This document shows, in pieces, positions 1 through 64,000 of a stretch of 64,000 nucleotides of DNA. The position numbers and the translations under genes were made by a program. Below the pieces are notes generated by a model, which was given only the letters and a program-made list of their open reading frames with translations, searched no databases and was not told where the DNA came from. Source of the stretch: Siphonodentalium dalli. Lineage: Eukaryota; Mollusca; Scaphopoda; Gadilida; Siphonodentaliidae. The DNA lies in contig CP136066.1 in the NCBI GenBank assembly GCA_032622095.1, positions 95,687,319 to 95,751,318 of the forward strand, in the 5' to 3' direction. Position 1 is the stretch's first letter; each line of letters begins with the position of its first letter.

Positions 1-177
1 CGTTGGAAGAATATATTTAGTTTGCCGAATGAAACGAAACGAAATCTTAAAGATTAAAGGTTACAAACTGTAATTTTATGCCCTAATATTTTTCTGTTCA
101 TTTAGGGTCTAATATAATATAGCTCCCGACTCATTTTAAGTCACTCAACTTGTAAGCAATGTCAATGCGAAAAAGTG

Positions 178-1817
178 TCCGTGTAGACACCAGGCAAGAT
201 GGCTGCCGTTTTTTTTCCAGTCGAGTCAATTCGATGCATATTATAGTGTGAAAACATCTTGTCTTGTGTATACAAATGTATATACTTGTGTGAAGCTAAG
301 ATGTATTGCCACATTTAATGGCAATATTGCCGCCAAAATGGCTGCCGGAAATTTTGACGTTTTTACACTAATATCTTGTAGATTAGTTTCTGCTCTATGG
401 AATTGGTTCAGAATAAGGACTTTATTTTGTATTGTTCAAGTTAATGATCATCGAGCAATGAAACGTGCCATTCATTTGGGTCCCAGCCCCTTCAGAGCCC
501 TCAAAAATTCGATTTTACAGAACGCGGAAAGAAATTTGTCATTTTGTCTCAAAATGGCGGCCAATATATGGAAAACGGTGAATTTTTCCCTAACATGCCA
601 ATTAATCGCTTACGAGCTGTGGCTGATGAATAACCTTATGTCTTATATACATGATGTTAACAATTCTGATGCACCTTAGTTAATTGTTATTAGTGTAACT
701 ACTGACATTACAAGAACAAATCTGATTTTTCTATCACAAGCTTGACATAGAAATCGTCAAAAATAACAACCAGGAGGTGAATATGTGGTCACGGGTGAGG
801 TGCGGTAGAGGGGTAATGTCACAAGAGCTATACTCGATCTTCACCACATAATTTGCAGTCACGTTATATTCAACTAATTAACGGGTCTTTTTCTGGTGGT
901 TTATAGAACACCAAAATGGGTGGAACATCTTGATATATATGTCAAATTGCACATACGGGTGGAATGGAGTCGACTTGAGATTATAGATGCGCGCCCTACG
1001 AGTATACCATTTATTAAGGTCAAGAGCGACATTACCCTGCTACCGTGGGGTGCATAGGTATAGAGGGAGTTACTCTATAGGCCTATGATAACACCATTAT
1101 CATATATAACAATTCCTTGTTTTTATGATCACATAGTAACTCCCTGTATACATATTCACTTCATATTTGTCCGCATACAAATGTTAGTATTTAATATATG
1201 TAAGATAGAATAGTCCATTTTATTCCCTAATCACAACTTGTAACCGATTACATAGCATGATGTGGCAATATTTGCCTCTTTTAAAAAAATTTGTTGCCAT
1301 TTTTGCAGCCAGTTTGGGACAAAGTGACAATTTTGATTAAATTGAGTTAAAATATTTATAGGTAATGGTATGCCTCAGTTACGTTGCACAGTTCTGTTCA
1401 TTTCTTGTTGAACAATGAATAGAATCACAATGGTGATTTTTGGTGAAATTTTATACCACGTTCTGTAAACAATTTGAGGGACCGGAAGGGCTGGGACCAC
1501 AATAATGTCATATTTTATTGCTTCAATGATCAGTTAACATGAAAAAAAAAATAAAAAAAATAATAATAATAATAGTCCCAACTATGAACCAGTCACATAC
1601 ATAATTAACTTATCTAGAAGATATCGGTGGGATAAAACATAAAATTTTCCACTTCCAGCTACCATTTTGGCGGCCATTTTCGAAGGAGCAATTTTGCCCT
1701 AAAATGTGGTATTGTAACTTCACAAAAAATATATACATTTGTATACATATGACAACATGTTCTCACTTTAAACTGGCTCTAAGTGACTCGTAAGAAAAAC
1801 GGTGGATCTACACCTGG
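178..1817. mobile_element. inverted-repeat element, older copy of the 27-33 kb family
   Basis: About 178-690 reappears inverted at about 1255-1817 (for example tatacaaatgtatat and aagatggctgccg near the left end, their complements near the right). The arms carry the same ATGGC(G/T)GCC-rich sequence as the arms of the 27307-33371 element. The middle (700-1250) is not inverted. The apparent 143-codon frame at 248-679 lies entirely inside the arm and is not taken as a gene. Confidence 0.65.
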
Positions 1818-1965
1818 TATTAATTAATTAATTAATTAATGGTAATCCAAACTATACATGTGAAATATGTTGTTGTAATTTAAGGTTTGAGCACCAAGGT
1901 TTGGTCGAAAATACATATTCAAGTTCGCTCCTGTTGGTAACTTTTCCCCCATAATGGACAGTAAA

Positions 1966-2215
1966 ACACCCCGGTATATCATGAGATGGATAAACACCTG
2001 GGTATACCATGAGATGGAGAAACACCTGCGTAAATCCCTACCAAATGGATAAGACACCCGGGTAAACCTCTATATTGGTTTTATATACCTGGATTAACCC
2101 CGGTATAATGACTTTTTAATTGGGGTTTACCTGGGTAGAATATTATTTTACCCTGGTTAACCGGGGTTTACCATGGATTAAACCGGATAAACCCCCAGTT
2201 TTACCCGGGTACATT
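1966..2215. repeat. degenerate palindromic ccggGTAAACCC-type repeat
   Basis: Ten or more imperfect copies of ACCCCGGTATA / GGTTTACC / CCGGGTAAACC on both strands, for example cacccgggtaaacctc, ccggggtttaccatgg and ttttacccgggtac. No coding potential. The flanks 'gttcgctc' (1923) and 'attcgctc' (2228) are similar, so this may be the body of a small element. Confidence 0.55.
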
Positions 2216-2239
2216 TTTATATGGGTAAATTCGCTCAGT

Positions 2240-3090
2240 GGCGGACACCTATGTGTATTCCCAATCTCTATACTATAACATGTGTATACCCTCACAATAT
2301 GAGAGATATGTTCTAATTCTGTGAAAAAATTAAAGTGGTCAAAAACATAGTCGTATAAGAGCGACGTATTTTATCCCAAAGGGTTAACTAGATGCGTGAA
2401 TTTAAACCAGGAAATTTGTAGAAACGCAAACATGTTTGGTAGCGAGATATTTCACCGACATAGATCATTACGCCACACCGCACGGAATTCCACAAAAGTA
2501 AGCAATATAATGACGTGGCGAAGTACTTAGACGAATTTACAACATAATCATGAAGTACAAGAATTTTGGCAATAATGTTATTTATATTATGAATCAATCT
2601 GAATCAATTGGAATAATTATCGAGCAAGAATTGGGAGAACTATATTTTTACCGTAGGGATGAGCGATGCGGTTATTGTTAATTTCTTTCCAATTAATTGA
2701 CCGGTGAAGGCGGTCACGAATTTTGAAAACCCTCCCTACCTCCCGTTTTCGTTTGTATTGTTGGAGTTCACACAGGATTGATGTCTTTGCCTTTTTGCTT
2801 ATATATAGGCGGTTATTGCGACTCAACAATTGTATATCACATGTTTGTTTTTATTACTACTACCATATATTGTATCGGCTTCCTGTAATTAATTGTTTTT
2901 TTCTAAACAGGTAGCTAAAAACACATTCCATTGTTTGTCTTTCATTTTAATCTTGTGCGATAAAAACATTAATTTTCTAATGAAGGTCGATAGACAGTTT
3001 GACAGGAAATATTTAAAATAAAACCCTGCATTATCTAGACTATGCGCTCAGTCTACCATCTGAAATCATGACTGTCTGCGAGAAAATAAA
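2240..3090. other. no recognisable gene
   Basis: AT-rich sequence. I searched the minus strand for the remaining S2 and TM4 exons of the receptor and saw none. Confidence 0.5.
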
Positions 3091-3091
3091 T

Positions 3092-3315
3092 AAAACATTT
3101 TTCATTGCATATTTTTGTTTTTGGCAGCCATTTGCAGGACTATTTTGTATCGGGTAAAAGACTAAAACAACATAAAACAACAAAAATATTATTCAACCAC
3201 GTTTTCGATACTGATTCATCTGGTCAGACATGTAGTTTTATGGTGATTTTTCCTTTAAAAATAGTGCTGCAAATGGCTGCCAAAAAAACTAAAATATGCA
3301 ATGAAAAATTTATTT
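3092..3315. mobile_element. short inverted-repeat (MITE-like) element
   Basis: The left arm contains tttttcattgcatattttt and ggcagccatttgcag. The right arm carries the complement (ctgcaaatggctgcc, then atatgcaatgaaaaat). Arms are about 60 bp with a loop of about 110 bp. It lies in the receptor intron after the TM3 exon. Confidence 0.55.
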
Positions 3316-3464
3316 CACAACATCTCCCCTTCCCAAAGGCACCGTTTGATTTTGCAAACCCATTTCTCATTTCGACATACGCATTCCAACGCAGGCACAA
3401 GACGTCACCCCGTGGTTTACATCAGACATCGTATCATATGAGGTGACAACGTCACTATGGGCAG

Positions 3465-3468
<4 letters not shown>

Positions 3469-3510
<42 letters not shown>
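3469..3510. repeat. (AT)n microsatellite
   Basis: About 21 AT units, 40 bp downstream (in gene direction) of the TM3-exon donor; apparent Tyr-Ile repeat peptides across it are artefacts. Confidence 0.95.
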
Positions 3511-3515
<5 letters not shown>

Positions 3516-3550
3516 GTAGTTCTGGTTATGAATACGCTAAATACGCATAC

Positions 3551-3768
3551 CTTCAAGAGTGTGAATTTGTTCGAACCGTATGCCACCAGAGGTTTAATCT
3601 CGTCCTGTGTTGCCAATTCGTGGATGCTGTCAATGGGTTTGTTCGGAATATGTACCACCAAGAACGCGGCCAGATTTGCTGTGTATGATGATGTCATGAT
3701 GACGGTGAAAACACACAAGAATACTAACATAAGTCGTCCAGAAGTTGTTCTTGGTCTTGGCTCGCCGC
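3551..3768 (-). CDS. iGluR exon: TM3 gate and start of S2
   Basis: Acceptor ccatatttgcag before 3768 and donor GTATGC after 3551. The first two bases complete the Gly codon from the previous exon, giving MEQG-GGEPRPRTTSGR. TM3 is LMLVFLCVFTVIMTSSYTAN with the intact channel-gate motif SYTANLAAF. S2 begins with HIPNKPIDSIHELATQDEIK and reaches VAYGSNKFTLLK, where the Gly-Ser pair of the ligand loop is kept and the usual Thr is Asn. The exon ends in phase 0; the next exon was not found in the remaining 3.5 kb. Confidence 0.97.
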
Positions 3769-4676
3769 CTGCAAATATGGTTTGCCCTTTCGTGACGGGA
3801 ACTGCGCTGGTCCAACGTTAAAGATCATGTACCAGTGCATTATCTTATATATGCGAGTCCCCATATAGTCTCTTACAAGGCCAATGTAAATATTGCTAGT
3901 CCAATGTATTTGCTTATACATGAGAGACTCGCATATAATAGAGAATGCATTGACACAGGGTTTTCGCAAAAATTCAGGGGCTCCAATCATGAATGGGTTA
4001 AGGAGTAAAAAACTTCACATATAAACATATAATGTTTGGGGTGACTTATGGAGTTTAAAAACATAACATGGACTTAATTCAGTGAATAAAACCAATAAGT
4101 TATTATCCAAACAGTATCTCCACTGGAAGAATATAGCAATCAACTGAGAGTGTCCAAAGTTCTAACCACATCGACTGTATCATTCCAGAGAACACAACGT
4201 TTGAACTACGCTCAAATGTAAATATTTACTACTTTATTCCGGACGGATTATGGGGCACAAATATCACGGCAATGGATCCGCAAACAACAGTTAACGTATT
4301 TAATTGGTGTATAACACTGACACTGTTTTCAGCCTGTTTGGATATCAAAGTTATGGAAATAAATAATTTTTGCATGATTATTTGTTCCGTTCTGAATACC
4401 ACCGCGTTTCACATTACTTTAAGAGTCAAAATCGCTATTACATTATCGGAAGTAAACGCAAATCAATAATGCTTCGATTGTCGACCAGGTCTGTAGTTAA
4501 TGGCGTTATATAAGCCCTGCGAAATGCATGCTGAGCTATCTAACATGTTACGTTATTGAGTGACGGTTTGGAAAGCGGCAGCGCGAACCCTAGTCATGGA
4601 CATGCAACTGAGTTGGTTTGGTTTAATTTGTGGTTGTGATGATGGCTGTGTTTCATGTATATGTATTATAATTTAC
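3769..4676. other. receptor intron, no other feature
   Basis: Intron between the pore exon and the TM3 exon. No repeat or gene recognised. Confidence 0.6.
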
Positions 4677-4998
4677 CTTGTTCCATGATGGTACCAAACA
4701 CAAGCCAAAGATGATCCATTAACCCCATGTCTTCTGGAGTTGAATTTGCTGGAACCACGCGTGGGTTAAGACGGTTGGTAATAAACAGGACACACCCAAA
4801 CACAAGAATGACAATTACCGTACACACCCAGACTGTCCAGGAGAATGGCCTGAACATCTTGAACATCCGCTCGACTTCATGTTCTTGTGGTCGCAGAGTG
4901 AGGATTGTGTCACCGGTTCCCATGAATGGCCATAAGTAGTCTATGACGCTCTCTCTTATAGCCGTTATTGTAAAATGACCCACACCCAAGTCCACTTC
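4677..4998 (-). CDS. iGluR exon: end of S1, TM1 and pore loop
   Basis: Acceptor attttcttttccag before 4998 and donor GTAAAT after 4677; 107 codons plus one base. It starts EVDLGVGHFTITAIRESVID, the segment carrying the agonist-carboxylate arginine (R in AIRES), conserved. The usual PLT triad is HFT. YLWPFM follows, then TM1 (SWTVWVCTVIVILVFGCVLF), a cytoplasmic linker, and the re-entrant loop LWLVFGTIMEQG. The residue at the AMPA/kainate Q/R-site position is Glu (MEQG instead of MQQG). Confidence 0.97.
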
Positions 4999-5904
4999 CT
5001 GGAAAAGAAAATGCTAACATACTACTTAACATTATTCATTGTCATGTACAGTTCCAGATATCGCTGCCACCACCCCTTCCGCTCCAACACGACAGTCATA
5101 TTGAAATATTTCTATTAAATTTACGCCAGTATCACTCCGGTGCTGTCGAAACAGCTCTTATTTCCAACCTGAATCGGAATCTCGCCACTGCAGCACCGTA
5201 TCGTGACTGGCGTATTCAGTCCACGTAGGGAGGCATGTCATTCATCCCTAATTATTATGTATGAAAACCCCAAGAATCTACAAGATATCCAATTGATTAA
5301 AGGCACGTGCGGCCTTAATTGTCGAAAATATTCATATTTGTTCCAAACACCGTAAACAGAAAAACATTAAAACGCATACATTTCCGTTCATATATACCAT
5401 GACCATCGCGTAAACAACATGTTATCATAAAGACCTACTATATTTTACCTAAGCAAGAGCCTGATTGTGTTACAGAAGACAGCACAATGTTACTGGCCAA
5501 TCACACACAAATGGCATAAACGCTCTTTATTAGTTCCATATCAGGTATTCACCAACAAAGAACGCTCTTTATGTTTACCATCATAATATAAACAAACACC
5601 AGAAAAGTAACTTTTTATGCTTTTGTTTACATAACAATGGTCAAACATATGACCATAACATACTGTTTATGCGATATTTCTTATTTGTATACGGACAAAG
5701 TCTATCTTCATTTTGATGTTCTTTCTGTTTGTGGCGGTTTTTGACGGGTGGAGATATTTTCACAGGATACCCACCGCCAAGGCCAACCGTGTCTTTAAGT
5801 CTGGAACTTCCACTCCTTCTGATCATAGCAATACGTTTGTTACGCTCCGGTTAGATACACAGCAACCATGGGTCCAGTCCCACCAATCAAACTATACATA
5901 AAGA

Positions 5905-6465
5905 CAACACATGCGCTAATAGTATTTCATTATAACGTAGGGAACATAAGAACTAAACTGGAAAAGTTAGTTGGCATGGTTAATGACTTCCATATCATAT
6001 GTTTCGCTGAAATTCACATTGACCCCTCTTACTCCATCCGACTATCCCACTTTATCGATACTCTTCTTATGGTGGTGGTCGATCAGTATATATACTTCTT
6101 TCTCATCTCTATTCTTCAAACGGAGAAGCGATTTATAATACGATACTTCTTCGATGCTACGTTCCGACATTGTCTCCAAATCACAGCATAGTATGCTTGC
6201 TTATCGTATCGATCAGACCAATATTGCCGACCAGACAATTTGGACCTATATGATTTGTCAATATATCAGACACTTGACATCAGGTTTTCACAAAATATAA
6301 TTATAGTCGGAAATTTTAACTGTAATGTATTAAAGATACGGATTACCTTCGCGATGGGTATTGCTGTTAAAATATTCACATCCGTTAAACAACCAGAAGC
6401 AGACAGAAGTATACAACATAGACATATTTTGTTCTTATACCAATCATACATATCGCATAAATAGC
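5905..6465 (+). pseudogene. LINE endonuclease fragment, decayed
   Basis: Read with frame changes, the stretch gives ALIVFHYNVGNIRTKLEKL and IICFAEIHIDPS, the start of an AP-type endonuclease of a non-LTR retrotransposon ('I..YNVRSL..K...L....DI+.+TET.L'). About 350 bp on, NIIIVGNFNCNVLKI matches the GDFN active-site strand. Stops and shifts interrupt it. It lies antisense in a receptor intron. It is a different copy from the ORF2 at 55675, which is far better preserved. Confidence 0.6.
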
Positions 6466-6959
6466 ATGTATAATTGTCAAGATTGTACGCAGTGTTAGTA
6501 AACAAAAGCCATGTTATGTAACAGTACAGTACATAAAGAGTGTTCGATAAGCAAAACACTTATCACCGGGGAGATCCCACTACTTGAACATTGGTTAAAA
6601 CCATATCATGTTGGTTACAACTAACGTTATTGCGCTCCCTAATCCTAGCCACTCAATATTTTGGTGTTGAATGGGTCACAGTGAATCAATCTTCCAAAAC
6701 AAAAAAATCACCATAGTGTTGAGAATTTTGCTTATCGTACACGCTTTATGTGCTGTATATAAATAAACGCTCCTCTCGCACAAGTGTGTTTGTGGATAAT
6801 ACCGTATTCATACTATCATTATACTATACTAAGTATATTCTTGAGGAAATTTTCATAATTTGATAACTTTTATTTCTAAATTAATACCTACAACCAAGAC
6901 CATCCGTGTCTGTAAGCCTCTCTTCCAAATTTAAAAACAATGTTGAAATTTTATACATC

Positions 6960-8575
6960 CAAGGACGTAATCAAAAGCCCAACGAGAGGTATCACCATGG
7001 ACCACCTTCTGCCCGGTGTAATAACATTTTGAAATGAAACTCGCAAAATCCTAGCAACTAGACTGGCCTCAAGTTTTCCAAGAGGAAATTTACAACCTGA
7101 CACCCCACTAAGATTGGAAATGTTTTTGACCAAAATTAGGAAAATATTGTTTTCTTTAATTAATTAGCCGTTGACTTGCCACGGGGGAGGGACCAGTACA
7201 TAAGCTTTCCAAGTTTTGGAAAGTTCCAACTTTACACCCCTAAGGTTGGAAAATTTGAACTGATGGCAACTTCAGTAAATTTGTTTTACAAAAAATAATT
7301 TCAACCTATCGTTGGTGTGATATTTCTAACTAATCTTGTTTTAGGTATGAAATTTCCATTTAGTGAACATTTTGACAAAAGTTCAAGTTGGGTGTAAGAC
7401 ACCACCCCGTCGCCAGGTCCCTGTTTATCAATAGAAGCAGCACCCTACTTGATCATGCCATGTGAATAAGAACCTGCGCCTCCGGGAGGCCGCTGATTTA
7501 AATCTTGAAATTATGCTATACGCACCAATTTCATACTATCAACTACACGTTACCCCTTTTATATATAACTATCTGGAACTATAAATCAGCCGATTTTCAA
7601 AAAAGCTAATATCTTAATAAACGACAACAAATGCTTTGAACTATACTGCAACCAATAAATGACATAAACGATGCCGAAAATTTATTTACCGAGCGATTTT
7701 TCAAAATATTGGAAAGAACAATTCCCAAAATGACGATTAGGACACAGAATAAATATTGGTTCAATTTAGACATGCGAAGAGAAATACCACGTCGCGATAG
7801 ACTCAGACCAATTGCATAGAAACTAAATACAGGTATATTATAAATAAAGTTAACAACATGAACAAGATTGCGAAATATCAATTTGAATCTAAACTCGAAG
7901 AGAAAATAAATGAAACCCCAACCCCCACGACTTCTGGCATTTTATGAATTATTTACTACGAGTACACCCCTCTTTATAGTGTTCAAGTGGACGTGTTAAG
8001 TTATGGAAAATCATATGCAACATATAATTATGAAAAAGCTAGGTGTCTCAACAAAAGATTTATTTATAACGCCGCGATACAGGACGATGTCAAAACCCTC
8101 CCCAACCCCCCGCAGATCCATCGACAATCTATCTCAGTGAAATCCCAAGGCAAACGTTATTTAAGTATTGTATGCGCTATGAAATAATTAAATCTAAAAG
8201 AGGGACATAGTAACGCAGGGACGTAGCGACATGAGTTTTGGGTGTGTCTCACCTCCCCTAACTTTGGTCCAAACAGTTTGAAATTTCATACCTGACACAA
8301 CATTAGTTTGTTGAAATTTCACACCAACAATAAGTTGAAATTTTTTCGTAGTTTGATTTTCCAACAATTAATTAATGGCGAATATGTTTTTTTAGACCAA
8401 CATGTGCATATTTTTATTCTTAAGGTCAAAATTTGGGACTGAAATGGACATCAGTTGGAAATTTTCTAACCTTTTGGGGGTTCAAGGTTGGAAATTTTCA
8501 ACGCTTGGAAAGCTTGAGGCCAGTCTTGATGCTAGGATTTTGCAGGTTCAGATTTCTAAATTTCACACCGAACCG
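6960..8575. mobile_element. inverted-repeat element with about 0.4-kb arms
   Basis: The sequence near 7040-7080 (complement of cttggaaaacttgaggcc and gctaggattttgc) recurs directly at 8501-8545. The pairing extends inward: agacaccacccc (7398) against gtgtctcacctcccc (8242). Arms are roughly 6960-7430 and 8215-8575. The unpaired middle (7430-8215) has no recognisable gene. Ends are approximate. Confidence 0.55.
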
Positions 8576-8579
8576 AGCC

Positions 8580-10405
8580 GAAGTGTGGGGGTGCACTGCA
8601 AAACAATTGGGTTGAATATTACTAAAGTTTAGCCAGACTCTCACCAAACGTTTAGTCAACCAAATCCGACTAAACGTTGGGCTAGAGCTGTTAACTAAGC
8701 CAGTTGGGTTCGAAAAAAAGTGACAAAACATTGGGTTATGGTATCCCAACTTTGTAACCAAACGTGCGGTAACATTAACCACACATTGTGTGTATTTAAA
8801 CATAGGGTTATAGAAAACCTATGTCAATATATCGTTATATTTCAACTCAATGGACGAGTTTTGATCATATAATTTTAAATTCTTGTCACTAAAATTAAGT
8901 TTCCCAAAAGTAAGTCCAATCACTGGAGTCATTTTGGACCTTAAAGTCTGAACAGAGGAGAGATATGGAATAAAACCAGAAAGCTACTATTTCATATGAA
9001 AGTCCGAAACGAGGTGTAACATATAATGACTTCTTTTCGGGAATAAATTAATAAACTAGAAAAGAATACTTGTACCATGGACATAAGGAATACAACAGCT
9101 ATATAATTCCGGCATAACGGATGCCTTCACCGTGTATTTATTTGAGTTCGATACCAATAAGGAGAAGAAAATATGACAAAGCGGCCTCACATCCAGCCAA
9201 CATTATCATGAAAACCAGTGATTATTAACTAAACTAATCTAACCCAATAATTGAATCCAACTTCTTGAATTTGACCCAACCATTAACCCAATTTTGGATA
9301 AACCAACAATTTTGACTAAACTGCAAAAGGAATTACGCAAACTTGTGAGTTTGGTCTTGTTCAAGGCGGTGCATGGGGTTGAACATTCGTATCATATCGA
9401 TACAATAGCCAACAAATCAAACATCACGCCTCTCAATTAAGAAGAATGAAGTGCGATTTTGACCGACAATTTGCTTGAACAAATATGCACGACATATATC
9501 TTACCAATTATAAACTATGTCGATGTAGTTTAGGGCACCGCGTCAGATTATTTGTTTATGAAGTTCGATGACATGCACAACTTGGGATGCCAAAAGTATG
9601 GTTACATGATACCTAAATATTCACATATGTTCATATTGGATTTATTTGAGCTTATAACCGTCATTCCTTTGAATTGCGCGGGGAAAACACATTACCACGA
9701 TAATAAGCTTGTATAGAACAAATGCTCAAATAGTGCCATGTTGGACTTATGTTTTGAAATAAGTTCACATTGAACCACCTATTTCGACCTCCAACAAATA
9801 GGTTCACACTCAGCTTATGGTCCATGCAAGAGAACAAGCTGCTCAATTACCCCAAGCATGCACATATTACGATCCTGTTCCATACAATTTGCTAATATTC
9901 GATTTGGGATGCGCGAACCTGACAAATTTAATTCATACCATTACCATACAGAACATTTCAGAAACTCATATTTTCCTAAATGTACTCAATTAGGGCCCTC
10001 TCCAGATAATCTCTGACAATCATCCAGCGCGCTATCCCACAATTTTATTCCACACCCACTGACGCGAAATCCCAATCATTAAATACATCTTATTGAATAC
10101 CTCTAGTGCAATACAATCAGGAACTATTATTGTTTATGCTGTCGCCAAGAAAGATGACGTACATTATGTCAACGATCCGCTTCAGGTGGTTCCAACCACG
10201 TGGACACCACCGTGACGCAACGAGTGCGCGCACACCGTCAGCTTGGAGTGACGTAGTTGACCATCCTTTTTATGAAGTGATCGACTTCAGTTATTGTCCG
10301 AAGATCATGAACGTCGGAAACATACGTGTAACCGTATCGCGATTTGTACTGATTCTCAAGGAAGCTAATTGTGTGAATGCAGAGGGTGTGTGATTATATA
10401 TAGTC
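8580..10405. other. receptor intron, nothing firm
   Basis: Gttgggtt/aacccaa-rich stretches near 8600-8770 and 9225-9320 look like diverged repeats of each other in opposite orientation. No open frame with family features. Confidence 0.4.
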
Positions 10406-10409
10406 TTAC

Positions 10410-10500
10410 CCCTCTCACGACCATTCCGACCATACCGTTCCAGGAACCATCCTCGTTTTGTGCACCCCATAATTTATCTGGCGGCTCGACAACTGTGTAA
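10410..10500 (-). CDS. iGluR exon: ligand-binding S1, WNGMVG core
   Basis: Acceptor cagtattgtatttcag before 10500 and donor GTAAGA after 10410. It encodes YTVVEPPDKLWGAQNEDGS then WNGMVGMVVRG, one of the most conserved S1 segments (GAQD..G.WNGMVGEL). The residue at the usual aromatic agonist-stacking position (Tyr in KYGA) is Trp here. Exit phase 0 joins to GEVDLGVGHF in the next exon. Confidence 0.95.
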
Positions 10501-11039
10501 CTGAAATACAATACTGATATTGTATGACTTCTTGTGTTCAATTGACCTCGAATGGCATATACAAGAAATATATATATATATCTCGACTCGAAAGAATACA
10601 ATTTAGAAGTGATTAATTGGGATTAATTGTGACACTCAGCTGTCTGGTTTCCGAGAAATGTATTTTTTGTGTGTGAAAAATCGCTCTTTATCACGGAAAT
10701 ATCTTCTGTAAAACACTGTCATTCAAACGAATATTGCCAAAATAAATTAATGTAGTAGTTATTCGCCATCATATTTTTAAAAAATTCAATAGAACGTTTG
10801 AATTGTGTGCGATACATTTTGTTTAGCTGCGTCTCCCCAAACACATTTTTGGGCGAAAAACTACACATTTTTGAGAACGACTTTATATAATTTTTGTGAT
10901 GATCCTAATGGGACACAAAAAGGTTAAGGGAATAAAAACCTGGCCAGCAGACACCATTATTGTGGCGAAATACGTGTTCGATAGAGTTTACAGAACCCCA
11001 TGCAGTTACAAAAAAAACAGAATATTTTATTGATAACAT

Positions 11040-11545
11040 ACTAAAGCATATTTGATGAGTAGTTATCTCATATGAAATGTTCAGATAATAAGTTCAACAA
11101 TCGACCATAGGTCATTATTGAACTTATTATCTAAACATTTCCCTCAATAAACATGATTCATTCAAATAATAGACAACTCCGATGTGCTCTTTTTACAGAC
11201 TGGGAGAATATATTTATTATAGAAATGGATAATATCGGCTTTGATTATCTAAACATTTCTCTCAATAAACATGATTCATTCAAATAATAGACAACTCCGA
11301 TGTGCTCTTTTTACAGACTGGGAGAATATATTTATTATAGAAATGGATAATATCGGCTTTGATTATCTAAACATTTCTCTCAATAAACATGATTCATTCA
11401 AATAATAGACAACTCCTAATAAGTTCAACAATCGACCATAGGTCATTGTCGAACCTATTATCTAAACATTTCCCTCAATAAACATGATTCATTCAAATAA
11501 TAGACAACTCCGATGTACTCTGTTTACTGACTGGGAGAATCCATT
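11040..11545. repeat. about 117-bp tandem repeat with palindromic ends
   Basis: The unit (ctaaacatttctctcaataa, then acatgattcattcaaataatag, gacaactc, gggagaatatatttatta) is present in about four copies. Two are nearly identical (about 11240-11355 and 11356-11415). The array is bordered by a palindromic motif aataagttcaacaat...attattgaacttatt at 11087-11130 and again near 11418. Confidence 0.8.
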
Positions 11546-11604
11546 TATTATAGATATGGTTAATATCGACTTTGTAGATGGGAAGAGACATTTGGGAAGG
11601 GTTC

Positions 11605-11705
11605 TCTATTGAATTTCCGAAGGCTCGCTATTACGAAGGTTCTCTATTCCGAAGGTTTGCTATTCCGAAGATTCGCTATTCCGAACGTTTTCTATTCTAT
11701 AGGCG
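11605..11705. repeat. short tandem repeat, ttccgaaggtttgctat unit
   Basis: Five or six imperfect 17-18 bp units (attccgaaggttcgct and variants). The complementary form (ccttcggaatagcgaaacc) occurs at 12578-12600, so the two may mark the ends of one element about 1 kb long. Otherwise 11710-13440 shows no gene. Confidence 0.6.
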
Positions 11706-13439
11706 TATTTAGTAAGAAATGCATAAACATTTACATGACCCCACCCCCAAACCACACATGCAATGAAAAATACTATTACAATATTATTCTCATAGTACAT
11801 AAATACACCCACTCTAATTTCTAAATTGTTCCAAATTGTTGCAGCTCGTTGTAGATATTTGTCTTAAAGGTCCACTTAATTTTCGAACCCACAGATCACA
11901 TTGTATAAAATTAAAGATATAGAGTTATTCCCCTTTAGTTTGAATTATGTTGCATTCTGGGAGCCGCAACGAGTGAACTGTTTCTAGGAGTTCAGCTATT
12001 TTCTATTACTCTTCTAAGACATAGATGTTCCAAATGGTGATACATTATAGTATTTTATGGCATAGGTTGTTATTACAACCGTATATGAAGGCACCATAAA
12101 AAAAAATCGGTGACTCGAAAATTAAATGGGCCTTTAAACGTTGATGCTGCAGCCACCTCTTGATCAACTTCGCGGTTGTGAACAATTCTATTGCACCCAC
12201 GACTCTGATGTTTGAATTTACATAATCCAAATAGAATATTCCTGTTTGAAGCACAGCTCTACACGATTCAAGTCAGCATCTACAATGTTTAGCTGCTTTT
12301 ATTACTCTAATTGTATGGTATATGTAATACTTGTATAACATATATACGCCGTATTTTAGTATGGACATACTAGCGTTTATGACTCGTGTGTGGGCTGACG
12401 TATTGAGAAATAATGTCATACATAATGACATTAAACGTCTTATGGGATCATACAAACAAAAAATTACAATTATAATTTTTTTAAATAGTCTTAAGATATT
12501 TCGAAAGAAGATCATTCATAAAAAAGAGTTTCGGAATAAAGAACCATCGATCTCAATAGTTTTAGAATAAAATAAAAACCTTCGGAATAGCGAAACCTCG
12601 GAATAGAGACATGACCCCGAGACATTTCCCATCTTCCCTTATTTTGGAGGCACTGTGACTCAGAAACTTGACCGCTCCTATACGTAACAGTACTGTCAGG
12701 TAACCGGTGCAAAGATTGTGTCGCAGAAATTGCCGACTCGATGAATTTTTAATGTGATGAGGAAACCAGCCGTTTACTATTAAGCTAGGTCGTGTTCCCA
12801 CACAAACCTTGAATTCAGTTTTGTTCTATGAATAACCAAACTTAGAATTTGATCCCAGATGGAAGCAAAGCAAACTGGAACAAAAATATGTTGGTATTTG
12901 ATTTTCCGGAGAACTTTTCTCTTAGAACGAATAAGTTCTCGACACTAAATCTTTCTTCTAGGTGAAGAACCAAACAGAGAATTAAATGATTCTTCATTCG
13001 GGACCAAATCTCAGAATCAATGGTTCTTGACAATAAATTTGGTACTTGACGGAGAACCAAGATAATTATATCAAATGATTCTTTATTTGGAACAAATTTT
13101 CAGAATCAATTCAGCATCAGTAGGTTCTCCTTTTTTTTCTTCGTCGAAACATACAGGGAACCAAACGAATGGATATCAGCCACTGCTCCACTTCTTCTAT
13201 GCACCACAACGATGTGTCCGTAATGGGCACCGCCACTTTTCAGTACAAATTGCTAAACAGTTGAGATAACTGAACCAATAATGGCAAAATCACCAGGATG
13301 TGAATGAAAGTGTCAATGACACTGAAGCTCAACTTGGATAGGGGCTATTGTCAAATGCTACAGTTAATAGAGCTATAGGGAATGCAGAAAGTTGGTATGT
13401 TTATGTAATACTAAATACCCAAAATGATAGAGTCATACA

Positions 13440-14640
13440 AAAAGTTAAATACAAGATGGCCAAAATTCGGAAGAAATGGTAAGCTCCCATCTGGAAGACA
13501 CTCCAAAGATCCATATGAAGTTTGGTGACGATCGAATTAGGGGTGTGGCATGTAGGTTGTGCCAAATGATTTATTGATGCAAAAACTAAAATCCAAGATG
13601 GCTGCTGGCGGCAGGAATGTGACCTGTTGGGTGTGCTAAAGGATTTAGTCATACAAAGAGTCAAATCCAAGATTGCCAATGGCAGCCATGTTTTTTAACA
13701 TAATTCGGAAAAAATATAAGCTCCCGTCTATATGTCACCCTGATGATCCATATGCAGTTTGGTGACGATCGGGTGAGGGATGTGACATGTGTGGTGTGCT
13801 AATTGATTCACAACTGAAATCAAAGATGGCCGCTGGTGGCCAGGTTTTCAACCGAATTTGGAAAACAAATGGTAGGCTCCCTTCAAGAAGACACCCCGAA
13901 GATCAATATGCAGTTTAGTGTCGATCGGATTAGATATGTGACATGTATGTATGCTAAAGGATTTAGTCATACAAAGAGTAAAATCCAAGATGACCGCTGG
14001 CAGCCATGTTTTTAAAACAGAATTCTTAAAAACAATGATAGGCTCCCATCTAGAGGTCACCCCGACGATTCATATCAATTTTGGTGACGATCGGATGAGG
14101 GGTGTGGCCTGTAGAGTGTGCCAAAGGATTTAGTTATGCAAATAGTAAAATCCAAGATGGCCGCTGGCGGCCATGTTTTTCAACGAAATTCGGGGGGGGG
14201 GAAATGGTAACCTCCCATCTAGAGGTCACCCCAAAGGTCCATATGAAGATTGGTGACGATCAGAAGAGAGCTGTGACCTGTAGGGTGTGCTAAATGATTT
14301 AGTCATTCAAAGATTAAAATCCAAGATGGCCGCCATGATTTTTAACATAATTCGTAAAAAATTGTAAACTCCCATATAGAGGTCACCCCGATGATCCGTT
14401 TGGTTAAATTTGGGAGAGGGATGTGCCATGTAGGGTGTGCTAATGGATTCAAAACTGAAATCCAAGATGGCCGCTGGCGTCCTTGTTTTTCAACGAAATT
14501 CGGAGAACAAATAATGGTAAACTCCCATTTAGAGGTCACCCCGACGATCCCTATGAATTTTGGTGACGATGGGATGAGGGATGTGGCCTGTAGGGTGTGC
14601 CAAAGGATATAGTTGACGGACATATGCACACATGAACGCA
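13440..14640. repeat. about 165-bp tandem repeat array (eight or so units)
   Basis: Each unit has atccaagatggccgctggcg, a stretch with gaaattcgg, aggtcaccccgacgatcc, ggtgacgatcggatgagg and gtgtgctaaaggatttagtc. Starts fall near 13450, 13590, 13660, 13820, 13983, 14150, 14320 and 14460. It ends in a run of acacggacgacggacaacc. Open frames across it are repeat artefacts. Confidence 0.85.
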
Positions 14641-15559
14641 CACACGGACGACGGACAACCAACCGACTAACTTAAACTTTACAAAATGAAGTTGAGCTAA
14701 AAACGGCGGCTTTCACACTTGTATTCGCCTTTCATGTGCCTTCAGTCAGGAACTGTTACTCTATTCTTGAACCAGTTATGTGTTTTAGGGAGCGTCGAGA
14801 ACCAATGTGCGCAAAGAGACACTGATAGAGAATCAATTTTTTGGGATGGTTCTCTAAACTTGATACACTGCAGAAACTGAATATTGGTCCTCAATATTTC
14901 GGAGAGTGTATACGGATACACACTAAAACAGATATTGTGTTGCATGGTGAAATTTGTCCTTCTGGAATCCGACTAATGAAGAGTATTATGTTAAAGGAAT
15001 ATCGGTAACCACCTATATGAATATGCCGGTTAGTCTAGGTGTGTGCAACACTGTTTAGTGTCATTCGCGTTGATATATCCTTGATGGGATATTTTTTTGC
15101 GAACAATAAGACAGTCGACGATTAAAGAGGCGCCACGAAACGATCGAACACCAAACATGAAAAATAACACACATACATAATGCAGTTGACTCTTTCTCGA
15201 ACACTATGTCTGCAATAAAACAAGGTTTACCAGTAAAACATGAAAGGCAACCGGCAATCAGAAATATTAGCATTGCCAGTTTCTAGCTATGATGTCATAA
15301 CAATTGGCGCAGGATATATTCAGATCCATGTATTGGTTTGGTTATATCTTGTGTGGAAGATGATGCATACATGTAAATCTATTCAGGGTGGATTCGAATC
15401 TGAAAGTCAGTCCTGAAACGATTCGCCCGGGATGTTTTCGCTTAATGTAAAACAAGATTTGGTTAAATTTACGTGCAACGAAAACTTGTTATATTATTTG
15501 TGCCGATGTGGAAAATTTAAATACAGAGGCGCGAACACGATTGGTTGAATCTTACTTAC

Positions 15560-15660
15560 TTGAATTTTAACCGCCACGCCAATTCATCTAGAATATCAAA
15601 ACACAAGCCTGTATATATCGTTTTATTGTATTTATTCGCTGTTTTCACGAACGGGGCAGC
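15560..15660 (-). CDS. iGluR exon: ligand-binding S1, helix after first strand
   Basis: Acceptor tttcattgcag before 15660 and consensus donor GTAAGT after 15560 bound 33 codons plus two bases. The peptide AAPFVKTANKYNKTIYTGLC continues FDILDELAWRLKF, the invariant S1 pattern 'PFV......Y.GFCIDLL..IA..L.F'. The two terminal bases AA join the T of the next exon to give Asn, so the reading runs LKFNYTVVEPPD. It is short, has no start codon and is easy to miss by ORF length alone. Confidence 0.93.
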
Positions 15661-16239
15661 CTGCAATGAAATGTATTCCCAATTAATTGGTTACCTCATC
15701 CCAATGTTAACATTGTTGTATAAGTAGCCTAGGGATTGACATTTAATACCCGTGCAATGGCCAGACCTAAGGGTAGAGTGCTTAACTTATCATGAATCGG
15801 CAGTACAACCAGTCATCGAACGACCTTGTGCATATGCAGATAATTGCCAGATGCCGTGAATGACGAAGATGATTGTCGTTGCAAATCGTCATTCGTGCTT
15901 TGTTTTATACTAAATGGATGGCGTTGCACGTTTATATTCAAAGACGCATCGTCTTTGAAACGCTCATCGCCTTTGGTTGTGGGTGGGGTTTAAGATCAAT
16001 TCGAGAATTCAAAACATTTTAGAGATTTGCACCTTATGACGATATTTGTTGGAACGTAATCGGCCATAGAATTGACAAAACTTATTGAGGTCACCCGACG
16101 ACAGCCTTTGTTTGAACATAATCGGTAAAGATTAAAGAAAAAGAAGAACATATTGAGGGCTGATGCCACTCGACGACACCCTTTGTTTGAACATAATAGG
16201 TAAAGATGCCGATCAATTCCACTGGGGCGACTTAGACGG

Positions 16240-16500
16240 CACTTAGTCGCTAGTTTTCTGTCTTATTTGCGCGAAATAGTCATTAAAATCTTTAGCAATT
16301 TCTATTGGTTTTGAAATAATATCATCAGCGTGAAAGATCCATTTTGGCAATTGTGGAATACTAATTGACAGCTTGAGTGCATTTGTCAGGATATCCCATG
16401 TTCTTCTCATATTAAATGTATTCCCATTGAGGGTCTTCTCATAATACAACTGTATTCTTTTTCTTTTCAGCTGATTGTAGATACGCAGTAGTATTTGTAT
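16240..16500 (-). pseudogene. LINE ORF2 fragment (linker between endonuclease and RT)
   Basis: On the minus strand the peptide YYEKTLNGNTFNMRRTWDIL continues, through ALKLS and ISKPIEIAKDF, to NDYFAQI. This matches the segment of the well-preserved ORF2 at 56917-57110 (NTWKILKNAI ... IIAEKFNDYFSTIG). It is a short truncated copy of a related LINE inside a receptor intron. Confidence 0.65.
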
Positions 16501-17334
16501 TTTGAGTTAATTAGTTCCATTGGATTTTTAAGAAGTTTACTTTTTGTTACTGACGAGTTGATCAGGTCCTTGTCATCCAAGGCTCTCTTCTGATAATTTT
16601 GTTTGGAGGTTTGAAGTTATCTTATGGGAAGGCTTAATTAAATGCTCATAGGGTAGATGGGTAAATAATGTGCATACGCTTGATTCGCCGAAGAATGATT
16701 ATATATATACGCATTCAAAGTCTTGTTGTAATATATTTTTAATTTGTTTGACTCATTATTCTGGTAAGGTTATTATCATGACTCTCGGCTGAGATCTTTG
16801 CACCACTATTTACAGAATGAACCGTTACGAGATGGTCGGAAACATTGGACAGTATTATCCCGCAGTGCCGTGTGATACAAGTCTGTTGGTGTAAATGTGA
16901 TCGATCAGCGTTGCTGAGTGATCGGCAAATCGTGTCGGTCGCGCTATTTGAGGTAAAAAAAAAAAAACCATTCTCAAACATCATATCGATAAAATCACTC
17001 GTTTCGGGTGAGACTGAAAATTCAATAGATCGATATTGAAATCACATAATAGATAGACAACGGTTTCGGTGTCGTTTAAATGTGTTACAATTTTCGTAAT
17101 TTCAGAGGAAAAAATATCAATATTTGCTCTAGGTGAAGTTTTGGTCTGTAAATAGAACGGATAGCAAACGGTTGTGATTTTCTTCCTGCGTCTAACTCAA
17201 CAAATAGGGTCTCAAATTCAGATTCAAATAATGTCGATACTGGCTTATTTGTATCTTTGAAATAAGTTCAAAATGAGCTTATTTTCAGGAGAACAGTTAA
17301 CTCGGATAATGTTTCGCACACGGAAGGACAAGCT

Positions 17335-17435
17335 GAGGTGGGGTGGTTGTGGTGTTGTTGGTGGTTGGTTGGTGATTGGTAGTTGTGGCGTTCGTTGGGG
17401 TGGTTGTGGCGTTGTTGGTGGTGGTGGTGGTGGTG

Positions 17436-17467
<32 letters not shown>

Positions 17468-17500
17468 GTGTGTGTGTGTGAGTCGGGGGGGGGGGGGTAA
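17335..17500. repeat. compound microsatellite (GGTn, TGn, GAn, Gn)
   Basis: Runs of ggtggtt, ggtggt, tgtgtg, agagag and a 10-bp G tract. Pro/His/Thr-rich or Gly/Val-rich frames here have no meaning. Confidence 0.9.
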
Positions 17501-17591
17501 TGAAGTGATAGAAGCTGTTGCAACGGGAGATAAATTGATATGGCACCTAACAATATTGCGGATTGAACGTTATGAGGCGTTTAATAGCATA

Positions 17592-20500
17592 TAGTCCGTG
17601 AGCCAATCGAGATATTTTTCGAGTTGGCTACACCCCCCCCTCCAACAAAGGTTTTTATATATCAAATTAAAGGTCATCATATGGCGCATCAGATTTTGCT
17701 TGTTGCCCGTTTCAGAAAGTGTCCCAAAATAGATTTTTCAGGGAAGACAACTCTTACCCCTAAAATAAAATGAAAATTTACTCGAGTACATGTGTCAGGG
17801 CATAAACACATTATTGCGGTTATAAACTACACAATATATCGTTTATATTATTAAGAAATGATCACGAAATGACACGAGATACAAAACGAGACCATTTTAA
17901 GAGCTAGTTAGAAATAATTGCGATAAATATTTTGAAATCGCGAAAAAATGACTTGGATTTTGAAAACAATTGTCACATATAAATGGCTATAACTTGTGAA
18001 CCACATGGGCTATTGATCCGCAACATGGCTAAAAAATTGCCCTATTGACATATCCAAACGATTTTAATAATGGAAAGCCAAGAGTATTGCTGTGAAAATG
18101 TTATATGAGCGTAAACTTAACCCCACCCCCTAAAATATAACTTTTGCAGAAAAACGAATTATATAGTTTACAATTAGAATGCTGCACGTCAAGTTGTTTT
18201 TAGAAGCATTAACTGAAACAGTGTATATAATGATGAAGGGAATTATAAATAACGGTGTCTGAACGAGATCTAAGATTAAAATTTGAAGAAAAAATTATGA
18301 AAAATGAGAATTTTAACTAATTTCTGTAAAATTTACAACATTGTCATTAAATTTTGATACGCTATGGTATAACTTCACGAGAACACTGGTCTAGATTTAG
18401 TAAGTTCATAAAACCTCATACGATCACCTTTCTGGCAAATAATTCATATATTTTTCAATTTTTACTTGAATTTTTATGGAAATATTATATATATTTCAAC
18501 TGAACACATATGGTTATAATGGTCTATGAGTGAGACTTGTGTTATACAGAATGGTATTTTCTTATTTGTGCCGCGCATGTCAGGACAGTGAGCGCAACTG
18601 ACAATAGATATGGCATTACATGCGCTACATATTTGACAATAAGTTTAGGATGGCATCCAAAACGGCCAATAAAATCGAAGTTTCTCACACTTTCCGTCAC
18701 AAACGTGACTGAGTTGGGACAAGGAAATTGTTAATGATGAGTTAACTGGTAACCGTAAACAAACCGAAGAACCCTACTATTGTTTCTATTAATTTAAGCT
18801 GATGAGTAATTGATTATCTTAAGGACTATAGCTACTCATTTATTGGGGGAATACTTGATAAAAAGATATAGAAATATTAAAACAATCATCACTAACATGT
18901 GCTTTTTGGATCAGTTTAGATAAGTAATATCAATTTATATAAGTTTTCTGAAGAAAATTGAAATTGTATGCCCAAATTACCAGCCTCCAATTTCAAGTTG
19001 CCTATCTCTGATGTAAACATGTGTTCAGGTGAAGTGCATTATAATAACGAAATTAGTTGCTATACAGAGGATTTTTTTGTAAATAAAGAAATGACTTTGC
19101 AGTATATAATATTGTGTTGCCAAACAGTTTTCAAGACATGCTATTACTTCCTGTTCTATAATTTGAGTATCTATAGTCCTTAAATGTTCTCTCACTCTGC
19201 TCATCCTATCAGTCGTCAAAATTTACTCTTTCGGTTATTGTAGACATTCTCACATACATCGTTACATGGTCAGTCTGCATTGAAACAAGATAATTTGTTA
19301 GATTCACATGTATCTTTGCAGCCAAAGCTCAGTAGTCACAGTAGATCGGGAGGAAATATAATCCGACAGGTGTGTAGGACTCAATCAAAGAGCTACCAAC
19401 CATGGCTGTCAGAACATGGTACGCAACGCTGGGGAGTCAGTATGATGTGCCAATCACTGATACAGTGATGTGTTAAGGAGTCTGTGGCTGCTGGTGGTAG
19501 AAGGTGTGTTCCAGTGTTCGGCTACACAACATAAGAACGTGTGCGTTAATTTGTCTAATTGACGACATTATAGCTCACCATAATTTATGCAAACTCTTGG
19601 TGGGATATATAGTGTCATCGTCAATATTAATAGATTGCACAAATTGATGCAAAAGTCGCATCACATTCTACTGCTTTTGACTGCTAAGACAAACGGCTTC
19701 ATTCTATAGGTATTTGTGAATGTCGTAGCCTGACAACGCGTGAATTAGAGGCGAGGTTTCACACACAACTTGAACAATAATGCCCGCTGTGTCATTCACG
19801 GAAATGACACATGACATATTTTTGATTTCCGTATGAAGAATTATCCTAGCTGATATTCATCGTGAAACATTACATTCTAGTATTTCGACATGTACGCGTC
19901 AGGGCAATAAAAACAATAACTAGCGTGTGACTGAGGCGTGCTGCGTTGGCTGCGTGTAACAGCATACATGTATCCGCTTCCTCGTGGTAACATACTAGCA
20001 CGAGATCAGGAATAACTCTAAGCGAACTTCGCCATTGACGGACCGTATCACGTGACATTCGACCCTATGGCAAACATAATTCAGTGATTTTGAAACACCA
20101 CTCGACCATTCGTGAAAAAATAGAAGCCTGTCAAGGAGTCTTTGTTATCACCACCTGATAAATATTTGGCATTGTCTGGAAATGTGTCATGCATGGACAC
20201 AGGATATGTGAAGCCTTGTCTGAATACCAGGATAGTATTCTCGGGTTGCAGGAAAAGGGTAGCATAATGACCTATGAAAAAGAGGTGCAATGTATCATAC
20301 TATGCAACAACTTCAACAATATACTAATATCGATGATGACCTACTTACATCCTGCTTTATGTGACAAGTCGACATGTATTCAAGACGATGAATTACGATA
20401 ATGTTTCTCCTGTTGTAAAACGAGAACAATAACACCAAATGCAGACTTCTTAAGCAACACATTTTTCGTGCAAACTATTAGGCAATTACTTGGCACAATA

Positions 20501-22690
20501 ACTCACACCCATTCTGGAATGCCACGCCCTTATAACCCTATGCAACTTGGGCTTGTATGGAATATATAACCATATATAACATAGCCATGTCTCTAGTACA
20601 TGAGATACATGTTTATGGTTATATGATAACAACACTAGGCACAGTGACATGAGTTGTCCCTAAGGTATGCCCCTTTACCCATGTGCCCGTTTGAGTGTAA
20701 TGTAATTAATGTTATAACATGGACGCAGAGCGGTAATAGTCAGCACCCAGATGCACATGCATAGAACGAATCTATAACCAATGATGAAGCAAGATTCAGG
20801 CGTAATCATGACCTTTCATGCCCGTCGGCTTCATAGCATAGATAAACACCATGCTACTATTATAATATTCGTATTGTTAACATATTCAAATGATTTCAGT
20901 TGACCGAGAATATATACCCACAAGCTGGGCAGAAACATAACAGCTAAATAGAGTAAAAACAATTCCAAACAATCCTGAAGTACTGAACCTTTTGACATGC
21001 AGTGTATCGGATCGCCCCGGTGGCCTGGTCCGTCCCCCAGCGCTAATATATAATCAAGCCATGGGCGTTCTGCTTGTCTACCTCAAGCTTGAAAATAGGC
21101 ATGGCTAAAATGACACCGCAACAGAAGTAACGGTACTGAAAGCATAGTTACCGTGCATGAGATATATGGGTGCATGGGATTATATGGGATTGGTTTTCCA
21201 TGATGGCCATCGGCGGTCGCTTCGTGAGGGGCCCGGAAGTCCTACACACCAACAACGCATTTATGGCACTTCATCCCTATCCAAATGCAGTTATGGAACT
21301 GCTGCGATTTGCAATTGGCTACAATGATTCATGTGAATTGTTGTTATTTGGCGGCCGACATGTCAGGATGTACTGGTGTATGAAATGGAATAACCGAAGT
21401 AGTGCCAATTTTTACTTAACTGGCTACCCTGAGGATGAGCAGAATTATTGGGCATTTTCGTCAATCAATTACTCATCACAATAAATGAGCTGAGACAAGA
21501 TATTAGAGTTCTTTAGTTTGTGGAGCACCAGTGAATGCATTTCTTAATGACTAATTCCCTTATCCGCATATGACGAACCTAGTTTAATTTGTGTCGGTAA
21601 GATTGAAAATATTCGATGTTGGTGGACGTTTTGGACGCCATCTTAAAACAATTATCAAACATGAAGTGTCAGATGCTGTATGTATCGTAATTTGTGTCTA
21701 GTGTCACAAAATGCGCCAGAAAATAAGAAAATATCTCCCTAAAAACGTGAGTCTCACTCATCAGCCTTTGGTAGCCATATGTGACCAGTTGAAATATAAA
21801 ATTATATAATCGGCTTAGTACAGAAATTCAAATAAAAATTGAAAAAATATAAAATAGTTGACAAAAAAGTGATCATGTGAGTTTTTATGAATTTACAAAT
21901 TCTGGACCAGTATCATCGTCTGATTTTTCCATACTCATATAAAAATTTAATCACAATGTTGTACAATTTTGAGAAATTAGTAAAAATTACCAGTTTTCAC
22001 CATTTTTCCCCAAAGTTTCATCTTAGAACACGTTCGGACAAGGTTGTTTGTCATTCCCCTTCATCAATCTCTACACTGTTCCATTTTCTGCACATAAAGC
22101 CTTCTTTGCATGCGGCATTCTAAGTGTAAACTATACAATTAAATTTTCTGAATAAATTATATTTTAGGGGGTGGGGTTAAGTTTATGCTCACAGCGCATT
22201 TCACAGAAATATAATTGGCATTCCATCATCCAAATTGTTTTGTTATGTCTTTGGGGCAATTTGTTAGATATGTTGCGCGTCAATAGCCCATGTGTTTCAC
22301 AAGTTATAGCCAATTATATGTGACACTATTTTTCGCAATTTCAAAATATTTATCGCATTTATTTCGAACTAGCTTATACATTGGTCCAGTGTTGTATCTC
22401 ATGTTGTTTTATGGTGATCTATAATTAATATAAACAATGTCTTGTTCACTTTATAACCGCAGTCATTTTTGTATACGCTGACACTTGTACTCGATGAAAT
22501 TTTTATTTTATTTTAGGGTTAGGAGTTGTCTTCCCTGAAAAATATATTTTAGGACACATTCTGAAGCGGGCAACAAGCAAAATCGGATGCGTCATATAAT
22601 GATCTTCAATTTGATATATAAAAACCTTTGTTGGAGGGGGTGCAGCCAACTTCTAACCTAGAGTCTTTCTGAGAATAGGTCCACGGACTA
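17592..22690. mobile_element. long-inverted-repeat (foldback) transposon, 5.1 kb
   Basis: Left arm 17592-18540 and right arm 21748-22690 are inverted copies, for example catcatatggcgcatcagat at 17674 and its near-complement at 22590. Both ends read TAGTCCGTG inward. The element is flanked by ATA at 17589-17591 and ATA at 22691-22693, a 3-bp target-site duplication. The interior (18541-21747) holds a decayed coding fragment (19870-20255) and otherwise no gene I recognise. It sits in a receptor intron next to the donor of the 22703 exon. A non-autonomous DNA transposon is likely; the superfamily is unknown. Confidence 0.85.
19870..20255 (-). pseudogene. decayed fragment with EEADT..LHA motif inside the foldback element
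   Basis: Minus-strand frames give KYLSGGDNKDSLTGFYF, then after a stop RQWRSSLRVIPDLVLVCYHE and EEADTCMLLHAANAA. I recall, without being able to search, that many invertebrate genomes carry uncharacterised proteins with the order 'FL.GGF.....V......L.S.QEEADTR..LHA...'. Stops and a frame change show decay. Function unknown. It may be cargo captured between the inverted arms. Confidence 0.35.
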
Positions 22691-22702
22691 ATATAAACAT
22701 AC

Positions 22703-22753
22703 CTCCGTTGTCGTTATCACAAGAGTCCTGTATCCGAAATCCGCCAAGGTATT
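22703..22753 (-). CDS. iGluR micro-exon: first strand of ligand-binding S1
   Basis: A 51-bp exon (17 codons, phase 0 both sides) between a strong acceptor gaaatatttcag and donor GAG|GTATGT. The peptide NTLADFGYRTLVITTTE is the opening S1 beta-strand ('L.V.T.LE.P'). The next exon begins AAPFV, giving TTTEAAPFV like the canonical LEEPYV/EPPFV. The intron after it is interrupted almost at once by the foldback element ending at 22690; only nine intron bases plus the 3-bp target duplication separate donor and element. Confidence 0.85.
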
Positions 22754-22756
22754 CTG

Positions 22757-25085
22757 AAATATTTCACTCCAAGTAAGCTTGAGTCCTGTTTTATTTTGCC
22801 ATTGTCCAATTTCTCTAGAGCGCTGACGGGAACCGTGCCCAGCCCATATACTGCATAAGTTGTATATAGATTCAGCAAGATAATTCCTCGAGTCGAAGAA
22901 AGGCGCATCATCTCTGGACTTCCGAAAGAGCTGTCCAAATGATAAACGCTACATTGGACAGGGAATTATTATGTATATGATAATGGCTGAAAACAGTACA
23001 TTATATCAGCGAATGGATTGATTGTGGCCGCAGGAAATTATGTACATTGAATACAAGTTTCTAAAAAAAAAAAGTGCACTACACCGGATATTGGGTTGTT
23101 GTTTATGCCCGTCAGTATACTTGCTTATCTAAACATTTTGTGTTGATTTTCATGTCATTTCCGTGTAATCTTATTTTCTTCATCGCAGTACGGTCCATTT
23201 TACTATAGCGGTAGTGAGTTTTGCTTCTTTCACATATATTTTAAATATCCGCATCCATGTGATCTGAGCTATTTCCGTTTCATACGGCTCAGTGTGTAAA
23301 TACTCGCACGCAAATTGTTTCAGAATACTTCTCAAATCTCCCCACTGTTTTGTACCCATTTCTCATACACACAAACTGTTTCCTTTGCCATATAAAGTTT
23401 AAAACTGCTAACACTTATATTCAGATGGTCTTATATGTTATGTATTTATTTTAGATTACTTGTGTGTACATATTTTATCGCACGTGTTGTGCCAGTATTA
23501 ACTTTGTAAACCGTTTTAGAGCATACCGGTGGTTTTATGGCTATATCAAATAAGTTATTATTATTATTATTAAATTATTAACAAACAAATTGGTCGAGTA
23601 ATGATGCGAGAAAGACGGCTTTAAACAGATGCATGGTAACACAGTATTTAGCCATATTTTGGAAGATACATGGATTGTTTATGACTCTTTCTATCAAATT
23701 GCGAATAAATAATACCATATTTGACAAATTACGTCGGTACGAATCGTTAATGATGTTTGATAGGCAATTACCATCTGTGAACAAGGCGTAGTTACAAGAA
23801 CGGGGCTAACGATACACATGGGCTCATGTATGCATGCCGTTCGAAAAGTAGGGATAGACAAATAGCTGCCCAAAGTCCACAAGAGGACATATCCAGCAAA
23901 TTCCTCAACCCTTACAACGTACATGTTCATTTAGATTCACCATCTCACAAAATACTCATTGAAGTTTGTATATGAACATTTGCCGGATTATATTCCATGG
24001 CACAAATGGAAACCATGGCTCACATGGAAACCTGATTTTTTTTAACTTTGTGGTTTGTCAATTGCTGCTTATATGATGAGAGGTTATTACTAGCATTAGA
24101 GAAGTAGCAATCAGTTAGGATGTTGACTGACATTATCTCTAAGCTTTAACATTCTTTTTTGACAAAAAAGTAAAACGAGATATAGAGGAGAGGAGTTTTT
24201 AATTTGTGAAATATTGCTTTTGACACCACTTAACAACCCACCGCCCCATCATGCGTGCCCGAAAACATTTGTCCCCAATCGGATAAACAATGTCACGAAG
24301 AAAACATGAAAACATAGCCATTGCATTGAAAAAACATAGTTAATCTGTAATTTGAACAAGCCCTATAATAGCTACATATCATGCCAGTTCATTTTTATCA
24401 ATAACATTAACTCGATATTAGCCACGTTAGTTGTTTTTATATACCTCTTTACTATTACGAGAAGGGGTGGGCAGGATGTACATGGGTGCGATAATACGGA
24501 TCCAGGTTTTTGTTATGATTCAAACGACGGGTATAGATCCAAGTCTTTCCATTTGGACCACAATCCCCAAGGTTTTGATCGCATTAAGAGTAAATGCACA
24601 GTGCATGAGGCAGGGGTATCTGCTTCGTCCTGTAATGTTGTTGTTAGCTCTCCAATTGGATACACTTACCTGGGTAACTGACAGGAAAACAAGAAACACG
24701 CACATCATTTGCTTGACAAAAGGCATCTTATCGTATTACCACCAGTAATGACATATATATACCTCAAATATACCGAGCCGAGGGGGTGCTTAGTTATGAA
24801 CAACAACCCAGATACGAGATTTGAGAAAAATAATTTACGAATTTTTTGGGGGTTCGTCCAATCAGCAGGACATGGTAGATTACAGTAATAGAGACATATA
24901 CAATGCTTCATCCAGGAAAACATATTCCACACTGGACACGTCAGGGATGGGTCCAACAACCACCCTATAGTGAAAGTAACATGCATGGCACTCAATCGTA
25001 TATGAACGTCAAAGACAAAGACCAACGAGAGAAAACCACACCTGTAACCCAGACATTATTATACAATGGAATGAGTAGCTAGTAA
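22757..25085. other. receptor intron; one possible signal-peptide exon, otherwise empty
   Basis: No repeat family or gene is obvious. A hydrophobic start-like exon on the minus strand (24726-24670) is described under findings. Confidence 0.4.
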
Positions 25086-25439
25086 TATTACATGGCTCAT
25101 TTAAATTTAGTGGCAAGAGCGAGTTATTTATCAAAGGAAGAAACACGTGTACAACGTGAAGGAGAATCCGTTAGTGAGTTCAAGAACCACTGAACATCTA
25201 AGTAAGATCATGTCTGATGTCGTAGAAGGTGCTACAAAGAGAGACAGGTACCCACAGAAACGACGCATTTTCTGTAAATGCACAAAGTGGCCTCAGGATG
25301 TAGAGGTTCCAAATAAAAGACAACGAAATTTGGAGGTAGTCTCCATAAAACTAATAAGTGTGTCTTGCAACAGCAACTAATGATACTTCAGATATTATTT
25401 TTATAAGATCCCCCCACACAAATTATTGTCATAAAGAAC

Positions 25440-27057
25440 CAGTTATAAAGTCAATTGCCTCATTGCCACTGGTGCTTCTGTGTGAGTGCTCCACTCAACG
25501 ATTTTTTACACGATGGATAAGTCGTATAGGCCATGGCTGTTGGATGCTAATTGCCAACTTAATACGACTTATGCCGATAAGGTGACACCCCAATGGGTCG
25601 CTAAACGTTCAGTAACAATTAGTGTGTCTCCAAATTTCTTGTCGGATGATTGTATCATATTTAGATATATACCCCTGCAATCTTGGGGTAATACTTGCTG
25701 CACCAGAATGGATGTGAGCTAGACTCAAATGCTTCTCAACTCAAATGGGATGGGGCATCTTTCAAATGCACACTGGAAATCCAAAAGAGGAGAGAATATT
25801 GTTATCCCTCCTCTATCTTATATCATTACCCATAGTCTAACCAAAGACACATGTCGCACATGGAGAAATGCTATGGTTGTGATGGCCAGCCTTTGAGTTT
25901 ACGTACAAGGTGTATTTGGGGATCATGGTAAATTTGATATTTACCAGAGTATAGTATCTGTGAGGGTGATGAAGCCGGAATCAGTTCCCCAAAAAAAGAG
26001 CTATATGCAAAAACCCATCTAGCAGATGAGGAGTTCATCAGATCACATTTGATAGCAGCAGTTAACAACAAATTGAACGCCTAAAAATTCATGACCTAGC
26101 TGATAACGAAAGAACAAAGAGGCCAATGACTACCAAATCACATGCAAGTTTTGATGGAACAATGCGGACACTGAGTGATAAATATAGAGAAGTTCAAAAC
26201 AAGTTATCTTGAACATGGGCAGTCTCATTGTTTAGTCAGAAAGGGAAATTACTGAACAAATGTTACGATGAAAGACTCCTATCCAATACCAGGATTAGAT
26301 GAGAGCACTGAAGCATTAAGAGCCTCCGAATACTATTCAGGGGTTGATTTTGTCATAGGATATTGGCAAATCCCGTTTGCAGAGATACTGCTTTTGTCAG
26401 TGACATATGACTGCACGCTCACAATATCAATTCCGATCTATGCATTGTGTCCTTTGTAACTATGGGCCAACAATTGGAAAGTTAATGAACTGGTATTGGC
26501 GTAATTGCAGTGTCACGCATGTATGTTATACATCGACGACGTGTTGGTGTTCTCAAAGACATTTGGAGAACATTGCTCAAATTAGAGAATGTGTCATACA
26601 AAATCAAGGAGGTCGGTTTGAAAGTCTCTCCCAAAAACTCATTTATACCAAGATAATGACATTTCCTGTGACGTATCGTGTCTGAGAGCGATGTGCCGCC
26701 TGTTCTTGAACAAATTAGGGCTTTCTAATCGTGGGTGTCAACCATGAGATGTGAAAGATATATGTAGAACAGTGTCAGGACGCATTCTCCTAGTTAAATG
26801 ATGCATTAATGAAGAACCCAGTACTAAAGTATCCTGACTTAACAAAGACTTTCATAGTGGATACAGACGCTAGCCACCATATCCCCAGAGCAGTGTTATC
26901 ACAACATTTCGATCCCGGAGAATATGCGGTCACATATTGCAGTCTCTATCAAAACCTGAACGCAATTACTGTATTGCAAGGAAGGAATTCGGGGAAGTCT
27001 CGATGGACTGACGCCTGTAAGCTATTACATGTGAGAGTAATAGATCATCTGAGTTGA
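25440..27057 (+). pseudogene. Ty3/Gypsy LTR-retrotransposon pol relic (PR-RT-RNase H)
   Basis: Across several frames, in order, there are: the protease C-terminal signature QNGCELDSNASQLKWDG (about 25704); RT start KDSYPIPGLDESTEALRASE with YYSGVDFVIGYWQIPFAE (26268-26385), matching 'D.YPLPRIDE.LD.L.GA.YFS.LDL..GYWQI'; and RNase H start LKYPDLTKTFIVDTDASH (26827-26878), matching 'L.YPDF.KPFIL.TDAS'. Many stops and shifts. No LTRs, integrase or primer site recognised. The preceding 350 bp may be decayed gag. It lies antisense in the longest receptor intron. Confidence 0.8.
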
Positions 27058-29119
27058 TACACATGCAAATATTTCACTGATTGGTTCGATGCACTGATGA
27101 CAGTTATTGTCTAGCCATTGATAGCCATATTAATGTTTGAGACATTAGCTAGCTCTTGTTCCGTGCACACAATGATCTAGTCTTAAATATCATAGTTACA
27201 TCAGGATAAGTTTATTTATTTCAATTTTACATTTCTCGAAGCTTCTTTCCAAAGGGTGCTGGGGAGGAAGTTTTTCACCTCACCGTCGCAAATGCAACAT
27301 GTCTTATAGTTAGGGAGCCCGCATATGTTCTATTTACACTTTTGCGTACAAAAGGTTTGACCCCCTAAAGTTGGTACCAATAATGGAACATTCTGAAAAA
27401 CCGATTTCTTAAGTTGCGCATTCCTGGGGTTTAGGGGCTGCTGAACCCCAAAAAGTGCCAAAAATCACTTCTATTTACACTTCCGCGTACATCGATGAAT
27501 TTTGGTTTGATGATACTCCTAAGTGTACTCATTAAGAAAACACAACTTAAGAAATGGATTTTCCTGGGGTTTTCAGATAAGAAAGGGGGTCCCATGCTGA
27601 ACCCCAAAACATGATTTTTCACTTTTTTTTACACTTTCGCGTACATCCATAATTTTTGGTCTCAAAGTACTTTGATATATACTAATTATAAAAACACAAC
27701 TTAAGAAGCAACTTTTCCTGGGGTTTTAAGATAAGAAGGAGGTCATCGGGTCACCCCTCAAAACGTAAAAAATCACTTTTATTTACATGATTGCATTCGT
27801 CCAACGTGTGTATATGTGCGTACACCCTGGAACGTTGCACTATTACAACCAATACATCCCTAAATCGATACGATCAACTTAAGAAATATATATTCATGTC
27901 GTTTACCCCCCCCCCCCCCCCCCCCCACAACCCGATCCATTTTCTAGAACTATAAGTGAGCCAGTTTTATGAAAATTATAGCGGGAAAATCTAGTAAATT
28001 GTACACAAATGTATATATTTTCGTGAAGCTAAGACATACTGACACTTTTTTGGGCCAAAATTGAAACTCACCATCCAAGATGGCCGCCAAAATGGCTGCC
28101 GGAAGTTGAAAATATGACATTTTTTCACAAATATCAATTTATGCTGTTTGGAACTGGTTGAGTAATGCAACTTTATTTTGTGTTTTTTATATTAACTGAT
28201 CATTGGAGCAATTAAATAAGCAATTATTGGGGTCCTAACATCTTCCGATCCCTCAAAAATTCGATTTTACAGAACGCAGTACAAAATTTTACAAAAAAAA
28301 AACAATTGAGATTCTAGTCATATTTCAACAAGAAATGAAAAGAACATTGTAATGTAAGTGAGGCATATCATTACCTATGAATATTCCAAATCTATGGAAC
28401 CATAAATCTTACCTTGGCTCAAAATGGCTGCGAAAATGGCCGCTAAAATTTGGAAAATGGTAAATATTGCCCCAGGGTGTCCTGCAATCGCTTACAAGTT
28501 GTGTTGATGTACACAATTGGCTAATCTGTTTTCTATACATTGCATACTAACATGTCTGATGCACCATGGATCATTTTTACTATTGTCACCACTGACATTT
28601 ACCAGAAATATTGGACATAAATATCGGCAAGAATTCACTTTTCGGGGTTCGACCATTTGTTCAAGTAAAATGTAACTATCTTTGGATTGAAAGGTGTTTA
28701 TTGTTTTGGTCTATCTTAAATGTGTCACACTACGGTGTTTATAGACTAAATTGCTCAAGATGGCTTCCAAAATGGCAACCAAATTTGTAAAAATTTAAAA
28801 GTTAACATATCCCGAACATTATTCTCTGCGTTATCCGAAAAAAAGTGGCAAATTGTTACTCACTTGGTTATTGTACGTGTTAGTTACAATGTAATTAACT
28901 GACAACTACGTTGTATTATGTTTGTCCCAGTTCCGTATGGGGCATGACAAATTCATTTTAAAGTTGCAGTATGGAATTTTGCGGAGAACCATATTATTGA
29001 AAGGAAATGGGCAGAACTTTGAGACTGAACTGAGATGAACCATGATATGTGGGTATTCTGGCCCATTATGATAAAAATTTATCAACTGGATACAGGGTGG
29101 AAGCCAAGATGGTAGCCAG

Positions 29120-31485
29120 GGAGTTATGACCATATATGAGGATAATAGGTATACGGGGAGTTATTGTATGGTCGTGAATGGTGTGTGGGTATATAGGGAG
29201 TGCCCTGTTGGTAACGATGGGGCGTATATTTATATATGTTGTGGATGTGTTATCATTGGTGGTGTATGGGGAGTAGATTTATTATCATGGATGGCGTGTA
29301 TGAGTATGGCAAGTATGGAACTTATGAGTGGTCGTATGTGCGGATATTGGTATATCTGGACGGGCTAATCATTGGTGATATGCATATGTAAACCTGGATT
29401 TACTCCATGGTCATGGGTATGGCGAATAGGTATACATGCAGTGGATGTATGGTCCATGTGAGGTGAATATGTATACATTGAGTGACTGTATGATCGTGAA
29501 TGTAGTGAATATGTATACATAGAGTGACTATATGGTCGGGTGTAGGTGTTCATGCATGGTGACTCGTGGCTGTATCGTCATTTGTGGTATGTACGGGTAT
29601 AACCAAGTATGGCTGTATGATCAGGTGTACCAGTACATGTACGTGTATAAAGTGGGTGACTATGTTGTCATTTGTGTGGTGTTTATGTACATATGGAGTG
29701 ACTGGGGTAATGGGTGGGTTGTACATATGTACCTTGAGTGGCTATCGCTTTCCACAATAACTCAAGAATATGTTAATCAATAGAGAGGTCATGTCATATC
29801 GTGGAAAGCGATAGCCACCAATTAACACACAGTCATTACATATATACATAAACACCACATACATAACAATATAGTTACCCACTGTATACATGTACACCTG
29901 GCCCATGACCACGGATGACCATACAGCCACGCGTCACAATGCAGGCACACCGGGTATACTCCTAAACATGACCCATAACCATATAGTCACTCCATGTATA
30001 CCCATTCATCTCACCATTTGCCATAAGGTCATCCCCTGTATACATATTCTCCAAACGCATGGTCAAATGAACAATCAATATATACATCAACACCACAACA
30101 ATGACCATAAAGTCATTCCAGTATACATATGTACATCACCAATGGCCATATAGCCACTCGCTTCATACACATACCCTCACCCATGTTACCTGGTATACTC
30201 CTTCACCTGACATATGGCCATATAGTCACCCCGTGTGTACCTATTCAAAACATTCATACACGATCATGGTCAATCCTTGTATTCATATTCACCCCAACAG
30301 TGGCCATGCCAATCCATGTATTCCTATTTGTCACACCATAGCCGAATAGCCACTAAAGATATACTAATACACCCCAGCCATGTCAGTATAGTCACTCCAT
30401 GTATGCATATGCACCTCATCCATGTCCATATAGCCACTCGCTATATACACATATCCCTCGCCCATGACAATAAAGCAACACGTGTGTGTACTGGTATAAC
30501 CTACACATGACAATACCGACACGAGTCACCAAACAGGAACACCAGGTACATGTATACTCATACGCCTGTCACCACCTGTATAGATGTTCATTACATTTAT
30601 GATCATACAGTCACTACTTGTATACCTACATGTACTCATCTCACCATTAACCATACAGTCACTACATGTATACCTATTCGACACATATAGTCATATAACC
30701 ACTTGATATACGTATTCAGCCCATCATAGACCATATATTCACTCCAGGTATACATGTAACGCTCACTAATGGCCATTCAGCCCTTCCAGATATACAAAAA
30801 ACCCGCACATACCACCACTCAAACAATCCATACTTGCATATACACCTCACACATGACAATTCAGCAATTCACTGTATAATCATACACGCCATCCATGATA
30901 ATACAGCTAAGACCTATACACCCACCAATGATAATACATCCACGATATATATAAATATACATCCCACCCGTTACAACAAGGACACTCCCTATGTACCCAC
31001 ACGCTCGATAATGTCCACCAGCTTACTCCAGGTATTCATATTCAATCATGACCGTACATTCATTCCATATATACCTATACACATTACCCGTAACCATAAA
31101 ATCACTACCTATTTATCCACACACCCCATCCATGATCATACAGACAACACATGTACATCCCACCCATGACCTTACAGTCACTCCATATATACATAATCAA
31201 CACATAGATGAACATGTAGATATATCCATACACCACACCAATGACCATACAGGCACACCGGATGCACCCCTACTGGATATACACAATCATACACCATACA
31301 GTCACTCCATGCATACCGATTCACCTCACACCTGACCATGACCTCTCCCTGTATACCTAGATGCATCTTACCATGGACAACCCACTTATAACCATATAGT
31401 CACTCATTGTATACCTACTAACATCAGTCATGACATACAATAACTCCATGTATACCTATTCACCTCACATATGATCACAGAGTAA
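29120..31485. repeat. inverted minisatellite core of the foldback element
   Basis: Irregular units of about 55-65 bp built from 'catgaccatatagtcactcc' and 'atgtatacctattcacctca'. They read as the complement in 29120-29737 and directly in 29820-31485. The same repeat occurs at 49.8-50.1, 59.41-59.85 and 62.47-63.0 kb. Long His/Thr/Tyr-rich frames here arise from the repeat. Confidence 0.85.
29738..29818. repeat. central hairpin, 18-bp perfect stem
   Basis: GTGGCTATCGCTTTCCAC (29738-29755) and its exact complement (29801-29818) flank a 45-base loop, precisely where the minisatellite changes orientation. Confidence 0.9.
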
Positions 31486-33730
31486 CTCCCTGGCTACGAT
31501 CTTGGCATCCACACTGTATCCTGTAGACATTTTTTTTTATCATAATGGACCAGAATAGCCAACTATTATGGTCCATCTCAGTTCTGTCTCAAATTTCTGC
31601 CCATTTCCTTTCAATAAATATGGCCAAAATCACAAAAGAGGTTCTCGGCAAATTACATACTTTAAAATGAATTTGTCATGCCCCATACGGAACTGGGACA
31701 ACTGGGAATAGAACATGTAGTTGTCAGTTAATTAACTAACACGTATAATAACCAAGTGAGTCACAATTTGCTATCTTTTCGGATAATGCAGAGAATGTTC
31801 GGGATATATGTAAAAAATTAGCATTTTACAAATTTGGTTGCCATTTTGGAAGCCATCTTGAGCTTTGAGAAATTTGGTCTATAAACACCGTAGTGTGACA
31901 CATTTAAGATAGACCAAAACAATAAACACCTTTCAATCCAAAGATAGTTATATTTTACCTGAAAAAATGGTTCAAACCTGAAAACTGAATTTTTGCCAAT
32001 ATTTATGTCAAGTTGTTTTTAGAGAAAAGTCCAATATTTTTGACGATGTCAGTGGTGAAAATAGAACAATTAACCATGGTGCATCAGACATGTTAGCATT
32101 CAATGTATAGAATGCAGAATGGCCCATTTTATACATCAACACAACTTGTAAGCGATTGAAGGACACGCTGGTGTAATATTTACCATTTTCCATATTTTGG
32201 CGGCCATATTGGCAGCCATTTTGAGCCAAAGTAAGAATTTTGGTTCCAGTGATTTGGAATATGCATAGGTAATAATATGCCTCACTCACATTACAAAGTT
32301 CTGTTCATTTCTTGTTGAAATATGACTAGAATCCCAATTGTGATTTGTTTTGGTGAAATTTTATACCCCATTCTGTACAATCAAATTTTTGAGGGATCGG
32401 AAGGGGTTAGGACCCCAATAATTCCATATTTAATTGATCCAATGATCAGTTAATATAAAAAACACAAAATAAAGTTGCATTACTCAACCAGTTCCAAACA
32501 GCATGAATTGATCTAGAAGATATTTGTGAAAAAAGTCATATTTTCAACTTCCGGCAGCCATTTTGGCGGCCATCTTGGATGGTGAGTTTCAATTTTGGCC
32601 CAAAAAAGTGTCATTATGTCTTAGCTTCACGAAAATATATACATTTGTGTACATTTTACTAGATTTTCCCGCTATATTTTTCATAAAACTGGCTCACTTA
32701 TAGTTCTAGAAAATGGATCGGGTTGTGGGAGGGGGGGGGGGGGGGGGTAACAAGTCTCGTTCTTATCAGAAAACGACATGAATATATATTTTTTAAGTTG
32801 ATCGTATCGATTTAGGGATGTATTGGTTGTAATAGTGCAACGTACAAGCGATGTACGCACATATGCACACGTTGGACAAATGCAATCATGTAAATAAAAG
32901 TGATTTTTTTACGTTTTGAGGGGTGACCCGATGACCCCCTTCTTATCTTAAAACCCCAGGAAAAGTTGCTTCTTAAGTTGTGTTTTTATAATTAGTATAT
33001 ATCAAAGTACTTTGAGACCAAAAATTATGGATGTACGCGAAAGTGTAAAAAAAAGTGAAAAATCACGTTTTGGGGTTCAGCATGGGACCCCCTTTCTTAT
33101 CTGAAAACCCCAGGAAAATCCCTTTCTTAAGTTGTGTTTTCTTAATGAGTACACTTAGGAGTATCATCAAACCAAAATTCATCGATGTACGCGGAAGTGT
33201 AAATAGAAGTGATTTTTGGCACTTTTTGGGGTTCAGCAGCCCCTAAACCCCAGGAATGCGCAACTTAAGAAATTGGATTTTCAGAATGTTCCATTATTGG
33301 TACCAACTTTAGGGGGGTCAAACCTTTTGTACGCAAAAGTGTAAATAGAACATATGCGGGCTCCCTAACTATTAGCTCTAAAGTGACATCTGCACTAAGG
33401 CCCATATGAGGTCCCAATAACATAAATATGGTGTTTTTGCAGTTATAATGTTTTAAACTGTTACAAATGTCAAATATGGGCAGAAAACAGAAAAGGTCTT
33501 TAGGAAAAAAATTGCATGAGGTTGTAAACAAATCGTTTCTTGACTCTCGGACCATCCACACACCCTGGCATTACTTCCTGCAGATTTTGAATTTCCCCCT
33601 GATGTAGAGCGATATTTTATGTATTTATCAATATATGTAATGCCTTCTTCCAAATTACGTTGGCACCAGTTAGTAAGTTCAAAAAGAGCTATTTCTGTGG
33701 AAAAAATGAAAACCCCATAGTTTCACCTAC

Positions 33731-33897
33731 CCTCTTCCACATCTCAGTTCCATTTCGATTTTCAACTCTTGGGTTATATGATCCACTGCATGATATTTCT
33801 TTTCCAGTGAATTCCTTTGTATGAGTCGTTAGGTTCCAAATTGTAACATTTGACCCAATGATCTCCATGGATATATCAATAGAATTCCGGACATCTT
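33731..33897 (-). CDS. iGluR exon: end of amino-terminal domain
   Basis: Donor GTAGGT begins at 33730. The acceptor is either attacag (exon from 33901) or the cag four bases on (exon from 33897); the latter fits the phase of the 34347 candidate. The peptide EDVRNSIDISMEIIGSNVTI ends in a WNLTTH motif, matching the 'LR..F.LDV.......KIGTW' strand of iGluR amino-terminal domains. It continues to a linker NPRVENRNGTEMWKR. It exits in phase 0, as the next exon needs. Confidence 0.75.
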
Positions 33898-34346
33898 CTG
33901 TCTGTAATTTGAAAGTTAAGATAATAATTATCCACATCCTGTGTATATCAACATAATTCAGGAAAAACAAATAATTTGTTTTGTTTTGCTTCCGTGTGTA
34001 TCACCGAAGAGTGTTTTGTGTCAGTTAGTTCCTGGTGTGGTAAAATAAAGAGCGTTTAACCCTTTCAATTCTAAATGGATTCCCAAGTCAGTTAAAGTAT
34101 GTTCACAGGAATTTGTATATTATTGATCTGCATGGTAGTTAAGGCGATAAAAAAACAGCCGACAGATGGATAAAAAGTGCAATAGCAGCGCTATTTATTG
34201 AGTGACATGTTTAGATAATACGTTATGAACATTTCCTATGGGATAACTACTCATGAACGATGCTTTAGTATAGAAGAGGTTAAACAGCTGATAAATTGAT
34301 ATAATGTCAGTTAGTCTATTCAGAGTATTTATACAGTCAGTAGTAC

Positions 34347-34438
34347 CCGGCATTGTCCAGTTTAATGTAATCGTGAATCCTCCGCTGTTGAAATGCGATT
34401 GGAATAGAGAATACTCTAATAGCTCAACGAAGTCATTC
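34347..34438 (-). CDS. possible iGluR exon: last part of amino-terminal domain
   Basis: Tentative. The open frame reads NDFVELLEYSLFQSHFNSGG followed by FTITLNWTMP. It resembles the 'L...L....F.GLTG.I.FN' element that precedes the end of the amino-terminal domain. A donor-like GTACTA follows 34347. The exit phase 1 agrees with the 33897 exon if that exon uses its second cag acceptor, giving TMP-EDVRNSIDIS, which keeps the spacing seen in kainate receptors. The acceptor side (tttatgag) is weak and the start is approximate. Confidence 0.4.
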
Positions 34439-34439
34439 T

Positions 34440-35980
34440 CATAAATTTTATATCAAAATAGGCATTACAAAATGTCATTCCTATACATGGATTATAAGGA
34501 GTGACTCACCTTGTCGGATTGATTGCCATTAGTTTATCGCGATAAATTTGTCCCGGGTAAAGAAGTAAATATTTACAACGGTGCTTAAGCTTCCTACAAA
34601 CGTTACCTCTTATTAAATGGTACAATCTACGTGATTTGAATTATTGGCAATAGTAGCTGATTTACGCATTCTTCTCGATAATTGCCGAGTAGTCACTTGT
34701 CAAGTTGTGTTGATTCAATAAATTTAAACACAGTTTGCCTTTAACAAGTAACCAAACATATTGTAGGGTTTAATTCTAATAGGACATGACTCATTCGAAC
34801 CTCAAAACTTGAATGTTTTTCAACGTAATATGGAGGGATGGATACGATAGGTCGATAAATAAACGTACTATTTATACACCGGCTTCGTATGCTCTGAAAA
34901 ACACTTGCCAAGTCACAGCCATTTTTCAGCCGTATTCAACTTTGCGCCAGAAGTCAGACAATCGCTCTTTATTGCTACCATATCAGGAATAGAATAACAT
35001 GGAACGCTTTTTTTCTGTTCCATGTCGTACACATGGCTGTTCTGTGTTTGGGACCCAAACACAGTATTCACAGTTGTATTTTTCAATACTTCAATGTGTG
35101 TTTTTGGTTTACATAATGTTCGTAGAAAGGTAGTTATTATTGTTATCGACCTATTTCCATACCGGGAAAAATTTTAAAGCGAATAATATTATGTGTATTT
35201 ATTTGGCGCACAAACCGCCATGTGGCTTTAAATTAGCAATTAATTGTTTATATAATTTGTTGGTGTCGCGACCCGCTCCTAACTCGGAGGATGCCGCTTT
35301 GGCATCTTCAAACGACACTAGTAGATTCATTGCATCATCTAAATGTCGAATGTTAATTATAATGCCCACACCTCCCCATCCATAACGTAACCCATTGCCT
35401 GGAACCTAAGTGTACCGAAATGCTCGAAAATGGCGGCCAAATATTCTCATATCGCAGTGAGTATTCAATGTTTAACCTATATCAATAAATAAATAGCAAA
35501 TGAGCTATGTGTTAATTTTGACTTCGGTGGCCATCTTTCGAGTTTGTCGCCAAAATCTCATTAAAACGAATCTATTCGATATCAAGTTTTGAATTATCCG
35601 AGATGAGTTTCTGAGAGAGCTCAGTCTAATATCATGCTGATATCTTCAGAAAATAGCTCTGCCAACTTTGATCCACACCATTAGACTCGCGGGGATGCCT
35701 ACATGTATATATAGTTATAGTTGACAGTAACATTTAGTATCAATTGTGGTGCCCTCATCTCGGCAAGCTATGCCCCCTATCGCGACGCTGTTAAAGCATA
35801 ACCAAAGCACTCCAATATGGACTCCGGTTCAAATTTGGGTAATTTTTTAAATAGAGTAAAAAATGGCACAAACTTCGCACGAGACGCTAAAAACAACTAT
35901 ACGTATATTATATATAGTAAATAACACTTTACCTTTGACAGAACTTGTTGTTGAGAAATTTCCACAAACAAAACTGAATC
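34440..35980. other. receptor intron, nothing firm
   Basis: A donor-like ACAAG|GTGAGTC on the minus strand near 34510 follows an open stretch (GQIYRDKLMAINPTR) that I cannot place. A 60-codon minus-strand open frame at about 35199-35395 is noted in findings. Confidence 0.3.
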
Positions 35981-35984
35981 CTGG

Positions 35985-36405
35985 TTGGGGAGTTCTCTGT
36001 CAAGAATGCTTTGTTGAGAAATCCATATAATACAGCACAAAACATGATTTAATTCTCATGTTTTTGAAGCGAGTGATCGAATTTTGAAATGACACAACCA
36101 GATATCACACAGCAGTATTTGGCAATGACTGTATCCATTGTAAACATGCTGTTGGGAATTCATTGAGTAATCTCTTGATTAATCCTGATTGGGATTTGGA
36201 CCAGGCTGGCCATCTTAAAATACAAGCTGGCTTGCTGAGGGAATCTGAACTTGCACAATTACAGTCACAGTCAAATCCAGCTGTTTCCTTTCTGTTGAAG
36301 TTGAGCCACAACACATACCCTGGCTTTGGAACATTTTAATTAAATATGTTTAGTTACTACAAAATGTGGATTTCTCAACAAAGCGTTTCTTATAGACTTC
36401 TCCTG
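35985..36405. mobile_element. small inverted-repeat element enclosing the CARD-like frame
   Basis: Arms of about 35-45 bp: ggagttctctgtcaagaatg leading into ctttgttgagaaatcca on the left, and the diverged complement ending ctcctg on the right. Target duplication not resolved. Confidence 0.45.
36082..36339 (+). pseudogene. CARD-like open frame between inverted repeats
   Basis: An 85-codon open frame without a start codon reads NSLSNLLINPDWDLDQAGHL, then KIQAGLLRESELAQLQSQS, then NPAVSFLLKLSHNTYPGFGT. The pattern of helices and the LL..G.L...EL..I......A..LL..L......F order recalls a CARD or death-fold domain; this is a judgement from pattern only. It is flanked by inverted repeats: tgctttgttgagaaatcca at 36011 and its near-complement tggatttctcaacaaagc at 36368. 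It may be an exon carried by a small transposon, or an exon of a gene nested in the receptor intron. Confidence 0.35.
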
Positions 36406-36409
36406 AATA

Positions 36410-37870
36410 CTGATGTACTTTCTTTTATGGAAATTAGCTGACTGTTTTGTCTGTATGTGTGCACAAAAAGTCAAGAGTGTGGTTGGTAATAATTTGCTAT
36501 ATATTTTTTAATCTGCTACCAGTATAGTGTTGTTAAAAACATATTATACATTAATTGTTGTTTTCTTTGAATTTTGTGACATTTTCGATACTTTACTACC
36601 AATTTTAAAATTTGATAAACATATCCCTGGAGGCCATATTGGACTGGTTTGGTTAAACCTTAAGCCCACAGCATTGTACGCGTTGTAGAATAGATATAAT
36701 AGATATATAATTATATATTATATGATTAGTAAAAATCGTATTTTTGTTATGTTGTTACCCTTCCCTCCACATCCCTGACTCGTATAGTGCCAATTTTGGT
36801 TTCTGTAAACCGCACGATTAGATTCAACGTATCATGGGGATGGCTATATATAATTTTGGTGAAAATTACCAGCTAAAACGGTTCTATTTAAAGATTAGTG
36901 TCCCTCTCCTCCTCTACTACCCTTGACCCAACGGCATCAATTTGACGTCATTGAACCACATGATCGGATTCCTCGAATTGTTGAGAAGAATATATTTAAT
37001 TTTTTTTAATTTGGTGGAAAACGGCGCTTAAAAATATTTTGAGAAATTTTTAGTCCCCCACCACAATCGCTGACCCGAACGGCTCCACGTTTGGTATCTT
37101 TAAAACACACAATCAGAGTCTTCATATCATGGAAAATATTTTATATGAGTTTGGTGGAAATCGGCAACCTAAAAATGCCATTTGTTTTCGCTCTCCCTCT
37201 TTCTGTCCCAGACCGAGACAAGTAACTTTAGAAAAGACCAACCTGTACCATTATCGTCTTCGTATATAGCTACCCATGTTAGTGTGGTCAAATGTCAAAT
37301 TTGAATGCACATTTCCATGCGAATTTCCTGAGCAAAAGTTATAAAGTTGCACGTATTTCTGGGTGTGAGTTGATGCGAGTTTAAAACATTATATTTTTAT
37401 CTGGCGAGTCGGCTTGGAACTTGTTCCATTAGAATGTTGGTGCATTTATATTTGAATTTTATATTGATATTTCAAAATTATGTCGAGTGTTGTAATATTA
37501 GAGCAAAATCCTAAAACAATTGATAATTCACAGAGCGAACTGCCATGTTGTGACTGCTTTTGTTCTAGGGCAACCGTTTCATATATAAAGTTTTCTCCAG
37601 AGACTTGCATGGAAATTCTCATTCAAAATTGGTCACTTGACCTCGTCCTTAAGCATGATCACACCAGACACACTGCCCAACAGATTTGATGTATCCCAGT
37701 GCAAGTTCTTTCGGTGTTCTACATAGGACTCTCGGTGAAAGTTCTTTCGGAGTTATACATACATGTAGGGCTCGCTTTGCAAGTTGGCTTTTCGTCAAAA
37801 TGTAAACAATAATGGTTCCTTACGCTTGGCAATAACATTGTTATGCGATGAATATATCAACAACGATTTT
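36410..37870. other. receptor intron, no recognisable feature
   Basis: AT-rich. Three stretches near 36770, 36900 and 37060 share 'acccc..gacccaacgg' and 'ttttggtggaaa', which suggests an old diverged tandem repeat. Confidence 0.3.
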
Positions 37871-37872
37871 AC

Positions 37873-38077
37873 AATAATTCATTAGAGTTGCCATCGGGCG
37901 ATTCACAGTTTGTCTGGGGCCACGGTACATGTGTTTAACATTCATAGAGGTCACATATATGGGGAACAGTATCGTCATATTCTGGTGGGGTTGGTCCAAA
38001 GTTGTAGTACTTTGATTTGAATTAGTTGCCGATATATTCCGCTTCCACAAATATACTAAATACTCATTGACGGATAG
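37873..38077 (-). CDS. possible iGluR amino-terminal domain exon
   Basis: Tentative. A 95-codon open frame covers this stretch. A weak acceptor (aaggcag before 38077) keeps the required phase 0, and a donor GTAAAA follows 37873. The peptide has LSVNEYLVYLWKRNIS (like a helix with WKR) and ends RPMATLMNY, which loosely resembles the 'T.DAALMYDAV' region of kainate receptors. The polypyrimidine tract is poor, and the exit phase (1) does not match the next candidate at 34438. A tissue transcript or a profile search with the iGluR amino-terminal domain would settle it. Confidence 0.35.
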
Positions 38078-38447
38078 CTGCCTTAATATGTCGTTTGTTG
38101 AACTTATTATGTGTAGATTTCCCACCGATCATTATGCATAGTTCTACTCTTGTTCTATCTGTTTTTTTGTCCGTCGTCGGCTGTTCTTACATGAACACAC
38201 ACCCAAATGAATAATAGAATGTTCCAATGTACACTGTTATACCAGGATGGGAGAATCCATTCAGTATAGAAACGGTTAATTCTACATCTTATTATCACTA
38301 ATGGCGTAAAGCTATACAGAATGTCTATACTGAGACCAATTGACCTACTCATATGAGTTGGGCCGCCAATCGGTTGGGCAGTGTCCCATTCTGTAGCATC
38401 GTATATAGTGCTGTATCGACCAGCCATGTGTCACTCTACGGTCTTAC

Positions 38448-38648
38448 CAGTCCAAACGTTGGCTCTACATGGGCCATTGATCCACAATGGGTGTTGTTCG
38501 AGCTTCCGTTCGTTGGTAAACCCCAGCAAGATACAATGACGTTCGAAATATCCGACGCCGACATGCCACCCATGGTTCGTAGACTCGAGATATCGCCATC
38601 CAGGTATACCCAGAAGTATTTTCTTGTCATCCAGTTGTTGATTATACT
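38448..38648 (-). CDS. iGluR exon: amino-terminal domain
   Basis: Acceptor gtttgttccag before 38648 and donor GTAAGA after 38448 give exactly 67 codons, phase 0 at both ends, as required after the 41001 exon. The peptide starts SIINNWMTRKYFWVYLDGDI and continues SSLRTMGGMSASDISNVIV. Two NxS/NxT glycosylation sites follow (NGS, NNT). It fits the 'A..LGM....Y.WI..DLDI' part of the iGluR amino-terminal domain. Extending past the donor meets a stop seven codons later, so splicing here is needed. Confidence 0.8.
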
Positions 38649-38974
38649 CTGGAACAAACCATGAGAATAATTTCATATGTTTACACTCTTGTTGACTTCA
38701 CCCGATCCGCATAGCGTTATAAGATATAAATACGTAATAACTGTCTTTTTTACACCATCGGTAGATACTTAATTGGCTATCGTATACACTCATCGAGCCA
38801 AAAGTTACGTTATACAGAACATAATAACGACTGACGGACACAACATGACGATTATATTAACGAAATCAATAACATAATAAAATAACCCCAATAAAGCCTT
38901 CGATTTTGGGTACAAGTGAAAAATAATACACGTCTATAAAACCGTCATCATAAAGAAAACATTGCAATACACAT

Positions 38975-39712
38975 TGAACTAGCAGGTGACCCGACTTCGT
39001 CCAAAACACTCCCCCCGACAAAAGTAACCGTAGGTATCAAATTTCGTCGAAATCCGTTAATGTTTGAATTTAATTTGAGTTAATTCTGCCTTTTTAATCA
39101 AGAGAAATGATGGTACCCGTCCCGTGATGGTACCCGTCCATAAAAGAGGTACGTTTGTGAAATTGTGGGTACCCGTTTCAAGGTGAAGATCACCTCGGGC
39201 GGAAAAACTTAGCCTACCCGATGACAATCTCCCCCGTTCCTTGGAACCCCTAAGTACGAAGACAGACATAAGACATATCATTTGTGGGTCCCCGTTTCAA
39301 GGTGAAGATCACCTCGGGCGAAAAAACTGACCCGATGAAAATCTCCCCCGTTCCCAGGAAGCCCTAAGTACGTAAGAATCACACAACACGCTCATGTCTG
39401 TATACAGTCACGCTCACGTGTGGACCCAGACGTAAGAATCACATTAGACGCATACGCTCTTTATCAACGACACTGCGGATACGAACGCTCTTTAACTATC
39501 AACGCGATTAACCCCACCGTACCAATGCCGGTCATTTGTGTGACTAGAATTGGAGAATGGGTGCTCTGAGCTTATCCAAAACGGCGGTAAACACTGCCCG
39601 TGTTTTTTAACCTTAGATTGGAAGTTTGAGCTCAATCGGTCCAGCCGTTTTCCCGGCCATAGCTAACAGACAAACAACAAACAGACAGACAGAAGTCCCA
39701 AAATATATAGTA
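38975..39712. mobile_element. non-autonomous LINE-derived (RTE-like) or SINE element
   Basis: It starts with gcaggtgacccgacttcgtc and caaatttcgtcgaaatccg. It ends with gagctcaatcggtccagccg, a cagacagacag run and a TA-rich tail. These short motifs recall the 3' ends of RTE-type LINEs and the SINEs that share them; this is from memory. It contains a tandem duplication of about 125 bp (caaggtgaagatcacctcgg at 39179 and 39298). Confidence 0.45.
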
Positions 39713-40364
39713 TATTTCTGGTTATGATCAATAATTCGTGGATTATTGGATATCGCATCTCGAGACAATTGTTATGTAAACACTACTGTGACAGTTTTAC
39801 TCACTAACAGTTTATCAAAGTTAGACCAATTATTGAAAGAGTATACATATTAGCAAACGGATTTGAATTTCAATTGTCATCGGTGAATTGTGTTGATATA
39901 ATGACTGTCAATGTGACAGAAACCTTTAAATAATAATGGTTTCAATATGCAACATTCCGATTTTTGAATTTTATCAATAATTATCACATAAGAAAAATTT
40001 CTATCTTGTGTTTTAAATTCTTCTTGGTGAAGAAGATTTTACAGACTATTATTATTTTTGTACACATACCCACTGCGAATATATTGCGTCGAACTATTAA
40101 TGATATCCATAATAAATCATTATATTTCTTCAAACAATAAAAGAGAACCCGAACTTAATATGTGAATAAATCAAAATCGCATTAAGGGTATTCAAAATAA
40201 TTTTACGAGATAACTTATCTGGTGATATATAAATATGTCACGGACTATGTCGTGGGTTACCAGTAGTGTATCTCTTCCCTGAACGTTCTCTACATAGTTG
40301 GGATATAAACTATTATGTTTTGAGGGAGAACAACAACACGTGCTTCTGCCACTGTGAAATACAG

Positions 40365-40531
40365 GTTATCGCTGCAGTGAATAGATCTGGGCGAAGAATC
40401 ACGTCGAGTTGAAGAGGTCAGATCGCTGGATAAAACGAGCCACCGCAGGCGTCGAGTTTGATCCAGCGATCTAACCTCTTCAACTCGACGTGATGCGCAG
40501 CCCATGCAGAGAAATTCACTGCAGCGATAAC
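40365..40531. repeat. 167-bp hairpin-forming inverted repeat
   Basis: The ends gttatcgctgcagtgaat and attcactgcagcgataac are exact complements. Inner stem tcacgtcgagttgaagaggt pairs with acctcttcaactcgacgtga, then cagatcgctggat with atccagcgatct, around a loop of about 27 bases. Two short asymmetric bulges separate outer and inner stems. It lies in a receptor intron, about 0.5 kb downstream, in gene direction, of the 41001 exon. Confidence 0.85.
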
Positions 40532-41000
40532 AGGTTTATTATACATGTATGACGTGCTTTTTAGTTAAAAAGCAGAATGAATTATGAAATGAAACCACAA
40601 ATAGGCCACTAGTAACAAGAATAAAGGAACCATGTTTGTACTGTAAATCGTTCGGCTTTTTACGGACATGTGCAGTATGCGAGATAGAGAAGGTGGTATG
40701 ACATCGGATGAAACTATTGTTTTTGGTAATAGCAGTTGAAATATGCCTCGAAAATGAGTACTAAAGACATATTGTTTTTGTTCTTTAAGTATTCACAATC
40801 TTATAAGAATTTATTGGGATATCCATTAGATAAGTACTTGGTACAACTTAGCAGAATCTTCTCTATATCTCGATGTTTAAACATATGTTATCGCCACATA
40901 CTTGTCATTCCCGGCATGGGTACACAGTTAGCTATGATTATCGAACCTCTATATAGTTTACATTAAATAAAATAAAATAACACAAAACAAAGATCCCTAC

Positions 41001-41182
41001 CGAGTTGAAAATCAATCTTTGGTTGGTCGTGTTAGTATCAACAAAAATATTATGTGATTTTTCGAGCGCTCTTTGAATGGATGAGTAGTTTTCAGACGAA
41101 CTTCCTAGTTCGAGTTTAATGGCGAAAACGCTGATATAGTGTCTCGATGCCGTCTTTAGTAAGGTTTCCAAGTACTGTGAAC
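41001..41182 (-). CDS. iGluR exon: amino-terminal domain, lobe 2
   Basis: Acceptor ttgtttcag ends at 41183 and donor GTAGGG begins at 41000. The first two bases complete the Gly codon left by the previous exon, giving DDTIG-SQYLETLLKTASR. That matches the lobe-2 helix after VYDDSTG in kainate receptors (L..LIKAPSR). The exon continues with ISVFAIKLELGSSSENYSSI and ends in HNIFVDTNTTNQRLIFNS, corresponding to the beta-strand and loop before the next helix. It ends on a codon boundary. The function of this lobe is assembly and possibly modulator binding rather than agonist binding. Confidence 0.85.
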
Positions 41183-42249
41183 CTGAAACAATAAAATGTC
41201 AAAAGGCTTATGCAAACAATAACGGTGATTCCAAGCAAATCAATGTATAGCCATCAAACAAATCACATCAAACAAATCCCATTTCACTCATAGCTCTCAT
41301 CCCTACATCACACGTCAGGTTTGGGAAGACTAATGGGAACATTGAAAATCCATAGCAGTTATAGAAACATTACAACGATAACAACACTCCTGGTCACTCT
41401 TCATCGAATTAATTGCTGGAGTAGTTGGGGTGATGACTAAATCAAGTGAATGTAAAAAGGTGGGTGCTCTTAAAACTGATTCAATTGTATTCCAGTAACA
41501 GTCAGGAGAGAAACAACTACGAATGTTCAATTTGCAACGAATATACTGTCGTCTCTCGGTGTAGTGAATGATCTTGCATTCCATACACGAAACATCCACA
41601 GAACTCTAGTAAAACAATCAATCTCGAATATAGAGCGACTGTCAAATAACAGCAATTGTCGAGAGTAAAGTATAACCACGAATAATGCTAATCCGATTCC
41701 GGAAATGTGTGGCGTAATTTCCCCAGAATCAAGTTAGCATTCTCATTCCCGTGCATTTTCAGTCGTTCCCTATTTTGTCAATTGCGACCAAACACTGATT
41801 GGGCTAACATGTTTATCCCATTGCCACGAGGCTTTACTGCATGGTTTCATTTTCCTCCAACTCCCGACATTTTTCTGACTGAGTGGAATTTTTAATCAAC
41901 AAAGGGTTCGAGGAAGGAGAACACATAAGTGAAATTAATGAATTTATATCGTGAAAGATCAACGTGCACAGCCTGCTATAATTAATACAAATAATAATAA
42001 TTTTGACAAAGAAGATTGAAATTTCGCGGAAATATGGCATTTCAAAGTGCCAATCAGTTAGTAGCAAAGAGAACCGCGGTGGCTTGTGAATATAATATAA
42101 ATAAATGGTCGCAGGCCCAACGTCCCCCGAAACGAGGTGGCTTTTTGAGACGACAGCAAAGGTGAACAACACGACCAAATATAAAGAGATTCATTTGAAG
42201 ATTGCTCAAGTTTTCCAATAGACAATGCAAATATTATTATTTCTAAGTA

Positions 42250-42940
42250 TAAAATCAGCGGACCGTGACCAGATTCTAACTTGGCCTGTGTACTCTCAAC
42301 TGTCAACCATATAACAAATATCAAGAAATTCTGTTGAATGATGCTTAAATTACCATCGGACAGTACGAGAACAACATTTTTTAATTCAGAAAAGGGCATA
42401 GCTCAGCCAAAAATCATCGGACTGTGACAAAATTCGAACTTGGCCTGCGTCTTCTCAAATGTCAACCAGTTACCTAATTTGAAGAAATTCTGTCGAATAT
42501 TTGACTTTTTGGGACGTTGGCTTTTTAAGAACCAAAATTTGGCTAAATTTGACTGCAACTAGACGATGTCCTGTGTGTTTTCAATGGTGCGCCACACAAT
42601 GTATCAAGAGATTCTTTTGAAGATTGCTTAATTTATCTTTAAGACATCACAAATGTTATAGAACTGCATTTTCTCAAATGTGTACCACATACCAAATATC
42701 AAGAAATTCTGTTTAATATTGCTCAAATGGACAACACTTAAACAGCGATGTATAAGTCGAAAAAGTGGCAAAATTCCCTCATAATAATCGAACCGTGATC
42801 AAATGCTAAGTACCAAATATCAAGAAATGATGTTGAATATATTGCTCAAGTTACCATGCGGACAACATCGGATGCATGGACCGACCGACCCATGGACGGA
42901 CCCACGGATGGACCCACGAACACACGGACGGACATGCTGA
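42250..42940. repeat. diverged tandem repeat of about 150 bp ending in ggacgg run
   Basis: The phrase aaatatcaagaaattctgtt with gaat(a)ttgctcaa recurs near 42312, 42480, 42690 and 42815, each preceded by a 'gcctgtgt.ctctcaa.tgtcaacca' block. The array ends in ccgaccgacccatggacgga-type repeats, like the end of the 13.4-14.6 kb array. Confidence 0.65.
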
Positions 42941-43329
42941 TTATTATAGTCCTATCTCCGAAATTGTTCGCGGGGACAATTAGCATAGTTATTGTTACAT
43001 TTGATGAACAAATAGAATCCATTCCGACCCGCATTTTGAAACTGGACGGCAATTTTACCCTCCCAAAATGATTGGCCGATGTGTCTGTGAATGAGGCTGG
43101 TGTTATACCGATGTGTTTCCAAATTTCCATCCAACTTCAATCATGACGTTTTCTGGAGTAATTTCTCCCATCTCCGGAATAGGGCAGAGAATGAACAATG
43201 ACTGCTCGAATATATCTTTGTTCCGTTATTGCATAGTTCATTAAATATATCTTTGTTCCGTTATTGCATAGTTCGTTAAAGATGCATAATCCGATTAAGT
43301 ACCCTCACTTACTATTTATTTGGATTCGG

Positions 43330-43440
43330 GGGTTAAAAATATTTGATTCGAGTCGAGGAACCCACCTATCAAAACTTAGAGTTATTAGATATCGATTTTT
43401 GAAATCCATTATTTTTCACCATCGTGAATTATTAGTGGCC
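43330..43440. repeat. dispersed repeat B, copy 1 (copy 2 at 48300-48430)
   Basis: ttcgagtcgaggaacccacc and ttatttttcacca blocks occur in the same order and orientation at both places, about 80% alike by eye. Confidence 0.7.
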
Positions 43441-43759
43441 CATTAGACAGTTTAAGAGCCAACGGTCTCGGACCAAATTGCGGATGAAGATGGATAAAGA
43501 GGCTTTCTGTCGATAATAAGGCCAAATTTCGTCGAACCACATGTTGATAAATACCACGTTTCGGGCAATTTTATACTGTAGTTGACAGTCGTTAGCAATA
43601 TATTTGGGCAATTAATCGATTCTGATAACTGAAGCGGCCTTTCTAAAAATATTGTTGTTGTTGGAATCTGATTATATGTGGACCATCGAATCGGATTATG
43701 TACCTTTAACTTCTATGATGACAAATGCGGTTTTTGCAAACGCCAGTTTAACAACCTAC

Positions 43760-44017
43760 CTATGGTATCGTCGTATACGTATGAGATAGTCCTCCATTTG
43801 TTGAATATTGCGATTGCACAAAGTAAGCGTATTCTGTCAGTGTAGGCAGGAATCGGTCTGAAAGTAGACTCTCCCAGCGACCTCATGGAACATCGACCAC
43901 TCGTAATCAGGATCAAAGGAACCACCATAGTGTTCGAGTGATAATTGACAGTCCCTGCTGTCTCACAGGTGACGATTGCAATCATCACATGACATCCGCC
44001 ATTAGTCAACCTACACA
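43760..44017 (-). CDS. iGluR exon: amino-terminal domain, lobe 1 to lobe 2
   Basis: Acceptor tttcag at 44018 and donor GTAGGT at 43759 bound an 86-codon exon. It encodes a Cys-containing segment (GGCHVMIAIVTCETAG) matching the place in LIVBP-like amino-terminal domains where the receptor region 'C..L..GV.AI.GP' occurs. PLILITSG (like VPHI.T) follows, and it closes with WRTISYVYDDTIG, the counterpart of the kainate-receptor stretch W.TV..VYDDSTG. The exon starts with two bases (TG) of a split codon, so an upstream exon must exist; I could not find it between here and the window end. It ends after one base of a Gly codon that the next exon completes. Confidence 0.85.
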
Positions 44018-44489
44018 CTGAAAACAGCACCATCACGATACACGGATTAATTAAGAGATTTAAATTAAAAATAATACATTCAACCCCATTATATTCAAGG
44101 CCTTTCTCTGCAATCTTGACCCTCAATTAAAATACAGTCAAATCCCAAAATCGTGGGCTATTCGATTAAATGGAGACTGCGCCAATTCAATAAGGTCCCG
44201 GTAATAACAGCGATCTATTATCGATAATAAATTTATATATAGAATAATTGATGTGAGTCGAAGTTCTTGTTAACAGGTTATCTTAATATCAAATTTAATA
44301 ATTTAATATAAATTTACTTTATGGCTCCAGCCATAAACTAAGTTTTGACACTTAATAAGTTACAACACTTAATCAAACTAATGGACGGATATTGGACTGT
44401 GCAACGCATGGCACACATCATCATGGCACACATCATCATGGCACACATCAAGTAGACAATGCAAATATTGTATTACAGGGATGTTCAAT

Positions 44490-44740
44490 GAGAATCGCTG
44501 GAATATAAACATGAGTGCACAGGTTCCATTAAATCTGCTTCCATTGTGCATGCTTCCGATTCCAAATTGGAATCCGCGACCATAGGATTAATATTTACAT
44601 TAACATTCCTGTCGTTTAGTGTAGGTTAAGGGGCGGGGCCCAGGTGGTCGATCGCTAAGATGCATGACACATTAGGCCAACAGACGTCGCTAGTCCCAAT
44701 AAGCTGGAATTTGTGACTATGAAAATTAAAAAAAATATGT
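44490..44740. repeat. dispersed repeat A, copy 1 (copy 2 at 47360-47610)
   Basis: Both copies contain tgattccaaattggaa-type text, ctcctgtcgtttagtgtagg, ttaaggggc and cacattaggccaaca in the same order, about 80-85% alike by eye. Upstream of copy 1 are three tandem atcatggcacac units at 44410-44455. Confidence 0.75.
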
Positions 44741-45234
44741 TGATATGGGGCGTGAACTCAAACAACTCACTGCCCATATAACATTAATGGGTATCTGGGA
44801 CTACTATACGTCTAATATAACATTTATTTGATACATTTGCCTTGAATATGTACACAAATATCTCGATGACGAGAGTTCTATGTTTGCACTCCGGCTTATC
44901 TGTCAGCTGTAACATTACTTCATACTCAGCGGACAGTCAAATAATTGGAATCTGGTTAGCTTATTCTACAAAGCAGGCTATAGAAACCAATAACAACATA
45001 TGTGCGTAGAGTACCCCCTCAATGCAGCCCACGGGAATCCAAGTACGTTCAGGACAGTTAATGGCCATTTGTCGAATTAAATGCTATTTAAAAGTTTCAA
45101 GGTACTATTATATCCATTGACAGTTCATGTGGTCGTTCTTTTGTTTGTTATAGGTTTTGTTGGTTGAATTCGGGTCGTAATCCCCAAATCTTTATCGCGA
45201 GATATACTCCACACACTTAAAACAATAGGTAATC

Positions 45235-45530
45235 CAGAGTTCCTACGTAGGTATTGAACTTGTCCCATGGGAGGTACCAAATTGTTGGTACTCTGGTGTA
45301 CCAAATTGTTGCAGAGTACCAAATAACGTTGGTACTCTAGAGTACCAAATATTGTTGGTACTCTAGAGTACCTGTCCAGGTATTCTGGAGTACCAAATAT
45401 CAAGACAGGTACTCTGGAGTACCTGATTGGGTACTATGTAGTACCAAATATTAGGTACTATGCATTATACCTAGATATTTGGTACACCATAGTACCAAAT
45501 ATATAGGTAATATGTGGAGAACCTACCCAG
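45235..45530. repeat. palindromic GGTACTCTAGAGTACC repeat
   Basis: About a dozen copies of a GGTACT...AGTACC palindrome separated by aaatattg/aaatatt. The best copy, GGTACTCTAGAGTACC, is self-complementary. No gene. Confidence 0.8.
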
Positions 45531-45939
45531 GTACCAAGCACTCGAAATTCCGAAAAATGTACGACGGCAAATTTAACAATGTGGCATGTTAGATTCCAAA
45601 TGATGCCACGGCGTTTAAACATCGAATCAAGTAAAAACCCCGATATAATGTTATCAGGTACATGGGCTCCCTTGCATAGTGCAAAATGAAAAGATCCAAA
45701 TTATATTATTTGTATTAGTATAAAACCTTGATCGTGTTTTTGTACTTAATTCAAGGTTTAATACCTCGATTTCAGGATTTCCATCACCTGTTCCCTGCAA
45801 GTGGAGTAAAATTTGTCTGAATGTCTCAAATTGGCCAAATTTCTTAATTCGTGTGTAATAATATTAAAGTAAACATTATAAATCACACATTTTACACAGG
45901 TATGGGTGAAACACCAATGGATCTATAATAGCCCGATAA

Positions 45940-46090
45940 ATAAAAAACTACTTTGCGATAAATCGCAAACCTTTGCGAATCACAAGCTACCTTGCGATAA
46001 ATATATGTGATTTGTGCAAAGGTTTTCGATTTATCACAAAGGTTTGCGATTAATTGCAATGGTTTGTGATTTATCGCAGATATATTTTGA
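45940..46090. repeat. palindromic TTTGCGATAAATCGCAAA repeat
   Basis: Six or seven forms of tttgcgat(a/t)aatcgcaaa, several self-complementary. A further related motif lies at 46240-46260. 46260-47350 shows nothing else I can name. Confidence 0.75.
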
Positions 46091-47828
46091 TGCGTTGGCA
46101 CTAACGGGCTAACCATATGAACATAAATTAGACATCTTCAGGTCTAGGTGAACCACCAATCGATCTATAATAGCACGGTCGGGCTCAAATAGACTGATCG
46201 GTCTTTCAGAGCCAGCATGCATGTGGGATAAGGGGAGCAAACCTTTGCGATTAATCTCAAACATCTTTCTGATAACTCTCAGTTATTGTCACTCGCTCCA
46301 TATGGGCCTAATATAAAGCTACATAAACTGGGCTCAGAAAACAAGAAAACGCGTCGTTTTGAATGTAGTATACAAAATTTTTTCCTTTGGGAGGTCCCGC
46401 GGACCCCACCTAGTTACCCCCTCTCGTGATTTCATCCACTCGCCGCTTCGCCGCTCGGATGATGCTATGCATCATATATACAGTAATACATAGGGCCCAC
46501 CCTTTTCAAATTTTCTGGATCCAACACTTCTCTCAGCCTGTTGCTGGTTGAAGTTGGTCAGTCTCAGATCACTGCAAATTGCCGCTCTCTTGCAGAGGAA
46601 AATATCAATGATTAGCCATAATTAATTTTCGGAGAATATAACATCTTGTCCCGTTCACATACAGACATAATCTAGACAGTGCTAACAATATTCCAGGTTT
46701 ATAAGAAGCAAGTTAGGTACAATTTCACACAAAAAGTATGTTGATTAAAGTCCGAGAACGTACACTTCCGTATTCTTAAATACCTCCAGTCAAAGTACCT
46801 AATTGGGCACACGCTATAGCGTGTAAGCCGAGGGCGAGGACGGATCCAACATACAATGTGTAAGCCTGCTATTATTTTGTGTTCTCCGTTTTTATATATT
46901 GTAAAAAACGCAATCGCCTCAAGTGGCCGGACGCCGCAATGTTTTTGTGGTCACGTGGGTCCCCATTTGATTCTGAGTTGCTGAGATTCTGAGATGCTCA
47001 TGGTATTATGTCCATATTTAAAACATAATGAGTCTCAATACCCAACGCTTTGGAATTGAGACACGTATTGGTACTCTGAAGTACCTACACGGATTGTTAT
47101 ATTTAAGAGTGCAGAGATTGACATCAGCTATATACACAGGACGAGATTGCAAATTCAATTATAGTGGTTGATGAGAATATGACGAAGTATAGCAAGGGTA
47201 TTGTTGGATGTAAATATCTTCACATACTTGCGTCTCTAGCAGATAAAACATCTGTTTCTTCTTCTAAGAATGACAACGTTCTGTCATATCTTGTATTTGT
47301 ACTTCGTCGGACATTTTCCAAATACCCTCGTATACCAGTGACATTCAAACAACGCTCGATGAGGATCCCTGAAATATAAACATGATTGCATTGGTTCCAT
47401 TACATCTGCTATCGTTGTGCATGCTTCTGATTCCAAATTGGAACCTACATCCATAGCATTAATATTTATATTTACAAGCACTCCTGTCGTTTAGTGTAGG
47501 TTAAGGGGCCCAGTTGATCGATCACTAAGCTGCATGTCACATTAGGCCAACATCAGCCGTGCAGACGTCGCTAATTTCAATATAAACGGGGAATTGTGAC
47601 TAGAAAACAGATTTACTTTTCCATTATAAATTATAATCCCACAGTGAAAAGACATGCAGCGTGTTAAAACCCTTGTTTTGTAAACATTTATGTAACAGAA
47701 CAGCGAAATGTATCAACGAACACCATTGATTTGTTAAGATATCCTCTGCCACAGTTGCTATCTCATATCGTCAAACACTTGAAAGTGTACAACAACTATA
47801 AATAAGACTTGAAGTCATTGTCTTGAAA

Positions 47829-48220
47829 GTAAATATGGACAAATGCCAGATAGTATGGATGGGAACAACGAATAACTGTACTTCCACGCCTGTCACATAA
47901 TGGCAAACTAAACTCTCAGAAACCTTCACTGTATACTATATAGGCAAAACATTAGTACTCACTTACAATGTACCTGGTCATATTATAGATCTAAATTAGA
48001 CGAGTAAGATTGATGAAATCAAACAGTCTATCGATAAATGTAAACACAGGTCAGTGCCGCCCATTGGAAGGGAAGGACTGTAGTTATTACATCCCATCTG
48101 ATCCCGAAACTGGTACACTGCATTTTAGCTATGTCAAACCCCAACAAAACGTGTTCGACAACAATACACTACTGTCCAAATTCTTCGGGAATGGGAAACG
48201 AGACAGAATAAAATGAACAG
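47829..48220 (+). pseudogene. possible LINE reverse-transcriptase C-terminal remnant
   Basis: VNMDKCQIVWMGTTNN resembles the strand after the palm of LINE RTs ('N..KC.IMW.G'), and YYIGKTL about 90 bp on resembles the 'YLG..L' that follows. A further open frame (48010-48216) has protein-like composition (DCSYYIPSDPETGTLHF) but no family I recognise. Weak evidence. Confidence 0.25.
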
Positions 48221-48490
48221 AACTTTTTCAAAATAATAAGTATGCACGGGGGGTCTGCGAATGTTAAAGATGAACAATCCTATTAAACGCCCCTAAATTA
48301 ATATTTCGTAGCTTCGGGGTAACAAAATATTTTATTCGAGTCGAGGAACCCACCCACCAAAAGCTCAGAGTTATCCTATATCGGTATTTGTAATCTGTTA
48401 TTTTTCACCACCGGGAATATTTGACGGCATGGCAAAAATCAGCTGACTTCTTACAGAAATGGTATAGACATGCATGCGCGCACGCAGTTA

Positions 48491-50100
48491 TAGTCTGGTC
48501 GATAAAAGGTTTGACCTAGAAAAAAATTGGACTAAGTTGGTTTGTATACCATTTTGAAGAGGAATATATCCTCTATAACATATCCAAAATCCGCTAAAAT
48601 CCGCTTTGAGCATTTTTTGTAATTCAAAATGGCGTCCAATATGGCTGCCATTTTCCTATAAGTCAGCTTGAAGCAATTATAGTGAGAACATATTGTCATA
48701 CGTATTCACATGTATACACTTTTGTGAAGCTAAGACATAACGCCACCGTATGTGCCAAAATTGGAACTCCCCCCGTCCAAGATGGCCGCTAAAATGGCGA
48801 CCGGAAGTGGAATTTTAAAGTTTTTCACTAATATATTTTAAGATAAGTTTCTGTGGTTTGGAACTGGTTGAGAATTGTGACTTTATTTTGTATTTAGCAT
48901 GTTAACTGACCATTGGAGCAATGAAATATGCTATTCGTGGGGTCCATACCCCTTCCGATCACTCAACAATTCTATTTTACAAAACGCGGTATAACATTTT
49001 AGAAAAGATCCCCATTGGGTTTCTAGTCATATTTCATCAAGAAGTGGGAAGAACTGTGTACTGTAAGTGATGCATTCTATATCTTATTGATATTCGAACT
49101 CAATGGTACCAAAATTGTCACTTTGGCTCAAAATGGCTGTCAAAATGGCCGCCAAAATATGGAAAATGTTAATTGTTATCCCAGCGTGCCATGCAACCGC
49201 TTACAAGTTGTGGTGATGCACACACTTGACAATTATGTCTTATATAGCTTGACTACTAACATTTCTGATGTACCTTGTGTATTTGTTACTATTTCAACCA
49301 CTGAAATTGCCAGAATTATTCGGAATTTTATGTCACAAACCTGAAATCAAAATCGGCAAAAAATCGCTGTTCAGGTTTGAGCCATTGTTTAAAAGTAAAA
49401 TGGAACTATGTTTGGTAACAAAGATGTTTATTGTTTTGATATGTGTTACATGATGTGTCACACTGAGGTGTTTCAGACAAAATTACTCAAGATGGCTTCC
49501 AAAATGGCAACCAAATTTGGTAAACATTATTATATACATATACATATGTGTATATACGTGGTGTATATGTATGCATAATCAATTGTGACTCACGTGCTAC
49601 TTAATCAACTAAATGTTCTATTCTGGTTGTCCCGGTACCATACGAGGCATGACAAGTTCATTTTGAGGAATGCAATATGGATTTTGCCAAAAACGTCCTT
49701 GTTTTTGAACGGAAATGGACAGAACGTTGAAACGGAACTGAGAGTGATCATATTATGTGGATATTCTGGCCCATTAGCTTCAACATTAATCAACTTAATA
49801 CAGTGTGTATGTCTGTTGAATGTATGGTCATATGCGATGTGAGTAGGTATACATGTAGCTATTGTATTCATGAATGATGTGAATAGTTATACAATGTGTG
49901 ACTATGTGGTCATGGATGGGGTGTCCATGGTGAGGTGCATATATGGTGAAGTGTGATGTGAACATGTTTACAGTGAGTGTCTGTCTGGTCATTGAAATGG
50001 TGTATGGCCATAACGAGAGCGGCTACACTGTCATGTATGTCTATATGGAGTGACTGTGTGGTCAGGGGAGGGCTGTACATGTGTACATTGGGTGGCTGTA
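48491..50100. mobile_element. single arm and minisatellite of the 27-33 kb element family
   Basis: It begins TAGTCTGGTCG after TTA. 48650-49520 is a diverged copy of the 28.0-28.8 kb arm (gatggccgctaaaatggcga, ttacaagttgtggtgatg), and minisatellite follows from 49800. The minisatellite is interrupted at 50100 and resumes at 59411, so a 9.3-kb insertion split it. No right arm was found. Confidence 0.65.
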
Positions 50101-50349
50101 ATGAGAAATTCAAGATGGCGTCGTAAACAAACAAAAAAAAATTTGGTGGAAAATAAAACTCAAATTTCTTCTCTTATCCAACGGGATCGGTAATAATTCT
50201 AGTGGCAGATGATATACAACTGAACCGAGAAACCCTACAACTGAAATTCATTCTAACACAGTAAGGTTTAAAGCGTAATTTGACTGTAATTTGACTCTAA
50301 ATTCCTAGCCGATTTCGGAACACCTATTCTCGTGATACGATATACTAAA

Positions 50350-51308
50350 ATGCCCGGCGACAAACGACCCCCGGCAAGTTCCACGTCCAGTGTCAGTGGC
50401 GACGACAGCATGCACGGAGACCCGCGGAATCCCACATCAAACAGAACGAAAGGCATGCCGCCAAAGAAATTAAAAACGTCAGAAATTAAAAAAAATCAAC
50501 AGAAACTGAACTTTGTTACAGAAACCGAGATAACACAAACGAGTTCTTTAGAGGCAGCTCTGGCACAGATTAACGCTAAACTCGACACAATGGTGACGAA
50601 AGATTACCATGATCGAAGCATCGAACCCCTTGTTAAACTTGACAGCCTCAATGAAATAATCACTAAACTAAAAACTGATTTTGATGACAAAATTGAAGTA
50701 GTGAAAGATGAATGCAGAGGTAGAGTGTATAATACAGAGTTGAGGATGGATGCACTGGAGAAGCAAATGGGTGGTCTGAGAAAAGATGTAGAAAACAGAG
50801 ATGATAAGGTGAAATCACTGGAAAGAGAACTGATAGTACAAAGGGAGAGAAATAACAAACTGGAACAGCAGACACGAAAGGACAGTATCAGGATTTTTGG
50901 TATAGCAGGGGATAGCAACACAGAAACATTGGATGAGTGTGAGAAAAAATGTGTTGCCTTACTGAATGATAAATTATCATTGAACATAACCCAGATTGAC
51001 ATCAGCATAGCACATAGAATAGGTAAATTCCTACCAAACAACCACAATTTCAGAAGCATAATCTGTCACTTTGTTTCGCGAAGAACAAAAAATGCTGCTG
51101 TGAGTAACAGAAGGCTTCTCGAAGGCTTCTCAATGGCTCAGGAATTGTTATCAAGGAGGACCTTACTGAACTCAACTCTGACTTGATGAAAAAAGCAAAA
51201 GAGAGATCAGATGTAACAGACACTTGGTCAGTTGGAGGAAAGGTGTATGTTAAATACAGTGATACATCAAAGAAAGTCAAGCAGATACAAAAATTATCTG
51301 ATGTGTAA
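50350..51308 (+). pseudogene. LINE ORF1 (coiled coil + RRM-like), frameshifted
   Basis: Start ATG at 50350. The N-terminus is basic and Ser/Pro-rich. A coiled coil runs about residues 75-180 (LEKQMGGLRKDVENRDDKVK and similar heptads). Then comes an RRM-like core with DSIRIFGIAGDS, IAHRIGKF and SIICHFVSRR, and a C-terminal basic domain. The family binds LINE RNA in the retrotransposition particle. The frame breaks at 51110-51131, where the 11-bp gaaggcttctc is duplicated in tandem. The C-terminal domain (SGIVIKEDLTELNSDLMKKA ... KVYVKYSD) continues in the shifted frame to TAA at 51306. Confidence 0.85.
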
Positions 51309-54300
51309 CTTGTATGTGTGCACTAACTAGCACACATGAACTTACAAAATAATAAACTGTTTAAATGGGCAAAATTGAGCTCATGAATATGCATCCATCA
51401 TTTGTTTTTCATTAGAATGATGAATTTTGTAAATAATATTGACATTGTTACTTTGTTTACAAGCTTAACTCATATATGTAGTTATAGATGAAAAGTTTAA
51501 TATGCAGTTCTGCAAGAATACAGTTGTCCATCTGAATACATATGCAAAGTATAAAGCATAACAGTATTTCATAGCAATGTAAGTGTATGTATGTATATGT
51601 GTGTATGTATGTGTATGTGTGTGTATATGTGTATATATATGCATATATATGCAAATATATGTATATATGTATGTATGTATGTATATATATGTATATGTGT
51701 GTATGTATATGTATGGGTATATATAAAAATATTTCCACATCAGTGTTCCAACTAAGGTTATATATATATTGCACACTAAGACTGATATCTGAGTTCAAAA
51801 CAGCAAAACATGAAATTTTGAATATTGCAAAATGGTCATCCATTAATCAATCACCAAATATTCTTCGCCACAATAATACTTTATGAAGAAAATGTAATCT
51901 GCATGTGATAACAATCATAAATGATTCTATTAATTACCAGGTCTGAAATAGCAGAAGAAAAATATTTATATCATAATATTATTAATTATTATATTATATC
52001 ATATCATTATGATATATTTGGAAATATTGTTGGATTTCGTGTTGAAATAGGTATTATAGTGTAACTAATGGTGGAATACAAAGTGTGTGTTAAAATAAGA
52101 ATTTCAGTTTCATCATGTAAAATACCTTACTTTTGAATAAATACTATTACCCCATATTAACTTAATAACAATCAAACAAAAAAGATATATCACTAAAATA
52201 CCACCGAAACAGCACAAAGTCCATAGATATACTCTGGATGCCTATGTCATGCTATATTCCTGTCATATCATTGCCATGTATTGAGATCTAGAAATATTTT
52301 GCGGGGCCCTTAGAGATGGCATTTATTTTTATCCAAAAAGGCTCTGAAGTTACTCAGGGCTATAAAATAATCTTGTTGATTATAATGGAGACAAGCCGGT
52401 TGGTATGAATTCTGTCCAAAAAAAAAATAAAAAAATTCTCAGCTTTCACAAACTTGGACAGGAAACATTACTATTTATAGTATACTACAACAGTTCTGAT
52501 TGAAACACGACACAAAATATATATGGCAACAATTCTAATTTGTTATGAATTCTGTCACAAGGGAAAAAAAAATATATATACTGTTTCCAAATTTCAATTC
52601 AGCTTCCATAACACCTGGACAGGAATTGTTACTATTAATAAAAAGTTGATGACCGAAATGTTTATGATTGAAAAACTAAATCTATATATGTTTATATATA
52701 TATATATATATATATATATGCATGTATATGCATGTATGTATGTGTATATATATGTATATATTAAAGTGATCAATTATATCCGGTATGAATTATATTACAT
52801 AAGAAAACTAAACTTAAAAAAACAAAAACAAAAACAAAAAAACTTCATCCTCTAGAAACTTAGACATGAAATGTAACTCTCTGTAGAATATTTACAACAT
52901 TTTGGATTTAATAATTGGAAAACAAACAATAAATATATATATAGACAAATAAATAATTAACAGACAAAATTTCCTCTTTCGTTAAATATTGTGTCAGCAT
53001 AACAAATAAATATCCCGATTGTTATGGAAGTGCTGTATGAAATAAATAGATCATCTCTAGGGGTCCTCAAATTATTCAAGGAGACTCTCTGATTATGTGA
53101 TGCCGGAACGAATCAGTGTACTTACTATTATAGCAAGACGGAACCTGACCATCAACTAAATGTTATTCACCTAAATTCACCATCATGAACAGAGAATTAT
53201 AAGAACTTATAAAGATTATACAGTTCCACATATTCCACATTAGGCTATACATGTATATGTAAGTGTTATAATTATATGCATATGTTATAGGACCCAAATG
53301 ATGTAGTCATACAGCAGAATACTATACTATACCATACTGTACTATACTGAACAGTGCTATACTATAGTATACTATGTTGTATTATTCTATGATGTAGTAT
53401 ATTATACTATACTATGATATACTGTACTTTACTATGTTTATCATACTATACTGCACCGTGATACATGTGTATACTATGTTATACTATACCGTACTATACT
53501 ATAGTACTATGCTGCGGTGTACTATACTATACTAGTATGAATTTGGGTTGTCCCTCTTTATTTACAAAGATATACATACAGAAACTTCCATAAATATGTC
53601 AATACTGTAAAGGATAGATAATAAACTGTGCCACTTTATGAGTAAAAATGCATTTGTACACAGAGGTTGTAATCACTGACTGTTGTGCTGTTTTTTAAAG
53701 ATATTTTTGGGGTTCTGGGTATATAGTATTGACAATACTATATACCTAGAGCTCCAGAGGGGTCTGGAGAAATGGCATAGCAGTCGGTGATTCCAACTTC
53801 TGTGCATTTGTAGCTAGCCACATAGCTTATAGATTTAGTCCAGAATCCCTATTGTGGCTATGGTGTAGTCATAGTGGAGAATAATGGTATGCTCTTCATA
53901 TAAACTTCAATTTGGTGCAATTCATTGTTTCTCACTCTGTGCATACCATGTGTAATTAGTCACATAGTTTATAGGGGTCTTGTCCAGAATCTCTTGTCTG
54001 GCTACTGTACAGCCATAATGGATATTCATGGTATACATGTAACTTATATAGCTTGATACTATTCAGTACCTCTCATTCGGAGCAAATCATTATTATTACA
54101 CTCTATTGCAAATAATGTTATTGTTTTCTGTAACTACTGGTACCTATCACTGTGTACCACCCTATGCTAGCTATACTAATACAAAGTTGTGTTATCACCC
54201 TTTATTTAGAAAGTCCAGAAATATCCATACTTATATCAATTATATGTCACTATTGCTCGAGATGGAAATTAAACTAAGTCATTCCACGAGTAAAACTCTA

Positions 54301-55360
54301 TTCATTTGGGATCTAGTCACATATTGTGTATAACTATTTAAAATCTCTACTCTGGCTACCCCATTTGGATCTAGCCACATATTCTGTATATCTAGTCAAA
54401 ATCTCTACTCTGGCTACCGTGTACTACCGATTAGAGTGGAGAATCGTCAACCATGCTGGCATGATCTACATAGCTAGGTATATTATTATTCGCATTGAAC
54501 TCAATAGACCCAATTGCATATTAGAACATAATTACTAATTCACACAAAAATGCTACTTACCATCCAGCTGGAGCCAATATCCACAAAAGATAAACGCATA
54601 AATGCCTGTTGGATAAATCATGTTTGTCACATAATTATTATTGTCTTCAATCAGTCAATGCACGCTGTATTCAAAGATTATTATTATTTCTTTAAATCAA
54701 CTGGCATTCACCTATTAACTCCATCCTCAACATGTACACAAATCATCGAAGATAATAGAATGAATTATATATTCCAATTAAGAAGTATTCCCGGCACATA
54801 AGATGATAAACGACAAGTTCTCGACACAGGCTTTCGGCGCAACAGGTCGCGCGTCATCGTGTGTCTACACTTCACTAGTCCGAGAGGCAGGATACATACG
54901 TGCATCAGGTGACAAACAATCATAATATTTAGAAGTGTTGGGTTCATCACGGAAAGATACAGTAAGCGCGAGAACTGTCGTGCTCTCTTGATAATTTCCA
55001 ATGTTGTGGATGGGGTGGTTTGGGGTGATAATGCCGAAACTCAATAATGGGTATTGATCAACATGCATGGATGCCATATGCATATATACCGTTGTATATG
55101 TAAAAATATATACATTTTATGCACCTGTGATTTACATATGTAATTTGTATATGAGCTTACTCATCCTTGTTAATAATTATTAATTATTTATCACTATGTA
55201 TACATGCCATATGCATATATACCGTTGTGTGTATATATGTATGAATATACATCTACAGATTGTATGCACCTGTGATTTACATATGTATATGAGCTTATAC
55301 TCATCCTTGTTGATAATTATTCATCTATATAATCTTTATTTGATAACATATTGACACCAG
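51309..55360. repeat. repeat-rich spacer between LINE ORFs
   Basis: Contents in order: TATG/TGTATA microsatellite 51580-51730; three units of about 200 bp with 'tatgaattctgtc' and 'ggacaggaa..ttactatt' at 52390-52900, enclosing a (TA)n/TATG run at 52690-52760; TACTATACTA repeats 53310-53540; four units with 'tagccacatag.ttatag' and 'ctctggctacc' at 53790-54440; a tandem duplication of about 120 bp (gcatatataccgttgt, gcacctgtgatttacatatg) at 55075-55330. No coding frame with family features. Confidence 0.7.
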
Positions 55361-55474
55361 GTTGGTCCAGGTCTTCTCGTGCTGAGGCCGACTGGGATGT
55401 TGGGATGGCGAGATGCTGGCACCGCGCCATCCCAGTATCTTGGCTGGATTTAGTACGAGAGGACTTGGACTAAC
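55361..55474 (+). ncRNA. predicted structured RNA segment upstream of ORF2
   Basis: GTTGGTCCAGGTCTTCTCGT (55361-55380) can pair over its full 20 bases with ACGAGAGGACTTGGACTAAC (55455-55474); the three non-Watson-Crick positions are all G-U. Inside, GGGATGGCG (55402-55410) pairs with CGCCATCCC (55425-55433), and ACTGGGATG (55391-55399) can compete for CATCCCAGT. It is GC-rich in AT-rich surroundings and lies 200 bp before the ORF2 start. It is likely part of the 5' UTR (translation, packaging or self-cleavage role unknown). Confidence 0.5.
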
Positions 55475-55674
55475 AACAGGTATGCTATATTTATACTTTC
55501 ACCAGCATTTCACGGATAAACCTCATATTGATATAATTCCACCAAAACTTGAATTAATATTTGGTAAAATGATATTCGTATTTGTTTCCATGCATACGTA
55601 TCGATCTTCCGCACGACAACATAAACATATGGCGATACCGGGGCGTACATTACAACAATTTAGAAATTTCAACT

Positions 55675-58600
55675 ATGTCTGCAAATAGCATAACTTTGAG
55701 TGAGGTTATGGATGCGTGTGCACAAGATTTCGCGGCAAAATGGTCTCAAATAGAAGGAGATGAATTCGATCCCGATAACATCCAACTTTGGAATCAAAAT
55801 ACATGCCAATATTTCTCGCCTACACAGGGTAAAAAAATGCTCTCAAATAATATAAAATTCTCTATCTTCGGACTAAACTGCAGAAGCCTTAACGCAAATT
55901 ATGGAGATCTAAAAAACCTACTTTGTGATTTGAAAACAGAAGAAAATGTGTTCGATGTTATAGCCCTAACAGAAATATTCAAAGTGCATAGTTCTTCAGA
56001 TTTTTCACTTCCAGGATATCACCCCTTAGAATTCAAATCTCGACCTGATGGTGACGATGCCAGAGGTGGTGTTGGTATTTATATTAAGGAAAATCTTCAA
56101 TATAAACCCAGACCAGATTTGACAATATTTATACCACACGTAATAGAAACATTATTTATAGAAATACACCGAGGAGCGAGCGATAATTATATAATAGGAT
56201 GTATTTATAGACCGAACACAGCACCAAAGGCCGACTTGGACAAATTTATGTTGAAATTCGATAATATATTAGAAAAATTGAACAATGCCAAGTCTTACAT
56301 AATAGGAGACCTCAACATCAACCTTTTAAATTTCGACACGCATAAAAAAACTAACGATTTCATAAACAATGTCTTCACTAGAGGATTTGTGCCCATGATA
56401 ACGAAACCTACAAGAATGACTGAGCACTCTGCTACCCTAATTGACCACATCTATACCAACAAAGTACAAGGTGGTCACCAAACAGGGATAATTACTTGCG
56501 ACATCTCCGATCATTTCGGTATATTCCTCTCCGAATCAAACAAACACAAACCCATAAAACCCCCTCACAAAAAAGCCACGTACAGGAACTACACCCCAAA
56601 TAATGTCAACATTTTCAAAAACTTGTTAAAATCATGTAAATTCGACTCAGTTCTCAGTTGTAACTCCCCTAATAAGGCATATGATTTGTTTTTGGACATA
56701 TATATGAACGCGCATGATCTAGCTTTTCCTCTAATAACACGAAATGTACCAAAAAAATATATAAAGCGCGAACCATGGATGACACCTGGACTAATCAAAT
56801 CCTCTATTACTAAGCAAGAATTATACTCTAAAAAACTGAAGGCACCATCAGAAACAAATAAAATCGCCTATTTAAATTATCGTCAATTATACAATAAACT
56901 AATAAGAAAATGTTAAAATAATTATTATTGCGGTAGTCTAGAAAAAAATAAGAATGATATAAAAAACACATGGAAAATTCTTAAAAATGCCATCAATAAA
57001 AATCAAAAATCATGCAACTACCCTCAGACATTTAATGATAACGATACAGAGCTATCTGACCCAAACATAATAGCCGAAAAATTCAATGACTACTTTTCAA
57101 CAATCGGTCGAAACACCAGCAACTCTATACACACTGAAAATGACGCAAATTTCACTGATTATCTTCGAAATAGGCGAACAAACGAATTTGAAATCGAACC
57201 TACATCGATACAGGAAATAGTATTGACATGTTATACTATGAAAGGGAAAATGAGTAAAGATTACAACGGCATATCGACCGCACTTATGAAAGAGAGTATC
57301 TTCATAATAGCTCCACCACTTAAGCATATATTTAATCTATCGTTTGAACAGGGAATATTCCCAATGAAAATGAAAATTTCCAAAGTAGTCCCCATTCCTA
57401 AAATAAATAACTCTAAGGAATTAACAAACTATCGCCCAATCAGTATCCTGCCATCGTTCTCTAAACTACTTGAAAAAATTATGCAAAAACGATTAGTAGA
57501 TTTTCTAAATGAACATGAAATCTTGTATAAACACCAATATGGATTTAGACCAAATCACTCAACATTTCATCCGATTATGCACCTTTTAGACCATCTCGTT
57601 AAAAATAATGATAAACCGACACGGGATTCCACCTTAGCTGTATTTATTGATTTATCTAAAGCATTCGATACGATCGACCACGACATACTGATATCGAAAC
57701 TTGACCACTATGGCATCAGGGGTGTAGCAATGTCATGGTTCCATAGTTACCTGAATGAGAGGAGGCAATACGTTGAATATAGTGGGAGTACTTCTCACCT
57801 TATAAATACTTCCTGTGGAGTCCCCCAAGGCTCAATTCTTGGGCCGATTATTTTTTTAATATACGTGAATGATATGGTAAATTCTACAACAATGGACATT
57901 TTATCGTATGCCGATGACACTACACTATTCACAAGCGGTAAAGATGGCGAACTAGTACAAAGTTATGTCAACAATGAATTAGCCAATGTATCCGATTGGT
58001 GCTGCTGTAATAAACTATCAATTAATATTAATAAAAGCAATTATATGCTTTTACACCCCCAAAACAATGACAACAAATGGAATACTTTGACATTAAAGCT
58101 AAATAACATTCAATTGAACCGGATATGGAATCTTGGGCGTGAATCATCGACACGATTTCTAGGTATCCACATTGATGAAAACTTGACATTCAAAAAGCAC
58201 ATATCCATAATCTGCTCCAAAATATCACATGCAATCTATTGCATCAATAAGGTGAAAAACTTTTTCCCAAGTAAAGCATTGAAAACATTGTACTATGCAC
58301 TGATTCAAAGCCACTTAGTTTATGGTAACCAAATATGGGGTCATGTCCCGGAAGTCAAGAAAGTATTCCTATTACAAAAACGAGCATTGCGTATAATATG
58401 CAATAAGAAGTACAGGAGTCACACAGATCCACTCTTTAAAAAAGAGAAAATCTTGAAAATATATGACTTACACACTCTCAATTCGTCAATTTTCATGCAT
58501 GACTGGTGTTATAATCGCCTGCCCGCGTCTTTTGGAATGATGTACAACAAACGAGCAAAATCAACACCTAGACACCCGAATCCCGTACTATTAGAACTAC

Positions 58601-58791
58601 CTAGAACTGACTGGTCGGGAAAACTACCCCACCACGCCTTCCCCACAACATGGAACAATATGGAAAAAGATTATACATCTTGCCAAAGCAGGCACACATT
58701 GAAGAAGCGCTTACAGATAGCCATGCTGAGAAATTACCCAGAAAATGTACGATGTAAAAACAAAGGATGTCCCGACTGTGCTCTTAAATAA
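55675..58791 (+). pseudogene. LINE ORF2: endonuclease-reverse transcriptase, one in-frame stop
   Basis: 1038 codons from ATG 55675 (MSANSITLSEVMDAC) to TAA 58789, in one frame apart from TAA at 56914. AP-type endonuclease runs about residues 55-300: FGLNCRSLN, LTEIF, GGVGIYI, GDLN (residue 211), TLIDHIYTN, SDHFG (278). The reverse transcriptase runs about 550-830: YRPISILPSFSKLLEK, HQYGFRPNHST, FIDLSKAFDTIDHDIL, GVPQGSILGP, YADD at residue 745, then SINKSNYML and the FLGIHID block. The tail has KNKGCPDC. All catalytic motifs seen are intact. The stop lies in the linker between the domains (RKC*NNYY), probably a single base change. Clade CR1/L2/Jockey by feel. Confidence 0.92.
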
Positions 58792-59410
58792 TACGAACAT
58801 TCACACCGGTGTTCACACTATCGCATTCTCGTTCCTAAAAATGCCCATATACTACCATGCATCATAATACTACCGTACATCATTAGGACTTCTCTAACAA
58901 TGACCCTATACCCCTAGACATACATATAAACATTATATATTTGTACTGTTAATTTGAACTATCCCTAAACCTCACTCAATACAAAGACTTTCCGGCGATC
59001 TATATAGATTCCTCTTATAAAAACTAAATACTTTGTTCTTAAAATACCCATGGAACTGGAATCGAAACTGTTCATATGTGTTAGAAAATATGAAAAGTTC
59101 AAAACATTATTATGGAGAGATAATGGATTATCGATCTTATAACTAGTCTGGATTGTCTCACAACCACACCGATACTTGTTTGTGATATGCCCTAAATACT
59201 ATGTTCTAGATACTTTTATATGTATATGATTATAGTCTGTACGTGTGCGTGGATATGAAATACAAGCCATCGATTCAATTATTTATAGTGATATAGGGGG
59301 TAGCAGGAAGACAGCCCGATAGGGCTAGGCTAACCCCCAGCAATATACAACATTACCTTTTATGTGTTACTTCCATTGTATTATTCATGTGTATATTGTA
59401 AATAAATTAT
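58792..59410 (+). other. LINE 3' UTR with hairpin
   Basis: No open frame. A hairpin at 59296-59338 pairs ggggg(t)tagc-type sequence with gctaaccccc, and AGCCC with GGGCT inside. aataaa at 59401 lies just before the return of minisatellite. LINE reverse transcriptases of this group often recognise a 3' stem-loop. Confidence 0.55.
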
Positions 59411-59850
59411 CCTATGGGTGGGTGTATATGTATACATATTTTGGATGTATGGTAATGGATGGGTGTATGTATAAATATGGTGTGGTTGTATGGTTATGGG
59501 CAATGTGTATATGTGTACATGGAATGACTGCACGGCCATTGTTGAAATGTATATGCATACATGGAGTACACGTTGATGGCCACTGGCGGCTAGTGTATAT
59601 AGCGAGTGACCTCATGGTGATGGGTGGGATGTATATGTTTATATGTATGGCCTATTGTATTGCCATCGGTGGTGTGTACAAGCATACAGTGAATAGCTGA
59701 ATGCTCATGGAGACGGTGTTTAAGTATACAGCGAGTGGCTGAATTGTCACGGTTGAGCTGTATATGCAAGTCTGAAGTGTACGAATGGCCGTGTGTGCGG
59801 GGTATTGGTATATCTAGAAGGGCTGTATGGTCATTGCTGAGATATATATA
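59411..59850. repeat. minisatellite, continuation of 49.8-50.1 kb
   Basis: gggtgggtgtatatgtatac and atggccattg units, same family as the core of the 27-33 kb element. Confidence 0.8.
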
Positions 59851-59899
59851 CACACCTGGGGTGCTATTCACCGGCTGGGTTTATAATATAGTCCAGGTA

Positions 59900-62450
59900 G
59901 TTTTACGAGGCGACGCTCAATGCGAAGCTATCGGTGGACATATCGATGGGAAGACATCGCCGCGCCATATAGGATTATCCAATCAAGGTGATTGGCGTCA
60001 ATCATAGATTGACCACCGGTCACATAAACATGCTGTGTGTAACAGTACACGTTTGTACACATTTCAACAACGAGCAACCGAGGAAAAGGACGTGGGGCAA
60101 AATATACCACCGACGACATGAGGGGGTCTACACAAAAAATCCGTATATAGGGCCGGGGTGGGTGGGTGGTCCATAGGCCGAAACAATCGTGCTTGTAATT
60201 TTTTTCCAAAATGGGTTTTTTTTTCAAAAATTTACAAGTACTGACCATGTAATGTTGTTTGTAAGCATGTTAGTATCATGTGTGTTGGCATATGGCTATA
60301 TAGACATCTATAGTGACTATTTAGCCTCAGATTTAGCAACATTCTGGATTTCACAGGATCCCGTCCCACTTCTCAGTGGAAAACCGTAATTTAGTCAAAA
60401 AAAATAATGTATTACCCAGTTGTATTACCCGCATAAAAGTAATAAAATAAAATAAACTGTATCACAAATACTACATGGTGAATACTCAATGATGACTAGA
60501 TATCATTGACCCGATTGTTGCATAACATGAAATTGAAAAGGGTATCTCATAAATTTCTAATGTCTGAAATACTGTCTTGTTCTGGCATGCAATCAATTTC
60601 ATTCCTTCTGGTTATTTATCATCTTTTTAATGATTCCATGCAAGTAATGTTAATTTGCAGCACTTATCCAAATAAAACTGAATTGGTTATGATGAATGGC
60701 CGTTACTGTTTATTGTTCAGACAATCCCAACTGAAGGTGACGCTATTCTCCTTGAATTTACGAACTTCATCTTGAAGCTTAAATACAGCTCAACAAGACT
60801 AAACTACAATACTAATTGTATACTGTTATCGCTTACAAATATATGAACTGAAATAATGTGATGCATTCAGATGCTTTGAGAAATGACATTCTTCAATGTC
60901 TTCAAAGTTCAAACTAAAATCAAGAATAAAATCTGACTGAGACTATACTGCAGACTCTAGTGCACAATATACATACAAATGGTTGAGTTATAATAATGCA
61001 AAATGTGTTTACGGATGGAACCAAGTCGGTAGCTCTGGTATGCATCGACAGGCAAAACCTGTGATATGCAGTAATATCTGCACACATCATTCCCGTATCA
61101 TTCAGGTCTATCACCATACCAAACCACTTCAAAATTCGACAACCGACACTTCAACTTATATGGCAAAAACTTTGTACGAATTAAATTTCATAAACAGGGC
61201 CCATGGATAACTCTGGTAGGCATTGGTACTCACAATCCGTGATATTATGCATATTCGTTCCCCATTTCTGGTCCGTCACATGTCATAGAGCATCAAAATA
61301 TGACAACCGACTCTTGAGTTATGATGCAAAATGTTTGTACGGACGGACACACGGACGGCTCGAGACGTCAACTATATACCCGCCGACTAATATCGGGGGT
61401 ATAATAACCATATATCTATGTGTATACCTAACCAACACAATTCCCCTACTCACCCACCCTGGTGAATAAGACTAAAGAGTTCTTTGATCATGCACAAATA
61501 ATTGTAGAACCCCTGACCTGTTTACTACTATTTACACTGGCCAGTGTTCTCTGTCAGACTAAACACGCTCGATATATTAAGGCTATAATGCGGTCTAGGG
61601 CAATTTGTGACATACAGTGTACCTATATACACAATGCTTTATTATTGTTGTTAGATACTGGAAACACCAGGAAACACAGTTTATTTTTCGTTTTTCTGAC
61701 CTGTGCTTTACCGATTAAGGATGTTATTGCTTGAGTCTTAATTTTACACACTTTGCACCAAAAAAGGATAGTGGAATGGGATTGAAAGGCAGTTAACACA
61801 GTTATTGAAGAACGGCTAAAAAACTCTGAAATTTTTATAAAAGCATGAAAAAGGGGGTGGGTCCCTAACATTTGGAGGAACAAATTTGCACAAATGGGGT
61901 GGTGGGTCCCTCGGGGTCGGAAAAAACCTTTTTGGGCCCTATATATGTGCAATTGTTTTCCAGACCCCCCCCCCCCACTGCCGACGAGCGTAACACTTTT
62001 TTGGGCATTTTGGAGAGAAGAATCAAAATATTAAAGAACAAATAAACCGGCACCATTCACCAGCGCCGGAAAAATGTTGCATGGAAAGAAATTTATTTGG
62101 AAATAGCAGGGAAATATCCAAACAGAACCAAAACACAAACAAAATTCTTCTGAGACGTTATATTCTTGGCTCTTCATTTTCACACTGTTCTAATTAAAAA
62201 AAACCTCATTAATATCATTGAAACTCATTCTGCATGAAACTCAAGCATGAGTCTCCACACAATTATACCCACAAATTATACCGCTATACATGCCGATTGT
62301 GGCCGGTGAGTGTTCGTGAATTAGTCGTAAGACGGCGTCAATTGACAGGTGACAAATCTGATAGATTGGATCAATCACACCATCGACAGCGTGTGTCGTT
62401 TGCGCTAAAGCAAAGATACCTTTGCGTTCAGCCGCTACCATATAAACTAC
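59900..62450. other. no recognisable gene; one tandem duplication
   Basis: 60985-61370 contains two diverged copies of a block of about 210 bp (ttgagttat..tgcaaaatgt, tacggacgg, tctggta(t/g)gcat). C and G tracts lie at 61966-61978. Open frames of 60-110 codons here have no family features and are not called. Confidence 0.4.
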
Positions 62451-62469
62451 CTGGTTTATAAAATAGTCT

Positions 62470-63000
62470 CGCTTGGTGAATAGCACCCCTGGAGTGACGC
62501 TGTGGTCGAGGGTGAGGTGTATAATATTATGTATATCATGAATGACTATATGCCATTGCACGGCCAATTTGTATATAGGGATTGACAGTATGGCAACATT
62601 AATGGTGGGGTGAATTGATATACAAGGAGTGACTATGATCACGAATGTGGTTTATGCGTATACAGCGAGAGGCTGAATTGTCAGTGATCAGGAATATATG
62701 CAAGTCTGGAGTGTGTGAATGGCCGTGTGCGCGATACTGGACATTGTTATATCTAGAAGGGCTGTAAGGCCATTGGTGAGATCTATATGCATATACATGG
62801 AGTGACTATATGGTTTTGGTTGGGCGTATATGTATATCTTTAGTGGCTATATGGCCACGGGTGTAGCAAATATGTATATATATACTGGGAGTGAGACTGT
62901 ATGACAACTGTATGATCATGGATGTAGCGAACGGGTATACCGGGAGTGACTGTATGGTCATCGGTGGGGTTTATATGTATATCTTTAGTGGCTATATAGT
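62470..63000. repeat. minisatellite, third location
   Basis: Units with gagtgactatatggtt, gtatatgtatatctttagtg and ggctatatggcc. The phrase 'ctggagtgtgtgaatggccg' also occurs near 59775 in related form, so the 59.4 and 62.5 kb blocks are copies of one array. Confidence 0.75.
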
Positions 63001-63016
63001 AGGGCCCGGCGAAGGT

Positions 63017-63070
63017 TCGAGATTCGATTCGATTCGATATACTCCCGATGATTCGATTCGATTCGATATC
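63017..63070. repeat. (GATTC)n microsatellite
   Basis: Two runs of gattcgattcgattcgata at 63022 and 63049. Confidence 0.85.
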
Positions 63071-63119
63071 ATTCGTCCGATTCGTCTCAAAACGAATCTT
63101 AACAACATCAAATATAACA

Positions 63120-63745
63120 CGCAAAGATCGTGCCATTTTTATCGCAGTCATCGGAAAAAATAGCAGCACTACCTCTACTTAAGCCAATGGCAGAGGAAAC
63201 GTCCTTTTTGAGCGCGGATCGTTCGATAACTGTATCAATGGTGGTCCCATATATCCAGAATCTGACTAAGCAGTTGCGACTTAATGACGCCAAAGGCGTG
63301 AAAAAGTTCAGAGAATAACTTCATGCACAACTTCGATCCAGATTTGATCTCACCAAACCCCCACCTGCTCGCAGGTTCATACATGGATCCGCGAATAAAC
63401 CGGTAACTCCACCTACCCATAGTTTAGTTGACGCTATGTTTGATGACGTTGAAGCTGCCCACGAGAGGGACAATATACTGGACCCTGGTGACAATTCATT
63501 ATATGTATGGCTAACCACGGAAATGGGGGCATACTCGCGTGTTGGGTTATATTAAAAAGGGATGACTCGCCACCGGAGTTTTGGAAATCGAACCAGTCGT
63601 CATTGCCTTTACTCGCTACAACTGCGAAGGATATACTCGGTATTCAAGCGACGAATTGTTCCAGTGAGATAGTAACGGACCAAAGGCATAGTCTCTCCAA
63701 CTATAACGCGGAAACGTTAATCTGGGCCCGCAACAACTCTAACTA
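63120..63745 (+). pseudogene. hAT-family transposase C-terminal relic
   Basis: Across three frames the order matches the end of hAT (Ac/hobo/ZBED-type) transposases. EETSFLSADRSITVSMVVP and YIQNLTKQL match the helical insertion end; SYMDPRINR matches the 'LDPR.K' strand; and EFWKSNQSSLPLLATTAKDI with LGIQATNCSSEIV and ETLIWARNN match the C-terminal dimerisation motif ('FW......P.LA..A...L.I.ATS..SER...E.L+.+.N'). Stops at 63316 and in the middle show it is dead. No terminal repeats found. Confidence 0.8.
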
Positions 63746-64000
63746 ACTATTTCCGTCAATGGTACAAACTGCAAAAGCCAATGAAATTAGGAGTGAATAG
63801 TTTGGTCGCTTAAATTTCAAGTATATACACGATTACATGTGCTAACTGCTAATTTCGCAGCTTTTGCGAGTAAATGCAGAGATGACTTGTTGAGTCTCGT
63901 ACGCTTTCCAAAACCCCAGCGAATATTTTTTCCAGGGAGATAATCGCACATGGTGAAAACAAATCAACTAGTTAACGAATATTTTGTAACGTTTATTCAT
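63746..64000. other. no recognisable feature
   Basis: AT-rich sequence to the window end; may be the 3' remainder of the hAT relic. Confidence 0.4.

Follow-up and report, generated by a model that had tools for sequence, protein, structure and literature searches.

The 6065-bp palindromic unit at 27307-33371, within the 64-kb stretch of DNA analysed here (the window), is very probably a non-autonomous foldback (long-inverted-repeat) DNA transposon that moves by cut and paste. Its inverted termini are common to dispersed copies of equal length, the copies are flanked by 3-bp target-site duplications, and no recognisable transposase was detected in the copies read. The ends read TAGTTAGGGAGCC inwards at 27307 and 33371, and TTA adjoins each of them (27304-27306 and 33372-33374). 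A first-pass annotation had placed a palindromic element at exactly these coordinates, which are those of the inverted termini flanked by TTA, and both words, element and palindromic, are borne out. On the best reading, it represents a new family among the foldback transposons, a kind already known.

Layout, copies and classification

The element consists of two arms, at 27307-29126 (1.82 kb) and 31482-33371 (1.89 kb), and a core at 29127-31481. The order within an arm, from the end inwards, is about three tandem repeats of 141-154 bp, a poly-C tract near 27.91 kb and an inner part with a 20-bp pair of YY1-like sites every ~340 bp. The left terminus (27307-27319, plus strand) begins a left outer domain of 598 bp (27307-27904, plus strand), which comprises the tandem repeats and has TTTACACTTNYGCGTACA at 27333, 27474 and 27628; the right outer domain (32771-33371, minus strand) holds the mirror tandem repeats and ends in the right terminus (33359-33371, minus strand). 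The left inner arm spans 27905-29126 on the plus strand, with left-specific differences from 28209 on, and the right inner arm spans 31482-32770 on the minus strand. Counts of the terminus and of the subterminal motif in the window were far above chance.

The first-pass annotation had proposed a genome-wide copy count. In the 2.23-Gb assembly of nine contigs, the 21-bp terminus occurred with at most two mismatches at 581 + 631 = 1212 places, numbers that count termini and not complete elements, and the reversed-pattern control gave 0. An arm query against the host genome returned 3882 first-look candidates, and the 40 that were scored, this copy included, were 93-100% identical. Copies were found on many contigs with about the same length and layout. 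Among 100 exact terminus places listed, 22 convergent pairs lay within 30 kb, of which 14 spanned 5.85-6.12 kb and the remaining eight 0.68, 0.69, 1.95, 4.58, 5.46, 6.84, 7.00 and 12.3 kb. The 12.3-kb pair was considered as a long or autonomous version and rejected, being two neighbouring copies in opposite orientation.

Besides this copy, the 20 best-scoring copies were fetched; they are the best matches to this arm and not a random sample, so older or rearranged copies are under-represented among them. Both ends were identified in 20 of the 21 copies, this one included, and the copy whose right end was not found (L033) was left out of the duplication count. A 3-bp target duplication was present in 16 of the 20 copies with both ends, where by our estimate for AT-rich flanks about 0.4 would be expected by chance. 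The duplicated sequences varied (TAA, TTA, ATA, TAT, ACA, CTA and CCA). When lengths of 2-8 bp were tested, three of the four other copies matched at none and one fitted 2 or 4 bp (TATA); no match of 5-8 bp was found in the 20 copies. A TA or AT target duplication was rejected in favour of the 3-bp reading, which fits the 16 copies.

Among the 19 fetched copies that have both ends, the longest stop-to-stop frame was 120-202 amino acids. Several such frames recurred at the same place from copy to copy, as close copies would be expected to show; since the repeat unit of the core, 42 bp, is 14 codons long, a frame there is readily kept open. A Pfam scan of ten frames, four from this copy (one crossing the element's end) and six from other copies, gave nothing above the curated cut-off, and the best match (NUDIX_2, E 0.07) was below it. 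No transposase was found in these frames or in the frames read from the 12.3-kb terminus pair. A transposase encoded elsewhere would act in trans on the termini, and perhaps also on the 141-154-bp subterminal repeats. By the three features tested the element is structurally a foldback transposon: long inverted repeats make up most of it, tandem repeats lie inside them (the 141-154-bp repeats and the 42-bp core), and dispersed copies have target-site duplications.

Several superfamilies were compared by their ends and duplications. Mutator elements make target duplications of ~8-11 bp, and Mutator was rejected on the 3-bp duplication in 16/20 copies and on the lack of any 5-8-bp match in the 20. 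The P superfamily, for which 7-8 bp is expected, was rejected on the same 3-bp count. PIF/Harbinger elements have a 3-bp target duplication, TWA; the length agrees here, but the duplicated sequences comprise ATA, TAT, ACA, CTA and CCA as well as TAA and TTA. CACTA/EnSpm elements also duplicate 3 bp and have CACTA/CACTG termini, and this assignment was rejected on the termini, which here are TAGTTAGGG.

Two zones in the arms

The arms of this copy are 92.7% identical over 1805 ungapped aligned columns, with 108 gap columns, and the differences are unevenly placed. The outer 904 columns have 17 mismatches (98.1% identity) and the inner 901 columns 115 (87.2%), with an abrupt drop at 28208 (change-point log-likelihood gain of 43.8, compared with at most 8.6 in 500 shuffles). 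The first-pass annotation had described near-perfect arms that match base for base over long stretches, homopolymer tracts included. Long identical runs do occur (151, 128 and 99 columns), and near-perfect is apt for the outer ~0.9 kb and not for the inner ~0.9 kb. Both arms contain the homopolymer tract near 27.91 kb, with one substitution between them, and 22 bp adjoining it are missing from the left arm.

The arms were then compared over 19 copies including this one (L031 and L033 were dropped), leaving out of the fixed-difference scan columns with more than six gaps among the 38 arms. Nearly fixed left/right differences, defined by a commonest base above 80% on each side, occupied 60 of 892 inner columns and 0 of 897 outer columns. 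Between copies, inner-zone identity was 96.8% among left arms and 96.5% among right arms, and between left and right within a copy it was 89.5% (87.6-90.9). The inner arms thus differ by 9-12% within each of the 19 copies, and in the same way every time. Because the same left/right differences recur over 19 copies, the divergence of the inner arms predates the spread of the copies. Recent origin, one of two explanations first offered for the likeness of the arms, does not account for this pattern. Also dropped was the idea that the inner arms decayed since insertion while the outer tract was converted in this copy alone, the inner difference being ancestral to the 19 copies.

Gene conversion, the other explanation offered, fared better. 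Outer private variants were found in both arms of one copy at 11 sites in eight copies (19 pairs), and private variants common to left and right arms of different copies numbered six (342 pairs), which gives 0.33 expected per 19 pairs; a Poisson figure treating the 11 sites as independent overstates the strength of this contrast because not all of them are (L039 has three and L034 two). Within-copy left-right identity in the terminal 594 columns was 98.4%, above that of left arms between copies (97.9%) and of left with right between copies (97.7%), and none of 2000 random arm pairings reached the within-copy value. Further in, at 27936-28208, within-copy identity (96.6%) exceeded left-right identity between copies (96.1%) but was below left-left identity (97.2%). 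The right arm that best matched a left arm was its own in 6 of 19 copies in the terminal part, then in 4/19 and 2/19. A slow rate of change does not explain the likeness at 27936-28208, because identity to B, a related subfamily described below, is 75-76% both there and further in; this comparison applies inward of the terminal domain, which B lacks. One copy (L024) is an exception in the inner zone, with three private variants in both arms at 28223-28373 that look like a single converted tract.

The outer ~0.9 kb of the arms therefore seem to be kept alike by conversion within the copy or its immediate source, which is the simplest account, and the excess of shared outer variants could partly reflect exchange in a shared source and not in each copy. 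The inner arms hardly exchange and have stayed distinct, one version on the left and another on the right. Arms that evolve together, a check proposed with the first-pass annotation, describes the outer 0.9 kb and, rare exceptions aside, not the inner 0.9 kb. Conversion may occur when an excised or broken element is repaired from its own other arm; alternatively, the arms may convert when they pair as a cruciform. The family offers a large natural experiment on how foldback arms stay alike, and the sharp zone border together with the private variants that cross between arms would make the length and rate of conversion measurable over hundreds of copies.

The minisatellite core and the paired YY1-like sites

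The core (29127-31481) is a degenerate minisatellite with a unit of ~42 bp. Its left half (29127-29737) has the G-rich strand on plus and its right half (29819-31481) on minus, with a GC skew of +0.52 and -0.49, respectively. All units detected at E<0.01 follow this division, 5/5 left of the centre on the plus strand and 27/27 right of it on the minus strand. The switch of strand falls in a central hairpin (29738-29818) at an inverted repeat whose stems, 29738-29759 and 29797-29818, are 95% complementary, and for the surrounding 120 nt the folding energy is -39.4 kcal/mol with RNA parameters. The core was thus rightly described at first pass as a minisatellite that flips orientation around a hairpin; the instability ascribed to such palindromes is not visible in the minisatellite, whose length is near-constant over the copies compared. 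The halves are unequal (611 bp and ~1.66 kb), and the core of this copy aligns collinearly with that of the other copies at 92.6-97.9%. Of the 20 copies with both ends, 18 have a left half of 608-636 bp; the left half of L039 measured 586 bp, and L022 had an extra 314 bp without a minisatellite match. The right half measured 1628-1721 bp in 19 of 20 copies, the core of L031, whose hinge matched at 73% only, being unmapped on this side. Given these near-constant lengths, the minisatellite is an old array that the transposon carries nearly unchanged and that is not actively changing: it looks like the unstable part of the element, yet is nearly constant. It would go back to an old array inside the source element and have been carried along.

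The motif AANATGGC occurs 53 times in the window, compared with 12 expected. All ten same-strand neighbours of this motif less than 60 bp apart are spaced by exactly 12 bp, and all lie in this copy or in B. In this copy the paired YY1-like sites (AARATGGC twice, with starts 12 bp apart) form doublets 1, 2 and 3 at 28077-28096, 28421-28440 and 28757-28776 on the plus strand of the left arm and, on the minus strand of the right arm, doublets 3, 2 and 1 at 31840-31859, 32203-32222 and 32557-32576. In windows of 24 bp, the doublets were alike to B in 66/72 and 67/72 columns (92-93%), compared with 74% in the rest of the arm, and circular shifting reached such conservation in 12/1156 and 10/1201 placements; wider windows gave 100/111 versus 686/993. 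Against the left arm of another relative, copy C, the doublets were alike in 38/44 columns both times (p ~0.02-0.03); against its right arm (39/48 and 38/48) the result was not significant.

In ProtoRAG of lancelet, a YY1 site (5'-GCCATCTTG-3') in the inverted repeats affects transcription and recombination, and its complement, CAAGATGGC, occurs in the present element (PMC7481187, excerpts). ProtoRAG differs in encoding its own transposases (PMC7481187), and the putative YY1-like sites here are paired, repeated and placed in the inner arm. The paired sites may have been kept for use by the transposase or by a host factor. Common to two separately amplified subfamilies, they are a possible lead on the use of host factors.

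We put forward only tentatively, and with more doubt than confidence, a combined account in which foldback arms have two zones, a converting outer 0.9 kb and, beyond a sharp border, separately evolving inner arms, with regularly spaced YY1-like pairs more conserved between two subfamilies than the surrounding arm. If true, conversion would extend no further than the stretch of arm that end processing uncovers, and a whole group of foldback elements would make use of a host zinc-finger factor.

Relatives, alternative origins and known elements

Two relatives lie in the window. Copy C (195-1800) is a smaller palindrome of the family with arms 72.5% alike; between them are short stretches like core units in both orientations, one of which was scored (1125-1151, minus strand) and the rest recognised by reading. 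The second, B, has one arm and core at 48637-50100 and a terminus at 48491. It is apparently interrupted by a LINE-like element, with endonuclease and reverse transcriptase at 55573-58788, and its core resumes at 59411-59865 and, past a further DNA element, at 62491-62998; its core units at E<0.01 were 16/16 on the plus strand. A search of its own genome, which gave 6921 first-look candidates (best other copy 98%) and the B terminus at 848 + 854 places (control 0), shows that B is a separate abundant subfamily with close copies, and its reading as an old copy of the present family was abandoned. The exact B termini listed, checked by eye, had no inverted partner within 30 kb, compared with the 22 pairs among 100 places in the present family; a list of exact ends would pass over mismatched ones. 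Should B-type copies prove to be one-armed, inverted duplication of a one-armed element may have given rise to the palindrome. On its minus strand the window also has exons of a ligand-gated channel (ionotropic glutamate receptor), at 3458-3817 and 4669-5013, gene content that points to an animal; a weak, sub-threshold ligand-binding match lies at 43716-44126.

Short forms of the element were also recovered. Two 0.69-kb forms (L043 and L044), broken at one common junction, are made of the left outer domain and a short right end and have TATA or TA on either side; a third (L045) has the outer left and outer right parts with an insert between them and CCA flanks. The left outer domain occurs without inner arm and core in all three, so the family is modular, with outer domain, inner arm and core as its parts. 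This suggests a variant of the transposon explanation in which a small 0.69-kb transposon, in essence the outer 598-bp domain, took up an older element of arm and core, which it now mobilises. The common junction of L043 and L044, the make-up of L045, and the case of B and copy C, which in the window share the inner arm but have no significant match to this outer domain, all favour capture. However, TAGT and AAAAGGTTTGACC are common to the terminus of B and this one, so tandem duplication may instead have lengthened the end; deletion from the 6-kb form could have produced the short forms; and high arm likeness continues 300 bp beyond the junction. We regard capture as a credible possibility, though one that falls short of an even chance.

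Explanations other than a transposon have to meet the evidence from the copies. A host function of the palindrome in this region, such as supplying double-stranded RNA should it be transcribed inside a glutamate-receptor gene, is suggested by the channel exons in the window and appears improbable, since a gene spanning the element depends on the sub-threshold match at 43716-44126 and copies lie on many contigs. Long arms with signs of arm-to-arm conversion are also what a one-off inverted duplication of chromosomal sequence would show, a segmental palindrome converted as in sex-chromosome palindromes; the 1212 termini and the same-length unit on many contigs speak against it, and the dispersed copies with target duplications are decisive, leaving it a very slight chance. 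Palindromes are in general hard to assemble, and the first-pass annotation had raised the concern that one arm was duplicated by the assembler. An artefact of this kind is scarcely conceivable here: between the arms there are 132 substitutions and 108 gap columns, each arm has specific differences that are found again throughout the 19 copies, and the halves of the core are unequal alike in nearly all copies. For the family as a whole the concern is answered by the non-identical arms, the duplications in 16/20 copies and the 14 of 22 listed pairs that span 5.85-6.12 kb.

As a non-autonomous foldback transposon, the element can be set beside published ones. Drosophila FB and sea-urchin TU elements have a foldback layout with tandemly repeated arms, and resemble it in that layout. 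Tetris of Drosophila virilis seems, by analogy, the closest described plan among the published elements compared: it is a non-autonomous foldback element with no transposase found, according to the excerpted description, and its inverted repeats consist of a terminal domain, internal tandem repeats seemingly derived from the terminal domain, and an inner domain (PMC4079207). Tetris has duplications of 8-10 bp and repeats of ~220 bp, unlike the 3 bp, the 141-154-bp repeats and the 42-bp minisatellite core found here, and its authors suggest Mutator (PMC4079207, excerpts). Galileo, of the P superfamily, likewise has long, restructured inverted repeats, which lengthen through tandem duplication, the recruitment of inner sequence and the transfer of sequence from end to end; it differs, in the excerpts, in its 7-8-bp target duplications and in copies with transposase segments (PMC4168063). 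Outside Drosophila, a search of the literature by title found no such element in another animal, and the family may be described elsewhere or in a repeat database. Viral contigs and prokaryote genomes, collections not expected to hold an animal genome, were scanned and gave no match.

A second foldback-like element was observed in the window at 17592-22690, with arms 77% alike and ATA on both sides. Eight pieces of open reading frame inside it matched no Pfam family, and a motif search of the literature likewise gave none. Its left terminus matches that of the present family at 10/13 positions and its right terminus at 8/13; a match of exactly 10/13 occurs at 3 of the 1538 TAG starts in the window. 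Genome-wide, this element has 1306 candidates.

Other long-inverted-repeat elements and short forms

The family of the main element, a palindromic foldback transposon, is also represented in the window by a diverged, smaller palindromic copy at 195-1800, in which core remnants lie between the arms. Three other copies are short forms: L043 and L044 are 0.69 kb each, and L045 comprises a palindrome of the outer-left and outer-right domains with a 0.78-kb insert.

A second long-inverted-repeat element, at 17592-22690, is flanked by ATA at both ends, and its left terminus is TAGTCCGTGAGCC. Its arms are about 1.05 kb long and 77% alike, and a genome-wide search returned 1306 first-look candidates. 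One piece of an open reading frame within it (19870-20064, minus strand), whose translation reads HEEADT..., had no match in Pfam.

The B-type element and apparently nested elements

The B-type element, which belongs to a separate abundant subfamily, spans 48491-62998. A LINE-like element, at about 50.1-59.4 kb, and a further DNA element, at 59866-62490, appear to be nested with it; the latter has CCTGG at each end as read by eye. Among the exact matches listed for the B termini, none had an inverted partner within 30 kb and, therefore, B-type copies may be one-armed. The region at 63000-64000 adjoins the final piece of the B core and, when the sequence is read by eye, resembles a hAT-type transposase region.

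Tandem repeats, receptor exons and a retroelement fragment

A tandem array of about six 169-bp repeats (13617-14613) contains four copies of AAGATGGCCGC, the YY1-like motif also found in the foldback arms. Another tandem repeat, at 11126-11416, has 2.5 copies of a 118-bp unit with 99% matches.

Ionotropic glutamate receptor exons were detected on the minus strand at 3458-3817 and 4669-5013 (Pfam Lig_chan), and their top PDB matches were AMPA-type chains. Immediately left of the main palindromic element is a fragment (26794-27057) matching RT_RNaseH_2, as in Gypsy-type elements.
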